From: Mytilus galloprovincialis
Taxonomy: Eukaryota > Mollusca > Bivalvia > Mytilida > Mytilidae
Length of the DNA stretch: 64,000 nt
NCBI RefSeq assembly: GCF_965363235.1
Contig: NC_134845.1
Location: 31,126,524 to 31,190,523, forward strand
Direction of reading: 5' to 3'
Shown: positions 1-64,000 of the stretch, in pieces
Layout of the letters: every line of letters starts with the position of its first letter
Position numbering within the stretch: position 1 is the stretch's first letter
Position numbers and translations under genes: made by a program
Notes under the pieces: model-generated
Told to the model about the DNA's origin: nothing
Database searches by the model: none
The model's input: only the letters and a program-made list of their open reading frames with translations

Positions 1-280
1 AATTTTCATTAAGTGTAAATTTGTTAGAAATTCAATTGCTCGACAAGTTATATAAAAAAAATTATGACGCTTGGTTATGAGACAACCATTTTATTTTTTT
101 TTGGGGGGAAGGGACCGGGATGTAAGAGGTTTTTATAAAGAATATCATTTGACAGTCGTAATAAAATGAATTTTCTGTAGGAAAAATGATAGGAAACACA
201 AATAAACGCATACAATTTTTAGTACCAGAGATATACTATGCAGGTTTACTTCAATAAATGAAATTACGAAGCAATTTGAT

Positions 281-383
281 AAAAGTAAACCATTATAGGT
301 CAATGTACGACCATTCAAACGGGAAAACCAACGGTCTAATCTATATAAAAAACAACGAGAAACTTGTTCACATTCTTGACAGT
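281..383 (+). repeat. fragment of the GATATAGGAAGATGTGG repeat family, internally deleted
   Basis: AAAGTAAACCATTATAGGTC jumps directly to CCATTCAAACGGGAAAACC and AACGGTCTAATCTATATAAA. Compared with the longer copy at 55290-55640, about 80 bases between these blocks are missing. Confidence 0.7.
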
Positions 384-384
384 T

Positions 385-1255
385 CATGCAGCAGCCATTT
401 CAATAGTGTTTCATTTAATTTATTCTGTCTTTAATATTATTTATTGTATCAAACATTTGCATGTTCCATTGCCACTTTTTGAAAAAAACACTCCCAGTGG
501 ACATAATTCAGCTTTTTCATAGTTTTGACACAGACAACAAAGGGACTTCACAGCAGAGTGTTTTTTTTTTAATTTAAGGTTTTATATTTCCAACATTATG
601 TTAAACGGCACTCTCTACTATTCTTTTTATTGAGATAATTTTTGATTTTTTAATTGGATACAGATAGTTTTATCGTATCTTATTTAAAAGTACACTAAGA
701 GAGGTAAACCAGGGGTGTGGACACAATCATCCATGTTTCTATAAGTAATGGGAACAGACAAATGTTTCTTATACATTTGTAACAATAGTCTTCAAAATGA
801 CTCAGTATTGCATTAGTGGTATCATAAGAATTTTTTATCTTTATGTATAGTATAGTAATAAATAAGCTTTTAATTGATTTTTTTTTTTTTTTTTTTTTAT
901 CAGTATAGGGAAAAAAAGTAGTACTACATTTCACACGCTTTAATTTGAACCTTATTGTACACAAGACAGGTAAATGAATAAACTTAGGAGTGCTGTTTTT
1001 GTATGTATAGCTACAATATATTTTTGTATTTATTTGTAACCTTATAAATTTCCAAACTCATTGAAATATTGTCTTGATAATGATTCGAAAAGGCTTCTTA
1101 TTTGTTACATGTGATGTTAAATAGACATCTATACCACAAACAGGAGCAATTTATAAAACAGAATACTAAAGTACTATTAAAAATCCGTTATGATAACTGG
1201 TGTGTCCATATTTATACGATGAAAGTGTTATACTTAGAAATATAAGGGGGAAGAA
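385..1255. other. non-coding AT-rich stretch
   Basis: Only short ORFs, and a T-rich homopolymer around 880-898. I see no gene or clear repeat. Confidence 0.5.
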
Positions 1256-1259
1256 GATG

Positions 1260-1461
1260 CTTCCGATTTCCTTGAATGTTATCGCTTACCGGAAAACGCA
1301 AAGATAACTGAAGTTAATAACTATCGGATACCTAACTCAAATAATTCAAGCCTTTTCCGTGTCCGATTTTCTCCCACACGAGGTTAATGTAGCCTTCGTA
1401 GATCAGCGGAATATAACGTCAACTGAATAATTCGGGTTATCGGATACCGAATTTCTATAAG
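1260..1461 (+). promoter_or_regulatory. paralogous putative promoter / first exon
   Basis: TGTTATC (1277), ACCGGAAA (1288) and GATAACT (1303) mirror the block at 13517-13550. The segment ends in CTATAAG/GTAAGT at 1461. It is the left part of the duplication shared with about 13.5 kb. No coding exon that would use this donor is visible nearby. Confidence 0.3.
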
Positions 1462-1477
1462 GTAAGTTTTATAATTA

Positions 1478-1557
1478 GGTCTTTCCACTTTTCTGTGGAA
1501 AGACCTATTGTATTTCTTTTGATTATTAAGTCTTTCCACTTTTCTGTGGAAAGACTT
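1478..1557. repeat. two tandem hairpins at the left end of the insertion
   Basis: GGTCTTTCCAC with GTGGAAAGACC (1478-1505), and AAGTCTTTCCAC with GTGGAAAGACTT (1528-1557), share the six-base loop TTTTCT. The arm differences between copies (GG/CC against AA/TT) are compensatory, so pairing is preserved. Confidence 0.75.
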
Positions 1558-1689
1558 ATTGTTTTTGTTCTGATTATTATTATTACATTTTTTCCCCCGC
1601 CAAATTTTGTTCTTTCGATACATATTTGTTTCGCAATATGTCACTCAGATATTTCTCATATGGTATCGTATAGTTTATGCGCTTTTAAA

Positions 1690-2267
1690 GGAGTAGGTCC
1701 GGTAAGGACTCATTTTGGCCTCAAATTTCAGTTTCATCTGACGAAAGATTTTGACCACTTTTTAAAGACTTAAGTGTCTATTTCACTTGATTTAATTAGT
1801 ATAAGTGAAAGATTTTAACTGATTTAGTCATTACAAACGATCCGATTCAAGCTCAAATATGAAAAATCTCTCAAATATGCCAAAAAACGTCACTTTTCAG
1901 ATGGTTTTTGTCAAAAATGAAAGTGGCCGCATCAGTGTTCATCCACAACCTTTATATATGTTATGTATTATCATAAAATACAATTTACATTTCAATATTA
2001 AGGATGAACACGAATGCGGCCACTTTCGTTTTACAAGGAAACTGTCTAAAATTTAACTAAAATGATAGAATTTTGAAGATTTCAGTAATTTAGCATGACT
2101 TAATGGTGCTACAACCCGATATATGTGCATTGTATTGTCAAAAACAGCCCATATTTATGTTGCAGAAGCATTCAACTGTCCAATAAATAACTAAAAGTTT
2201 ACATTTAAACAATTTTGTAAAACTTTTATATTTTGGGGCCAAAAAGGGGTCTTACCGGAACTTCTCC
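1690..2267. mobile_element. MITE with 31-bp terminal inverted repeats, nested in the 1478-3243 insertion
   Basis: The ends GGAGTAGGTCCGGTAAGG... and ...CTTACCGGAACTTCTCC match as inverted repeats at 25 of 31 positions. It contains an internal near-perfect 26-bp inverted repeat (1919-1944 with 2002-2027). A partial relative lies at 62911-63180. No transposase and no clear target duplication. Confidence 0.75.
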
Positions 2268-2569
2268 TTTCCCCCTGCTAAGCCGAACCATTTTCTTTGT
2301 AAGAGTTATCTCCCTATTCACTGTTTATCATCAGAGTGCATCTCCTTCGTAACAAAAAAAGAAATCGACAAAATTCTTTTAACAAATTGTTCATTGGATC
2401 CTCAGAAATTTTTGGCTAATTTGGATCGTAGCGATTCGATGATATTTTATAGGAGTTATCTACCTTTACCAAATAAATTTGTCGGTATGTATTTTTAACT
2501 CATAAACCATTAACCTCATAACCCTGGAATGTTTTTATTTGAGACCCCTAGGTACTAACTTAGAAAATG

Positions 2570-2594
2570 AGGTCAAGGTCAAAGGTCAAGGTCA
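2570..2594 (+). repeat. four AGGTCA direct repeats
   Basis: AGGTCA occurs at 2570, 2576, 2583 and 2589, with spacings 0, 1 and 0. It sits inside the 1478-3243 insertion. Confidence 0.8.
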
Positions 2595-3243
2595 AGTTCT
2601 AAATTTTGATTTTGCCTTGTTTTGAGATTTTCTCCAACAGTTTTAAAGATACATTAAAAAACAAGCGCAAAATGCTTGCTTTATTGTAATGAAGATATTT
2701 TACATTTGATCTGATACAATTAAAGTGCATCTTATAGGAGTTAGTGCCCCTGAAATGTCTCAATATATAGTTATTTGATTACAACTTCAACTAAGTTCAT
2801 TATAAAGCCATATAACCTTGTACAAAAGGTTAGGTGACATATGACCTTGAAAAATGACAACCGGAAGTGACCTTGAGAATACCGGAAAACGATATTTTTG
2901 CACTTTTTTCATATCAAAGTACTCAGAATTCATATATTTTGTAATCTAAATACATTTACTCACTAAAGACTAGAAGTGACTTTCTGTAAACTGGAAGTGG
3001 TCAATTATATCCCGGTTTACAGGCAAAAGTATATAGAAACTATATATTTTGGGAATCAGTGTGAAAGAAGCTATCATATGAGACCAAAAGTAACATTTAC
3101 TAAACCGGAAGTAGCATATTATCTACTTTAGTTCACTTTCAAATATATCAAAACCATTATCGCATCAGTCTGAAGAAACTAGCTTCTTTTCAAAGTTTCT
3201 TTGATGTGGAAAGGCCTTCAATTGTTCTCTGAACAATTGGTTT

Positions 3244-5010
3244 TTAATTACTATATGATATGGGTATTGTTCATTGTTGGATCCTTTATGGTGAATTATA
3301 GTTGATTACATCAACGTCCTTTTGTCCTTCTGGTGGATAGTTAGAAAAGTGTAGTTCTGAATTGATGCATGTAACATTTAAGATATTGCCTACTGCATAC
3401 TGAAGATGTGGTATTGTGACACCCACCGAGACAGTGCTCACAATTATGTAAATGAATTACACAGCTTTACCAAATAATGGAATATGTTTATTGATTATGA
3501 TTAAACTAGAATAATTGTGTTTGGCAATGCAGGTAGATTAAACATATAAAAATACTCATTGTAACTAACAAACACTATTAAAAATGTGTTTGAAAATGCA
3601 TTTATTTAAGGGGAACATTTAGTGAATCATGTACATTTTCATACAAATGTATGCCAAAGACGATCTATGTAAATAGACACGAAAACATTATAATTTAAAC
3701 AGAAGACAGCGCTTCAAAAAAAACCAAATACTACTACACAATTCTACTTTTATTTAATCCCACAACTAGGCCAAAACTTGTATAGGGATTGGAAATATAG
3801 AGATATACATTCAGTCTCCAAAAATTTAAAGCTGTCTCTAAAAACTATAGTAATATAAATTGACGCCAAATGATGCTCAGTCGAGTAAGAACATACACAA
3901 TTCAGCACATTATTGCTCTATGTTAAAAACTCCTTTTTTTGTAGGAAACCAATTATTATGTTTGTTTAACATGGTTAAATATTAGTGTAATCTATAAATT
4001 ATCTTATATAATAGTATAAGATATCAATCTTTTCAAGGGTCCATAATAAAGGATTCAGAACATGATATTAATAAAAATCATACCAAAGTTGTGAACAAGT
4101 AAAGAACATATTATCTTACATTTAAAATCATTTTCAAATCAGAAAAATATTCACGTTGTGGTGATGAAAATGAAAGAAGATTTTAACCAAATCTAGGGAA
4201 AGCTCACATAACCTCAATATAGAGCTAGAGGAGGAACCACACTCTGCACACGCCACGCAGATTTGTCTTATGTTATCAATCGGTCGCGGGGATAACGTGT
4301 CATTAAAAACAAGCAGTTCGTGACGTCAACTATAACCGGACATTCACAATCTGTTGATTGAGATTATAAATATAATTAGTTATATACAGTTGCATTGGTT
4401 AAACAATATACATTTATGTACACATAATAAACGAATTAGGTAAAAAATTGTCATAATTCGGGAATAAACATACTGAAATCTTATCTACATATTACTGTTT
4501 ATTATTCATCAATTATAAGTAGGGTTTCTTTAATAATGTATACATGTTAAATGTTTGAATCAAGTTGATCATTGAAATCATGTTTAGTATTTTATGTTTT
4601 GTTTTATAGTCATAATAAATCTGTAATTATTCTGTCTTTATACGAGCACTGTGATAAAATTTTAAAATTATTTGTAGTTGTATCGAATTTTAAAGGCTTG
4701 CATATTTGTGTAGTCACTGATATTATATATGGCAACGTAAATTATGTCTCAAGGTGATAACAGTGTAAGATTCAATAATGCACAAAAACCTTTGAAATTT
4801 CAAGAATATGGTTTGAACATTAATCCGTTACAAACAACTGTAAATACTAGTGAGTATTTTCAAAATAAATTTTTTTTGAAGTGCACATGGTAAAATTTAG
4901 AAGAGGTTCAAAGGGAAAATCACGTCTCCGATGTTTGCTACATGACATCGACTGGGGCAGATCCAGGATTTGTGTAGAGAGGGAAGAGGAATTCCGTGTA
5001 ACGTAATTAT
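3244..5010. repeat. right part of a diverged duplication shared with 13588-14060
   Basis: GTATTGTTCATTGTTGGA (3264) and TTGTGTAGTCACTGATAT (about 4707) have counterparts at 13616 and 13757, in the same order and orientation. About 1.3 kb between them (3350-4640) has no counterpart, so it was inserted here or deleted there. No convincing genes. Confidence 0.5.
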
Positions 5011-5158
5011 TTAGCTTTTATTTGAAATTTTTGTTATAATTTTGTATTATTTTTTTTTGACAATATAGGGGAAGTTGCATCCATTTCCTCTGCACTAATC
5101 AGATAATTACTGTATGAAACCTTCTGAGAACTACATCGCCAGATATTATAGCATAATT

Positions 5159-5159
<1 letters not shown>

Positions 5160-5191
<32 letters not shown>
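5160..5191. repeat. poly-T tract of 32 bases
   Basis: Uninterrupted T run, either a microsatellite or a decayed poly-A tail of a retroelement in minus orientation. Confidence 0.9.
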
Positions 5192-5195
<4 letters not shown>

Positions 5196-6256
5196 ATTTG
5201 CTAAATTCTTTGATTTGATATGATCTGATATTATAATGCATGGCTATTATAGTACTGCAACTGACATCGAAAAAGACGCTTAGTTAACGAGTTTAATGGT
5301 CCGGAATAACACACGGCTGCAAATGGTTTTAAATGATAGAATAATATCTATATTTTAATTTCCGTCGGGTCGTAAAAAGTTTCTATGGTCACATTTTTAT
5401 TTTTTTATCCCTTTAATGGGGGTACCCCTCAATTTACGGTTTTGGGTAGTTACCTTAAAATCCAAAAATATATTTTTTGGTTAAATTTCCCGCTATTTTC
5501 GTAAATATTTTCTATGCACATATCATCAAGGATCATCGGAATGATGAAGACATAAATATAATACCATCTCCAAGTAAAACTTTCAAACTTAAAGTTGGCT
5601 GATTTTTTAGATAGAAATTTAACGCGTTTTTCTTTAAAACGAGAAAACATATGATTCAAAAACAGTATTCGACATTTAAGAGGACAAAACATATTATTGC
5701 GATACTGCATGCAAATTTTGTTGGGCAAATTCCAAACAATTTTGTCAAAAACTCAAAAATAAAAACATCATTTGTACCTTTCATAATTACGGAAATTTCC
5801 TATCCGTCAATCAGCTCCACCATTTATTTTTTCCTTCACAATCAATTTGATAGTTTCGATGTGATTATGTAGATTTTGTAGGAAAAGTTAATTTATTTTT
5901 GAGTGATTTGAATATATATAGTAGTTCTTTCGTGTATTTTCTGTAAAAAAGTTATATTTTTGTTAATAAAATTTTGACTTTATATAAAAGTTAACCAAAT
6001 CCTTCGGGATAAGAGGTTTTTCCGGATAATGACTATAGTTGACATTGTGTGAAAATACAGTGTATGTCAATGTTTAATCTCAGAGCAATTAATATGCATG
6101 CAAGTGGTCGGGGGAAAAGTACTATTGAAGATTAGCAGAGATTTGGTGTGTGACAAGATGATGCTAAAACAAACTTCTCTTAATATTCTGCTTTCAGTGG
6201 GCGAATCATCAGTGATGTTATGAGACTTGCACCAGAATTAAGGCAAAATTGGTGCG
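5192..6256. other. non-coding stretch
   Basis: Short overlapping ORFs on both strands around 5450-5872 lack codon structure or family motifs. No gene called. Confidence 0.5.
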
Positions 6257-6704
6257 TCTTTAAATTAGATTGATTGATTGATTGTTGGTTGCTTAACGTC
6301 CAGTGACAAATATTTCATGCATGTTCAGGACGAGACAAGTTAACAATAAAAACAATAGGTAGGTTTTGTCATAATAGAGGCCATTCGGGATGATGATCGG
6401 GAAAATTTAGACTGCCAATGGAAAATGATGGTATATTGGATGGGGACAGAAATTGTCCATTTCAACATGTTACCTACGGACCCCTCAAAGAGTTGATGCA
6501 AGGGTTTTTAACGTGCAAAGAACGTGACACTCCCTTTACACGAGGCATCGGATTTAACGTCCCCATTCTGACCGGACGTGAATGCGAACTTGATACATCC
6601 CGCACAGCTAAACGGACGCCCCACTTCGTTTTACTGCCGGTCGGGGGAAGACCAAGTGACCATATTTCGTTTCCCTAGTCACCCTAAGGGATCTTTAAAT
6701 TAGA
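6257..6704 (-). mobile_element. 422-bp retroposon (SINE or short non-LTR type) with 13-bp target duplication
   Basis: The element at 6270-6691 is flanked by identical TCTTTAAATTAGA (6257-6269 and 6692-6704). Read on the minus strand it ends in ...GCAACCAACAATCAATCAAT, a short-repeat tail. A tail plus a 13-bp duplication is the mark of target-primed reverse transcription. The 86-codon ORF inside (6418-6678) shows no protein family and is probably fortuitous. Confidence 0.85.
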
Positions 6705-7438
6705 AACAACAGAAATCCATATATGTGATCAAACTAATCGACATGTATCCTCACAACCTGACACTTTTATACGATCTCGCGCTCAGTTTCTTCCTTGTAG
6801 TTTGGATATGAAAACAGGGGTTTTGTGTAAAAGAAAAACCTTTAAAAAAAAAACAGAAAACTACGCAAAACTGAGTCCTTTAAACGTGTTGACAGTCTGT
6901 TAAGTTGTGCTTATTAATGTGAGTAATCATTTATCCATGCATAACCAAGTACTTATTGAAGTCAACACCTGTGCAATTAAGTAAAACAGTTACTGAAAAC
7001 TTAGAATTTGAACTTGCTGTCAGTTCATTAATAACGATTGTTAGTGATGTAATTTGTTCTTCTATAAGAAAAAGCCTTTCTCATGTAGCACATCCTCTAT
7101 ATATACCGATCAATTTTATCCAAGATTGTCTCTGATGCTTACCAAACTGCCAAACTCCAGAACTAACTAAATATTGTGACACCTTACAATTCAGACACAG
7201 TGGGGCCAAGGGATATGAAATATAGAGTTTAGCTCTGAACTCAATTTAGGGGATGCCATATCTGTTGCAGGAAAATTGAAGTCTATGTTAAGACTTTAAG
7301 AATTACACCAAGGTGTGTCTGAAAATATCAAGGATACATTAAAAGAAGAACAATTACTTCACCCTGCCACCAGTGCTCTTATGAGCTATGTCCTTGTTTT
7401 GGTATTTCTATGGAAATGATGCCCGCATAGCTTGTTAA
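6705..7438. other. non-coding stretch
   Basis: No ORF of note, and no structure I could support. Confidence 0.5.
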
Positions 7439-7515
7439 TAGATATAGGAAGATGTAATATGTGTGCCAATGCTACCATTAAAGGTCACGGTCCGGTCTTC
7501 AACACGGAGCCTAGG
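7439..7515 (+). repeat. short fragment of the GATATAGGAAGATGTGG family
   Basis: GATATAGGAAGATGTAATAT... and CTTCAACACGGAGCCTAGGC match two blocks of the full copy at 55290, with a deletion between. Confidence 0.65.
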
Positions 7516-8640
7516 CTCAAAAATTCATTTGTTAGTTAATTGATGAAAAATAACACAAAGGCGCTTCTGAACCGTATATTGTCCCTAAAGATAACAAAAA
7601 TTCGTAAACGTATGGCTATTACAAAATCAATCGTTTCTGTAGCAACATTCGCCCCATTACATTTGGGATTGGCAGTGCAGATACATCATGCATGTGCATA
7701 TGGGAATATGGGTCACGAACATTGATCGAAACTTTGTACTCACATTTCTTTTGTGTTTCCTATGCAAAGGTAAGACTATATCTGACGAGTTTGACCGAAT
7801 CATGACGATATTTACGCTCCAGATAGCATTTGTACTAAAAAAACTGTGTTTGCTTTGAACAAACTCTGTCCTGCGCCTAACTTGTTCTTATAAAAAAAAA
7901 GGTACCTCGCATTCGCCTCGGGTGACTTTAGTATATTTTGTGTTATAACTGCTCTGTTTAGACTTTGCAAAAACACAATATGTATTTATCTATAACTAGA
8001 TACTAATTTTCACAAAATACACAACCTTTAAGATGAAAAATTAAAAACACTGTTTCAGCGCTTGAATTTAGTTTTTTTCAAAGATAGAAAAAATATTGAA
8101 ATAATTTGATAAAGTGGTGTTTTAAACTTTAGAAAATAATTCTGTAATATACTATAGTTAAATACTATACACAATATGAAAGTTTATGGATGTGAAAAGG
8201 TCAAGGCCACTTCTTCTTTTGTTATGTCTTAAATGGAAAAAAATCAGAAGGTTCCAAATCAACGCCATTTTGTAATGGCAGCTCTTCATATAAGTAGTCA
8301 AATTTGTCGTTTTAACATCGTTTATATCATATGCTTATGATTGAATCGTTTTTGTAGCATTCTATTGAATAAATATCAGAATATTTCTCCTTTTTGTCCT
8401 TGTGGTTGAACTATTGATATTTTTAGGTCTGACCTTTGACCTCAATTTCACAAAATTGTGACCACTCTGGATTTTTACGACCCAACTTTTCTTATTGTAC
8501 ACGTTTTCCTCTTTCCATCGATATATAATTTAGGTGTGTGTTCTTCCGGACCATTAAAATTTAAAAAAATGAACTCTGGTTGCAGTACTATTATTGTATC
8601 ATTTCGCAAATCTGTGTTTATTTTATGCCTATAGACCCCC
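7516..8640. other. non-coding stretch
   Basis: Scattered AT-rich sequence with small ORFs only. No gene or resolvable repeat. Confidence 0.45.
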
Positions 8641-8644
8641 ATCC

Positions 8645-8985
8645 GGCTGTGAAGGTAAGGGTGCATTGTTTAGTTGACTAAGATACAGGATACTTTCAAA
8701 TATACCGTGCAATGTATTTCCTGGTTCGATCCCCGTTCCGTGGAGAAAATTTCAGGGATACCATTGACATCATTTGTCAGTATGGTCTTGCAAACGATGA
8801 TAGTCCGTCGGAAGATGACGATAAATGGCTGACCCGTGTTATGATAATGTATCTGGCATGTTAAAGACACCCTTGTAGATTTCGAAAAAGAACAGGATAA
8901 TGCCGCTACAAGGCAGCACTCGCACCAGTAAATTGGAAAGGGATTAATATAAGTTGTCATTACTTGTTCCCCAATCCACTAAAAA
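8645..8985 (+). repeat. tRNA-derived SINE-like repeat
   Basis: GGTTCGATCCC at about 8733 is a full pol III B box at the end of a weak tRNA-like head. The body that follows (ATGGTCTTGCAAACGATGAT, AATGCCGCTACAAGGCAGCA) looks like a bivalve SINE I recognise only from memory. The A box is degenerate and no clear target duplication is seen. It is not a functional tRNA. Confidence 0.6.
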
Positions 8986-9009
8986 CAAGTATGTTATAAC
9001 TAACATTCT

Positions 9010-9095
9010 TTTTACTGCATGGTCGTCCTGAATATGCATGAAATATTTGCCACTGGACGTTGAGCAACCAACAATCAATCAATTTTACTGCATGG
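9010..9095 (+). mobile_element. 60-bp 5'-truncated retroposon copy with perfect 13-bp target duplication
   Basis: TTTTACTGCATGG occurs at 9010-9022 and 9083-9095, flanking 60 bases that match the tail end of the element at 6270-6691 in opposite orientation, ending CAACCAACAATCAATCAA. Confidence 0.85.
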
Positions 9096-9299
9096 ACTGA
9101 TTGCAAAAGTTTAATTAATGCACTGGTTTAAGCTGATAGTTCGACAAGGACTTAGCTTCTATGTAACTTTTTTTATTTTCGCTGATCGAGATTAAACTTA
9201 GTGGATTGATATATATGCGTCCATTCGTTTTTCGTTTCAAGAAATAAAAATTGGGAAATTTTACATCTTCCATTATTTTTTTAATTCGTTTTCCACATT

Positions 9300-9625
9300 C
9301 ATCATTCACCATTCAATTTTTTTTTTTTTGTTATATTAGAATTTGATTTCAATATTCAATTTCAACATTAAACATTCGTTTTCTACCATTACATTCGTTT
9401 TCAAAATTCGATTTCAACAGTCAATATCAAAAATAATTTTCAACAATGTTTTTTTTTTCAACATCGAACATTCGAACATTCACCATTCAACACTCAACTC
9501 TAATATTCAACATTTGAAAAACAACTCTTCATTATTTTTTTTATTGAATTTCAACACTCAACATTCAATATTCGTTTTCAACGTTCAACAACGCAACATT
9601 CATAAGAACTTTTTGCTAACATAAA
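9300..9625. repeat. degenerate ATTCAAC/TTCAACATTC-rich simple repeat
   Basis: Dozens of diverged CATTCAAC and ATTCGTTTTCAAC units over ~320 bases. The 93-codon ORF here, rich in N, I, F and H, is a by-product of the repeat. Confidence 0.75.
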
Positions 9626-10680
9626 TATCAAAAGAACGTATTACTGTTTAGTTATTAGCTTATTCTTTAACCTCCTCTGCATTTTTAACAAACAACAAAT
9701 ATAATGGGGTATTATAACCCCCTGGTTTAATACTCTCTCACCCTCACGTTATATATTGTTGAATATAACAAAAAGGGATTAGATGACTCAAACTATACCA
9801 GAGAAATATTCTTTATTTCTATGGTTAAACCCCTCTTGTGTGGAAGCATATGATTTCGAGATCACGAATTAAAAATTGAAAATACAGATAATAATCGAAA
9901 ACCAAATTGAATTCGTCATACCGATTCCTAGGAACAAGTTACTGCAAAATTTTTCTTCGTGATCACGGATTAATTCCGTTATCTGAGATTGTATTTGTGG
10001 TTTTATTTAATTATTATTCGTTATCACGGATTGACGAATCTGTGGAATCAGTAATCACATTTGTTTAAAAAATGTCTAAAACAAAGTTGCAGAAGATACA
10101 TCCCATGGTGAAGATTGTCGTTAAAGCAATGTATTAAATAAAGGCAACATTAGCATACCGCTGTTCCAATTCTTTTATATTTATTTATACTAATAATTTT
10201 GATCTATAAACCAAAAAAGTCCTATCTATAATGATATCAATCAAAGCAACAAAACATTTACATGTAATACGAATAACATGCAGAAGGATTTGAACACTAA
10301 TACAGCAACGAGACAGCAAACAAACAACACAAATAACTTGAAGACACAAAGTGCAATATAGGTGTATATGCTTCGTATTAAGCTCTGTACCTAGAATAGT
10401 CAACTGTTTGAAACTGATAACAGGAAGAGAAATAATTGGTTAATTTTTTTTACAATGTGCATAGATAATTTCGCAACAATTGTAGCAAATAATTGAAAGT
10501 TGACGGTCATTTGATTTAAATAATTAAAAAGCCACATCAAAAAAAAAAAAACCACAATCGAGATCAAGAGCTATCGCCTATATACAATTGATAAATAAAA
10601 ATGTTATAAGTACATTTCCTCATAAATTCGAAAATGATACATAATAGTCAAATATGGAGGACAAATGTATTAACTTAAAC
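9626..10680. other. non-coding stretch
   Basis: Repeated TCGTGATCACGGATT-like words occur at about 9957 and 10020. No gene seen. Confidence 0.45.
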
Positions 10681-10682
10681 TT

Positions 10683-10815
10683 GTAACAGAGCAGAAACCT
10701 AAGCGTATATTTGCTATCTGAAGAAACGAGAACGTTCTGTTGAAACTATTATTTTCATGGCCGTCTTAGACAGCTCAATAAAGGAGATTGGCTTAGGTTT
10801 TCTGTTATATGCGTC
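10683..10815. repeat. short inverted-repeat element
   Basis: AACAGAGCAGAAACCTAAGC near 10685 pairs with GCTTAGGTTTTCTGTT near 10792. About 130 bases overall, the size of a small MITE; target duplication not resolved. Confidence 0.45.
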
Positions 10816-11014
10816 TGACTGTAACTCCGTCTCGTCTCAAGATTTTGGTTTATATAGCTTATCATGAAGGCGTGGTTACATGAACCTGACATTTAGGACA
10901 GGTGTTCATCGTAATGTGAAATTTTCGTATTATATAGCCGATTACGGTTTTGACCCCGATTACACATTTTACGAAAAAAAAAAAGTGTAACAAAAATACA
11001 GAACCCACAATATC

Positions 11015-11160
11015 GGAAGTTTATACAAACTGTCAAAATCAAACTTAATCAACTAACGAAACGAGTGGAAAACAACTGTCACATTCCTAATTTGGTACAG
11101 GCATTTTCTGATAGATTTGCTGGATTGAACCTAGGTTAATTGCTACATTTTTAACATCCC
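11015..11160 (+). repeat. fragment of the TTGGTACAGGCATTTTC repeat family
   Basis: AACTGTCACATTCCTAATTT then GGTACAGGCATTTTC also occur at 28110-28170 and 44520-44570. Confidence 0.65.
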
Positions 11161-11649
11161 ACTTATATGACACTTGTTTATAGTTCCGTTCTACTGACAA
11201 AATGAATTGAGTGACATAAAATTTATCTATAAAAATGTGATAGTGTGAAATCATTAATTTTTTTTGGATCAAATAGTTAATCATTTAGTTTGGTCATACC
11301 AACTTAGAACATACATGTAGAACATATGTTAATGATGAGATGTTCATGCTGATATCAAGGTTCATTGTAAATGCGCAAAAGATAGAGCTATGGGAGGGTG
11401 TTATATGGAGACGTATTCGCGTAGCTCTTTTTAAAGGTCAGTTATCATTAAAATAATCTTCCTCTTTGAAACGTGCGGACAGGATTTGTGCACTGCTAGT
11501 AAATGGATAGTAAAACTTGTTTTTTTCATAAATTCACTACCTTAACATAGAAATAACAGATGGATTAAACATGGAGTCAAAAGAAAGTAGAAATTAAAAT
11601 CTATACATTGCCATCTAAAAAATCTTAAATTTCATCCAATTTACCTTTT

Positions 11650-11680
11650 TGTTGTTGTTGTTGTTGTTATTTTTTTTTTA
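11650..11680. repeat. (GTT)n and poly-T microsatellite
   Basis: Six or so GTT units followed by a T run. Confidence 0.85.
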
Positions 11681-11848
11681 ACTATTTATCAACTCATACA
11701 GCAAACATGGTTCTTTTCTAAAAGATTTAAGAAATCGCCTCATTTGCTATTATAAACGGAGTGTCTACATATCTGAGTCTGTATTGTTTTTGTACTTAGT
11801 ATTTATACATCCAATATTCATGTTTTAGTTATGATGTTTCTTTTGTAA

Positions 11849-12070
11849 AAGCGGGGCGAAAGATAACTGAGGGACATTAAAACTAATAAACCGAAAATAA
11901 AATGACAACACCATGACTGAAAAAGAAAAAGACTATCAGAAAAAAAAACATTTGTACAAAAAACACATCATAAAAGACTAAATATTGAGCAAAACCACCC
12001 AACCAAAAACTGCATGGGGTAATCTCAAGTGGTTTGGAAAGTAAGCAGATCCTGATCGTCGTGTTGGTCA
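11849..12070 (+). repeat. dispersed repeat (GGGGCGAAAGATAACTGAGG family)
   Basis: The same word order (GGGGCGAAAGAT, GGGACA, TGACAACNCCATG, then a GGTAATCTCAAG-like end) recurs at 24380-24605. Confidence 0.65.
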
Positions 12071-12399
12071 TTTACGTATGTATGTTTTAAGTACGGCTAG
12101 ATATTGTGTTATGTCTTATCGTTTGTGGTTTGAATAATGTGTTTTTGGTATATTTCACATATGTGTTATTTGTCAGTAAAGTCGATTTGATTTCCATTTT
12201 CCATGGCTGAAGTATTGTGTTAGTCCAGCTAATTATGACGTCGTCACAGCATTGATTTAAAATAGTCTTTAAGACCGTCGTAAGCATAATAATTATTAGG
12301 ACTAGTATTGTGAAAATTATTGTGAAATTTTGGATCTCATTCCATATAATTGTATTTATTTCAAGATTACCTGTGATAATAAATACGTCACTTTTTGAG

Positions 12400-12860
12400 G
12401 CGTTGGTCCATTCATGTGACGCGCAGTGTGTGGTGTCCTATGTTGTTCATTCAAGGGAGGTGTCCGTTTTTATTCTGTAGTATATATGTTGTAATATACT
12501 GTTATTTCCTTTCTTTATGTATTTCTCTGTGCCAATTCGTCTTGCATTTCATCGGTATTTGTTAGCATTGCTGTATAAGCGCGAGGTTCGGCTAGACATG
12601 AAACCAGGTTAAACCCGCCATTTGTTTTTCTGTGAATGTTCCGTAACAAATCAGAAATATGGCAGTTGATATTTAATAGTCCGTTTATAAGTATGTTGAC
12701 GTTTGTTTTTGTTGCAGTTTAGTGTCTCTGTTGTTCCGTCATTTTCCTCTTAGAGTTGAAGTGTTTTCTCCCGATTTTAGTTTGTAACTCGGATTAGTTT
12801 TCTCTTGATCGATTTATGACTTTAGAACCGCTGTTTACTACTGTTGCCTTAATTAGATTG
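12400..12860 (+). repeat. dispersed repeat (TTCCGTCATTTTCCTCTTAG family)
   Basis: Runs to CTGTTTACTACTGTTGCCTT at about 12850. Inverted relatives begin GGCAACAGTAG or CGACAGTAG at 32120, 46718 and 51957. Unclassified. Confidence 0.6.
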
Positions 12861-12869
12861 CGTTTTACC

Positions 12870-13495
12870 CGTGATGTTTACATATACAGAACTTATTACA
12901 CTACAAATTTAATATTTGTGCAACATAAATGTTGGAATTTACGACGTTCGATGTAAAAATATAAAACTACAATGGGGAAGGAGATTACTCAATCATATCG
13001 GCTGAACATAGGCTCAACAAAAGAGGAACAAATACCCCTAAAACGTACATCAACCAAAAAAAACCCAAAAAAAACATTATTTCCCAAAATCTTAAGTTGT
13101 TTCAATACTTTGCAATAAGTCTTAGTTTTAAACAAAATATTAAAAAAAACTCGATTATTTGATGGTAATGCATTTGAACACTTACAATTCTTTAGAATAA
13201 AACGTTTTATTTTTTAAATTGATATTTTTTGAACAAATTTCTATTAACTATTATGCGAATAGAAGGCTTTCTTTTATGAATGGAAATGTGTACAGCGATA
13301 ATCTACGTCCCCATCGAGAGGCCCTGACATACTGTATATCGCTGTTTTAGTGACACTGATAAAGATAACTCGTTCCATAAAAAAAACAATAAATGAGATA
13401 CGCGTACATTATCCGTAATGAAAATTATCATAATACATGTACATAAATGTATGATACGTTTATATTCAATGAGCGATTCAAGTTAGATAACGTTT
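12870..13495. other. non-coding stretch
   Basis: No gene or clear repeat. Confidence 0.45.
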
Positions 13496-13499
13496 CCAC

Positions 13500-13587
13500 G
13501 TTCAGTTCACAATGAATGTTATCACTAACCGGAAGTCGGAAAAGATAACAATAATATAAATAAATGTCGAATACACACTTCATCAAG
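13500..13587 (+). promoter_or_regulatory. putative promoter / non-coding first exon with donor, possibly of the fucosyltransferase gene
   Basis: TGTTATC (13517) and GATAACA (13544) flank ACCGGAAGT (13528-13536), a full ETS-type site. The segment ends in CATCAAG/GTAAGT, a strong donor. A diverged copy lies at about 1260-1461 and ends at the same kind of donor. Conservation of a donor in two otherwise non-coding copies suggests a 5' UTR exon; the link to the acceptor at 20578 is inference. Confidence 0.35.
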
Positions 13588-14060
13588 GTAAGTTTATAAT
13601 TACTTTATGATAGGTATTGTTCATTGTTGGAAACCCTTATGTTGACTTATGGTTGATAATATCTTCGTCCTTCAGTCCAACTTTTGGATTTTTTTTAAAA
13701 GTATAGTTTTGAGAAAGTATTTAAAATATCGAACTTTGAAAGGCTCAAATAATTGTGTTGTCACTGATATCATTTACCGACGGGAATTATTAAAAGGCGG
13801 TCTCATAGTAATAACAATGTTTCCATAAGCAAATTTCAATGTTTTATCAAAAACGTTGAAATTTAAAGTTTGAACTGTAATTCATTGAAAACAACTTTAA
13901 ATTCCAGTTAACGTATTTTGAAAATATGAACTCTATACATGTAGCTGTTGGTATTAACAAAGAGCAACAATGACGTCTACGAATATTTTCTTAAAAATAT
14001 TTCACAATAGGCAATGGCGGATACAGGATTAACAAAAAGAGAAGAGCGAAATTCCATAAA
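13588..14060. repeat. diverged duplicate of sequence at 3244-5010
   Basis: Collinear with GTATTGTTCATTGTTGGA, TCACTGATATCATTTACC and a further AAATTT-rich block. It contains the empty site for the 1478-3243 insertion. Confidence 0.5.
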
Positions 14061-15105
14061 ACACAATTTTTAACTAAAAAATCATTATAATTGTAAGAAA
14101 CATGAGATCTTTCAGCTGTAATGAAAGGGGCAAACCTCACTACACCCATCTTGGATTCGGTACTGATAGGGGTACTGATTTTCTCAACCAACTGTATAAT
14201 ATAACCTTGTTATTTATATCAAAAACTAGTAAAAAACTTTAAAAAAAACTCTCCCTTTTAATCACAATCAAAAGGTTACAATGTATAACTATATCTTGTT
14301 GTTACAGATAGGTGTTTCTTATATTTTCCAGATAGAACCAATGTTAGAGTATTCGTTTTTTTAAACAAAATTAAGTAGTTTTCTAGGTTTTATTTTTTGT
14401 TGCATAGCCATTTTTTTTTAATTAGTTATTCATGATTTATTTCTATTTCCGTATTTAAAAATAAATTACGCAAATTGTATTAATTTGTGCACTTATGACG
14501 TTATTGTAAGAAACTTTCCGAAAAAAACAGTGTCTGATATAACAGCGTTAATTATGCATGAATTTATTAGCAGATTAAGTATAAAGCTTATCTCTTGCTA
14601 ATTGCATCTGCCAAAAATCTTATTTTTGATATTGAAAAGCACGGATTTTTATAATATCATATTGCTATCCTATATCCCACCCGCGTCGAAGGAGGGATAT
14701 ATAATTTAGCAAACTTAGATACAGACATCTTAAAATATAACGTGCGATACATTTTTACATACATTGCTCTTCAACATCCTGTTTAATGCAAACAATTATA
14801 GGACAGTATTACTAGTGAACAGAAGTTCACAACTCAACTTGTTTAACGGTAACAATTCATGAAAACTATGTTATTGCGCGAGTTGAAATAAGGTGAGAGT
14901 GCGTCATAATGAAAATAAAATCTCACTTTAACCCATCTACATATAAATCTGCCTGTCAAAATACAGTATAAGACACTTTCTTTCGTTGTTGCAGATCATA
15001 TATCTTTTATGTTGTTTTTCCCCGCTTCCATCGGATTATGTCCCAATGACAAATACCCCTCATTGCGGTTTATAACTTTGAATTTTTGAAATACTAAGGC
15101 ATTTC
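14061..15105. other. non-coding stretch
   Basis: Short ORFs only. No supported feature. Confidence 0.45.
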
Positions 15106-15310
15106 TACCTCAAGAATAGATTACCTTAGCTGTATTTGGCAAATCTTTTAGGAATGTTTGGTCCTCATGGCTCTTCAACTTCGTACTTTATTTAGCCCTT
15201 TTAACATTTTTTTATTCGAGCGTCACTGATGAGTCTTTTGTAGACGAAACGTGCGTCTGGCGTAAATAGAAAATTTCAAACCTGGTATCTATGATGAGTT
15301 TATTTATACA
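15106..15310 (+). repeat. dispersed repeat with ACGAAACGCGCGTCTGG core, copy 1
   Basis: Contains GCGTCACTGATGAGTCTTTT and GACGAAACGTGCGTCTGGCG, followed by a CCTGGTATCTATGATGAGTT end. Upstream ATAGATTACCTTAGCTGTAT belongs to the same family. Confidence 0.75.
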
Positions 15311-16400
15311 TTATAAATCTGCTGGTTATTTCCTATCTGCAAGGATTTTTTTCTTTTGTGTTATATAGAATACTTCGTTTTGTATCAAATGATGTTTGCT
15401 TTTTCTTTCCAAATGAATATATCAACTAATTCTTGTTTACATTTTTGTTGCAAGTGTCTATCTATGTATGAGTTTCCACCAATTTACCGTTTATTATCTA
15501 GTATTTTATTTGCTGCAAAACTGTCAAATGTCTGGGGTGAATCTAGTTCTCCTTAAAGTTTTGTGTTGAAATTCTGCCCAATAACTGAATGTATTTGTAT
15601 TTTTATATTTTGCTTTGTTGGTAGGTAATGCCAATATAATTAACTAGCAATAAAACTTATATTTGATTTAAATAAATTTATGGTCTACTCTGGCATCTTG
15701 TATCAGAACAAGATTAACAAATATCGTTTAAGAACACTCCTTCTGCGTCATAAATCAATGATTTTCGACAGTGTCGATTTAATTTAGATGAACAAATATT
15801 GTCAATAATGATATATAACTAAGCTGTAAATACTAAATGTTCCTTCGATAACGTTAAGTGCTTGTACTTTGATGTGGCGATTTTGAGTTGTAATCCCCAT
15901 GTTTCAATGTCATAGATCAGCCAAAATTCAATATTTACTGCATGTGTGTCCTTATTTATCATCAAAGAGGTAAAAGAGGCAAATTTCCAACGAATTTAAT
16001 TCACAAAATGAATATTGTGAAAAAAGTATTTAAATCTTAGTTTTATTTAACAATATCACAGCTCTTAACATAATTTATGGTCAAATCCATAAGTCTTAAC
16101 GTAATTTTAAAATTCTTATGGTGATATCAATGATAAATGTCGTTTCAAGAACTTATATGTGTTCAGTATTAACAAAATATGTAATCAAATAAACGTAACC
16201 GCCGATAAGTGTTAACCGGTGTATTGTGTAGATTCAACATTCATTCGGAAAGGCATATGCATATGTTGATTTTGATACACACGATGTTGATATAATGTTA
16301 ATTTCCAATTTCTAATATGACGTTCTTCAAACGAATACACACTCGTGGTAACATATGAATATATTGTCTGAGCTGTTCTGAACATACTCCCATACCTTGT
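15311..16400. other. non-coding stretch
   Basis: ORFs at 15356 and 16212 (minus) show no family features; the second overlaps repeat sequence. No gene called. Confidence 0.45.
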
Positions 16401-16423
16401 GCTTTTTAGCTCACCTGGCCCGA

Positions 16424-16970
16424 AGGCATAGATTGCCTTAGCTGTCTTTGGCAAAACTTTTAGGTATTTTGGTCCTCAATGCTCTTCAACTTCGTAGTTT
16501 ATTTGGCCTTTTTAACTTTCTGGATTCGAGCGTCACTGATGAGTCTTTTGTAGACGAAACGCGCGTCTGGCGTATATACAAAATTTAGTCCTGGTATCTA
16601 TGATGAGTTTATTTACAACCACTTGGTCGATGCCGCTGCTGGTGGAGATTTATTTCCCCGAGGGTATCATCAGCCCAGTAGTCAGCACTTTGTGCTGACA
16701 TGAATTATCATTGATATGGTTTTATTTATAAATTAACTGTTTACAAAATTTTGAATATTTGAAATACTAAGGCTTTTCTACCTCAGGCATAGAATGCCTT
16801 AGCTGTAATTGGCAAAACTTTTAGGTATTTTGGTCCTCAATGCTGTTCAACTTCGTAGTTTATTTGGCCTTTTTCACTTTTTGGATTCAAGCGTCATTTA
16901 TGAGTCTTTTGTAGACGAAACGCGCGTCTGGCGTATATACAAAATTTAGTCCTGGTATCTATGATGAGCT
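16424..16970 (+). repeat. ACGAAACGCGCGTCTGG-core repeat, two tandem copies, nested in the Helitron-like element
   Basis: Cores at 16553 and 16915. Each copy runs from GCATAGATTGCCTTAGCTGT (or GCATAGAATGCC...) to CTATGATGAGTTTATTT. Sequence either side (CACCTGGCCCGAAG and TTTTCTCATCACTTTGCG) belongs to the host element. Confidence 0.7.
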
Positions 16971-16995
16971 TATTTTCTCATCACTTTGCGTCCGT

Positions 16996-17020
16996 CGTCC
17001 GTCGTCGTCGTCGTTAACTT
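16996..17020. repeat. GTC-rich microsatellite
   Basis: CGTCCGTCGTCCGTCGTCGT run. Confidence 0.8.
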
Positions 17021-17968
17021 TTACAAAACTCGTCTCCTCTGAAGCTACTGGGCTAAATCAAACCAAACTTGGCCACAATCATAATTGGGGTATTTAGTTT
17101 AAAAAATGTGTCCGTTGACCCGGTCAACCAACCAAGATGGCCGTCATTGCTAAAAAATAGAACATAAGGGTAAAATGTAGATTTTTTGGCTAATATCTCT
17201 GAAACCAAAGCATTTAGAGCAAATCTGACATAGGGGCTAAATTGTTGTTCAGGTCAAGATCTATTTGCCTTGAAATTTTTTTTCAGATGAATCGGAGAAC
17301 CCGTTGTTGGATTGCTGCCCCTAAATTGGTAATTTTAAGGAAATATGCAGTTTTTGGTTATTATCTTGAATATTTTTGAAGATAGAGATAAACTGTAATC
17401 AGCAATAATGTTCAGCAAAGTAAGATCTACAACTAATTCAACATAACCAAAATGGTCAGTTGACCTCTTAAGGAGTAATTGCCCTTTATAGTCAATTTTT
17501 ATCAATTTTTTGTAAATTTTTGTAATCTTTTACAAAAATCTTCTCATCTGAAACTACTAAGACAAATTTAACCAAACTTGTCCACAATTATCGTAAGGGT
17601 ATCTAGTTTATAAAATGTGTCCGATGACCCAGCCTGTGAATCAAGATGGCCGCCATGGCTAAAAATAGAACATAGGGTAAAATGCAGTTTTTGGCTCATA
17701 TCTCTGAAACCAAAGCATTTAGAGAAATCTGCTGTTGATAAAATTGTTTCTTAGGTCAAGAGATCTATCTGCCCTGAAATTGTCAGACCAATCGGGCAAC
17801 TTGTTGTGGTGCTGCTGCCCGTGAATTAGTCATTTTAGGAAAATTTGGCAGTTTTTGGTTATTATCATGAATATTATTATAGATAGAGATAAACTATTAA
17901 TAGCAATAATGTACAACTAAGTAAGAGCTTCACATAAGTCAACTTGAACAAAGTGGTGAATTGACCCC

Positions 17969-18530
17969 TTAAGGGGGTTCGCGGGTCTAAATCATTTATA
18001 TAGGATTTCTCTATATTTTTCTATAAATGAACTTTATCTTATAGTTAATAGAAAAATAAAATAAAAAAGTGGGGTCACCGTTCATTTGCGCTCACAATGT
18101 GTCTTCGAAAGAAGCATACATTTTTGTAAAGGTATTTTTTTTCTGTTGATGTAATAGGAGAAATAAAGGTAATATCGAAAAAAAAAGAAAGAAATTTATT
18201 ACAGAAATCGCTCAAATTTTACAATAATTTAGTTTAAGTACAGCTTATATGGAAATTATATTAAAAAATATAGGTCACCGATGAGTTAAAAAAGATATTT
18301 CAATTTGAAAGCCAAAAAATGGCATTTTTCCACCAAAGGGAGATAATTTGGAACTTTTTCAATGATGTATACATTTTAAAAGTCATCTGGGGCAAACACG
18401 AATTGTTTGTTTTGAATGATTTTTGTACCATATAATAAGTAACAACTACAAAAGGTAACAAATAAAATTTGAAATGAAAAACAAATGTTTATTTTTTTTC
18501 TGAAATTTTCATACCCTTGAGCCTCCTTAA
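17969..18530. mobile_element. 554-bp piggyBac-like MITE with TTAA target duplication, copy A
   Basis: TTAA at 17969-17972 and 18527-18530 flank ends GGGGGTTCGCGGGTCT and (inverted) GGAGGCTCAAGGGTAT. The surrounding host reads GACCCC-TTAA-GGAGTTATTG, and its internal duplicate at 17463-17480 shows the same site unfilled (GACCTCTTAAGGAGTAATTG). TTAA choice and precise duplication are the piggyBac rule. No transposase. Confidence 0.88.
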
Positions 18531-18814
18531 GGAGTTATTGTCCTTTATAGTCAATTTTTAACAATTTTCATAAATTTTTATAAATTTTTACAAAATATTT
18601 TCCATTGTCTCTTCTGGGCCAATTTCATTATAGATAAAGATAATTGTAAGCAGCAAGATTGTTCAATAAAGTAAGATCTACAAACACATCACCAACACCA
18701 AAACACAATTTTGTCATGAATCTTTAATATGCACATAGACTAAGGTGAGCGACACAGGCTCTTTAGAGCCTCTAGTTTTCTTTACGAGCTACTTGACGTC
18801 ATTGAATATAGTTT

Positions 18815-18895
18815 TCAAAGGTACCAGGATTATGAATTAATACGCCAGATGCGCGTTTCGTCTTCACAAGACTCATCAGTGACGCCCAGATCAAT
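18815..18895 (-). repeat. ACGAAACGCGCGTCTGG-core repeat, minus copy
   Basis: AAGGTACCAGGATTATGAAT, then CGCCAGATGCGCGTTTCGTC and CTCATCAGTGACGC. Confidence 0.75.
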
Positions 18896-19004
18896 GAACA
18901 ATGACATAAGAATAAACGCATTTTACAGGAGAATGCACGTTTGTGAAATCGTAAATTATCACAACAGGGAAATGTAAACAAACGATATTAAATAATATAA
19001 TTTA

Positions 19005-19155
19005 GTATGCCAGACGCGCGTTTCGTCTTCATAAAGATACATCAGTGACGCTCATATCGAAATATTTATAAAGTCAAACAAGTACTAAAAAGTTGAAGAG
19101 CATTGAGAATCGAAAATTCCAAAAATTGTGTTAAATACGGCTCTGGTAATCTATT
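19005..19155 (-). repeat. ACGAAACGCGCGTCTGG-core repeat, minus copy
   Basis: GCCAGACGCGCGTTTCGTCT through TACATCAGTGACGC and AAGTTGAAGAGCATTGAGAA to GGTAATCTA. Confidence 0.75.
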
Positions 19156-20559
19156 TAATTAAAATGTGATATAAACCCTTTTTACGTACTAAAAGTAAAG
19201 CTGTTCATCCAAACCTCTCTAAATGAGTTGATGTAACTAGTCTAAGCATGTCACTATTTCAGTTTACTCCGTTCTATTACGTCAATGTTATAGTGCTTTT
19301 TTTACAGGAACGGCAAATATTTGCCTTCATCTACAGCGCTTCGATCCAGAAGAATTGCCGTATTTGTCCTATAAGAATAGAAATAATTCATGGGGGTTTG
19401 AATTATTTCTTAAGTAACTCTATCCTTGATTGGAGAATATAACGCCATCCTTGATTGGATGGGTCAATAAAGTCTTAACATAACAAACATGTATGATGTT
19501 TATAAATATGATTTATTGATTTAATTATACATGGTCATCATTTTATTGATCATTCGTATTTTAACAATAGATGACAGTATTCAATTCATACATGTTTGTT
19601 TGTTTTTCCATTCCTTCATCCAATCAAATACAGCAAGTCTGTGTTGACATACTTATATTTTCTAGTTCTTATTGGTGATTTAACTGATGAATGTCGATTA
19701 ATGTCCATCTGTGTGCAGTTTATGTATTATCAGAATATATATGATCAAATAAGCGTAATAAGCAATAGTTATTATCTGATTAAGACGCAGTGACGTTTGT
19801 CCTCAAACTTAATTGGATGATTTATCATTATCGTCATAACAAATATTGGTTTCTGACCAATAAATACAATTATACAAAGACTTTCGCTGCTGTTAATATA
19901 TCAAAATTCAAAAAGGTATGGAAACGAAATCATAACAACATTGTTTTAGTAGCCAGTATTTACCGAATAATGCAAAGTTTTATGTGGGAAAAAAACTTGT
20001 GATATTATTCACGTGTTTGTTCCTCAACTATGCAGATTTTTATTGTTTTGTACCACGAATATCTAATTTAATCTACATCCGTAAATAATTATGTGTCCAA
20101 TGTTGTTTCGAATCTTGATTCATACATCTATTCAGCGGAGTACTTGCTGTTGTTGGTTGATGATGACTGCTGTACTTTCCAATTATTTTGGGATTCCTTT
20201 ACCTTTTACATGTAAAATCATAAGGTTGCTAGAGTTAAAATAAATATGACACACGCATTAACGTCTATGCCTTGTTGTTGGAATAACATATAGCTGATGT
20301 TTACCATCTATTGGTATTCAACCGCCATCATCTTTAATGCATATGACCCAGGCACCATTGGCTACTTCTTTATCTTACCATATAGTGATTAAATTGACCT
20401 GCTGGTGTTTAACCCTACTTTCTGCACTTTTGTGGTATTTCGTGTTGTTGGTTTTTATAGGTGGAGGAAACCGGATAATACCATGGATACAAACCTTTGA
20501 TATAATTAAGTATCTATAATGCTAACTGTTAATGAAGCAAATGCTCGTATTTAAATACC
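19156..20559. other. non-coding stretch upstream of the fucosyltransferase exon
   Basis: ORFs at 19248, 19596, 19790 and 20337 are short and lack family signals. It is presumed to be intron if the first exon lies further upstream. Confidence 0.45.
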
Positions 20560-20582
20560 TTGTGCTTTTCTTTTACAGGAAA
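20560..20582 (+). other. splice acceptor and 5' UTR remnant of the fucosyltransferase exon
   Basis: A pyrimidine-rich run ends in ACAG at 20578, leaving only GAAA before the ATG. This predicts that the 5' UTR is spliced from an upstream exon; 13500-13587 is a candidate. If transcription instead starts locally, the ATG at 20532 could be used. Confidence 0.6.
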
Positions 20583-21671
20583 ATGGTTAATTCGTTACAA
20601 CGAAGGACAGGTACTACTTTACTTGTGATGTGGATTTCATGGGCAATTGTGAATTTAATATACACAAATTATCCAAATTTCAACCCAATAAAAATGCTGC
20701 CGGCACCCAAAAATGAGAGTTCATTCAATTTTACTATTTTATTGTATGCCCCACCTATTTATCCAAAAAATTATTACAAAATTGACTTTTTAAAGAAATG
20801 TGTCTTTCATAATTGTAAAATTAGCTTTGACCGTTCCTTGCTTCGTTATAGTGATGCTGTGATTTTCTTTTATAAGGAAATAACTTTTAAACCGCCGTAT
20901 AAATTCCCTAATCAGACGTGGATATTAACAAATTTCGAGGCTCCTAACTTTAAGTCACCTGGAAAATATATTAAATACTTTGAATTTGATTGGACCATGT
21001 CTTATCGCCAAGAATCTGATGTGTATGTACCATATGGGATTATAAAAGAGAGCAGAATACATGCTAAAAAGAATTATTCGTCGATATATGCAATGAAAAC
21101 ATATGACGTGGCTTGGATAGTAAGTAACTGTAAGACTAAATTTAGAAGGGAGGAATATGTTGAAAAACTTTCTAGATATATAGACATTGATATTTACGGT
21201 AAATGTGGATGGAATTCATGCCGAGGTTCATCAATTTTTCAGTGTAAACAGAGACTCAGTAAACGTTACAAGTTTATGCTTGCCTTTGAAAATTCATTAT
21301 GCAAAGATTATTTGACAGAAAAAATATTTCATTTGTACCGGGAAAATATTGACATTATTCCTATTGTGAGAGGTGCTCCGAACACCGAGGAACATTTACC
21401 TAACAACACCTTTGTGTTAGTTTCAGATTTCAAATCTCCTAAAGATCTTGCACACCGATTAAAGACAATTGGAGGCAATGAGACACTGTATACCGAAATG
21501 TTAAAACAAAAAGACAAATACACAGCTTTTTCAGATCCAAATGAAGAAACGGGCATGTGGGGTCTATGCAGAGCATGTCAATTATTAAATGATAACTATC
21601 AATCAAATAAGACAATGGATATAGCAAAATGGCTGTCCGGAAGATCTTGTATTTTACCTTCTGATTTGTGA
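20583..21671 (+). CDS. alpha-1,3-fucosyltransferase (GT10 family), type II membrane protein
   Basis: Family knowledge: GT10 enzymes move fucose from GDP-fucose onto N-acetylglucosamine-containing glycans in the Golgi lumen. Seen: an uninterrupted 362-residue reading frame with a hydrophobic anchor at residues about 7-27 and no cleavable signal, a typical type II layout. FDWTMSYRQESDVYVPYG (about 135-152) is the usual GT10 mid-region motif. YKFMLAFENSLCKDYLTEK (about 229-247) is the family's donor-binding signature and is intact. Several N-glycosylation sequons are present (NES, NFT, NQT, NYS, NNT, NET). Start choice: an in-frame ATG at 20532 would give 379 residues, but a strong acceptor (pyrimidine tract ending TTTTACAG at 20578) lies between it and the ATG at 20583, so I prefer the latter with a 5' non-coding exon upstream. 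The stop is TGA at 21669-21671. Acceptor specificity cannot be told from sequence. Confidence 0.93.
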   Translation: MVNSLQRRTGTTLLVMWISWAIVNLIYTNYPNFNPIKMLPAPKNESSFNFTILLYAPPIYPKNYYKIDFLKKCVFHNCKISFDRSLLRYSDAVIFFYKEITFKPPYKFPNQTWILTNFEAPNFKSPGKYIKYFEFDWTMSYRQESDVYVPYGIIKESRIHAKKNYSSIYAMKTYDVAWIVSNCKTKFRREEYVEKLSRYIDIDIYGKCGWNSCRGSSIFQCKQRLSKRYKFMLAFENSLCKDYLTEKIFHLYRENIDIIPIVRGAPNTEEHLPNNTFVLVSDFKSPKDLAHRLKTIGGNETLYTEMLKQKDKYTAFSDPNEETGMWGLCRACQLLNDNYQSNKTMDIAKWLSGRSCILPSDL

Positions 21672-21946
21672 TTATTTCAACATTGGAACTACAACATTAT
21701 GCAACCAAATTGGCTTTTTTTGTAGAGAAAGTCATTATTATATATTTGTCATAAGTTATATAGAATGGTTTAAATCTAATGAGGATGAAGGTTTGAATTT
21801 GAAATTTGTTATGAATATAGGTCTTTCTTACGCTTGTTTTTTCCTTTGTTCAATGTGTAAGTAATGAAAATTAAAATGAAAAAGCTTGCTAATTGATTAT
21901 TCGATTTATGATTTCGTTCATTACATATTAATGTGTGTTTGAAATC

Positions 21947-21952
21947 AATAAA
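21947..21952 (+). terminator. AATAAA polyadenylation signal of the fucosyltransferase gene
   Basis: Canonical hexamer about 280 bases after the stop, the first good one downstream, followed by a T-rich stretch. Confidence 0.55.
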
Positions 21953-22075
21953 TTGTTGACAGTTGTTTTATTGGCAATTAGACCTTACCTTCGTTTTTTT
22001 ACATGTAAATATAACTTCAAATTGAGCTCGAACTATATCTCAAACTATATCGAAGTGTGTCGAATAAGCTCTCGC

Positions 22076-22135
22076 CGCGATATAGCCTTTTTGTGCTAAT
22101 GTGACGTAAAGCAACGAACAATCAATCAACCAAAT
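22076..22135 (+). repeat. 3' tail fragment of a retroposon
   Basis: GCGATATAGCCTTTTTGTGC... ends GCAACGAACAATCAATCAAC, the same style of tail as the elements at 6270 and 9023 but a different body. Confidence 0.55.
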
Positions 22136-23229
22136 TGAGTGTAAGCAGTATACTATCCGATTTATACGACATTGAAAGTTTAAGTTTTGGCGAGACATGC
22201 AGCGGCTACTTGTATTCTTAAAGATGGAAAGGAAAGACACAATCTTAGTTTTATATGTACCTTGATATCTTGGCAAAGTACTAAATTATGCTTCTGGTTT
22301 GATAGATAAAAATAAGAATGTTTATCACTAATTGTTTAAATGAACTAATAAATCAGAAACTATCCGTCCATTTTTGTTTGTAGTTTAAAAAAGTCACAGA
22401 TTTACATTAACTTCGTGTTTTAAACTGATTTATAAGACTCCGGGTTAAATATATGAATGAGTTTTGTGAATTAAACCAAATCATGTGATATCATCTGAAA
22501 TATCTTGAAATAAAAATTTGCTGATATATAAAGATTTTTAATTGCAATATGTTTATAATTTTACATAGTTTTCCCAGTTACAGTGAATCCAACAGAATAT
22601 TTTGTGGCATTTGGAACAGTTTTGTAATTTAAATTTATTCTATATTCAGTTTATTTTGTTATTGCTACTGATTGCAATATTGTGTGATATTTATATTTGC
22701 ATATATGTATGTAGGACTTGCAAGTCCTGAAATTAAATTGTGCTGATAGATTTTCTAATTCGAATATTATATATTCTTTCCAAAAGTTTCCAAGGCTATG
22801 GCAGATTTGCTTGCGAATTCAGTACGAGTCAATACATATATCTAACAAATTACTTTTCTTAAAGTAGTTTTTAAAAGAAATCTTCTTTTTCCAACATTAC
22901 ATGTATTCGTCATAAATATAGCAGAAAATGATAAACGTTAGGTATATGAAATCCATGACATTCTAATAATACACTTTTTACTCATTATTCATTTATTTTT
23001 AGTCTAGCCATAATATTAACTTTTTTCTTTACATTTCAAAATTTTGGGTACTTTTCATTGTGAGTTTTATCTTTTTATATATATTACGTAACTACCTCGC
23101 TAAACATTTCAACTGTATTCCTATTTTGCTCCTTGATTATATCACGTAAACCTTAGCGACCTACGTTTCACATTTTCTTTAATATTCCGTTCGTCATCAG
23201 TAATTTATAATATGTGATCTATTTCCCCC
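22136..23229. other. non-coding stretch
   Basis: AT-rich; no gene or clear repeat. Confidence 0.5.
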
Positions 23230-23261
23230 TTTTTTACATTATACCATTATGACTTGCTTAG

Positions 23262-23304
23262 GAGGTGAATATCCCTTGCTTGGGTTGACCATTTTGGATA
23301 TTCA
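23262..23304. repeat. hairpin GGTGAATATCC / GGATATTCACC
   Basis: 11-base perfect arms around a ~21-base loop. The TATTCACC word recurs in the duplicated units downstream. Confidence 0.7.
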
Positions 23305-23493
23305 CCGACTCAATGGGCCATGATTGTTTTATTATAACGAGCAAACATATAACTATGAAAGTAAAAATATTTTAACAGATTGTCAAAACATATCGTCGAC
23401 ATTAGATGAATTTCCAAGCCTTGTATGGACTTTTAACCTGGCCGTTGCCATATTTGTTTTTTTTTTCTCTGACGTGAAGTGAATTTAAAGAGA

Positions 23494-24120
23494 GTCAACG
23501 CTTGATAATCGAGAACGACAAGGGGTTATTCACCGGTGAATAACAGGGTTGTTCAATGGAGGCTTCTATTTGTCGATGTTATTCACCGGAGAATAATAAA
23601 TGGAGGCTGCAATGTATTAGGGTTATTCATCGCTTCTGCCTATCTTTGAAAAAAACAACATCGAAATTAAACTATGACACGTGATACCGTATTAGCCAAT
23701 CAAATTTTACTCTGTAATATAAGGTATGATAATAACATTTGTACGTTACTACTTGTTATCCCCTTAATTAGTTCTAATTAACATTTTTGACCTTCACTTC
23801 ACATTTTCTTAATGTCAACACTTGATAATCGAGAACGACAAGGTTAATTCACCGGTGAATAATAGGGTTGTAAGATGGAGGCTTTTGTTTGTCGAGGTTA
23901 TTCACCGGAGAATAATAGATTGAGGCTGCAATTTGTTAAGGTCATCGCTTCTGCCTATTTAAAAAAACAACATCGAAATTAAACTATGACACGTGATTCC
24001 GTATAAGGCAATCAAGTTTTACTATATAATATAAGGTATGATAATAAAATTTGAACGTTACTACTTGCTGTCCCCTTAATTAGGTCAAATTTACATTTTT
24101 GACCTTCATGTCACATTTTT
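23494..24120. repeat. tandem duplication, period 320 bases
   Basis: Unit 1 starts at 23494 (GTCAACGCTTGATAATCGAG), unit 2 at 23814 (GTCAACACTTGATAATCGAG). They are collinear throughout, with small indels. Each contains TTATTCACCGGTGAATAA-type palindromes and a TATTCACCGGAGAATA near-palindrome. Confidence 0.85.
23525..23544. repeat. perfect 20-bp palindrome
   Basis: GTTATTCACCGGTGAATAAC equals its own reverse complement. Unit 2 keeps the inner 14 bases (ATTCACCGGTGAAT). Confidence 0.9.
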
Positions 24121-24379
24121 TTAAATATAATTACGTGCTGTAGCTTACTTTTATCCTTACAAAGTCTTTGTCCATTTCATACTTATGTGGTATGCAATGT
24201 GCTTTTCTTTCTGTTGAAAGTGCATTGAATATGCAGAATAATTTTCTATTACAAAAACACGTTTATTTTTTGTGAAAATTTGCAAGCATCCTCATTATTT
24301 GACTAACACTTATATTTTTTCAGGTACACGCTTATGTGGGTTTAACTATGGAATATTATGCAACTGATACATTGTATAA

Positions 24380-24605
24380 AAGAGGGGCGAAAGATATAAG
24401 AGGGACAGTCAAACTCATAGATCGAAGTAAACTGACAACGCCATGGCTAAAAGAAAAGAGAAAATCTATCAAGTAATAGAACACAAAACACAACATAGAA
24501 AATTAAAGACTAAGCAACACAAACCCCACTAAAACTGGGGATAATCTTAGGTGCTCCAGAAGGGCTAGTAGATCCTGCTTCACATGTAAATGATATCTTG
24601 TGTTA
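24380..24605 (+). repeat. dispersed repeat (GGGGCGAAAGATATAAGAGG family)
   Basis: Counterpart of 11849-12070, here with a clearer GATAATCTTAGGTGCTCCAG end. Confidence 0.65.
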
Positions 24606-25365
24606 AAGAAAATTTTGAAACTTATTATTTGTATTACATGTATTTCATAGTCGAACAAATATTAAAATTGGTATATCGCCATAAGTAGTGGTTGATAATA
24701 ATGTGTTTTAAAATGTTGCAACAGTATTTAGTAAACTTTTAAATTCAGTGACCGTGTCAACGAAGCTGTCTAAGGACTAAAACGCGTTTTTTGATGGTTT
24801 CAGGTCACTAATCCTAATCCTAATCCTAAGTCAGATCTACGAAAGTGTCTTTATATTATATCAATATGATCAATCTGATCTTAGAGGTAGAATACATACA
24901 TGTTTTTTTATGATGGTCTTACAGTAAGGATTTTCTAAATCGACATAGACACACCAAATATGTCCTTTTGTCAGTTTTTGAAGATTTTGTTGTATGAAGA
25001 TACGTGTACGATCCAATATGTCATCCTTAATATTATTGTCGCCTCGTTTGATAGCCTGCTAAAAACGTTACCGTAAGGTTATTTACTTCGGCAAACACAT
25101 ACTCAAAAGATTAGTTTACATATTATAACCATATTTTACACAAACTTTTAAATTCATTAATAAAAACACTATACAAAGTATAATACTGTTAATCAAGCTA
25201 AACAAACTATTCTTCAATCTATGATTTTGTAAAGATTCAATTGTGCTGAATTTTTTTTAATATGTAGACTAATTATTCGATAAAATACTTCTATGTAATG
25301 ACAAGAAACGTTAAAAGTATTAAGTTTAGTTTTTGGAACACTAATTATGTTACAAGTACTTTATA
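24606..25365. other. non-coding stretch
   Basis: Three CCTAAT units at about 24810 are a short microsatellite. No gene. Confidence 0.5.
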
Positions 25366-25510
25366 AGTAAGAAGATGTAGTATGAGTGCTAATGAGGCAA
25401 CTCTCATGTATAAAAAGTAAATAATTATAGGTCAGGTCAAAGTATGACCTTCAACGCAAACCCTCGACAGATACCGATCAGCAACCTATGAAATGTTTGA
25501 ACAAGACATG
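25366..25510 (+). repeat. diverged copy of the GATATAGGAAGATGTGG family
   Basis: AAGAAGATGTAGTATGAGTG, CAACTCTCATG, AATTATAGGTCAGGTCAAAG and GACCTTCAACGC in the expected order. Confidence 0.6.
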
Positions 25511-26257
25511 CGACCGATATTTGTGTAACATTATAAGATATAAAAGCACACTTTAAATTACCAATTGGAATGGCTTAACCCGATCAAAAGTTCATTGCTT
25601 TTCTATATGCAAAACAATCTGCAACGGGCATCCATCGTACCTCTCAAAATATTATGTTTTATGGATTAACAACTATACATGAGGAAACTACACTAAAGTA
25701 ACAACGATTGGTTGATAACTTGTTTGATAATTGTGTCTGAGGAAACTAGACTAGGGTAACATAGAGTGGTCATTAAATGTTTGCCTATTGGGTATGAGGA
25801 AACTATACTGGAGTAACAAAATTGTTTTGATTAGTTGTGTGATAAATGTGTCTGAGGAAACTAGACTAGGGTAACATAGAGTGGTCATTGAATGTTTGCC
25901 TATTGTGTATGAGGAAACTATACTGGAGTAACAACATTGTTTTCATTAGTTGTGTGCCAATTGTGTGTGAGGAAACTATACTACAGTAACAAAGATTGAC
26001 TAATTGATTAATTGACAATTTTTTATTTGGAAACTATATTAGAGTAACAAAGATTGGTTGATTGATTAATTGACAATTTTTTATTTGGAAACTATATTAG
26101 AGTAACAAAGATTGGTTGATTGCTAATTGTGTCTGAGGAAACTACCCTAGAGTAACACAGACCGGTCAATTAAATGTATGACAATTGTGTATGAGGAAAC
26201 TACATTTGAGTAAAAAAGTTTGGTTGATGGATTGATTGACATTTGTGCATGAGAAAA

Positions 26258-26462
26258 CTATACTTGATATTTATTTTTCAGTCATTAATGTTGGAACAGA
26301 TTATGCCGTTAGTTTGTTTGTTTGTATTTGATAGTTTTCATTTAGGGCTGACACTGCGGTTTCAGGTTGTTGACCTACAGTTGTTAATTTCTTTGTCAGT
26401 TGGTCTCTTGTAAAGAGTTGTCTTATTGGCAATCATACCACATCTTCTTTTATCTATATGGA
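26258..26462 (-). mobile_element. GATATAGGAAGATGTGG-family element inserted in the minisatellite
   Basis: About 187 bases (26267-26453) replace nothing in the unit. CTATACTTG before and CTATATGGAG after look like a duplicated target. Contains GTTGTCTTATTGGCAATCAT and ACCACATCTTCTTTTATC. Confidence 0.65.
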
Positions 26463-26646
26463 GTAATAAGGATTAGTTGAATGATTGCCAGTTGTGCATG
26501 AGAAAACTATATTGGAGTAACAAACAATGATCGATTGATTGATTGACAACTGTTCATGAAGAAACTATACTGGAGTGTCAAAGATTTGTTGATTAATTGA
26601 TTGACAGCTGAGGAAGAAGAAACTATACTTTAGTAACAAAGATCAG

Positions 26647-27156
26647 TTAAGGGGGTTCGCGGGTCTAATATTTATTTATTTAATATAGGATTTCGCTATA
26701 TTTTTCTATAAATGAACTTTATCTTATACTTAATAGAAAAATGAAATAAAAAAATGGGGTCACCTTTCATTTTCGCTCACTATCTGCCTTCGAAAGAATC
26801 ATACATTTTTGTTAATGTCCTTTTTTCTGTAGAACTAATAGAAGAAATAAACGTAATATCGAAATAAAAAAAGAACTAAATTACAGAAATCGTTTAAATT
26901 TTATAATTATTTAGTTTATGTACTGCTTATTCAAAAACAACAATAAAAAATATAGGTCACCGAGGAGTTAAAAGAGATATTTTAATTTTAATGCCAAAAA
27001 ATGGCATTTTTGCACCAAAGGGAGATAATTTGGAACTTTTTCATTGATATCTACATTTTAAAAGTCACCTGGGGCCAATTAAAAAAATGTAAAATATGTA
27101 ATGAAAGATAAATGTTTAGTTTTTTTCTAAAAAATTATACCCGAGAGCCTCCTTAA
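26647..27156. mobile_element. 502-bp piggyBac-like MITE with TTAA target duplication, copy B
   Basis: TTAA at 26647-26650 and 27153-27156 flanks ends GGGGGTTCGCGGGTCTAAT and (inverted) GGAGGCTCTCGGGTATAAT. Removing it restores a normal minisatellite unit (AAAGATCAGTTAATTGACTG). Collinear with copy A. Confidence 0.9.
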
Positions 27157-27653
27157 TTGACTGACAATGTTCATGAGTACACTACCCTAGACTATACTAG
27201 AGTAACAAAGATTTGTTGATTTAGTGACAATGTGTCAGAGGAAACTATACTAGATTAGCAATGATTTGTTAATTGATTGACAATGTGAATGAGGAAAGTA
27301 TTTTAGAGAAACAAAGATTGGTTGATTGATTTCCAATGTGCATAAGAAAACTACACTAGAGTAACAATGATTGATTGATTGATTGACAATGTGCATGAGA
27401 AAACTAAACTAGAGTAACAATGATTGGTTGATTGATTGACAATGTGCATTAGAAAAATACACCAGAGTAACTAAGATTAATTGATTGAGTGACAATGTGC
27501 ACGTGCATGAGTACACTATACTAGAGTAACTAAGATTGGTTGATTGATTGACAATGTGTATGAGTAAACTACACTAGAGTAACTAAGATTGGTTGATTGA
27601 GTGACAATGTTGGTTGATTGATTGACAATGTTCACGAGGAAACTACACCAGAG

Positions 27654-27863
27654 TACTGTAAATTCAGAAATGATTGCGATAATTTTATTATTGCGAAAAA
27701 TGCGCCAGGGTTATAATCGCGATAATTTAAACTCGCATTTTGAAATATTTTATATGAATACAAAAGGATTTTTCTCAATATCGCAAAGATTATAATCGCA
27801 TTTGAGTCTAAAATGACGAAATCGCAATAATAAGTGCACGCAATAATTTCTGAATTTACAGTA
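27654..27863. mobile_element. 206-bp MITE with TA target duplication
   Basis: 27656-27861 begins CTGTAAATTCAGAAATGATT and ends with the near-complement AATAATTTCTGAATTTACAG. TA lies on both sides, and excision restores GAGTAACTAAG of the minisatellite unit. TA choice suggests the Tc1/mariner superfamily. Internal TGCGATAATTT-type words recur. Confidence 0.9.
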
Positions 27864-28012
27864 ACTAAGATTGGTTGATTGTTTGACAATGTGCATGAGG
27901 AAACTACACCAGAGTTACTAATATTGGTCGATTGATTGACAATGTGCATGAGGAAATTAAACCAGAGTAAGTAAGATTGGTTGATTGATTGGCAATAAGC
28001 ACGAGGAAAAAG

Positions 28013-28356
28013 TAAAATCACAAAAATACTGAACTTAGAGGAAAATCTAATCGAAAGGTCCATAATCACATGGCATAATCAAATAACAAAACACATCAAA
28101 AACGAATGGACAAGAACTGTCATATTCCTGACTTGGTACAGGCATTTTCAAATGTAGAAAATGGTGGATTAAACCAGGTTTTATAGCGCTAACTCAATCA
28201 CTTTGATGACAGTCTCATCAAATTCCGTGATATTTACAACGATGCGTGAACTAAACAGACATAATAAATAAAATAGTCAAAATATGGGTACAGCAGTCAT
28301 CATCGTGTAACAATTTTAAAAGGAACAATTTAACAGAACACAAAAACATCTCTACA
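28013..28356 (+). mobile_element. TTGGTACAGGCATTTTC-family element inserted in the minisatellite
   Basis: Starts AAGTAAAATCACAAAAATAC and continues through CTGACTTGGTACAGGCATTT, TAGCGCTAACTCAATCAC and ACGATGCGTGAAC. Related copies at 11015, 44445 and 57962. Minisatellite resumes at about 28360. Confidence 0.7.
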
Positions 28357-28619
28357 TAAAACTACACCAGAGTAACCAAGATTGGTTGATTTATTGACAA
28401 TATGCATGAGGAAACTACACCAGAGTAACACTGATTTGTTGACTGATTGACAATGTGCATGAGGAAACTACACCAAGGTAACTAAGATTGGCTGATTAAT
28501 TGTATATGCATTATTTAACTATTATTAAAAATGATAAAAACTATCTGATGGACTCACAAATCGAAAACAAACGAATCTTACAACAATAATAAACTCTTCG
28601 TTTGAACAGATAGCAAATT

Positions 28620-28925
28620 TAAGCTTTGGGATCTCAAAAACATGTTTAACCCCACGGCATTTTTTCGCCTGTCCCAAGTCAGGAGCCTCTGGCCTTTGTC
28701 AGTCTTGTGTGATTTTTTATTTTAGTTTCTTGTGTATATTTGAGTTTAGTATGGCGTCCATTATCACTGAATATATATATTTGTTTAGGGGCCAGCTGAA
28801 GGACGCCTCCGGGTGCATGAGTTTCTCGCTGCATTGAAGATCTATTGCGCACCTTCTGTTGTTGTCTGTTCTATGGTCGGGTTGTTGTCTCTTTGACACA
28901 TTCTCCATTTCCATTCTCAATTTTA
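28620..28925 (-). repeat. dispersed repeat related to the GATATAGGAAGATGTGG family (variant)
   Basis: Contains CTGTCCCAAGTCAGGAGCCT, CTATGGTCGGGTTGTTGTCT and a final CATTCTCCATTTCCATTC. An opposite-strand relative is at 40510-40600. Confidence 0.6.
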
Positions 28926-30005
28926 TTTGGTATTTAACTTGTTATAAGAAATACATCTATACTCAATATTTTACTTTAATGTATCGTTATGTATTTCTAT
29001 GTTTGTCATTCATTTGACTTTATTATGATATTTCTGTCTTTACTCATGATTTCAATTGTTTTTATGTGATGCCAGTTTGATTTGAAGTAAACAATTTGCA
29101 ATGTAAGTATTTTCTGCAGTTTTGTAAAATTGTGAAAGTACATCGTATGCAAAAAATAAATAATAAAGAGTTATTTCCGTTGAGATATCATGTCGGAAAT
29201 ACATCATCAGCGCCATTGTCGAATTATCATGTAGCACACTATGTGTCTTTTAGTCATTTGAGTCGTTTAATTTCTGTCTTGTTGGTATAAAACCCGGCTA
29301 TGTTAGAATGTAAGTATTTAAAGTTTATCATTTAAGAACTCAATCTCAGACAACAAATTAGTTATATTGTATACATGTATACACGGTTGTCATAAGGAAT
29401 GTTTAGAAAAATTATCGTGAAAGAATAAGTAATGTACGTAGGTCAATAATTTTGATTCGATCATAAAATATCTGGTATGAGTTCGTAAAGGAAATCTCAT
29501 CAAGAAAACACATACAAAGTCAATAGATAATATATATTATTAAATTATAAGAACTATTACAAAAAAAAAAATAATTAATCTGTCAAAATCGTCGAAGACA
29601 TGAACAGTATCTAAAAAAAGATATCGCCGTTTTTACAAAAGTACAAATGGTAGCTTTGCATTTCAATGACATAAAAAATGTAAACAAACATGATTCTTTT
29701 CATGATATGAATGACTGAATTACTATTTTGTGAACAATGTCTTTCAATATTTATGTTTTGAATAACTCTCAAAATAAATTAAGTAACTCAATCAAAAGGT
29801 GGGTTTGAATATGATATTTAAGATTACCGTGTTTTTTTAGATGGTTAATATGATCTTGAAAAATCCTGTGTCGCTTATATATCACCGCACACATCATTTA
29901 AAGTGTTAAAATAATTTTACAATTATACAAATTTAATATGTAGTTAGTACAGCAGAATAATTGACTTCGAAGCCTTTTTTCGGTGAACTTTTTTTGTCTG
30001 GGAAG
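28926..30005. other. non-coding stretch
   Basis: Short ORFs only. Palindrome GTATACATGTATAC at about 29370. Confidence 0.45.
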
Positions 30006-30009
30006 AAAC

Positions 30010-30245
30010 TGTAAATAAATATAAGAAGATGTGGCATGGGTGCCAATGAGACAACTCTCCACCCAAGTCACAATTTGTAAACCATTATAGGGCAAAGTAC
30101 GGTCTTAAACAAGGAGCCTTGGCTCACACCGAATAGCAAGTTATAAAGGGCCTCAAAAATGACTGGTTTAAAACTATTCAAACGGGAAAATCAACAGTCT
30201 AATCTATATAAAAAAAACAGAGAAACGAGAAACATATATGAGCCA
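30010..30245 (+). repeat. copy of the GATATAGGAAGATGTGG family
   Basis: TATAAGAAGATGTGGCATGG, GACAACTCTCCACCCAAGTC, CAAGGAGCCTTGGCTCACAC and CAAACGGGAAAATCAACAGT. Confidence 0.75.
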
Positions 30246-31390
30246 CTTCAACCTATAATGTTTTATGCCAATAGGTCTGTTTTTAGTCCGTCGTAACCTG
30301 GCAAGATTATACAAACGGGATTGGAATCTTAGGTTTTTCCGTATATGACAAAGCTACATGTCTTCACGAAATTTTACCAGCCTTGTAAGGATTGTGAATG
30401 AAAGAAGGCACGGATTAGTATGTACTAGGTCGTACGCTAAAGCAATTAGTACAACTTTGTTTTTCAGGCGTCAATATTTTCATGTCATTATTATCAACAA
30501 AGAATGTCTCTTCTTATACATATGATGTTTTAGAATAGTATATACTTTATATATCTATAAGAGGAAGATCCTTGATAATGATTTATATAAGTTCTGGTTA
30601 AATACTCACAAATTTTGCTTAATATCTTTTAAAACTAGATTTTCAAAAGAAAATGATCATTGATTCTGTTGATACCAAATTTGCGGTGTGTGAAAAAGTG
30701 TTGAAAAACATTGATTTCTTTGAAAATTAACAAATAAGGATTTTGTTTTATTAAGGTGTATTTTTGAAATTCCATTTTGATTCAAAGTAATTTAGTTTAG
30801 CCTCCCCTCATTTGTGTTTTGTATTATAAACGTGTATCAATTGTACCAATAAAAACCTGAAGACTCGATACAGGTTATGTATTACGATGCAACTCACAAA
30901 AATAATTGGTATTCAAGTTATACAAGATAGACTAAATGCAAGGTTTTAATGAACAAGTCTGTTTTAACAATTTTCATATTGTAAATCCATTTTGATAGAT
31001 AAATTGTAGCAAAGTAACTTAATTGTGTATTTATTATTTGTAGGTAATTTCCAAACAATATAAAAAAGACTTGAACCAAACCAATTCATGTTTCAATTCA
31101 GAAATCTGTTTCCCGATTATTTGCGATAAGGTGTAACGAGGTCAGCTTTATATGAATGCATGTTTGAGCAGTAACTACAGAAAGCCGATCGATTTCATTA
31201 AGTTACGAGAGTAAGTTTAATATTATCAGTTATTTGATAAATCAATTCATGTCTTCGCTGCATACATTTGAATGCATGTAAACCGTCACACAGGTACTGA
31301 GATAACACTATTACTAATGTTTACTTCTGATATAAATGTATCGGAAGAATTGTAAATTCGTTTCTGTTATCAGTTGGACCAATTACACAA
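30246..31390. other. non-coding stretch
   Basis: A possible donor ACGAGA/GTAAGT near 31206 could end a non-coding exon. Otherwise nothing. Confidence 0.4.
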
Positions 31391-31553
31391 TAAGTATGGA
31401 AACCAGTGTGTGTCACATTGCTTAGGGTTTTATTAATAATTCAGTGAGGGTAGACAGGATTGGAAACATCTTAAGTATGGAAACCAGTGTATGTCAAATT
31501 GCTAAGGGTTTTATCAATAGTTCAGTGCGGGTAGACAGGATTGGACAATAATT
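31391..31553. repeat. 81-bp tandem duplication
   Basis: TAAGTATGGAAACCAGTGTG at 31391 and TAAGTATGGAAACCAGTGTA at 31472; the copies match through GTAGACAGGATTGGA. Confidence 0.88.
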
Positions 31554-32089
31554 GATTATAATGAAAACATATATGTCATAGTTTCCATAAGGAGAGACAT
31601 TTTTTATTATGTTTATTATTTTGTAATAAGTGTTACATATCGCAATTGTATTATCAATTTTACAGTGAATCAATATTGAAACATATTTGGACATGTGATT
31701 CTGTTTACTTCGACATACCTATGGTACATTTTATTTAAAGGATGTTTGTTGCAATTGAAAATAAAAGTATGATGTACGGTATAATATCCTGCGATATACA
31801 TCCTCGTGTATTGCCTTTTATGGTTAAGTAATTTAGTAGAAAGATTAACCTTTCAAAATTTGAATATTATAAGTCTATATTTCGATGGCATACTTTCTTT
31901 CAGTTTCATCTATACGGTACTGTTTTTCACTCATTCATTTTGGTCAATCTTTCATATTTGGTAGCATTTGATATAAGATTTAGAAATCAGTGTTAATCGT
32001 GCGTTTTTTATCAGTCAATAGGTTTATTTTATACTGTTTTAATATTTATTAAACACTAGTATCGTGATTTTTAATATAACATATCTCGT
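31554..32089. other. non-coding stretch
   Basis: No gene or clear repeat. Confidence 0.45.
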
Positions 32090-32109
32090 TGTTATGATGT
32101 AATGCATTT

Positions 32110-32420
32110 TTGTTGTACGAAATAAATGCAACAGTAGTATACAGGTGATCAAAAGTCATAAATTGATGGAGGAAAACAAATCCTGGTTACAAACCAAAAC
32201 CGAAGAAAACAAAGGAACAACAGGAACACCGAAGTGCAACAAAGACACACGCCAACACTTTTTAAGAAAAAAAATATGGTTGTTTAAACCTTGCTTAATG
32301 GCACGCCAAACCTCTCGCTTGATGACAATGTTTCAAAATATCGCTTAAAAACTACGTGACAGAATTAAAACACAAACACTCGCAAGAACATGCATAAAAG
32401 AGAAACGCACACACACATAT
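32110..32420 (-). repeat. dispersed repeat (inverse of the 12400-12860 family)
   Basis: AACAGTAGTATACAGGTGAT, CAAAAGTCATAAATTGATGG, and an ACAAACCAAAACCGAAGAAA run. The small ORF at 32145 lies in it and is not a gene. Confidence 0.6.
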
Positions 32421-33360
32421 AAAAGTAGTCGACACAACATGCAAACCGCAGAACTAAATAGTCAACCAACGATAACAATCTCATTTAAATTCGATGTTCT
32501 GATACGCTACACGGTAATCAGAAATTATGGTTTTAATGAGATTGCCAACGATCAGAGGATACAAAAAACAAAATGTGATGTTTGTTCTTTATGGGTCAAT
32601 GCTTGGAATTTAATGAATTCGTCCATGATGTTAGAATATAGTATAGGCAGAGTTTAATTGGGTAATGTAGTTTTTTTTTATCGTCATAACATTTAAGTGC
32701 TATGTCTACGTTTTGATGTAAATATGTTTTTTGAACTTATACAATAAAGGTGTCCTGCAAGAAATGTCATCGTCTCGTTTTCATTGAGCAGGCATTGAAT
32801 GAAGATGGAATTACTAAGTAAATCCAATATTACAGCAGAGCAAATGATGTTTGGCGCATATTAAAAATATCGATTGTAGTGTGCAGTGTAGTTTTTTTTT
32901 TCTTATGTCATACAATCAACCCTACCTAAATCAATATAATAACAAAACATACATAAAAAAACACAAAAATAAATGTCGGGTCAGATTATTCGAAAAAAAA
33001 ACGTTTCTGCTTCAGCTTGAAAAATTTCAAACATCCAAAATGGTAGTAAAGCAAATGCTATTTACAAATATTATGTATAACAAAAAGGTTGTGTGAGGTA
33101 ATTTCCGTTTGCATGATAACAGTTCTCAAAGCAACTTAAATTTTCTTTGGTGGCGTATTACAGGTTTTTTAACGGATTAACGATTTCCAACTAGGACCTA
33201 TGGCTAAAACTGGTTTAAGTTTCTCCTTGGTTAAAATTCAACATTTGCATAGGGCAGAACCTTATCATTGTATGGTTTTTACATATATCCAATGATACGT
33301 TAAACGCTTGTATGTTCCCATGTATACAGAAATTGTCAACAGAAGTGTTTTCAAATAGTT
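32421..33360. other. non-coding stretch
   Basis: ORFs at 32439 and 32851 have no recognisable domain or splice context. Confidence 0.4.
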
Positions 33361-33362
33361 AT

Positions 33363-33757
33363 CAAAGGTACCAGGATTATAATTTAGTACGCCAGACGCG
33401 CGTTTCGTCTACATAAGACTCATCAGTGACGCTCATATCAAAATATTTATAAAGCCAAACAATTACAAAGTTGAAGAGCATTGAGGATACAAAATTCCAA
33501 AAAGTTGTGCCAAATACGGCTAAGGAAATCTATGCCTGGATTAAGAAAATCCTTAGTTTTTCGAAAAATTTAAACTTTTGTCTACATGAAATTTATAAAA
33601 AAAAAATGACCACATTATTGATATTCATGTCAACACCGACGTGTTGACTACTGGACTGGTGATACCCTCGGGGACGAAACGTCCACCAGCAGTGGCATCG
33701 ACCCAGTGGTGTAAATAGTTATCAAAGGTACCAGGATTATAATTTAGTACGCCATAA
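33363..33757 (-). repeat. ACGAAACGCGCGTCTGG-core repeat, long minus copy plus a partial second end
   Basis: AAGGTACCAGGATTATAATT and CGCCAGACGCGCGTTTCGTC, through AAGTTGAAGAGCATTGAGGA to GGGACGAAACGTCCACCAGC. The first ~35 bases recur at 33719-33755, so a second copy was tandem or nested. Confidence 0.75.
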
Positions 33758-33769
33758 AACTGTTCAGCA

Positions 33770-34150
33770 AGGTTATGAAGTAAAACGACTGAAATTTGGG
33801 AGTGATTTCATTCATGAGCTTCTTATAGAGAATGAAATGAAGTTAGCCATATCTTTTGACTTCACGTTCCGCTACATAGATTTTTTTTACGTCCTCTTAC
33901 TAAATATTTCAATGTTTGGTGACTATGTTTAATACATTTATCCCCTCAAATTTGGATAAAGATACTTCAGATACAGTTAAATAATTCGTATATCTTGACT
34001 GGCCTGTAGAAATTGACATCGATGGTCGATTGTGGACAACATTTTTACAACGAATCAGAACATTTCAGTGTTTCAAGTGTGAACTTTCAATTTTATCTAA
34101 CAAATTCCTGCAGCACAAGCTACTTCTGCCTCTGTTGTACTACCAGTTGT
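33770..34150 (+). pseudogene. decayed reverse-transcriptase fragment of a retroelement
   Basis: In shifting frames I read FDFTFRYIDFF (a degraded F-x-YIDD catalytic block), YIYP, LDWPVEIDIDGRLWT and IPAAQATSASVV, in the order found in reverse-transcriptase ORFs common in bivalve genomes. Multiple stops and frameshifts show it is dead. Class uncertain (possibly Penelope-like). Confidence 0.55.
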
Positions 34151-35650
34151 ATGTTATAAATATCAACATTGAATAAATGTTAAATGTTGGTGAACTTGTG
34201 TTGTCTTTAATTAAGCTTATAAGATATATGTTACAGCTACTACTATAATGATTCGTTATCTTCTTCATAATTTTAATTAACTATATCAGCCACTGCAGTT
34301 TCATATGCAGTTGCACAAATAACTTTTTCATAGAGCTTAATGTAGAGAGCTTGAACTTAAATTAAAATTTCTTATATCAAACTTCTGTTGATTCACCTAG
34401 CCCAATCCTAACCCAATTTGACCTCAACTGGGTGTAAAAATAATAATGGCCGTTTGATTTTAGCTTTAAAATGACATTGTTGGAAATCAGTGTTCCATTA
34501 TCTAACGAGATATTTGAGAGATATTCTAGAGAATGCGTCCAAATTTTCTTCTACCGACCAATTAAGTACTATGTTTTAATAGTATAAATGATCATATGAC
34601 ACTGTCGTGCAGCCATACCTGTATCTTGATATCAGTGGTTTGATAATATTGAATTTATGTGTATAAACACTTTGTGAATTCTTACTTACAGGTATAGTTT
34701 TTATTACTTTTTTTCAAATTGCGTTACAGAAGGGGTTTCTAAAATGCAAGAAAAAGAATATGCATTTAAAGTTGGCTTCAACAAATAGCACACATATTGT
34801 TCATCTTACTTTTCTTAAAAGAAAAGCACACACAAGGGACTGTGTTATATTTAAACTATACATATTAAAAAGGTAACTCTTTTTCCTTACCTGTTATGAT
34901 GGTTAACATTTGATCATTCATGCTATTACAAAACTTATATATTTTCGTAAAATAAAAAAGACATTTCAAGCCTTGACACTTTTATTTTTCATATATATTT
35001 GTGTATATAAAAATATCTATGCTCTCAAATTGCAAAGACAAATATCATACAGACGACCATTTTATAAATCTAAGGTTGGAAGTTTTCCTGTTTTTTTTTT
35101 CTTGCCAAGATTTACAGGTCAAATAGGGCTTTGCAGTACTCCCTTCTCCCCTCCCCCCAAAAAAGGACAACCCATAAAATAAACGTGTGTATACAAGTTC
35201 AAGTTTTATTCGGTGTCCATGCTTTCATCATCAGGACTAACATGGCCTTCGGACTAATAATAGGATTCATGTATATTTGATAAAACAGTTTAAGCCTGCC
35301 AATTAATGACTTCTGATATTGAAAACACCATAGTTTAAGGCAAATGCGAATGCATTTATTAAATAAAAAAATAATCCATGACTTGTCATTTTAGGGACAC
35401 AAACAAATCACCCCAATTTCATGCAAAAAATGATGATAACGAAGTTTTTGTATAGTTTCCTTTAAAAAAAAGGTGTGGCAACCTGACCACTTGGTGTTCT
35501 CGTATTAATCTGTCCAATTTTCACTTTAAATGATTTCTTTTCAAATATCGTCTGGTCTTACATTTCTCAGCAAGTCGGAAAAAAGTTAAATTCATTGTGA
35601 TTGAAGGTATCTCACTTTTAAATCTTTCAGTTAAGCTGACAATTAGGACG
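34151..35650. other. non-coding stretch
   Basis: The ORF at 34910-35182 spans T-rich and C/A-rich low complexity and has no family features. No gene called. Confidence 0.4.
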
Positions 35651-35657
35651 CACTTAA

Positions 35658-36099
35658 GGTATAGAACCACTAATTCAAGCCCGGTCGGGAAGAACATACA
35701 AGAAAGTAGTACATATTTTAAACAAAATAGTTCCTACGCATAGCTGTATCTTTGTCAATAGTGGGAATATTTTGGCAGTTTTTATATCAAATGAAAGCTT
35801 GGGCACTTGGGATCACTGCAAAACCCTTTTACTTGAATAATAAAGGAGTATTTGAAATTTTAATAGGATTCAGATCAAAAGTTCCTGTTTTTGTACTATG
35901 AATCTTCGGGGAACCAGTGCGCTCTAATATGCAATTAAAGGTATGTTGATTCTTTCAGCACAAGTCAGGATAAGGTACAGTTTTGACATGAATAACTGCC
36001 ACTTTATTTGAACTTAAGACAAAGTAGCCATAAATGCTTGAAATTGCAATTTAATTTAACATAGAAAGCAATGGGGCTATGAATTAGTGGTTTTATACC
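35658..36099. mobile_element. ~442-bp MITE with ~25-bp terminal inverted repeats
   Basis: Left end GGTATAGAACCACTAATTCA; right end, inverted, GGTATAAAACCACTAATTCA. Interior non-coding. TTAA precedes it but TATT follows, so target duplication is unresolved. Confidence 0.75.
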
Positions 36100-36480
36100 T
36101 ATTACGCTAATCGGACTAGTCGGAAAATTCCAATAAAGCAAGAAGAGGCAAAAGAGGTAATTTATTATCTGATAAAATTTGATATTAAATGAAAACACAA
36201 CAACACACACAAGACGTTTGAAACTGATCTCAACAATGTAATATCTGTCAATTCCCATTAGTAAATATTTGTTCTTAAGTTATCCACAGAATTAGTTCCC
36301 CTTATATTATTCTAATATATTATTCTAATATAAGGCAAAAAACAGCGGATGACATCATGACCAGTACCAAATTTATCGCAGTAGATGAATTTGAGAAAAA
36401 CTGAAAATGACTTATCAATTCATAGATATTTCAAGTAGTCAGATCTTGTAGTCAGAAAATACCTGTACATTAGTTTTTCT

Positions 36481-36492
36481 CCCCCCCCCCCC
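36481..36492. repeat. poly-C tract
   Basis: About 12 consecutive C, unusual in this AT-rich window. Confidence 0.85.
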
Positions 36493-36714
36493 TTTACTTA
36501 TATTCCCCAATAATATTTTACCTGTGTACAATATTCTATTTGGCGGCAAGGTTATTTGTTTAAGGTAATGGTTTTTCCTTTTGTAATTATTTAACATTTC
36601 ACAGCTGTATACTACTGTTGCCTTTATTATTTGCCCCTTATTTTATTGATTTTTTAATAACACTATGTCATAGATCAATTTCATTCGGTCAGTGTATGTT
36701 TACTTGTGTTTATA

Positions 36715-36875
36715 TGTCTTTTAATTTTAGGGGCCCTTTATAGCTTACTGTTCAGTGTGAGCCTAGGCTCCGTGTTGAAGACCGTACTTGGTTTTTCTTT
36801 TAAAAATTGTGACTTTGATAAAAAGTGGTCTCATTGCCACTCATACCACATCTTCTTATATCTATTCATTGAAGT
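36715..36875 (-). repeat. GATATAGGAAGATGTGG-family copy
   Basis: GGGGCCCTTTATAGCTTACT, AGCCTAGGCTCCGTGTTGAA and ACCACATCTTCTTATATCTA, just upstream of the first coding exon of the METTL24-like gene. Confidence 0.75.
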
Positions 36876-36969
36876 TTATTTCAGAATATTCACATAAACA
36901 CACGCTCTTTTGTATGGTATTGTTTTTAAGTCTATTTAATTATTATATTTCGTTTTATATTTTTAGAAC

Positions 36970-36988
36970 GTTAAAATTTTAACAGGAG
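36970..36988 (+). other. splice acceptor before the first coding exon of the METTL24-like gene
   Basis: TTTTAACAG ends at 36985 and GAG precedes the ATG, so a 5' non-coding exon must lie upstream. One candidate donor (ACGAGA then GTAAGT, near 31206) exists, but nothing ties it to this gene. Confidence 0.5.
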
Positions 36989-39900
36989 ATGAAGATTTTG
37001 AACAAACATGCTTGTTTGAAAATATCCATTCTTTTTATCATCACTGTTGTATTACTGATATCAATTTGTCAGAAAATGTCTGCACCATACGATGACGTTG
37101 TACTTAAAAACCAAATAAAGCATCTGATACAGGTACGCATTACTTTTAGTTTATAAACTGACATGATACACAAGTAATAGCAATCATATCCACTACAGTT
37201 GAGTCAGACATGATATTTTCAAAAGTTTTATGAATATCCGTTTTCTTTGGTGTACCTTGCAGCTCGGCTTGTTGTTTTGTTATGCCATAAGAGAAAATGC
37301 GTTTACTTACTTTGACGTCACATCAAATATTCAAAACATTTATATAAGTCTGGAATCTGATGTATAGTAGTTGTCGTTTGTTTATGTAATTTATACGTGT
37401 TTATCGTTTCTCGTTTTTTTATATAGATTAGGCCGTTGGTTTTTCCGTTTGAATGGTTTTACACTAGTAATTTTGGGGCCCTTTATAGCTTGTTGTTCGG
37501 TGTAAGCCAAGGCTCCGTGTTAAAGTCCGTACATTGGTTTATAATGGTTTACTTTGTTATTGTTATTTGGATGGAGAGTTGTCTCATTGGCACTCACACC
37601 GCATCTTCCTTTATCTACTTAATTCGATGATCTAGTGTTGTAGGACGTTGTACACTGTACAAGCCCAGTTGCAACGGTGTTGCATAAGCATCACACATCA
37701 TTTTCAAGGGTATCACCAGCCCAGTAGTCAAAACTTCGGTGTTGACATGAATATCAATAATGTGGTCATTTTTAAAAATTTCCTGTTTATAAAACTTTGA
37801 AATCTTCGAAAAACTAGGGATTTTCTTATCCCAGTCATAGATTACCTTAGCCGTATTTGGCACAACTTTTTGAAATTTTAGATCCTCAATGCTCTTCAAC
37901 TTTGTACTTGTTTGGCTTTATAAATATTTTGATATGAGCGTCACTGACGAGTCTGATGTAGACGAAACGCGCGTCTGGCGTACTAAATTATAATCCTGGT
38001 ACCTTTGATAACTATTTACACCACTGGGTCGATGCTACTGCTAGTGGACGTTTCGTCCCCGAGGGTATCACCAGCCCAGTAGTCAAAACTTCGGTGTTGA
38101 CATGAATATCAATAATGTGGTCATTTTTATAAATTTCCTGTTTACAAAACTTGGAAATTTTCGAAAAACTAAGGATTTTCTTATCCCAGGCATAGATTAC
38201 CTTAGCCGTATTTGGCACAACTTTTTGGAATTTAAGATCCTCAATGCTCTTCAACTTTGTACTTGTTTGGCTTTATAAATATTTTGATATGAGCGTCACT
38301 GATGAGTCTGGTGTAGACGAAACGCGCGTCTGTGGTCTAAATTATAATCCTGGTACCTTTGATAACTATTTCAAGATATTACATTCTGGATATCTTTGAT
38401 AAATTGTACAATTCAGCATGATAATTGCAACGACTATTCTTCGGAAATAACGAATAAAAATGTACTTTTCTAGCGCATTATTTTGATTTTCACATTTATT
38501 AGAACTTCACCGTCAGTTCCGTCTTTTTTATATACAATGAATTCTTTTCCACGATCGCGAGCATTGCAGAGCCATTAAAATTAAAACAACACGTTATCAA
38601 TTGTAAGCGTCGAGTTTTTTCTCCATCATCGGATTCACAAACTTTATAATTTAAGTGTTCTTATCATTTGTGTATAAAGAATAAAATAAGAATTATGTGA
38701 GCATCTTGTAATCTTTCAGAGAGAAAAACCACATTCGGTCAAGGGAGATTTCAAAACAAAAGAAGATATACACTGCATTAGAACAGTAAGTTGCATATGA
38801 CAAATTATATTTACTGTTGTGTGGTAACTCAGTGTCATAACAAAATGAGATAACTACATATATCGCTTAAGTACACTTAAAGAAATAAATATTCCCTTTA
38901 CACTAAGTAACAAAAAGTCGCTCCTATTTGCCTATGGAAATGTTATATTTTCCAAAACAATGAAATACGCTATTCAAATGATTTTGTTTTTAATCATTTT
39001 TTAAATAGCACCTTGTTAATTAGCAAGACTTAAACACTGATGCGGAATCTCACTTTATTTAAGTAGGTCTTTCGTGTGATATCGACTATAGTCTTCAGAA
39101 ATGAAGAACTTTAAAGATAGTAAAATATATTAGTTGAAGGTTTTAACATTATTTTTACCATTCTTTTGTTTTCAGGATGTAGTCTTTTGAATTTACAAAA
39201 TTGACAGCTTGGTTAATTTGTCACAAAAATGCAACAAAATTTTATAAAACTTCCTAATATTAACACCAATTTATAGTTTTTAATAAGTTAAATTTATTCA
39301 GATTGGTACACTTCATCTTTAGTGAAGGCATGAAAAAAATTCAATAATTGTGAAATTATAATTTTTTTCATGAGAATAACCAAAAATGGGTAAAAATTAA
39401 TGTAAATGTGAAAATCATAAAAAAAGATACCTTTAAATGGTGGTAGCAAAAAAGGAAGTGCACCACCATATGTGAATTTTTCTTCATCAGTACCTTTCTG
39501 ACAGTCACTTAAAAGAAAAAAAAGTTAATTTTAAAAATGATTGGCTTCTCAGAGCTGTACATCCTTAGGAACATAAAATTAAGAATTGCAAGCATCAATT
39601 GTGATTGAAAACAAGTAATCTTTTTTTAAATCTTTTCAATCTGTGCACAATCTGATCTGTATTATGTGTTATCATTTTCTCCTTCGTGGATTGCAGGTCG
39701 AGCAATTTAGAAATAGAGATGGGAATTTTATTGTTCCACCAGATAAAATTTTGAAAGTATTGCCGCCTAATGTGGTTGAGTGTCTATATCACAGGTAACA
39801 TTAAACCTTTGATGTATTAAGCTATAATTAATGATATTCACTAAAATATGATTTTATGCAAAAAAATAACAAACCTTACATACTGACCTATACATAAGAC

Positions 39901-42900
39901 ACAATAGATTAGATAAAGTTCTTACAATTTTACACCTGACTTGCACTGTCATGAGTCAATGTTCAGTGAACCGTGACGTGAGGAAACATCAATTGAATCG
40001 AGTGGATAAACATATGATTGTCAATGAAAAAAAATTCGTTATATAAAATATGGTATGATTTCTAATGAGAGATTTAAATTGCAGAAAATTGTAACTCACA
40101 TGATAGAAAGACGTACGGAAACTTATATTTGCAACGTCTACGTCATTTTGAATTTGGTGTATTCTTCTCACATTCGCAATCATGCCACATCTAAAAATAA
40201 ATTGGGGTTGAAAGTATAGGTGGAAGAAATATAATATAAAAAATGACAATTTTGGATAAAAAAATCACGAGTCGATAATGAAAGGACAACGATTTTTTTT
40301 AGAAGCCAAATATCTACAAGAAAAAACAATGTATTATCGAACAAATTTCAAACATTGAACAGGAAATGTTTTAAAGCCATCAACTTGTCTTTACCAAATA
40401 AGGCATTATCAATGATTAAGATATTTCTATACAATTGAAGAAATCGAATCCATGTTGATATCAAACACAAATTTATGTTAGCTTGTATATACAAAAACTA
40501 TAAATACACAAAAATGATAAGAAATTGGAGTATGGAAATACGGAATATGCCAAAGAGACAACAACCAGATCAAACTCCGGACAACAGTCGAATATGTGAT
40601 AACGTACTTTGCTGAGTTAAGCCATTTCAATTGATACTGTATATTTGGTCCTATTATGTTGTTATATTTCATTTTTGTTGCCGATTAGGGGGAAGGTTTG
40701 CATTAATTTTGTCTCAACGTTTAAACCAGCTGCATTTTATGATGAGTTTATTTATGCACTTGTCCTAATTCAGAAGCCTATTTGTCAGTAGTTGTTGTGT
40801 GTAATTGTCGTCCATAAGTGTTTCCCGTTTTTTTAATATAAATTAGGTCGTTGGTTTTTCTGTTTGAATTGTTTTACACTATACATTGTGGGGCATTTTA
40901 AAGCTTGCTATTCGGTTCGAACAGAGGCTCTGTGTTGAAGACCGTACTTTGACATATGATTATTTACTTTTGATACATCTTGACTTGAATAGAGAGTTGT
41001 CTCATTGGAACTAATACCATATCTTATCATTTATATTTGTTGCTATACATTTTATAGACTAACCACATCAATTCAAGCATTTTGTGCAAAACGGGGTCGA
41101 CATGGAACTATGAATAATGGATGGAATATTTGTGAAGATGGATGTTACAAACCAAATCAAAATACAAATATTTGGGTTATTAGGTATGACTAAATAAGTT
41201 TATTTAAAAAAAAATTTTAATGAATTTTGAACTAACGGTTTTTGATAAATATTAAGTTGTACCAACCGCAGAAGTGTCCTTTTGATTACCTGACGCTTGA
41301 TGTCTATTTTCTATATTAACACTTGTGACTTTTGTTTTGGTTTTGCATTTTCAGATGTTTTTGCATAGCGCAATACTAAGATATGTATGGTCAAAATATG
41401 AATCTGGGGCAGTAAAATGTTTATGATTTACTCAAGTACTACCAATCAGTCGAACATTCATCTAGTGTATAGTTCAAACTGTTGGTACCACTAGCCAAGT
41501 TGCAAGATCATTCATATTGATATGATCATTCGAATAGTATTTGTGTTTTAAAATTGGTATTTGAAATTTTTAAGATTTAGGAAATCTCCCTCATGCAAAG
41601 CTCTCATTATTTCTCACTCTTCTGATCAGAATGAATGGTATGGTTACTGGGTACGTTAATGCACTAAAGGATAGTACAAACATCGAAAGTATTCTTTCTG
41701 GTTGTAAACATACAGTCATGATCTACTCAATCAAATATAATTGTGTAGGACTATTTTGAATAAAAATACTTTTTAAAAGGTCAACATATGGAAACATTGC
41801 TTTACTTACAGCAAACATTTTACTTTTTTATTCTATTTTTTTTTGTGTTCATTGCATAGTATCTATACAGTAATGATTAGTATTATTATCGTTTTTATCG
41901 TCAGAGAGCAATATGATGATGCTAAAAATCGAAAAACTATTTTATTATGACAATTTGTTGCACTATATGATATTTTTGGTTCTTTTTTAACTGAAGAAAA
42001 GAACATAAAACGATATGTATATATTCAACAGCACTGTGAATGATAAGATGAATGCTCAGAGTATAGATTTACATTATAAAGCAAAAGTTCATAGACACAA
42101 ACCAAGGTATTTATAAATACTGAAATGTATTCTTAAAATACACTGGAATCAATAGTTTAGTTAAATTGACAAAAGTATCCGAATTTCAACAAAACGTCGT
42201 ATTGATTTAATCGATAAAAAAATAAAAATCAACAAAGCACTCAATACAATGATAATATAAAGTGTTATGGAACCAAGAAAGAATAAAGATACATAAGTAA
42301 CCACAAACTTACCACAGAAACGTTCAGTTTTGGTTTTATTGGTTTTTTCTAGAAACCAGCCACCAATTTAAACACAAATTTTCGGATGTTCAATTGATTT
42401 TAACTTTATTTCAAAGTGAACTTTGTACATGAATAAGAACTTTTTTTTGTTGCTTTTTGAATGTTGACCATGTTTACTAATTTCTAGTATGAAATATGGA
42501 CAATATGATACAGCTATCACACCAAAAGATAAGAGTGGACTCTTTGATCACTCAACACAATTCGGTGTTTGGAGCAATGAAGTAAAAAGAAGATCGGTAT
42601 GAATACATTTTAGTATTATATTTTGTACAATATGAAGTATTGTGTTTTTATGATAATTTATCATATACTTAGCATTGATATGATAGCTTTTGCATAAGTA
42701 TAATGAGCGGAAGTACACAAGCCATAATTTCCCAACTGGGCTGATAACCAATATCAGGTGCATCTCGTGCACAAAACCCATAATAGTGCCTCTCGTGCAA
42801 GTTACTTCCGGTGTTTCCGGTATCGGTTGTTTACTTTTCCATTGTGACGTCAGATATTTTTCAAGACGACGTCAAGATTTATGGGAACTTTTGTGGGGAT

Positions 42901-44040
42901 AGTTTAGTACTTGCTAACAAATGCCATTGACAATTATGAATCATTTTATAGTACAACAAACATGGAGTAATAATGATCATAAAACTCTTCCAAATTTTCA
43001 ATGTTTCAAAATGCCTCTATAGGATATGTTATCATAAAAATGTATATGGCGGTAGTGATGCTGTTGTTGGACAATTATAGTATATTTGATTCATAAGTTC
43101 TGTTTTAGTTATTGCATTTGTTTATTTTCCTTACATAAAACTATTGTCGGAAGTATATGATAAAGCGATTAATACATGGCCTTTTCCATATCAGCCTGGG
43201 TATCATCCCTCGACCCATATCAGCACCTCGACTCCGTCTCGGGCTGATATGGGGGTCTCGGGATGATATCCAGGCTGATATGAAAAAGGCCATGTATTAA
43301 TCTCTATATAATGATTTTACAAAACTCTCACGGATGAAATTCAATACCGAAAAATTATACCAATATGCATGAAACTGTTGAGAATTTTAAATCAATTTGA
43401 ATTCATGTTTAAAAATGTGTTTTTAGATGAATGTATATGTACTTTGAAGGTTTGTATTTCATCAAAATATATATCCATACCGCATTGTTATAATACTTTA
43501 CTCAATTATTTTCGACGATACATGCAAATGTGGATTAACCAATGTGAATATCGACGCTTAAACGAAAAGTGACAGAAAGTAAATATTTTAATTATGGTCG
43601 GCTCCATATTGTAATTTGCGTCGTTTTTGTACCGTTAGTATTTAACTGCGTTTGGTGTTGTTATGGGGTCTTTAGTTCAAAGAAACCAACATTAAATGTT
43701 GAATCACGAACATAAAAACAAAACGTGTCTCGTCGTTTGTATATGCTCATTTTTACTTTTAAAGAATAGCAGAGATGTGATCATTCTGGATGTCGAAAAT
43801 CTTACAGAGAAAATATTGAGTGATGTGATAAAAAATGGACTTCTCAACAAAATCCAACAACTGTCAATTCGTATAAATTACGCAGATGATCAAACCGGCA
43901 TCAAATACCTATCAGCACTTAAACACTTGAGATCCCTTTTTCAAGCAGGATTTAGGATATACTGGACAGAACCAAAATGGTCATGCATTCTTCAGAACAA
44001 AAAGAGGACAAGATGTGTATATTTAGATATGGTACGTTAA
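36989..44040 (+). CDS. METTL24-like (Methyltransf_22) protein lacking the SAM-motif exon, six coding exons
   Basis: Seen: coding exons 36989-37132, 38720-38785, 39697-39794, 41058-41183, 42488-42596 and 43765-44040, each with AG/GT borders and mutually compatible phases (0,0,2,2,0), giving 272 residues and a TAA stop. Residues about 10-27 are a membrane anchor, so the rest is probably lumenal. NNGWNIC (122-128) is the G-W-x-x-C motif seen in METTL24-like proteins. The last exon aligns position by position with that of the gene at 45506-50329 (IILDVE against ILKMDIE; both end in GxRIYW). Odd: the exon carrying DFSFDD...GC...FDP in the neighbour is absent here; I found no in-frame equivalent in 41184-42487. 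The fifth exon is 11 codons shorter than its counterpart and lacks its WKxxTLxDIL stretch. The family is inferred from remembered motifs; catalytic activity is doubtful. The final acceptor is AAAG rather than CAG, chosen by phase and alignment. Confidence 0.75.
37405..37620 (-). repeat. GATATAGGAAGATGTGG-family copy in intron 1
   Basis: TTAGGCCGTTGGTTTTTCCG, CAAGGCTCCGTGTTAAAGTC and GTTGTCTCATTGGCACTCAC. Confidence 0.78.
37690..38375 (+). repeat. two tandem ACGAAACGCGCGTCTGG-core repeats in intron 1 (period 355)
   Basis: GGGTATCACCAGCCCAGTAG begins at 37708 and 38063; cores at about 37962 and 38319. The copies are nearly identical, so this is a recent duplication. The 94- and 80-codon minus-strand ORFs inside are repeat-derived. 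Confidence 0.85.
40490..40645 (+). repeat. variant GATATAGGAAGATGTGG-family fragment in intron 3
   Basis: ATTGGAGTATGGAAATACGG and GCCAAAGAGACAACAACCAG, the reverse of the 28620-28925 variant. Confidence 0.55.
40800..41033 (-). repeat. GATATAGGAAGATGTGG-family copy abutting the fourth coding exon
   Basis: Ends ATACCATATCTTATCATTTA, leaving only about 25 bases before the acceptor AG at 41056-41057. The branch point of this intron therefore probably lies in or next to repeat sequence. Confidence 0.75.
43167..43302. mobile_element. 136-bp palindromic MITE-like hairpin in intron 5
   Basis: GATTAATACATGGCC at the left pairs with GGCCATGTATTAATC at the right, and pairing continues through CATATCAGCCTGG/CCAGGCTGATATG. 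The loop holds GGGTCTCGGGATGA-like GC-rich sequence. Confidence 0.8.
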
Positions 44041-44163
44041 CAATTTAGAGTTTCATGCTGTATTCATTTTGTATTTCCATGTTTAGGTTGAATTATCGCT
44101 CACGAATGCAAGTTTCTAAAGTAAGTTCATACCGTTTTTGTAGGTTCATCTCTAAATTTTATG

Positions 44164-44169
44164 AATAAA
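44164..44169 (+). terminator. AATAAA polyadenylation signal of the first METTL24-like gene
   Basis: Canonical hexamer 124 bases after the TAA stop. It supports transcript termination here and hence a gene separate from the downstream exons. Confidence 0.55.
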
Positions 44170-44444
44170 AACATTTTGTGTTGAAATGCAGTGAAACGGC
44201 ATTACATGTATTTGAGTATGTTTTTGTTTTATATATAATTGTTTTCAAACGCTAACCATACATTTAGCAATTATCGTTGTTTGCTGTGTAGAATACATTT
44301 TGTTATTATAGTATTTATCCAACTGTTAACGTTGGTTCTATATTTTGAAATTTCTGACACTTTCTTCATGTGATGGCTTTTAACCTTACCTATTGGTTAT
44401 AGCTCATTTTGAAGACAGCACGATGACTTGTAAAAAGTTATATC

Positions 44445-44700
44445 ACAAAAATACTGAACTCAGAGGAAAATTCAAAACGATCATTTAAATGATAAAATCA
44501 AAAGCGGAAACACATCACACGAATAACAGTAATATTCGTGACTGGGTACAGGCATTTTCAAATGTAGAAAAGGATGGATTGAACCTTGTTTTATATCGCT
44601 AAACCTCCCACTTGTACGACAGTCGCATCAACTTCCATTACAATGACAACGATGCGTGAACAAAACAAACAGACACAATACGTAAAAATGTCTTGTTGCT
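44445..44700 (+). repeat. TTGGTACAGGCATTTTC-family copy
   Basis: AATACTGAACTCAGAGGAAA, GGGTACAGGCATTTTCAAAT and ACAACGATGCGTGAACAAAA, collinear with 28030-28265. Confidence 0.75.
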
Positions 44701-44777
44701 CATGTTATAAGGAAGCCAGTGAAATGTCTAATTCGGAAGATAACATTGTTTACAACTTTTTGATGAATTATTTATAG

Positions 44778-45267
44778 ATTTACCATACATGTAAAGACTT
44801 AGAGGACACAGAAGGCATATCAATTGGCATAGACGAGATTACCACATTGGTAGGTAAGATATTGATAAAAAGATACACTAGGTAGTACATGGTATTAAAT
44901 ATACACTAGAATTAATATATTTATATTGAAATACTTGTTATCTCCAAAACCTGTCAGATAGTTTTAATTATATTTCCATTTAGTCTCTGTATGTGTTTGT
45001 CGGCAATTAGTTGAGATGTCATGGTAGTGCCTTATTCTTGCAAAATCACAGATTTTTTTTCCATTACTTCAAGTAGTGCGCTGACAATTATCTGCTCAAG
45101 AAAAAATGCAATTATTAATTGAAAACCAATATAAATTGTTGCAGAATAAACTTGACGATAACAGTATTTTAACAAAACTTGCAATTAAAGTATAGGTTTG
45201 AATTTGTGATCAGATTTTGGTATTTCACTTATAGTTTGTATCTTCAAAAAGCTAGACAAATATACAG
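44778..45267 (+). other. candidate upstream exons of the second METTL24-like gene
   Basis: Two stretches have exon-like borders. At 44778-44852 TATAG precedes and GTAAG follows, and only one frame is open (IYHTCKDLEDTEG...). At 45235-45267 ATAG precedes and GTATAA follows; the frame LYLQKARQIY joins 45506 in phase. The first does not join the second in phase as drawn, so at least one border or exon is wrong. Confidence 0.25.
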
Positions 45268-45505
45268 GTATAAGAAGGGACCAATCTATCGTAAGTGTCA
45301 CGCTTTTTCTAACTATGATTTTTCTTTGATAGACTAAACAAGATTTTCTTCAGAAGTTGTATAAAATGTTCTTAAATTTTCAGCTGTGTGTTTTACATTT
45401 TGTATAACTATTTAATTCAAAATTCGATTGAAGACTGTTCAATCAATTTACAGTTATATGCTTCTATTAAACAGATAATACTCATTTTGTCATTCCTGAT
45501 GATAG

Positions 45506-48500
45506 GAGACTTACAACCTTTAGCGAAAAGGAATTAAACGGTCTATATATAAGGTATAGTTTATGTAATCAACTCAGTCATCTTACTTATATATTGTTTA
45601 TTTAGTACAAATTATTTGAAACGAATTTCTAATGAATTATACAATTTTTTAATACAAATGAAAACATTTATTAACTTTCAAATGTTGTAAATTTAGAAAG
45701 TTTGAATCGTCTGTAGTCGAAACGTAGCTCTTATGCTTTGGGTTATCTATGATAACATAAAGATGTACTTAAGAGAAATTAAGCAGTGAATAATTCAAGA
45801 ATTCAAAATTGATACCATACGTAACAAGAGCATTAGCTAAGAAAAATAATAAAATAAAAGTATTGATAGGTTATGGATCTCCTTTCGATGATATTTAAAA
45901 GAATTAAACGGTGAGAACCCCGCCACATTATTTATGTATGTGCCTGTCCCAAGTCAGGAGCCTGTAATTCAGTGGTTGTCTTTTGTTTATGTGTTACATA
46001 TTTGTTTTTCGTTCATTTTTTTACATAAATAAGGCCGTTAGTTTTCACGTTTGAATTGTTTTACATTGTCTTATCGGGGCCTTTTATAGATGACTATGCG
46101 GTATGGGCTTTGCTCATTGTTGAAGGCCGTACGGTGACCTATAGTTGTTAATGTCTGTGTCATTTTGGTCTTTTGTGGATAGTTGTCTCATTGGCAATCA
46201 TACCACATCTTCTTTTTTATATTGACTCCGACTTTAATCTTAAATTTGGTAATTTTAGTCTCAAATTTTAAGAAATGAAATCTAGAATCTGCTTAAATTT
46301 TGAAATGACCTTTTATGAACTATTGAAGTCTTATATGAAAAGAAAAATTGTGATATTGGGCAAAAATGTTTTACCCTGTATCATAGGAAAAAAACCACGG
46401 AGTCCAATATCTGACAAAAATTCCTAAACTTGACATAATTAAATTCTTTAAGTGATATTGAGTTAAAAATTGAATGATTCAGTCAAAATTTGTAATAATG
46501 AAAGCAAACTTTCGAGGACAAAGTCCCAGTTATAGTTGAATATGTACAATAACAATAGGTACCAATCAAGCTAGAATATATAGCAATGGGGATATGTGAT
46601 ATCAATCTACCAGCGTTCAAATAACTTGGATGTATATAATCATAGACATATAGGAAAATAGATAATCTATAGTCAGATAACAAATTACCTTATCAAGAAC
46701 AAGAGTGGTTAAAGGAGGCGACAGTAGACTATCGCTGTTCAAAAGTCATAAATCTACTGAGAGAAACTAAATCATGTTTTTTTTAAGAAACCAAAGGTAT
46801 ATTCAAACTCAAACAAGAAACGTGTGGTCTTAGTTACATGTACATATGAATGGTTAGCAGAAAAATGTTATGCAATGAAATATAAAATATATCAAAAAAT
46901 ATCTATGTCGACACATCAGGGTCAGGCCATTTAAAGATTTGTGAAAGTCGCTCACTTTTCGTGTGAAAGCTTATAATTTTAGCTTCAAAGTTGATACATG
47001 TGATTTGGACATCAATGTTTTTTTTATGTTGTAATAGAATAGGAAACTTTACCCATCCGCTATTTATAAGTCCTATGCATATAACATTTCTTCTACATCA
47101 CCATTGTAGATATCTGACATCAATACAAACACTTTGCAAGGAAGTATTAAGATTAGGTTTAATAAGTGACGGGGGATGGAACGTATGTCATGACAAACAA
47201 TATAGACCATCTGACCCGTGCTTAGTGTATTCATTTGGGTAAGTATATACACATTGTTAAAAAAACTAGTTAACATATTAAAAGCACAAACGATGAAAAT
47301 GGTCAATGACGTCGACAGGAGGATTAAATAGAATTATTCATTCTTAAACTATTGAATTTGGTCTATATTGAACATTTATTCATAACCATAAATACAATTG
47401 ATATACATGTTGGGACATCTTTACACTAATAAACTGCTTTACAAGCATTACATGTATGATAAATTTAAAGAATCTACTCGAAAAACAACTGCTTCGTTCT
47501 CATGTCTATATATTGGAAAAAAATGTTAAACAATTCTATATATTCCAATAAATGTGTTATGTTTCTAGATTCTTGGTTGAAAATTGAAATACATAATAAA
47601 TCCGAATGAGTATTAAGTGTTCAAGTTAACCAGCACACCATGCAATAGAAAAGTCTTGGAGTTTTAGCAATCAGAATAAAATTACACTTCAAAGTACCAA
47701 TGATACATAATAAATATTCCAAGCATTTGAAAGTTCTCAAGCTCATAACAAAAAAACATTTAGTAAAAGATGATACAACTAATTTTTAAAATATTTTCAA
47801 ATGAAAAAAACACTTTATAAAAGATGTTATAACCTTTGAGTTTTCCGTTGATATTCCAATAATACAAGCACTGTCTATATTGTCTTTGTTTCTTATAGGA
47901 TATTCTGGGATTTTAGTTTTGACGATGCGGTGGCAGAAACGTATGGTTGTGAAATTCACTCGTTTGATCCTAGGTAAATAGGAAGTTAACATTAAAGAGT
48001 CTTCATTTCTAATGAGTTTTGCCCTTAAAATCTTAATTAATTTCTAGATATTCAGGAAACTTTTGATTCACATTTTTATAGTGTAAATAAATAAATAATG
48101 ATGATTATCTAAAACTGTTCATTTATGAAAAATGAATTTTAATGACTGAGTGACTTATTCAGACAAGTATGCAATAAATTGCGATTTAAATTGATGGATT
48201 TGATCAGATTCAAACATGTGGTCAAGGGTGTACTATACGTGATTTAGGTTCATTTAAACTGACAGGTAAGGCCTTTCGTTTTTTCTCTGTATTGTTTTAT
48301 ATTTTGGCACGGTTGGGCTTTCTGTAGCTGACAATACGGTAATGCGTTTCGCTTATTGCGTGTACGCCGTTTGGACAGTAACTGCTGAAATCCGCCACAT
48401 TTTGAGTTTAGTTGTATCATTGTCAACCATCTCACATGTACTGTTTTAATTATATTACGATCAGAATAGAAGCATGACATGTGTACAATAATACTTCCTA

Positions 48501-50329
48501 ACAAAGTGGCGCAATGAAATTAATTTGAAAAATAAATAAATGTGGTGCATTGTTTGATTGATTGGACAAAGTTATCTTTTCACTGGCAACTGGCAACTGT
48601 AAATAATGTTTAAAATGCAATCATATACATGTGTATGTATCTATTTGTAGTATGAACACTTCGGATTTCAAGCGTGGAAATTCCATATGGTTTCACAAGC
48701 TTGGTCTGTCTGATCAAACAGGAATAGATGGAAAACACAAATGGAAGATATTGACACTACAAGATATCCTTTCAAATCTGAATCATACATCGGTAAGATC
48801 TATTAATGTTTTCAATATAAAATATATATTAGTCAAAAAAACCAATTTACAAGTAATTATATATGGAGAATGGCCCTAGCCTCCAAATTATTGTAGTAGT
48901 TCAGTTGAATTTTAGAAAAAAAACTTGATTTAGAAGTTGCAGATCTCTTCCATTGGTCCAAATTGACTCCATGATGAACCCTTAACTAAGGAATAGAAAT
49001 TACATTCTACAACATTTGCTTTCAAAATTGTCAACCTTTCTACATGTTCTAGCTGTTCTTTTGGTCATTCTTTGTATGAAGACTACCAAAAGATAACCCC
49101 TCCCTCCAAAAACAAAATTGGCCGTCGTTTCCTCAGAGCTCTTCAGGTCTTCTTGATTTTGTTACTTGTATGCGGCATTTACTTGTACCTGTTTACATTT
49201 TCAAATATTATCCATAGTGTTAACATACTGTTTTGTTATCACAGCAAATGGCATAAATTACTATTACATAGATCAACTGTCAGAATTTAGTCCATACTAG
49301 GTGATAAATTCTCCTTTATCTTTTATTTCAATTTCTATTTTTTCCCTAATATAATGTGGATACGTACAAAGAGAGACAACTCTTATCTTCAAAATTTTCC
49401 ATGTACAACCCTTACATTATCTAACAAAATTATTAAGTTTCTTTCATCATTATTTTCTCATTTAATTATTAAGCACAACTTATATATTGAAACTACATTG
49501 TATCTAATAAGAATTAAGCCTCAGATATAATAAAGATTAATGGATTTGAAATTTAGTCACATAATATTTCGTACATAAATACCACACATCAAAGGAAAGC
49601 GACTGTTCAATAATCATTCTTGTCAGCCAATAGTTGGCTTTTATTTCATCAAAATGTTATTTTACTATTTTTGTTTAAACATTAATCCGAGTAACTAAAT
49701 AGAATGACAAAAAAGCAATTAAAGGATCAGTAACTACATCATCAGCTCAAAGTCAAAGCGAGTCTTTCAATATGCATATATTAATTGTTGAATTGTGTAT
49801 CATGTGTACTTTAATTGAAACCATTTATGTCCATTTAACAAAATTCAATCACTCTTAACTCGATGCATGTTGATACCGGTCCCTTTCTATCGATTCGAGC
49901 GAAATGCTTTGCCAGATGTACAGTTCACGTTATGGCTGTTATTCACAAGGTCGTGATGTTTTTGTATATTTTTTACGGTTTTTTTTTCATGAGAGTTAAA
50001 ATCACACTGAAGTATATGAGTGTTTAATACTGAACTTGCCTTTTTTGTAGAAAACATTGGATATTTTAAAAATGGATATAGAGTCTATGGAATGGCAATC
50101 TCTACTTAATATGATAAAAACTGGTGCACTTAGAAATATAAGACAACTGTATGTGGAATTTCATGGATCAACTGCATCAGTACAAAAGCTTCAAATATTA
50201 AGAAGTATATATAATGAAGGATATAGAATTTATTGGTACCACAGAAATCCCGCTGAGACCAATATAAGGAAATGGAAATTTGTGGAAAACACTAGTTGTT
50301 ATGAAATATATTTTCTAAAAATTAAATGA
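45506..50329 (+). CDS. METTL24-like (Methyltransf_22) protein with intact SAM-motif exon, 3' five exons
   Basis: Exons 47110-47238, 47899-47973, 48651-48792 and 50051-50329 have good splice sites and matching phases (2,2,0) and end in TGA. They encode GGWNVCHD..YRP..PCLVYSFG, then GIFWDFSFDD...GCEIHSFDP, then WKILTLQDIL, then ILKMDIESMEW...GYRIYW. These match my recollection of METTL24-like Rossmann methyltransferases; acidic FDP and MDIE are expected cofactor-site elements. A weaker fifth exon at 45506-45553 (ending ...GLYIR, phase 2) fits in frame and aligns with the ...ECLYHR end of the third exon of the gene at 36989-44040. These five exons give 223 residues. The N-terminus and membrane anchor are not found. 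Either short 5' exons lie in 44200-45500 or the exons share a 5' end with the upstream gene. AATAAA follows at 50350. Confidence 0.75.
45915..46230 (-). repeat. GATATAGGAAGATGTGG-family copy
   Basis: CCTGTCCCAAGTCAGGAGCC, AAGGCCGTTAGTTTTCACGT, GTTGTCTCATTGGCAATCAT and ACCACATCTTCTTTTTTATA. Confidence 0.75.
46713..46830 (-). repeat. fragment of the 12400-12860 family
   Basis: GGCGACAGTAGACTATCGCT, TCAAAAGTCATAAATCTACT. Confidence 0.55.
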
Positions 50330-50349
50330 CAGTATGATTTTCTACCATA

Positions 50350-50355
50350 AATAAA
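50350..50355 (+). terminator. AATAAA polyadenylation signal of the second METTL24-like gene
   Basis: Canonical hexamer 21 bases after the TGA stop at 50327-50329. Confidence 0.55.
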
Positions 50356-50639
50356 AACAAATATATATTCGTCAATTTCTTATGTTTGATTGTTAGTATA
50401 ATATCATGTGTCGCCAATGGTCATATCCAGTCTAGTTATCCCTAAACCCGGCTTGTCCGTTCATATTATCTTTAGTGCGACCAGCCATGTCTAGAAATTT
50501 TCTTCAAAGGTAATATGTTTATATTTGGCCTACAGTTTGACAATTTTAAGTTTTCTTTGTTTCAATGAATATGAAATGTGTCAGTTTTGCTTCAGTTTAC
50601 TTGTTTCTTCATAGACAATAACTGTTTAGTGTCTTTTAA

Positions 50640-50815
50640 TATCTACAAAATTTCCTTAAAACTATCAATTCAGGGGCAGCAACCCAACAACTGGTTGTCT
50701 AATTCGTCTGAATATTTCAGGGCAGATAGATTTTAACCTGATCATCAATTTTACCTATGTCAGATTTGCTCTCAGGTTTCAGAGATACGAGCCAAAATGT
50801 ACATTTTACTTTGGA
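50640..50815 (-). repeat. fragment of the Helitron-like element
   Basis: CAGGGGCAGCAACCCAACAA and CAGATTTGCTCTCAGGTTTC are the inverse of 17208-17340. Confidence 0.7.
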
Positions 50816-51830
50816 TAAAAACAAACAGTCAGAGATAAAATTATTATTCATTGGTCTATGTCAAATGAAACATTTCCACAGAATATAGGATCGTAAATTT
50901 TTCTATGGTGTATAGCAATACTTTTGAATAAAAATTTAATTTATAATTATTAAAACATAATCAATGTATGTACCGATAAAAAGTAAAAACACAGTATTGA
51001 ACAATGTTGAAAGATCTTATTAAATTGATAACCTTTCAGAATAAGTAAACTCAAAGTTCGATCAGTTTACCTCGATATCGTATATAATTTTAATCAGAAA
51101 CAAAACAAATAATGTTGTTACACGAATTGCACTTTTTTTCTTTTGAAGTTTTAATGAAATAATTTGCTTAATAAGTGTGTTGAGGAAAAACCATAGTATA
51201 TTATCTGCACTTGGATGTTGTACCATACTTTGATAATTAGATATGCAGCTCAACGAGAATCCAAAGGAAAGAAGGCGGAGCTAAGCTTTGGTACAACATA
51301 TTCATTTTTATGTTATTCCATGGCTGAAGCTACACCCCTTTATTGAAAGATATCCCCCCTCTGAAATATTTAGGAAACTGAAAAACGTTAAAGGTCATGA
51401 ACATTTACTTGTTTTCGTTTTATATAATAACAAAAAGCAATAAATAACTTTTACCACATCTCAAGAAACACTTTTCGACTAAATAGGAGTGTTACAATGC
51501 AGAGGGGTCTGGTGGAATGGGAACAACTCCAGGAAAAGGAATCAATATCGATCAGCGGAGCAAGACAAAAACACATGTTTGGACGATTTTTTTATTTTCT
51601 TAAATTCATTTAATTTGTCATAAAAAAATTGCGATCAAATAGGGAGACGTACACTATCTACGCTTCCTGGATCCGCCACTGTTTAGTGTTTTATCATTAA
51701 AGTTGTGGTTAAATAAACAATCTTATTATCGAGTTAATAAGTTAACGGAAGAAAAGCGGTTTGTACGAAAAATTCAAATGTATAAATATGATATTTTTCA
51801 ATAAATTGAACAACATGAAAATAAACTCAT
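50816..51830. other. non-coding stretch
   Basis: No gene or resolvable repeat. Confidence 0.45.
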
Positions 51831-51832
51831 CA

Positions 51833-51948
51833 TAGAAACTAGGATTAACATTTTATGTATGCGCCAAACGCGCATTTGTCTACAAAACACTCATCAGTGA
51901 CGCTCAAATATCTTTTATAAAAGGCCAAATAAAATACGAAGTTGAAGC
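51833..51948 (-). repeat. ACGAAACGCGCGTCTGG-core repeat, decayed minus copy
   Basis: CTCATCATAGAAACTAGGAT, GCGCCAAACGCGCATTTGTC and CTCATCAGTGACGCTC. Confidence 0.7.
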
Positions 51949-51954
51949 GCAATA

Positions 51955-52230
51955 AAGGCAACAGTAGTATATCGCTGTTCAAAACTCATAAATCCATGGA
52001 CAAAAAACAAAAACGGGGTAACAAACTAAAACCGAGGGAAACGCATTAAATATAAGAGGAGAACAACGACATAACACTAAAATGTAACACACATAGACAA
52101 AATCCCACGAAAATAACAAATATAACATATATATATATAACATCAAAACCAAGTACATAAATTTGGGATAGACAAGTACCGTGACACGTCTTATCGCAAT
52201 GTGAATTTACGCAATAATTAATGTGGACCA
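51955..52230 (-). repeat. copy of the 12400-12860 family
   Basis: GGCAACAGTAGTATATCGCT, CATAAATCCATGGACAAAAA and GAACAACGACATAACACTAA. Confidence 0.6.
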
Positions 52231-53215
52231 AAAATTCCTAAAAAAACGTTGACAAATACAGCTACGGTAATCTATAGCTATTCCTTAGGTAAAAACAATA
52301 TAATTGATTTGTATATATTGAAAACAAAAACAAAATTAAAATCTTCTGGTCATTATACTAATTATTTAATTCTTGAAAAATTGCTGGAATCTGATGTTTT
52401 TGTTTACATTCTTATGGCATAATGAAATTAATTGCGCATACGACCATACATAGAGCGCAAACCTTACTTGCGCGAGCTTCTATCTCATTGAACAAAACAG
52501 TAACGTGAGCAATTTCTAACATTAGGTCAAGCTGTCACCATTTTATTTATATTAAAATTATATATGCCACGTGTCTTACTAATTAACATATTTACAAAGT
52601 CATCCTTCGGATTCATTTGTGTAAATATGCTAACTCGTAAGAATCATGGTATATATAGTACTTAAAAAGTAGTTTGAGGCAATTGTTTACGCAGAGTTTT
52701 CCTCACAATTCTGCCTTGTCAAATTACCAGTTATTTTTTGCCCTATACTCAATAGCGTCATATACATTCCTTACAGCACATTGACGGAGAAGTAACGTTG
52801 AGAACGATAACTACGATATTAGATATATATAACATTGAAATTAAAAAAATATTTAAATTGCAGTAGAATCTGTCATTGATATTGTAAAATTGAAGAACCA
52901 TAGTGTCGAATGTCGGAGTACTTCGTATTATTTAGCGTAACTATATATATTTCAGGAAGGCCTATGTAGATAGAAATGTTTCCAAATATTATTAAAATCT
53001 TGTTTTAGCAATCAATGTTGCATATTTGATAAATCTATTATATGCTGGCTTTTAAATATAGGTTATATCATCCATTTACTTTTATGATCACTATATACGT
53101 GTCAATATGCCTGATAATGAATTCTTGGAATTTTACCTGGATCTATGATGAATATGTAACAGTGTTTAAATACAATACAATAAAATACAATACAATATAT
53201 TTTTGAATCAATATA
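52231..53215. other. non-coding stretch
   Basis: Nothing supported. Confidence 0.45.
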
Positions 53216-53219
53216 GAAT

Positions 53220-53660
53220 TAAAAACATGTGCTATATACACAATTGCCAATGAAACAACTATCTTACAAAATTCTAACTAAAGTGGGTGCAAACAATTAT
53301 AGGAAAACATATTAAGGCCATTAAAAATGAGAAAACCATGATACCGTATACATAGTTGGCTATACTAGTCCCCGACATGAAGGATATGAAATAATTCGAA
53401 TTAAAAACCTACGGTCTACTTGTAATATATAGACTCATGACTTGGGACAGTCTCATAAAGAATCTGGCGGAGTTAACCAAAATATGTTGGATAGCGCCAA
53501 CCAACCCTTAATCTGGGACTGTGTTGAAACAGTAAAACTTGAGCTTTACAATTGTCATTTCGGAGCATTTTATACCTGACTATGCGGTGTGGGTTTTACT
53601 CATTGTTGACCGTCGTATAGTTGTTAAGTTTTATGTCACTTAGTCTTACTGGAATTTGTA
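53220..53660. repeat. GATATAGGAAGATGTGG-family: diverged plus copy followed by inverted fragment
   Basis: GCCAATGAAACAACTATCTT and ACTTGGGACAGTCTCATAAA run in plus orientation. CGGAGCATTTTATACCTGAC and GTTTTACTCATTGTTGACCG run in minus. Confidence 0.55.
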
Positions 53661-53763
53661 CCCCAAATCGTCAAATAAAATCATTTGAAAGGGGCTTAAC
53701 TTGTCAGATCAACACAAAGCAGAAAACATCTAACAAAATCACAGACCGGACATGCCAAAATAT

Positions 53764-54622
53764 GTATATGTTACAGTGAATTTTTATAATCAGGGATTAT
53801 GCTGAACCGCTAAAATCATTAGTGATTATATAGATTCCCTGAAAATGACCAGTGATTTTACATAATCACTGAACATTTTAATAAATATTCTACAAATTCC
53901 CTAACATAATTTCATGGATTATCAATAATTCAAAGATCCTTATCATTAAATTTTGCTTCTTTTCTTATTCCTAGAAAGTTTACGTGGACATCTTTCGTTC
54001 CTGATATATTATATAAAACTTAAATGATAAGTTTTTTCATTTATATTTTATACAATTGTTGTGTTGAACCTAATTTGTTATAATGACCTTTTTTTTTTTA
54101 ATCTTATTTCATGTTCTCAGTAATAAAAAAAAATCAAATAAAGAGAAGAATCTTTTTGCCATTTTATTTTTTCATACTGACTTTATTAGCTTGGCTTTGC
54201 GGGCTCACTTGATATTCTTGCTGATAAGGTCACTACCAAAATAAAAAAGATCCCTTATTCTATATATCTATTGTGCTTATCATTCATTATATTGTGTTTA
54301 ACATTTTAATATTTTGAGCCTATCATATTAATATATTGTGCCCTACAGTTTGATGTATCAATGTTATCATTTTTATATATTTTGTCTAAAGGTTTAACAT
54401 TATAAGGTTATTATTTTGATATATTACGGTTCACATTTTTATTTACTACAATATGTTATACATTTTAATATCATTTCAGTTATTCCGTATAATCCCTGAT
54501 GTTTTTTCTAGTAATTAAACATAATCCCTGAAAATTTTAGTGATTATATATAATCCCTAAACTAACCAGTGATTCTACGTAATCCCTAAAATCATTTTAT
54601 CAAAATTCACTGTAACATATAC
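53764..54622. mobile_element. 859-bp non-autonomous element with perfect 21-bp terminal inverted repeats
   Basis: The left end starts GTATATGTTACAGTGAATTT and the right end is its exact complement over 21 bases. Subterminal zones on both sides carry repeated ATAATCCCTGA and AGTGATTATAT words in clusters (about 53789-53900 and 54488-54600). The AT-rich centre has no ORF. Target duplication may be a TA within the palindromic ends. Confidence 0.85.
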
Positions 54623-55048
54623 ATCCTTCACACAGATTATGAGTACTCCCACAATTAGTTCATTGAGATTATTAATGTATGCATGACACTACATTAATTA
54701 GAGAGTGCATATACATTAGGTGTATTGCCTACCTTGGCATGTAATATAATCAATGGACCTTCAAAAGATTAGCAGTTAAAACAGTCCATTATATTACACT
54801 TTTTATTCAAATTGAGTTGTGGTTAACAGTTAGGATCTAAATGAAAACTGTTATCTTCCTTTACACAGTATGTAACGTTATTGATATTTATTTACTTTGT
54901 CCCAGATTCACCTATAGTCAAAGATAATTTAAAACAATTTTAAAACAAACATTTAGCTTATACAGTTGAGACTATCATATTATCTAAAGTTCGTAAAGAC
55001 ACTTCAGGTGATCGTTCCAGCACTGCATTCAAGGTAAGTGCATAATAT
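54623..55048 (+). other. non-coding stretch ending in a candidate donor site
   Basis: GCACTGCATTCAAG/GTAAGTGC near 55033 is a strong donor. It could end a non-coding first exon of the gene starting at 61312, but this is only position-based. Confidence 0.25.
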
Positions 55049-55165
55049 TTGTACTTGTTTGGCTTTATAAATATTTTGATATGAGCGTCACTGATGAGTC
55101 TTATGTAGACGAAACGCGCGTCTGGCGTACTAAATTATAATCCTGGTACCTTTGATAATTATTGA
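55049..55165 (+). repeat. ACGAAACGCGCGTCTGG-core repeat, well preserved
   Basis: GAGCGTCACTGATGAGTCTT, TAGACGAAACGCGCGTCTGG and TCCTGGTACCTTTGATAATT. Confidence 0.8.
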
Positions 55166-55289
55166 TATGCATTTGCATAAAGTAGGAATTTATTATATTA
55201 TACATTTAAATACAGTTTTTCAAATGTGCACGTCCGATTGGCTTTAAATTTCAAATTACCCGCTAAAGGAACACTCAACACACACATTT

Positions 55290-55640
55290 GAAATATATAG
55301 ATATAGGAAGATGTGGTGTGAGTGCCAATGAGACAACTATCCATCCAAATAACAATTTAAAAAAGTAAACCATTATAGGTCAATGTACAGCCTTCAACAC
55401 GGAGCCTTGGCTTACATCGAACAACAAGCTATAAAGGGCCCCAAAATTACTAGTGTAAACCCATTCAAACGGGAAAACCAACGGTATAATCTATTTAAAC
55501 AAAAACAAAAAAATAACGAGAAACGAGAAACGAGAAACACGTATAAATTACATAAACAAACGACAACTACTGTACATCAGATTCCTGACTTATGACAGGT
55601 GCAAACATTTGCAGCGAAATTAAAGGTTTTAATGGATCCA
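55290..55640 (+). repeat. GATATAGGAAGATGTGG family, longest copy
   Basis: Runs from GATATAGGAAGATGTGGTGT through CAACACGGAGCCTTGGCTTA, AAGGGCCCCAAAATTACTAG, CAAACGGGAAAACCAACGGT and a GAGAAAC triplet to ACAGGTGCAAACATTTGCAG. Best reference copy in this window. The 70-codon ORF in it is not a gene. Confidence 0.82.
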
Positions 55641-57960
55641 AACCTTCTCCCTTTTCTGAAACAATAGCATAACATCACAACATTGAAAAACGCACTATAA
55701 AATATCAATTTGCAGGCTTAACTCAATCCAAAAAAGTAGATTAATACACTATAAACGAATAAATTTGATCTGCGATATCTGAATGCAAATGCACAGTTAA
55801 TAAAATATTAGGGACAAACATTCAAGGCCAAAAAGCAAACACACAAGTCCAAACAAAACCATGGCAAGTCACCATTGCGAAATATTTAACCCTTTGAAAA
55901 TATTCACTTTAGAAAAAAAAAACGGTTTAAAAAAAAATACAGGTAAATCTTGAAGTTTATACAAATGTTGTAAGAAGAAGTGAAACTTAGAATATATTCC
56001 AAATAATCAAAGCTGGTATATAGACAAGATCCATATAAATATAAAATAACAAAAAAAATTATAGACAGTATCAACAGGTCGAATTAACAAGAAAATACGA
56101 TTTGCGAGTACTCGTAGTTACTGACAGCTAGTTAGAAGCCAAAAACAAATAAAAAAATCATGCATCAGAGACTAAAATCAACTAAAACACATCCCAGGGA
56201 TTTAGTATTTTAACGTCATGAACAGTCAGAGAAAACATGACTTGTGCAATGCCAAAAATTAATGTATCGACAGGTAGAAGGCTAGTGAGGAGCGACTTCT
56301 ATATAGATAAAAAAATTAACGTGTCTGTGTCTCTATACATACCGCCTCAAAAGAAGATACAATGCAGGAATAAATGTACAAATACGCGTTTTGCCGAAGA
56401 AAATCTGTTTCCACATGTTTAAATTTGTTTCATGTGCAACAATGTAAGCTATATAAAATGAGGCAAATAAAAGGACAAGAATGTGTCATCCACATGCTAG
56501 GATTAATTTGTGTAAATACTTGGTCCTTATTTGCATAAGTTTATTTAAACTGATATACGTTAGATATGCCTTGAAAATAATCACGTGAATAGATTTGTTT
56601 CATCTGAGGAATTTTGACTGCTTACCTGACCTTCTTTCTTCATATCTATTTATCTCAACTTGACATTAAATATACTATTAAACTAATTCTTTACAATCAG
56701 ATTGAACTACGAAATATATCGACACTGATTAATGATAAAACTTAAGGTTTCTCAATATTTGCTAAATTTTTCTCGGGGTTGGTGGTTTAAAAAGGAACGT
56801 TTTATCAGTATTGTTTTTAATATCAAAATGGAATTGATAGTCAAATCAGTCATGTTGATTTGATGAAGCAAAAATAAATCCTTCACCAAAAGGTACGGAT
56901 TACTTCCAGGTATCAAAACTACGCCAATTTTGTGTTTGGTGTGATTAATTATCCTTATGGAAAGAGAAGAATTTTTATTTTGAGTCATCAATTATTTGTC
57001 AGTTTTAGTTTTCGGACAATTATAATTTTTTGGTTTTAATCACTTTATCAATATTAATTCCATTTGTCAAAATTGAGTTCAAATAGATAAAAGGCTGGAG
57101 GATCAAAGATTTGTTGCATCTATTTTGAGTTCAAGAACTTGGCTAGACTGTACACGGACAATAAAACATACAATAGTAAAAAAATACGTAATCATCAGAC
57201 CTAGGATGTTATTATTATATTTTCATGCGACACCATTTTCGCTGGTTTTTTCCCGTTCCTTTTATTAAATTGAATAGATTGTGGTAAAACCGAAACTCAC
57301 TATATCGTCATCAATTAATGATGCTCTGAATAAAATGGGGGTTTAACTTTGACAAATACATTGTTGACATAATGTATATTAACGTCGTTCCGACTTTCTA
57401 AACCTAAAAGTATCCTTTTTATATTGTACACTATAACTTCTAAGAACATATTAAATATCTAAGATGAAAAATTGTGTACATACGCATGGCATGGATTTAT
57501 AAATATCCCAATCAATACATACATATATTTCACTGGGAAGTCATAGTACAATTATATATTTCAAAGCCATGGGAAAAAGTGAAATTTCAATAAGGTATTA
57601 ACAACATCAGATCATGCATAACTGTAAGATAAAAATGTTAGTAAAGACCATCAGTTTATACAATAGATTTCACAGTAGATGAATATTCATGAACCATTGA
57701 CGAATATATTTCAACGAATTATTTTATTATATCTGTCAAAGCGCATCCGTTGATATTTTTGCCATTTCAAAAAAGTTACCCATACCAGTGGCACGAATGT
57801 GTTTATGTTTGTCTCACTCTTCCGAGCAATTATTCAGCTTCGTGTATTAAATGCGATCCTATATCCATATAATGACCGATCGGGTTTCGTCGAATATAGC
57901 GACCGTGTGAGACCCTCATGGTTAGTCTTGGTCGTTAACATCCCTGGTAGTTGTCAAATA
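55641..57960. other. non-coding stretch
   Basis: Small ORFs (56237 plus, 56752 minus) lack family or splice support. Nothing recognised. Confidence 0.4.
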
Positions 57961-57961
57961 C

Positions 57962-58018
57962 TAATAAAAAGTAAAATCACAAAAGTACTTAACTCCGAGG
58001 AGAATTCAAAAATGAATC
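57962..58018 (+). repeat. 5' fragment of the TTGGTACAGGCATTTTC family
   Basis: AAAGTAAAATCACAAAAGTA and CTCCGAGGAGAATTCAAAAA match the start of the copy at 28013. Confidence 0.6.
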
Positions 58019-58019
58019 T

Positions 58020-59005
58020 CTAATAATGTTACACGTACCGTTTAAACTTTTTTGTTCTTTCGTCTATAAGTCACCAAGCAAGCTATGATTTCAAATTGAA
58101 ATGTAAAACAATTCAGATGAAATAACTAACGGCCTGATATATCTAAAAAACAACAAAACAAAAAATACAGCAGCAAAGTCTGTCAAATTGATTCCGTTTA
58201 TAATACAAGGTTGACTACTGTATTCCAATTTTTACATTTTTATCTCTGTATATTGTCTGTTTGTTATACTCGCCATTGCTGTCAATATGATGGAATTATA
58301 TGCGACTGTTATACAATTTTGAAATTTAGCTAGCTGTACAATCTGGTTAAATCTATTATTTTCTGAATAAAGCAATGCCTGTACTAAATCAGTAATATGA
58401 CAACTGTTTTCAATTCGTTTGATGTGTTTCACCTTTTGATTTGTAATTTGATATCGAAATGTCCGTTTTGAGTTTTGCTTGGAGTCAGGTATTTTTGTCC
58501 TTTGATTTTAATGTTATTTAGTACTCTAGTTAATTCAAATTATTAAAGTTTTTGATGGTTTTAAAATGTGATGAATGGGGTTTGTCGAACAACAAATACT
58601 AATTGTAGCATTATAAATAGCAGTTGTTAACAATAAAAGATAACACTTGTGAAGACCAAGAACATATTTTAGTTTATCCGACTTAAAATATCACAGGTAA
58701 GAGGACAATGATAGATTAGGGGAAAAGACGATAACCGGTCTCGGAGTCGACTCTACCCACCCCTCTCCCCAATAGGTATCAACGGATTTGTATATTCTAA
58801 GAATTTGAGAAAAATAGTTTTTGTAACCAATATTTCATAAAACTTACGACCCACTGAATCGAGAGTCGAATTTGTACATGTGATAGTCTCATAACACACA
58901 AGAAAAAGTATACAAATTTTCGATACAAAAGTTAACTTGGAGCAATCAAAACGACTACCTACCAAAATAACTTATACATTATTGAAGCAGTCCTCCAATT
59001 AAACT
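58020..59005. other. non-coding stretch
   Basis: No gene or clear repeat. Confidence 0.45.
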
Positions 59006-59009
59006 TTCC

Positions 59010-59275
59010 TCTTAGCAGACCAGAACTAAGATCTGTTTTTCAGGACCATTGCAGACCAGACCTGTTGACAGGTCTGCTTGACCAGCAGGTCTGCTTTTGA
59101 TCAGTTCTTAAGACAGGTCGGCTTGACCAGAACCAAAAACAAGTCTGCTTCTTGACCAGTCCCGTGGACAGGTCTGCCTGCAATGAGTAACCTTTCACAC
59201 ATAATGGTCAGAGCAGACTTGGTCACAAGTTAACTTGTGTGCAGAACTGGTCGACAAGTTAACATGTGTCCATGA
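59010..59275. repeat. cluster of GACAGGTCTGCTTGACCAG-type words in both orientations
   Basis: CAGGTCTGC, GACCAG and their complements recur many times, ending with two ACAAGTTAAC(T/A)TGTGT palindromes at about 59225 and 59251. Confidence 0.7.
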
Positions 59276-59464
59276 CCGCTTTAAAAGTAATTATCGCAAC
59301 GCTGGTAAATAATCACGTTTGATTGGTTTAAAACCGACACGTTATGGCCCCTATGGATGACGTCACATCTACTGTTTATGGGGACGTCATCTATTAATTT
59401 TGTTATGTTTCATTGTTTAATTTTCAACAAAAAGCAGCAGAAAAAGTCCAGCGTGTGATAAATT

Positions 59465-59577
59465 CGTTATACGGTTAACTACTGACCCCCCACGGACCAT
59501 AGAGGGTAAACAAAATCATATGGATTGTACTTACCCTCAATGGATCCGTAGGGGGTCAGTAGCGAACCATATAACTT
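59465..59577. mobile_element. 113-bp long-stem hairpin (MITE-like)
   Basis: Arms about 45 bases long: GTTATACGGTTAACTACTGA... against its complement ...TCAGTAGCGAACCATATAAC, with CCCCC, ACGGA and GAGGGTAA paired inside. A few mismatches. Confidence 0.8.
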
Positions 59578-60164
59578 ACATTAGTGGAACTGTCAGTTAG
59601 TTTTTTCTTTTCTTTTTCGGCAGTCAGAAGAGCGGTTAACCTAAATTCTAATGTCCAGACATGATTTCAATACGTGTTAAAAAAATACAAAATATTTCAA
59701 AATCAACTAGAATACGAAGCCATGATGAAATAAACATGCCGTAACGCTATTGTTATGAAACAAGCAGATAAAGCAAATGCATTTATTTATGTTATTATCA
59801 TCATTAGAAATAATCGCATCAGAAAAATTATTATTGAGAAAAAACCTTAATGTCTACCCTGTACCAGATATATAATTTACAATTTGAGATAGGAGTATAT
59901 CAATATGCAAATGTCTTCCGAAGAAAGAAGATTATAAAAGTCAACATGAGAAATATTTAAAGGAACCGAAATCAATTAATCTAAGCATGAGGGAGGCGAC
60001 GGAGACATATGCATCCTCAAGTTTAAAAGAGAAAAGTTTATGGAATATTGATGTCAATGACTTAATTTTGAAAAGTAAACATTTTAATCAGTACGCCTGT
60101 GTGCATACTTGAGTAAAAATTGGAACAAGCTGTGTATTGAAGTCAATATACATTCCTAAACAAA

Positions 60165-60290
60165 ACCTCATCAGTGACGCTTGTATCAAATAAGTTTAAA
60201 AGGATAAATAAGTACGAAGTTGAAGGGCATTGAGAACCAACAATTGGTAAAAGTTTTGCCAATACATTTAAGGTAATCTACCTAATAGAT
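60165..60290 (-). repeat. ACGAAACGCGCGTCTGG-family fragment, core lost
   Basis: CTCATCAGTGACGCTTGTAT, GAAGTTGAAGGGCATTGAGA and AAGGTAATCTACC remain in order, but the CGCGCG core is gone. Confidence 0.6.
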
Positions 60291-61300
60291 AAGCCGTAGT
60301 ATTTCACAAGCTTGAGCTTTCTAAAATGCTGGAGACTGCTTCGCTCTATCCTAATTTAAGGTAAATATGTGTATGTGCACGTGGTTGTTGATTAAGTTAA
60401 GGAAATGGTTTTTTTTTAATTGATTGATATAAAATGGATGTGGTAGACTTAAAATATCAATTTTTGTATATATATCATTTTCCGCGCGAAAACAATTATC
60501 ACGTGATCAGGGTGATATTCGGTGACCAACGGTTAACATCAAGCTTGCAATGCCAAGTAATAACATATACAGTGGAATTGTAAACAGCAATAAATATTAA
60601 GTTTCAATGAAAAATATTTTGTTTTACTTAAAGATTGTGCGTTGTACATCCATGCTTTTAAAATTTTGTTCACTGTACTTGTTGAAAATTAAAACATTTA
60701 CTAATAGACACGACTCTGGAGGTGTGCCTAGATTGGCAGAGTTATAAAATACAGATACTGCTTTTTTGTTTACATTGTTTAGCAAAAGCAGATTAACAGA
60801 GGAAATGAACATATAATTAATCATTTATATTTCAATATTGAATTTCGGTGTGCAATATATGCATAATAAAACGAACATGAATAATGACAGTTGATCGAAA
60901 CTAAAATACACAGTCGCATCATAAAGAAACAAATCAGAATCTATATGTGATAGGTAATTATTTCAAGAGGGCGTATATGTCGATTGAAACTAATAGCGAA
61001 GCAAACAAATTAAAATGTTTGTAAACAGCTAATTTATAAATATGACCATATCAATGAAGTTCATTCTTTTTTACAGTTTAAATGTTTAAATATCGCACAA
61101 ACTTCTGCTTCTGTAACGTTTTTTTTGTTGAGTGATCGATGTCTCATGGCAATCGACATCACACGTGTGTAATAAACTGATAGGTAAAGCAAAGTTTTGA
61201 CAGAAGTTATCAGTCTGATTCGACTGTCTAGTGTTCAACAGATAATTTCCTTTTCCTTGAATTCTCCGTTTTTGTAAGAAATATGAATATTGTGTTTTCA
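60291..61300. other. non-coding stretch before the 61302 exon
   Basis: No supported feature. Confidence 0.45.
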
Positions 61301-61311
61301 GGGTACCTAAA

Positions 61312-64000
61312 ATGACCACTATGAACATTATAAAGGTAATGTGTTTTATCTTGGTATATTAATTAAAACACGACAAAACGACACAAAAACAAAAAGACCG
61401 AAAGCGGTTAAAGGGTGTTCAAGAGTGTTCAACAATTTACAGAAATCATTCGCGCTGTCCGACCATCAATTCATCAACTTCGAACAAACAAAATTTAGAA
61501 TTTATATTTTTTTTTAAAGTGGAAATTTAAATTGATCAGTCCAGTTGGTATTGTAAGAGTTTGTGAATATATTATCACTCATGCATTTGTAATCTACCTT
61601 GATACTTTCCTATTTTCAATTGTTTCTGTTGTAGTTTAACTGAGATGGGTATTTCAAAAGTTACCGATGTGGCATTCACGCGTCAAAATTAGTTCTTTGT
61701 CAAATAACATAACGTGCATAATTGTTAAATTAGTATATATGCTATAAATAAAGCTAGAGTAGATGTAAATAGATATAGGAAGATGTGGTATGAGTTCCAA
61801 TTAGACAACTCTTCATCCAAATAACAATTTATAAAAGTAAACCATTATAGGTCAAGGTATGGCCTTCAACACGGAGCCTTGAGTAAACTTGTTTTATGTT
61901 CTGATATTTGTTAAAAACTGCAGAACTGTCCCATCTCGTAAAGGAATTCATATGAATAAACACAGTATTTTATGCAAAAAAATCCAGATAACCGAAAATA
62001 AACACTGCAGTGTATACTTTAAGATTATTTCAAATAAGGTATAAGCCACACTAATCATTTTTAATTAATTGTTTCCTCCTTGATACACTCACGAATAACT
62101 TTTCTTGCAAATAACAAGTCACATTTTAAAAAGCTAACTTAATCTTGTTTGGCATCTAAGAAGTGAATTTAAATAAAATTATTATGTAGGACATCGTTTT
62201 GGTCAAATTCTTCATACTCGCTTTAGAATGGATTCAAGTTCATTTAATTCCCACCTATTTGTTCGTAATTTAGTAGACTCTCCAAATTGTCGTTGTGTTG
62301 ATGTGGAAAGAAATGCTCACTTCCTGTTATCTTTTCCAATATACACTGGTTTAAAACATGAACTATTAGATTATATGTCAGTTCTTCCTGTCCAAGTTAA
62401 CACAAAACTTTGCTTTTTGTATTAACGGTAATCTCAGATGAGCAAAATAGTCTTTTATTTAGTTTGGTGGAGAAATATATTATTAAAAGTAAACGATTTA
62501 ACCCATGATGTTAATGCTTCATCTTTCAATCGGAACCCAAGCATTTCGCACTTTATACATTACAATAATTCATGTTTATTTATTATTTATTTATTTTTTT
62601 CTCATTATTATTTTTTTTCTTCTTCTTCCACCATTTTTCATATTCATGTATTTATTACAGAACATGCTAGTATTTATATTTATGTATTGTTCAATAAGTG
62701 TATTATTTTTGTAAAATGAGACAGATTTGTAAAAGCAAATTGCTCGTTTCTGAATCCTTAATATTATTTCATTTGCATAATAGAGTTTAATATTGATTGA
62801 TCTAAAAAATATATTGTTTAAACTAATGGTAAACAATTTAAATATACATTTATTATGTTAAAAGAGTTCAATGTTCATACATGCAGTTCAAAAAATGTTA
62901 CTGATTTATAGGAGGGGAAAGGGCCGATTTTGGCCTCAAATTTCAGATTCATCTGATGAAAAGTCACTTTTTAAACACTGAAGTGTCTAATTCAGTCGAT
63001 TCAATTAGTTTATGTGAAAGATTTGAACTGATTTATTGATAAAAAATGCTCAAATTGAAGCTTTAATATGCCATAATATATTACTTTTCAGATGGTTTTT
63101 TTGTCAAAAATGCCATCTCTGTTCACTCTTAACTTTTATATATGTTATGATTATCATCAAACACAACTTACATTTAAATTTTTATTTTTATATTTTCTTC
63201 CCTACCAAGACAAAACGCCCGTCTGACGTATCAAAATATAATTCTGGAACCTTGATAACTATTTACAACCGGGTTGAAAATTGGTAATGGTAAATAGCAA
63301 CACCTAAATTCAACTCACAGTTAACGAACTAATCTGTTGGATTTCATTTGTGTTATCTACACATTTTATGAAATCTTATTTGTAAACATAGGGTAATTGC
63401 TGATCATTTATTACCCTATCATTGATTATCGATCACGGGTAAAATTCTTATTTCTCCAAGAAATATGATAACGCCAGCTGTATGTGTTATATTTTAAAAT
63501 CTTTTTTTTTAAACTCATCAAAGATACCAGGCTTTTAATTTGATATTCAAGACGCGCATTTTGTCTTTGTAAAAGTAGCAATAGCACGGATCGGAGTAAT
63601 TGAAAACATTATTTCTGATGCTAGGGCTCTCGATACTGTATAAATATAACCATTTTGCATTAAATGATTGAAAGTTTATTGCCATTTATCACCAAATTTT
63701 AGGTACTGAAGAAAACTTGCATGAAATATCATAGCCGGCGTGGATGTGTGACATTGTTCTTCATAATTGGTCTTGCCTTGTACATCGTTGATATATCAGT
63801 AGTATCGCACGAAAAACATTGGTGGAATGACAGAAATATTTCATTCATTTTAAATAACCTAAATTTAGCCAGTTCTGGTTATGACAAACATAGTACAGCG
63901 TACAAACTGTACCGTATTTTGAAAACTAGGATTAATGATGTTTGTGAATTTCCACCGGATAGTCTCAGTGAGTATGAACATATTACAACTAATTCTGAAA
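61312..64000 (+). CDS. 5' end of a type II membrane protein gene, function unknown (runs off the window)
   Basis: Exon 61302-61335 has a TTTTCAG acceptor, an ATG at 61312 and an AAG/GTAATG donor; it encodes MTTMNIIK. It joins in phase 0 to 63703, where an AAATTTTAG acceptor opens a frame VLKKTCMKYHSRRG followed by about 16 hydrophobic residues (VTLFFIIGLALYIVDI). The frame then stays open to the window edge, including EKHWWNDRN, KLYRILKTR and CEFPPDSLSE. This is the layout of a single-pass type II protein of the secretory pathway. A possible donor (CTCA/GTGAGT) lies at 63967. The family is not recognisable from this part. By position and layout it could be another METTL24-like gene, but I see no diagnostic motif. 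The intron holds LINE, MITE and repeat fragments. Confidence 0.6.
61767..61885 (+). repeat. GATATAGGAAGATGTGG family, truncated copy
   Basis: AGATATAGGAAGATGTGGTA to TTCAACACGGAGCCTTGAG, then breaks off. Confidence 0.75.
62186..62500 (+). pseudogene. 3' end of a non-LTR retrotransposon ORF (LINE), decayed
   Basis: RNLVDSPNCRCVDVERNAHF and LLSFPIYTGLKHELLD resemble the C-terminal cysteine-rich region of bivalve LINE reverse-transcriptase ORFs (C-x-C...H; the usual final C before P is F here). After a stop and frameshift near 62424 the continuation ISDEQNSLLFSLVEKYIIKS is readable. Broken and 5'-truncated. Confidence 0.65.
62911..63180 (+). mobile_element. partial, diverged copy of the 1690-2267 MITE
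   Basis: TTTTGGCCTCAAATTTCAGA, TTTTCAGATGGTTTTTTTGT and TTTATATATGTTATGATTAT follow the left half of the element. The right terminus is missing and the internal 26-bp inverted repeat is lost. Confidence 0.7.
63205..63275 (+). repeat. ACGAAACGCGCGTCTGG-core repeat fragment
   Basis: AAGACAAAACGCCCGTCTGA then TTCTGGAACCTTGATAACTA. Confidence 0.65.
63518..63568 (-). repeat. ACGAAACGCGCGTCTGG-core repeat fragment, minus
   Basis: CATCAAAGATACCAGGCTTT then AAGACGCGCATTTTGTCTTT. Confidence 0.6.

Follow-up and report, generated by a model that had tools for sequence, protein, structure and literature searches.

A putative pseudo-methyltransferase gene beside its METTL24-like paralog in Mytilus galloprovincialis

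The analyzed stretch of Mytilus galloprovincialis DNA (the window, 64,000 nt, to which all coordinates refer) carries two neighboring genes on the forward strand, which we call gene F (36989..44040) and gene N, the latter being METTL24-like. Gene F has six exons (144+66+98+126+109+276 = 819 nt), which splice in frame to 272 residues plus the stop, as the initial annotation had described. There are no internal stops, and all five introns are GT-AG. The gene is thus not intronless, and a processed pseudogene was rejected. Exon 1 (36989..37132, 144 nt) provides the start codon, a basic N terminus and the signal anchor CLKISILFIITVVLLISIC, and it ends in phase 0. It is followed by exon 2 (38720..38785, 66 nt, phase 0-0), exon 3 (39697..39794, 98 nt, phase 0-2), exon 4 (41058..41183, 126 nt), which codes for GWNIC and thus has the GW-x-x-C motif, and the penultimate exon 5 (42488..42596, 109 nt). 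The last exon (43765..44040, 276 nt) contains LDVENLTEK and the stop, after which an AATAAA is found (44164..44169). Only one acceptor, TTTTTACTTTTAAAG followed by AAT, keeps the last exon in frame. It scores lowest among the internal acceptors of the gene (4.36 vs 4.92-5.55 on a simple home-made scale). The alternative acceptor, ...AATAG followed by CAG (43769/43770), breaks the frame.

Gene N has a first recognized exon at 44778..44853 (76 nt, phase 0-1) and a second at 45475..45553, both being additions to the exons described initially. Among 14 candidates of this phase class in the gap, the former has the highest score (10.92, the next being 7.25, with home-made scores). The exon at 47110..47238 codes for GWNVC and CLVYSFG. 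The SAM exon (47899..47973, 75 nt, phase 2-2) codes for IFWDFSFDDAVAETYGCEIHSFDP, and it is followed by the penultimate exon (48651..48792, 142 nt) and the last exon (50051..50329), which contains MDIESMEW and the stop. An AATAAA is located at 50350..50355. The product matches Pfam Methyltransf_22 (PF13383) with an E-value of 1.9e-26 (93.7 bits vs a gathering cut-off of 22.4), and the match spans residues 8-205 of the 207 searched. From its sequence, N is apparently an intact methyltransferase of the membrane pathway.

The spliced product of F matches that of N in a one-sequence BLASTP comparison (E 4e-18, 54/207 identical). When single exons were compared to the window by tblastn, F exon 4 matched N at 1.8e-6 and the last exon at 5.0e-8, in agreement with the GW-x-x-C motif and the homologous last exon that had been described. 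The end of F exon 3 aligns without gaps to the N exon at 45475..45553. At the end of exon 4, F has TNIWVIS where N has CLVYSFG. The replacement of MDIES (N) by LDVEN (F) in the last exon, which had also been pointed out, was confirmed. The longer replacement, LDVENLTEK for MDIESMEWQ, creates an NLT sequon in F. The penultimate exon is indeed shorter in F (109 nt vs 142 nt). In the single-exon tblastn, neither penultimate exon retrieves the other, and their equivalence is deduced from position, phase and the joint alignment. No counterpart of F exons 1 and 2 was found in N. Exon 2 is supported by frame and splice signals alone, exon 1 additionally by its anchor. According to these comparisons, gene F is a strongly diverged second copy beside N.

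In N, the SAM segment DFSFDD...GC...FDP directly follows the glycine of CLVYSFG. F is devoid of this exon. Its loss is frame-neutral because the N exon has 75 nt and is in phase 2 on both sides, as had been noted. The site expected for the SAM exon in F is intron 4 (41184..42487). Upon ungapped scoring of the three forward frames, a relic was not detectable above background in this intron: the best score was 23, compared to 36 for a chance match in the six frames of the window and 139 for the true exon. The best DNA similarity between this intron and the introns of N (E 0.055) was taken as noise. As the exon after the CLVYSFG glycine is absent and no relic is detectable in the intron, the sequence supports the proposal that F is probably non-catalytic.

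That F results from a simple exon loss is not supported. Spliced F, its exons 3-4 and its last exon yielded no reported match to Methyltransf_22, and there was still none when the SAM exon of N was inserted into F as a test sequence. N without its SAM exon is still matched (1.1e-17). As the HMMER filters discard the majority of matches beyond an E-value of about 0.1, "no match" means that none was reported, and the N equivalent of exons 3-4 reaches just 0.002 by itself, under the cut-off. As judged by the profile, gene F differs from N by more than the absence of one exon. Two further Pfam hits were weak and ascribed to chance, one between F and Self-incomp_S1 (0.0075, with 17.3 bits where the cut-off is 24) and one between the last exon of F and Crr6 (0.075). 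For this last exon, the structure predicted by aligning two sequences had low confidence (pLDDT 54.6), and none of 682 PDB matches reached E <= 0.001. The predicted order of elements (strand-helix-helix-strand-helix-strand-strand-strand) is roughly as expected for the C-terminal half of class I methyltransferases, but it is of too low confidence to count.

The pairwise dN/dS between F and N is about 0.08, with an interpolated 95% upper bound of about 0.17. The figure is rough because synonymous sites are saturated (fitted total of about 8.5 neutral substitutions per site). Simulations of a neutral F gave a dN/dS of about 0.5, and a value of 0.5 is rejected with 182 columns (2dlnL 21.4) and also with 122 codons from hand-chosen ungapped blocks (2dlnL 14.7; here, the estimate ran to the bound). 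In simulations of a neutral F with realignment, 0/160 runs were at or below 0.081 and 1/160 at or below 0.17. This indicates purifying selection on F, on average, since the duplication, but not necessarily since the loss of the exon: with two sequences, the value is a mean over all time since duplication, and the period after the exon loss is not separable. The annotation of F as a retained copy thus stands as an average, being consistent with the intact frame and the low dN/dS, whereas selection after the exon loss is beyond what two sequences can tell. Overall, the initial interpretation of F is partly supported.

We consider F to be a retained, type-II-anchored pseudo-methyltransferase, a catalytically dead relative of N, and assign this reading a probability of roughly 55%. 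The cofactor motifs are missing and yet the coding frame is intact over 272 codons, as is typical for a pseudoenzyme. Having lost the presumed methyl-donor piece while keeping a whole protein frame, F is probably a retained non-enzymatic partner rather than a dead gene.

It is highly improbable that the SAM exon is present but was missed, either being highly diverged within 41184-42487 or lost through an assembly error or haplotype. A YDDA stretch at about 41912 has a roughly central position in the intron, about 720 nt from its start (the exon of N is 660 nt into its interval), and a CAG acceptor in the correct phase precedes it when the sequence is read by hand. However, this stretch scores only 19 and is surpassed by six others within the intron, and its reading frame soon runs into a TGA. 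It was rejected as a decayed exon, as were all other matches in the intron, being at background level. Per residue, F and N score 1.4 in one aligned block and 2.3 in another, so that an equally conserved 26-residue exon is expected to score about 36-59, exceeding the intron best of 23. The window has no undetermined bases. It is also quite unlikely, but less so, that F was inactivated recently. For most of the time covered by the dN/dS average, F could have functioned as an enzyme, the SAM exon then being cleanly deleted with the frame yet unbroken in a gene that is now neutral. In simulations, a neutral copy is still stop-free in 36% of the runs at 0.02 substitutions per site, in 8% at 0.05 and in 1% at 0.1; 5% of the runs are intact at 0.02 once splice sites and an assumed rate of indels are included. 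Such a recent event is at odds with the profile search, in which no match of F was reported even with the exon of N inserted. N, which has the same age since the duplication, fits the profile well, so that the departure of F appears to be old. Neither the reduced length of exon 5 nor the altered exon 4 end resembles a fresh lesion.

The hydropathy of F has a 19-residue Kyte-Doolittle maximum of 2.75 at residues 9-27, confirming the membrane anchor that had been described. Later peaks do not exceed 0.82. With this single N-terminal signal anchor, F is a predicted type II protein of the secretory pathway. An anchor exon for N was not found, except for F exon 1 itself, when 14.8 kb upstream of N were scanned. 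When any phase was allowed and the thresholds were loose (22-130 aa, donor >= 2.5, 17-residue hydropathy >= 1.7), the forward strand in 30000-44777 gave only three candidates, all of them donor choices from the start codon of F. Strict settings (phase 0, 30-110 aa, hydropathy >= 2.2, donor >= 3.5) left F exon 1 as the single candidate on the whole forward strand. The region between the genes (44041-44777) has four phase-0 candidates of at least 25 aa, but these lack a hydrophobic stretch and have donors of 0.5-2.5, compared to 5.5 for F exon 1. The first recognized exon of N, the best of 14 in its class, begins in phase 0, in which F exon 1 ends. F and N might thus share a first exon instead of being separate paralogs: the anchor exon (36989-37132) of one gene would be spliced either to F exons 2-6 or to the N exons (44778-50329), with the F cassette, terminated by the poly(A) signal at 44164, as the inactive isoform and the N cassette as the active enzyme. 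The tandem duplication would have included exons 2 onwards and left out exon 1. We regard this as doubtful. Each cassette does have its own AATAAA, but phases agree by chance in one of three cases, and N may have a first exon that is short (the scan has a minimum of 22 residues), anchor-less or distant. With 37 candidate donors on the whole forward strand under the loose criteria, it could be upstream of 30000. The genes lola and mod(mdg4) have common 5' exons with alternative 3' cassettes, as the F-N locus would have under this reading; these genes, however, encode transcription factors. Even more doubtful is the further idea that splicing and poly(A) choice control how much enzyme is made relative to regulator at a single locus. 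One anchor exon and two tandem 3' cassettes would then yield both an active methyltransferase anchored in the Golgi and its dead counterpart, the F cassette, lacking the cofactor exon, having been selected for another task.

If F is a pseudo-methyltransferase and is expressed, its product would be an ER/Golgi membrane protein of type II, with a short basic tail, one anchor and a lumenal domain. This domain would retain the GW-x-x-C segment and the last exon but not the segment past the glycine loop and part of the penultimate exon. The missing segment is presumably the first helix and the acidic strand of the class I methyltransferase fold. With this segment and part of the penultimate exon missing, the usual mode of S-adenosylmethionine binding should be unavailable to F, and its domain may be unstable without the helix and strand. 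The most likely role of F would be that of a stabilizer or allosteric partner, paired with active N or another enzyme that modifies glycans. If correct, F would exemplify a methyltransferase fold that is kept after loss of the cofactor segment.

METTL24 is termed an uncharacterized methyltransferase in the available part of PMC11514484, and its topology is not given in the available text of PMC9613963 (where "transmembrane" and "signal peptide" do not occur) or of PMC10775140. While N matches the profile of this family (PF13383), F resembles it by the GW-x-x-C segment and last exon shared with N and differs by the missing SAM exon and profile match. A METTL24 paralog devoid of the SAM exon was not found in the published literature, as far as searched. 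As described in the accessible part of PMC10211241, the TbPRMT1 prozyme of Trypanosoma brucei has an altered Rossmann fold lacking a critical helix, does not bind the cofactor and raises the activity of its partner. It is a dead methyltransferase paralog, as F would be, but belongs to the protein arginine methyltransferases and is no METTL24 relative; a partnership of F is a guess. The same text describes FAM20A, a secretory-pathway pseudoenzyme that heterodimerizes with its catalytic paralog FAM20C and activates it (PMC10211241), similar to the role proposed for F, although these are kinases. The 207 residues of N had no match in viral_contigs and seven pattern matches in genome_contigs, none of them confirmed, which is unsurprising as these collections are viral and prokaryotic. 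Three sequences of solved structures matched N at E <= 10 (best 0.11) and were judged unrelated.

The glycan methyltransferases of C. elegans are explicitly called unidentified in the available part of PMC7614267, and those decorating invertebrate glycans are still unidentified in the portions of the literature examined. Molluscs have many O-methylated glycans, and the extrapallial protein of Mytilus edulis carries 4-O-methylated, branched-fucose glycans, according to a review, the main text of which does not contain the word "methyltransferase" (PMC8699351, available in part). A GT10 fucosyltransferase gene is located about 15 kb from F and N. N might act on a glycan, and a METTL24-like enzyme and its retained dead partner near this gene would form a candidate pair for glycan methylation.

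The METTL24-like gene F (36989-44040, + strand) lacks the exon that is expected to carry the cofactor-binding segment (SAM exon), and lies next to a second METTL24-like gene, N. The window is AT-rich (31.3% GC) and has no undetermined bases. F has six exons (36989-37132, 38720-38785, 39697-39794, 41058-41183, 42488-42596 and 43765-44040). When spliced, these give an 819-nt frame encoding 272 residues and a stop codon, and an AATAAA is found at 44164 (+). The initial annotation was correct in describing six exons in frame and the SAM exon as absent. Five of five introns are GT-AG. On a simple home-made scale, splice-site scores of F are within the range of those of N, the weakest acceptor of F being that of the last exon. 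The recognisable exons of N (44778-44853, 45475-45553, 47110-47238, 47899-47973, 48651-48792 and 50051-50329, + strand; AATAAA at 50350, +) include two, the first and second, that were added here and were missing from the earlier account. The second (45475-45553) encodes FVIPDDRRLTTFSEKELNGLYIR, which aligns without gaps to the F segment FIVPPDKILKVLPPNVVECLYHR. The intron preceding this F(I/V)xP segment has phase 0 in F (38785-39697) and phase 1 in N (44853-45475). Because the phases differ and the positions are several residues apart, the introns are either non-homologous or shifted, or one boundary is misjudged.

Spliced F matches N at 4e-18 (54 of 207 positions identical in a one-sequence comparison). 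When single exons were compared to the window by tblastn, F exon 4 matched at 47108 (1.8e-6) and the last exon at 50060 (5.0e-8). The penultimate exons of F and N did not match each other, no counterpart was found for F exons 1 and 2, and the best match elsewhere in the window reached 0.27 for any query.

The SAM exon of N (47899-47973) encodes the residues following the glycine of CLVYSFG, IFWDFSFDDAVAETYGCEIHSFDP. It has 75 nt and is of phase 2-2; therefore, the frame is kept when it is skipped. Ungapped scoring of its peptide across the six reading frames of the whole window gives 139 for the true exon and 36 for the best chance match, while the best match in the three + frames of F intron 4 scores only 23. 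A positional candidate, YDDA near 41912, was rejected (score 19, running into a stop). In simulations, a neutral relic would reach a score of 24 in 93% of cases at 0.4 substitutions per site, in 60% at 0.6 and in 10% at 1.0. Given these simulations and the absence of a relic above background, the exon was lost either by clean deletion or anciently. Had it decayed in place, neutral survival of the open frame of F would be very improbable, because at 0.3 substitutions per site a neutral frame stayed free of stops in 1 of 20,000 runs, and at 0.5 in 0 of 20,000 (counts that leave out splice sites and indels).

N is assigned to Methyltransf_22 (PF13383, 1.9e-26; 207-residue query, first two exons left out) and matches the FkbM methyltransferase family less strongly (PF05050, 2.2e-4; 21.8 bits, cut-off 22.7). 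As a control, N without its SAM exon still matched PF13383 (1.1e-17), as did its last exon by itself (4.2e-5); the segment equivalent to F exons 3-4 reached only 0.002, under the cut-off. No PF13383 match was reported for spliced F, F exons 3-4, the F last exon or F with the N SAM exon inserted, "none reported" meaning that HMMER filters discard most matches above about E 0.1. Family residues have thus been lost in F outside the SAM exon too, since N matches without this exon and no match is reported for F when supplied with it. F reads TNIWVIS where N reads CLVYSFG, its exon 5 is 33 nt shorter than the N counterpart, and LDVENLTEK stands in place of MDIESMEWQ. The latter change creates NLT, the sole N-glycosylation sequon of F, which, if F is lumenal, could place a sugar close to the former active site. 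The predicted structure of the F last exon is of low confidence, and the model had no significant match in the PDB. The frame-neutral exon is indeed absent, but exon loss is an incomplete account of F because the remainder has diverged from the family as well.

Maximum likelihood gave a dN/dS of 0.08 between F and N for 182 aligned codons (every gap-free column from F residue 81 on). Values of 0.15, 0.2 and 0.5 cost 2.9, 5.3 and 21.4 in 2ΔlnL, and the interpolated 95% upper bound is near 0.17. For 122 codons from hand-chosen ungapped blocks, the estimate was at the search bound; 0.5 costs 14.7 and 0.2 costs 5.3. If F had been neutral since duplication and N strictly kept, an estimate near 0.5 is expected. 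Among 160 simulations with neutral F (dN/dS of N assumed as 0.05; deletions in F and realignment included), none gave a value of 0.081 or less and one gave 0.17 or less. Kappa was fixed at 1.5 in the 182-codon fit and the simulations, and synonymous sites are saturated. As judged from this codon comparison, F has been under constraint as an average over its whole history since duplication, rather than necessarily at present.

F and N might alternatively share a first exon, F exon 1, spliced to either of two 3' cassettes. F exon 1 encodes the membrane anchor, and first-exon scans of the + strand found no anchor exon for N. None of the four candidate first exons in 44041-44777 (right phase, at least 25 residues) is hydrophobic or has a good donor. 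With loose criteria and any phase, the sole anchor-bearing first exon in 30000-44777 is that of F (three donors, one start codon), among 37 such donors on the whole + strand; with strict criteria, it is the sole candidate on the entire strand. N exon 44778-44853, which clearly ranks first among 14 candidates of its phase class, starts in phase 0, which fits the phase 0 end of F exon 1. Both a shared first exon and an unrecognised first exon of N are compatible with the sequence, and we consider a shared exon unlikely.

The proposal that F is a retained, probably non-catalytic paralogue and candidate pseudoenzyme is still the best reading, though unproven. Most likely, F would act as a lumenal pseudo-methyltransferase of type II topology, partnering N or a glycan enzyme encoded nearby. 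Among well-characterised analogues, the TbPRMT1 prozyme and FAM20A come closest. As outlined in PMC10211241, the former has an altered Rossmann fold without a helix and does not bind the cofactor, yet activates its partner, and the latter is a secretory pseudokinase that activates FAM20C. A single-exon GT10 fucosyltransferase reading frame (20526-21668, + strand; PF00852 2.6e-44, PF17039 8.8e-18) is located about 15 kb upstream of the pair, N has three sequons, and O-methylated, fucosylated glycans are described for molluscs including Mytilus edulis (PMC8699351). Based on these points, the F anchor and the weak FkbM match, our guess is that N methylates glycans. According to PMC7614267, the glycan-methylating enzymes of C. 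elegans had yet to be identified, and potential methyltransferases occur in glycosyltransferase genome clusters.

Several repeats were observed. F intron 1 contains two 271-nt copies (37707-37977 and 38062-38332; 96% identical, 355 nt from start to start), which look like a young local duplication. A fold-back in F intron 5 (43157-43312; 60-nt arms, 88% complementary, spaced by 36 nt) looks like a MITE. The repeat GGGGCCCTTTATAGCTT... has three copies before and within F (36726-36795, 37471-37540 and 40886-40955; 74-100% identity to the reference). A second repeat piece, downstream, has four copies, one of them in N (46176-46231). The region 25679-28502 holds several tandem arrays whose units measure about 50-58 nt and whose consensus sequences resemble each other.
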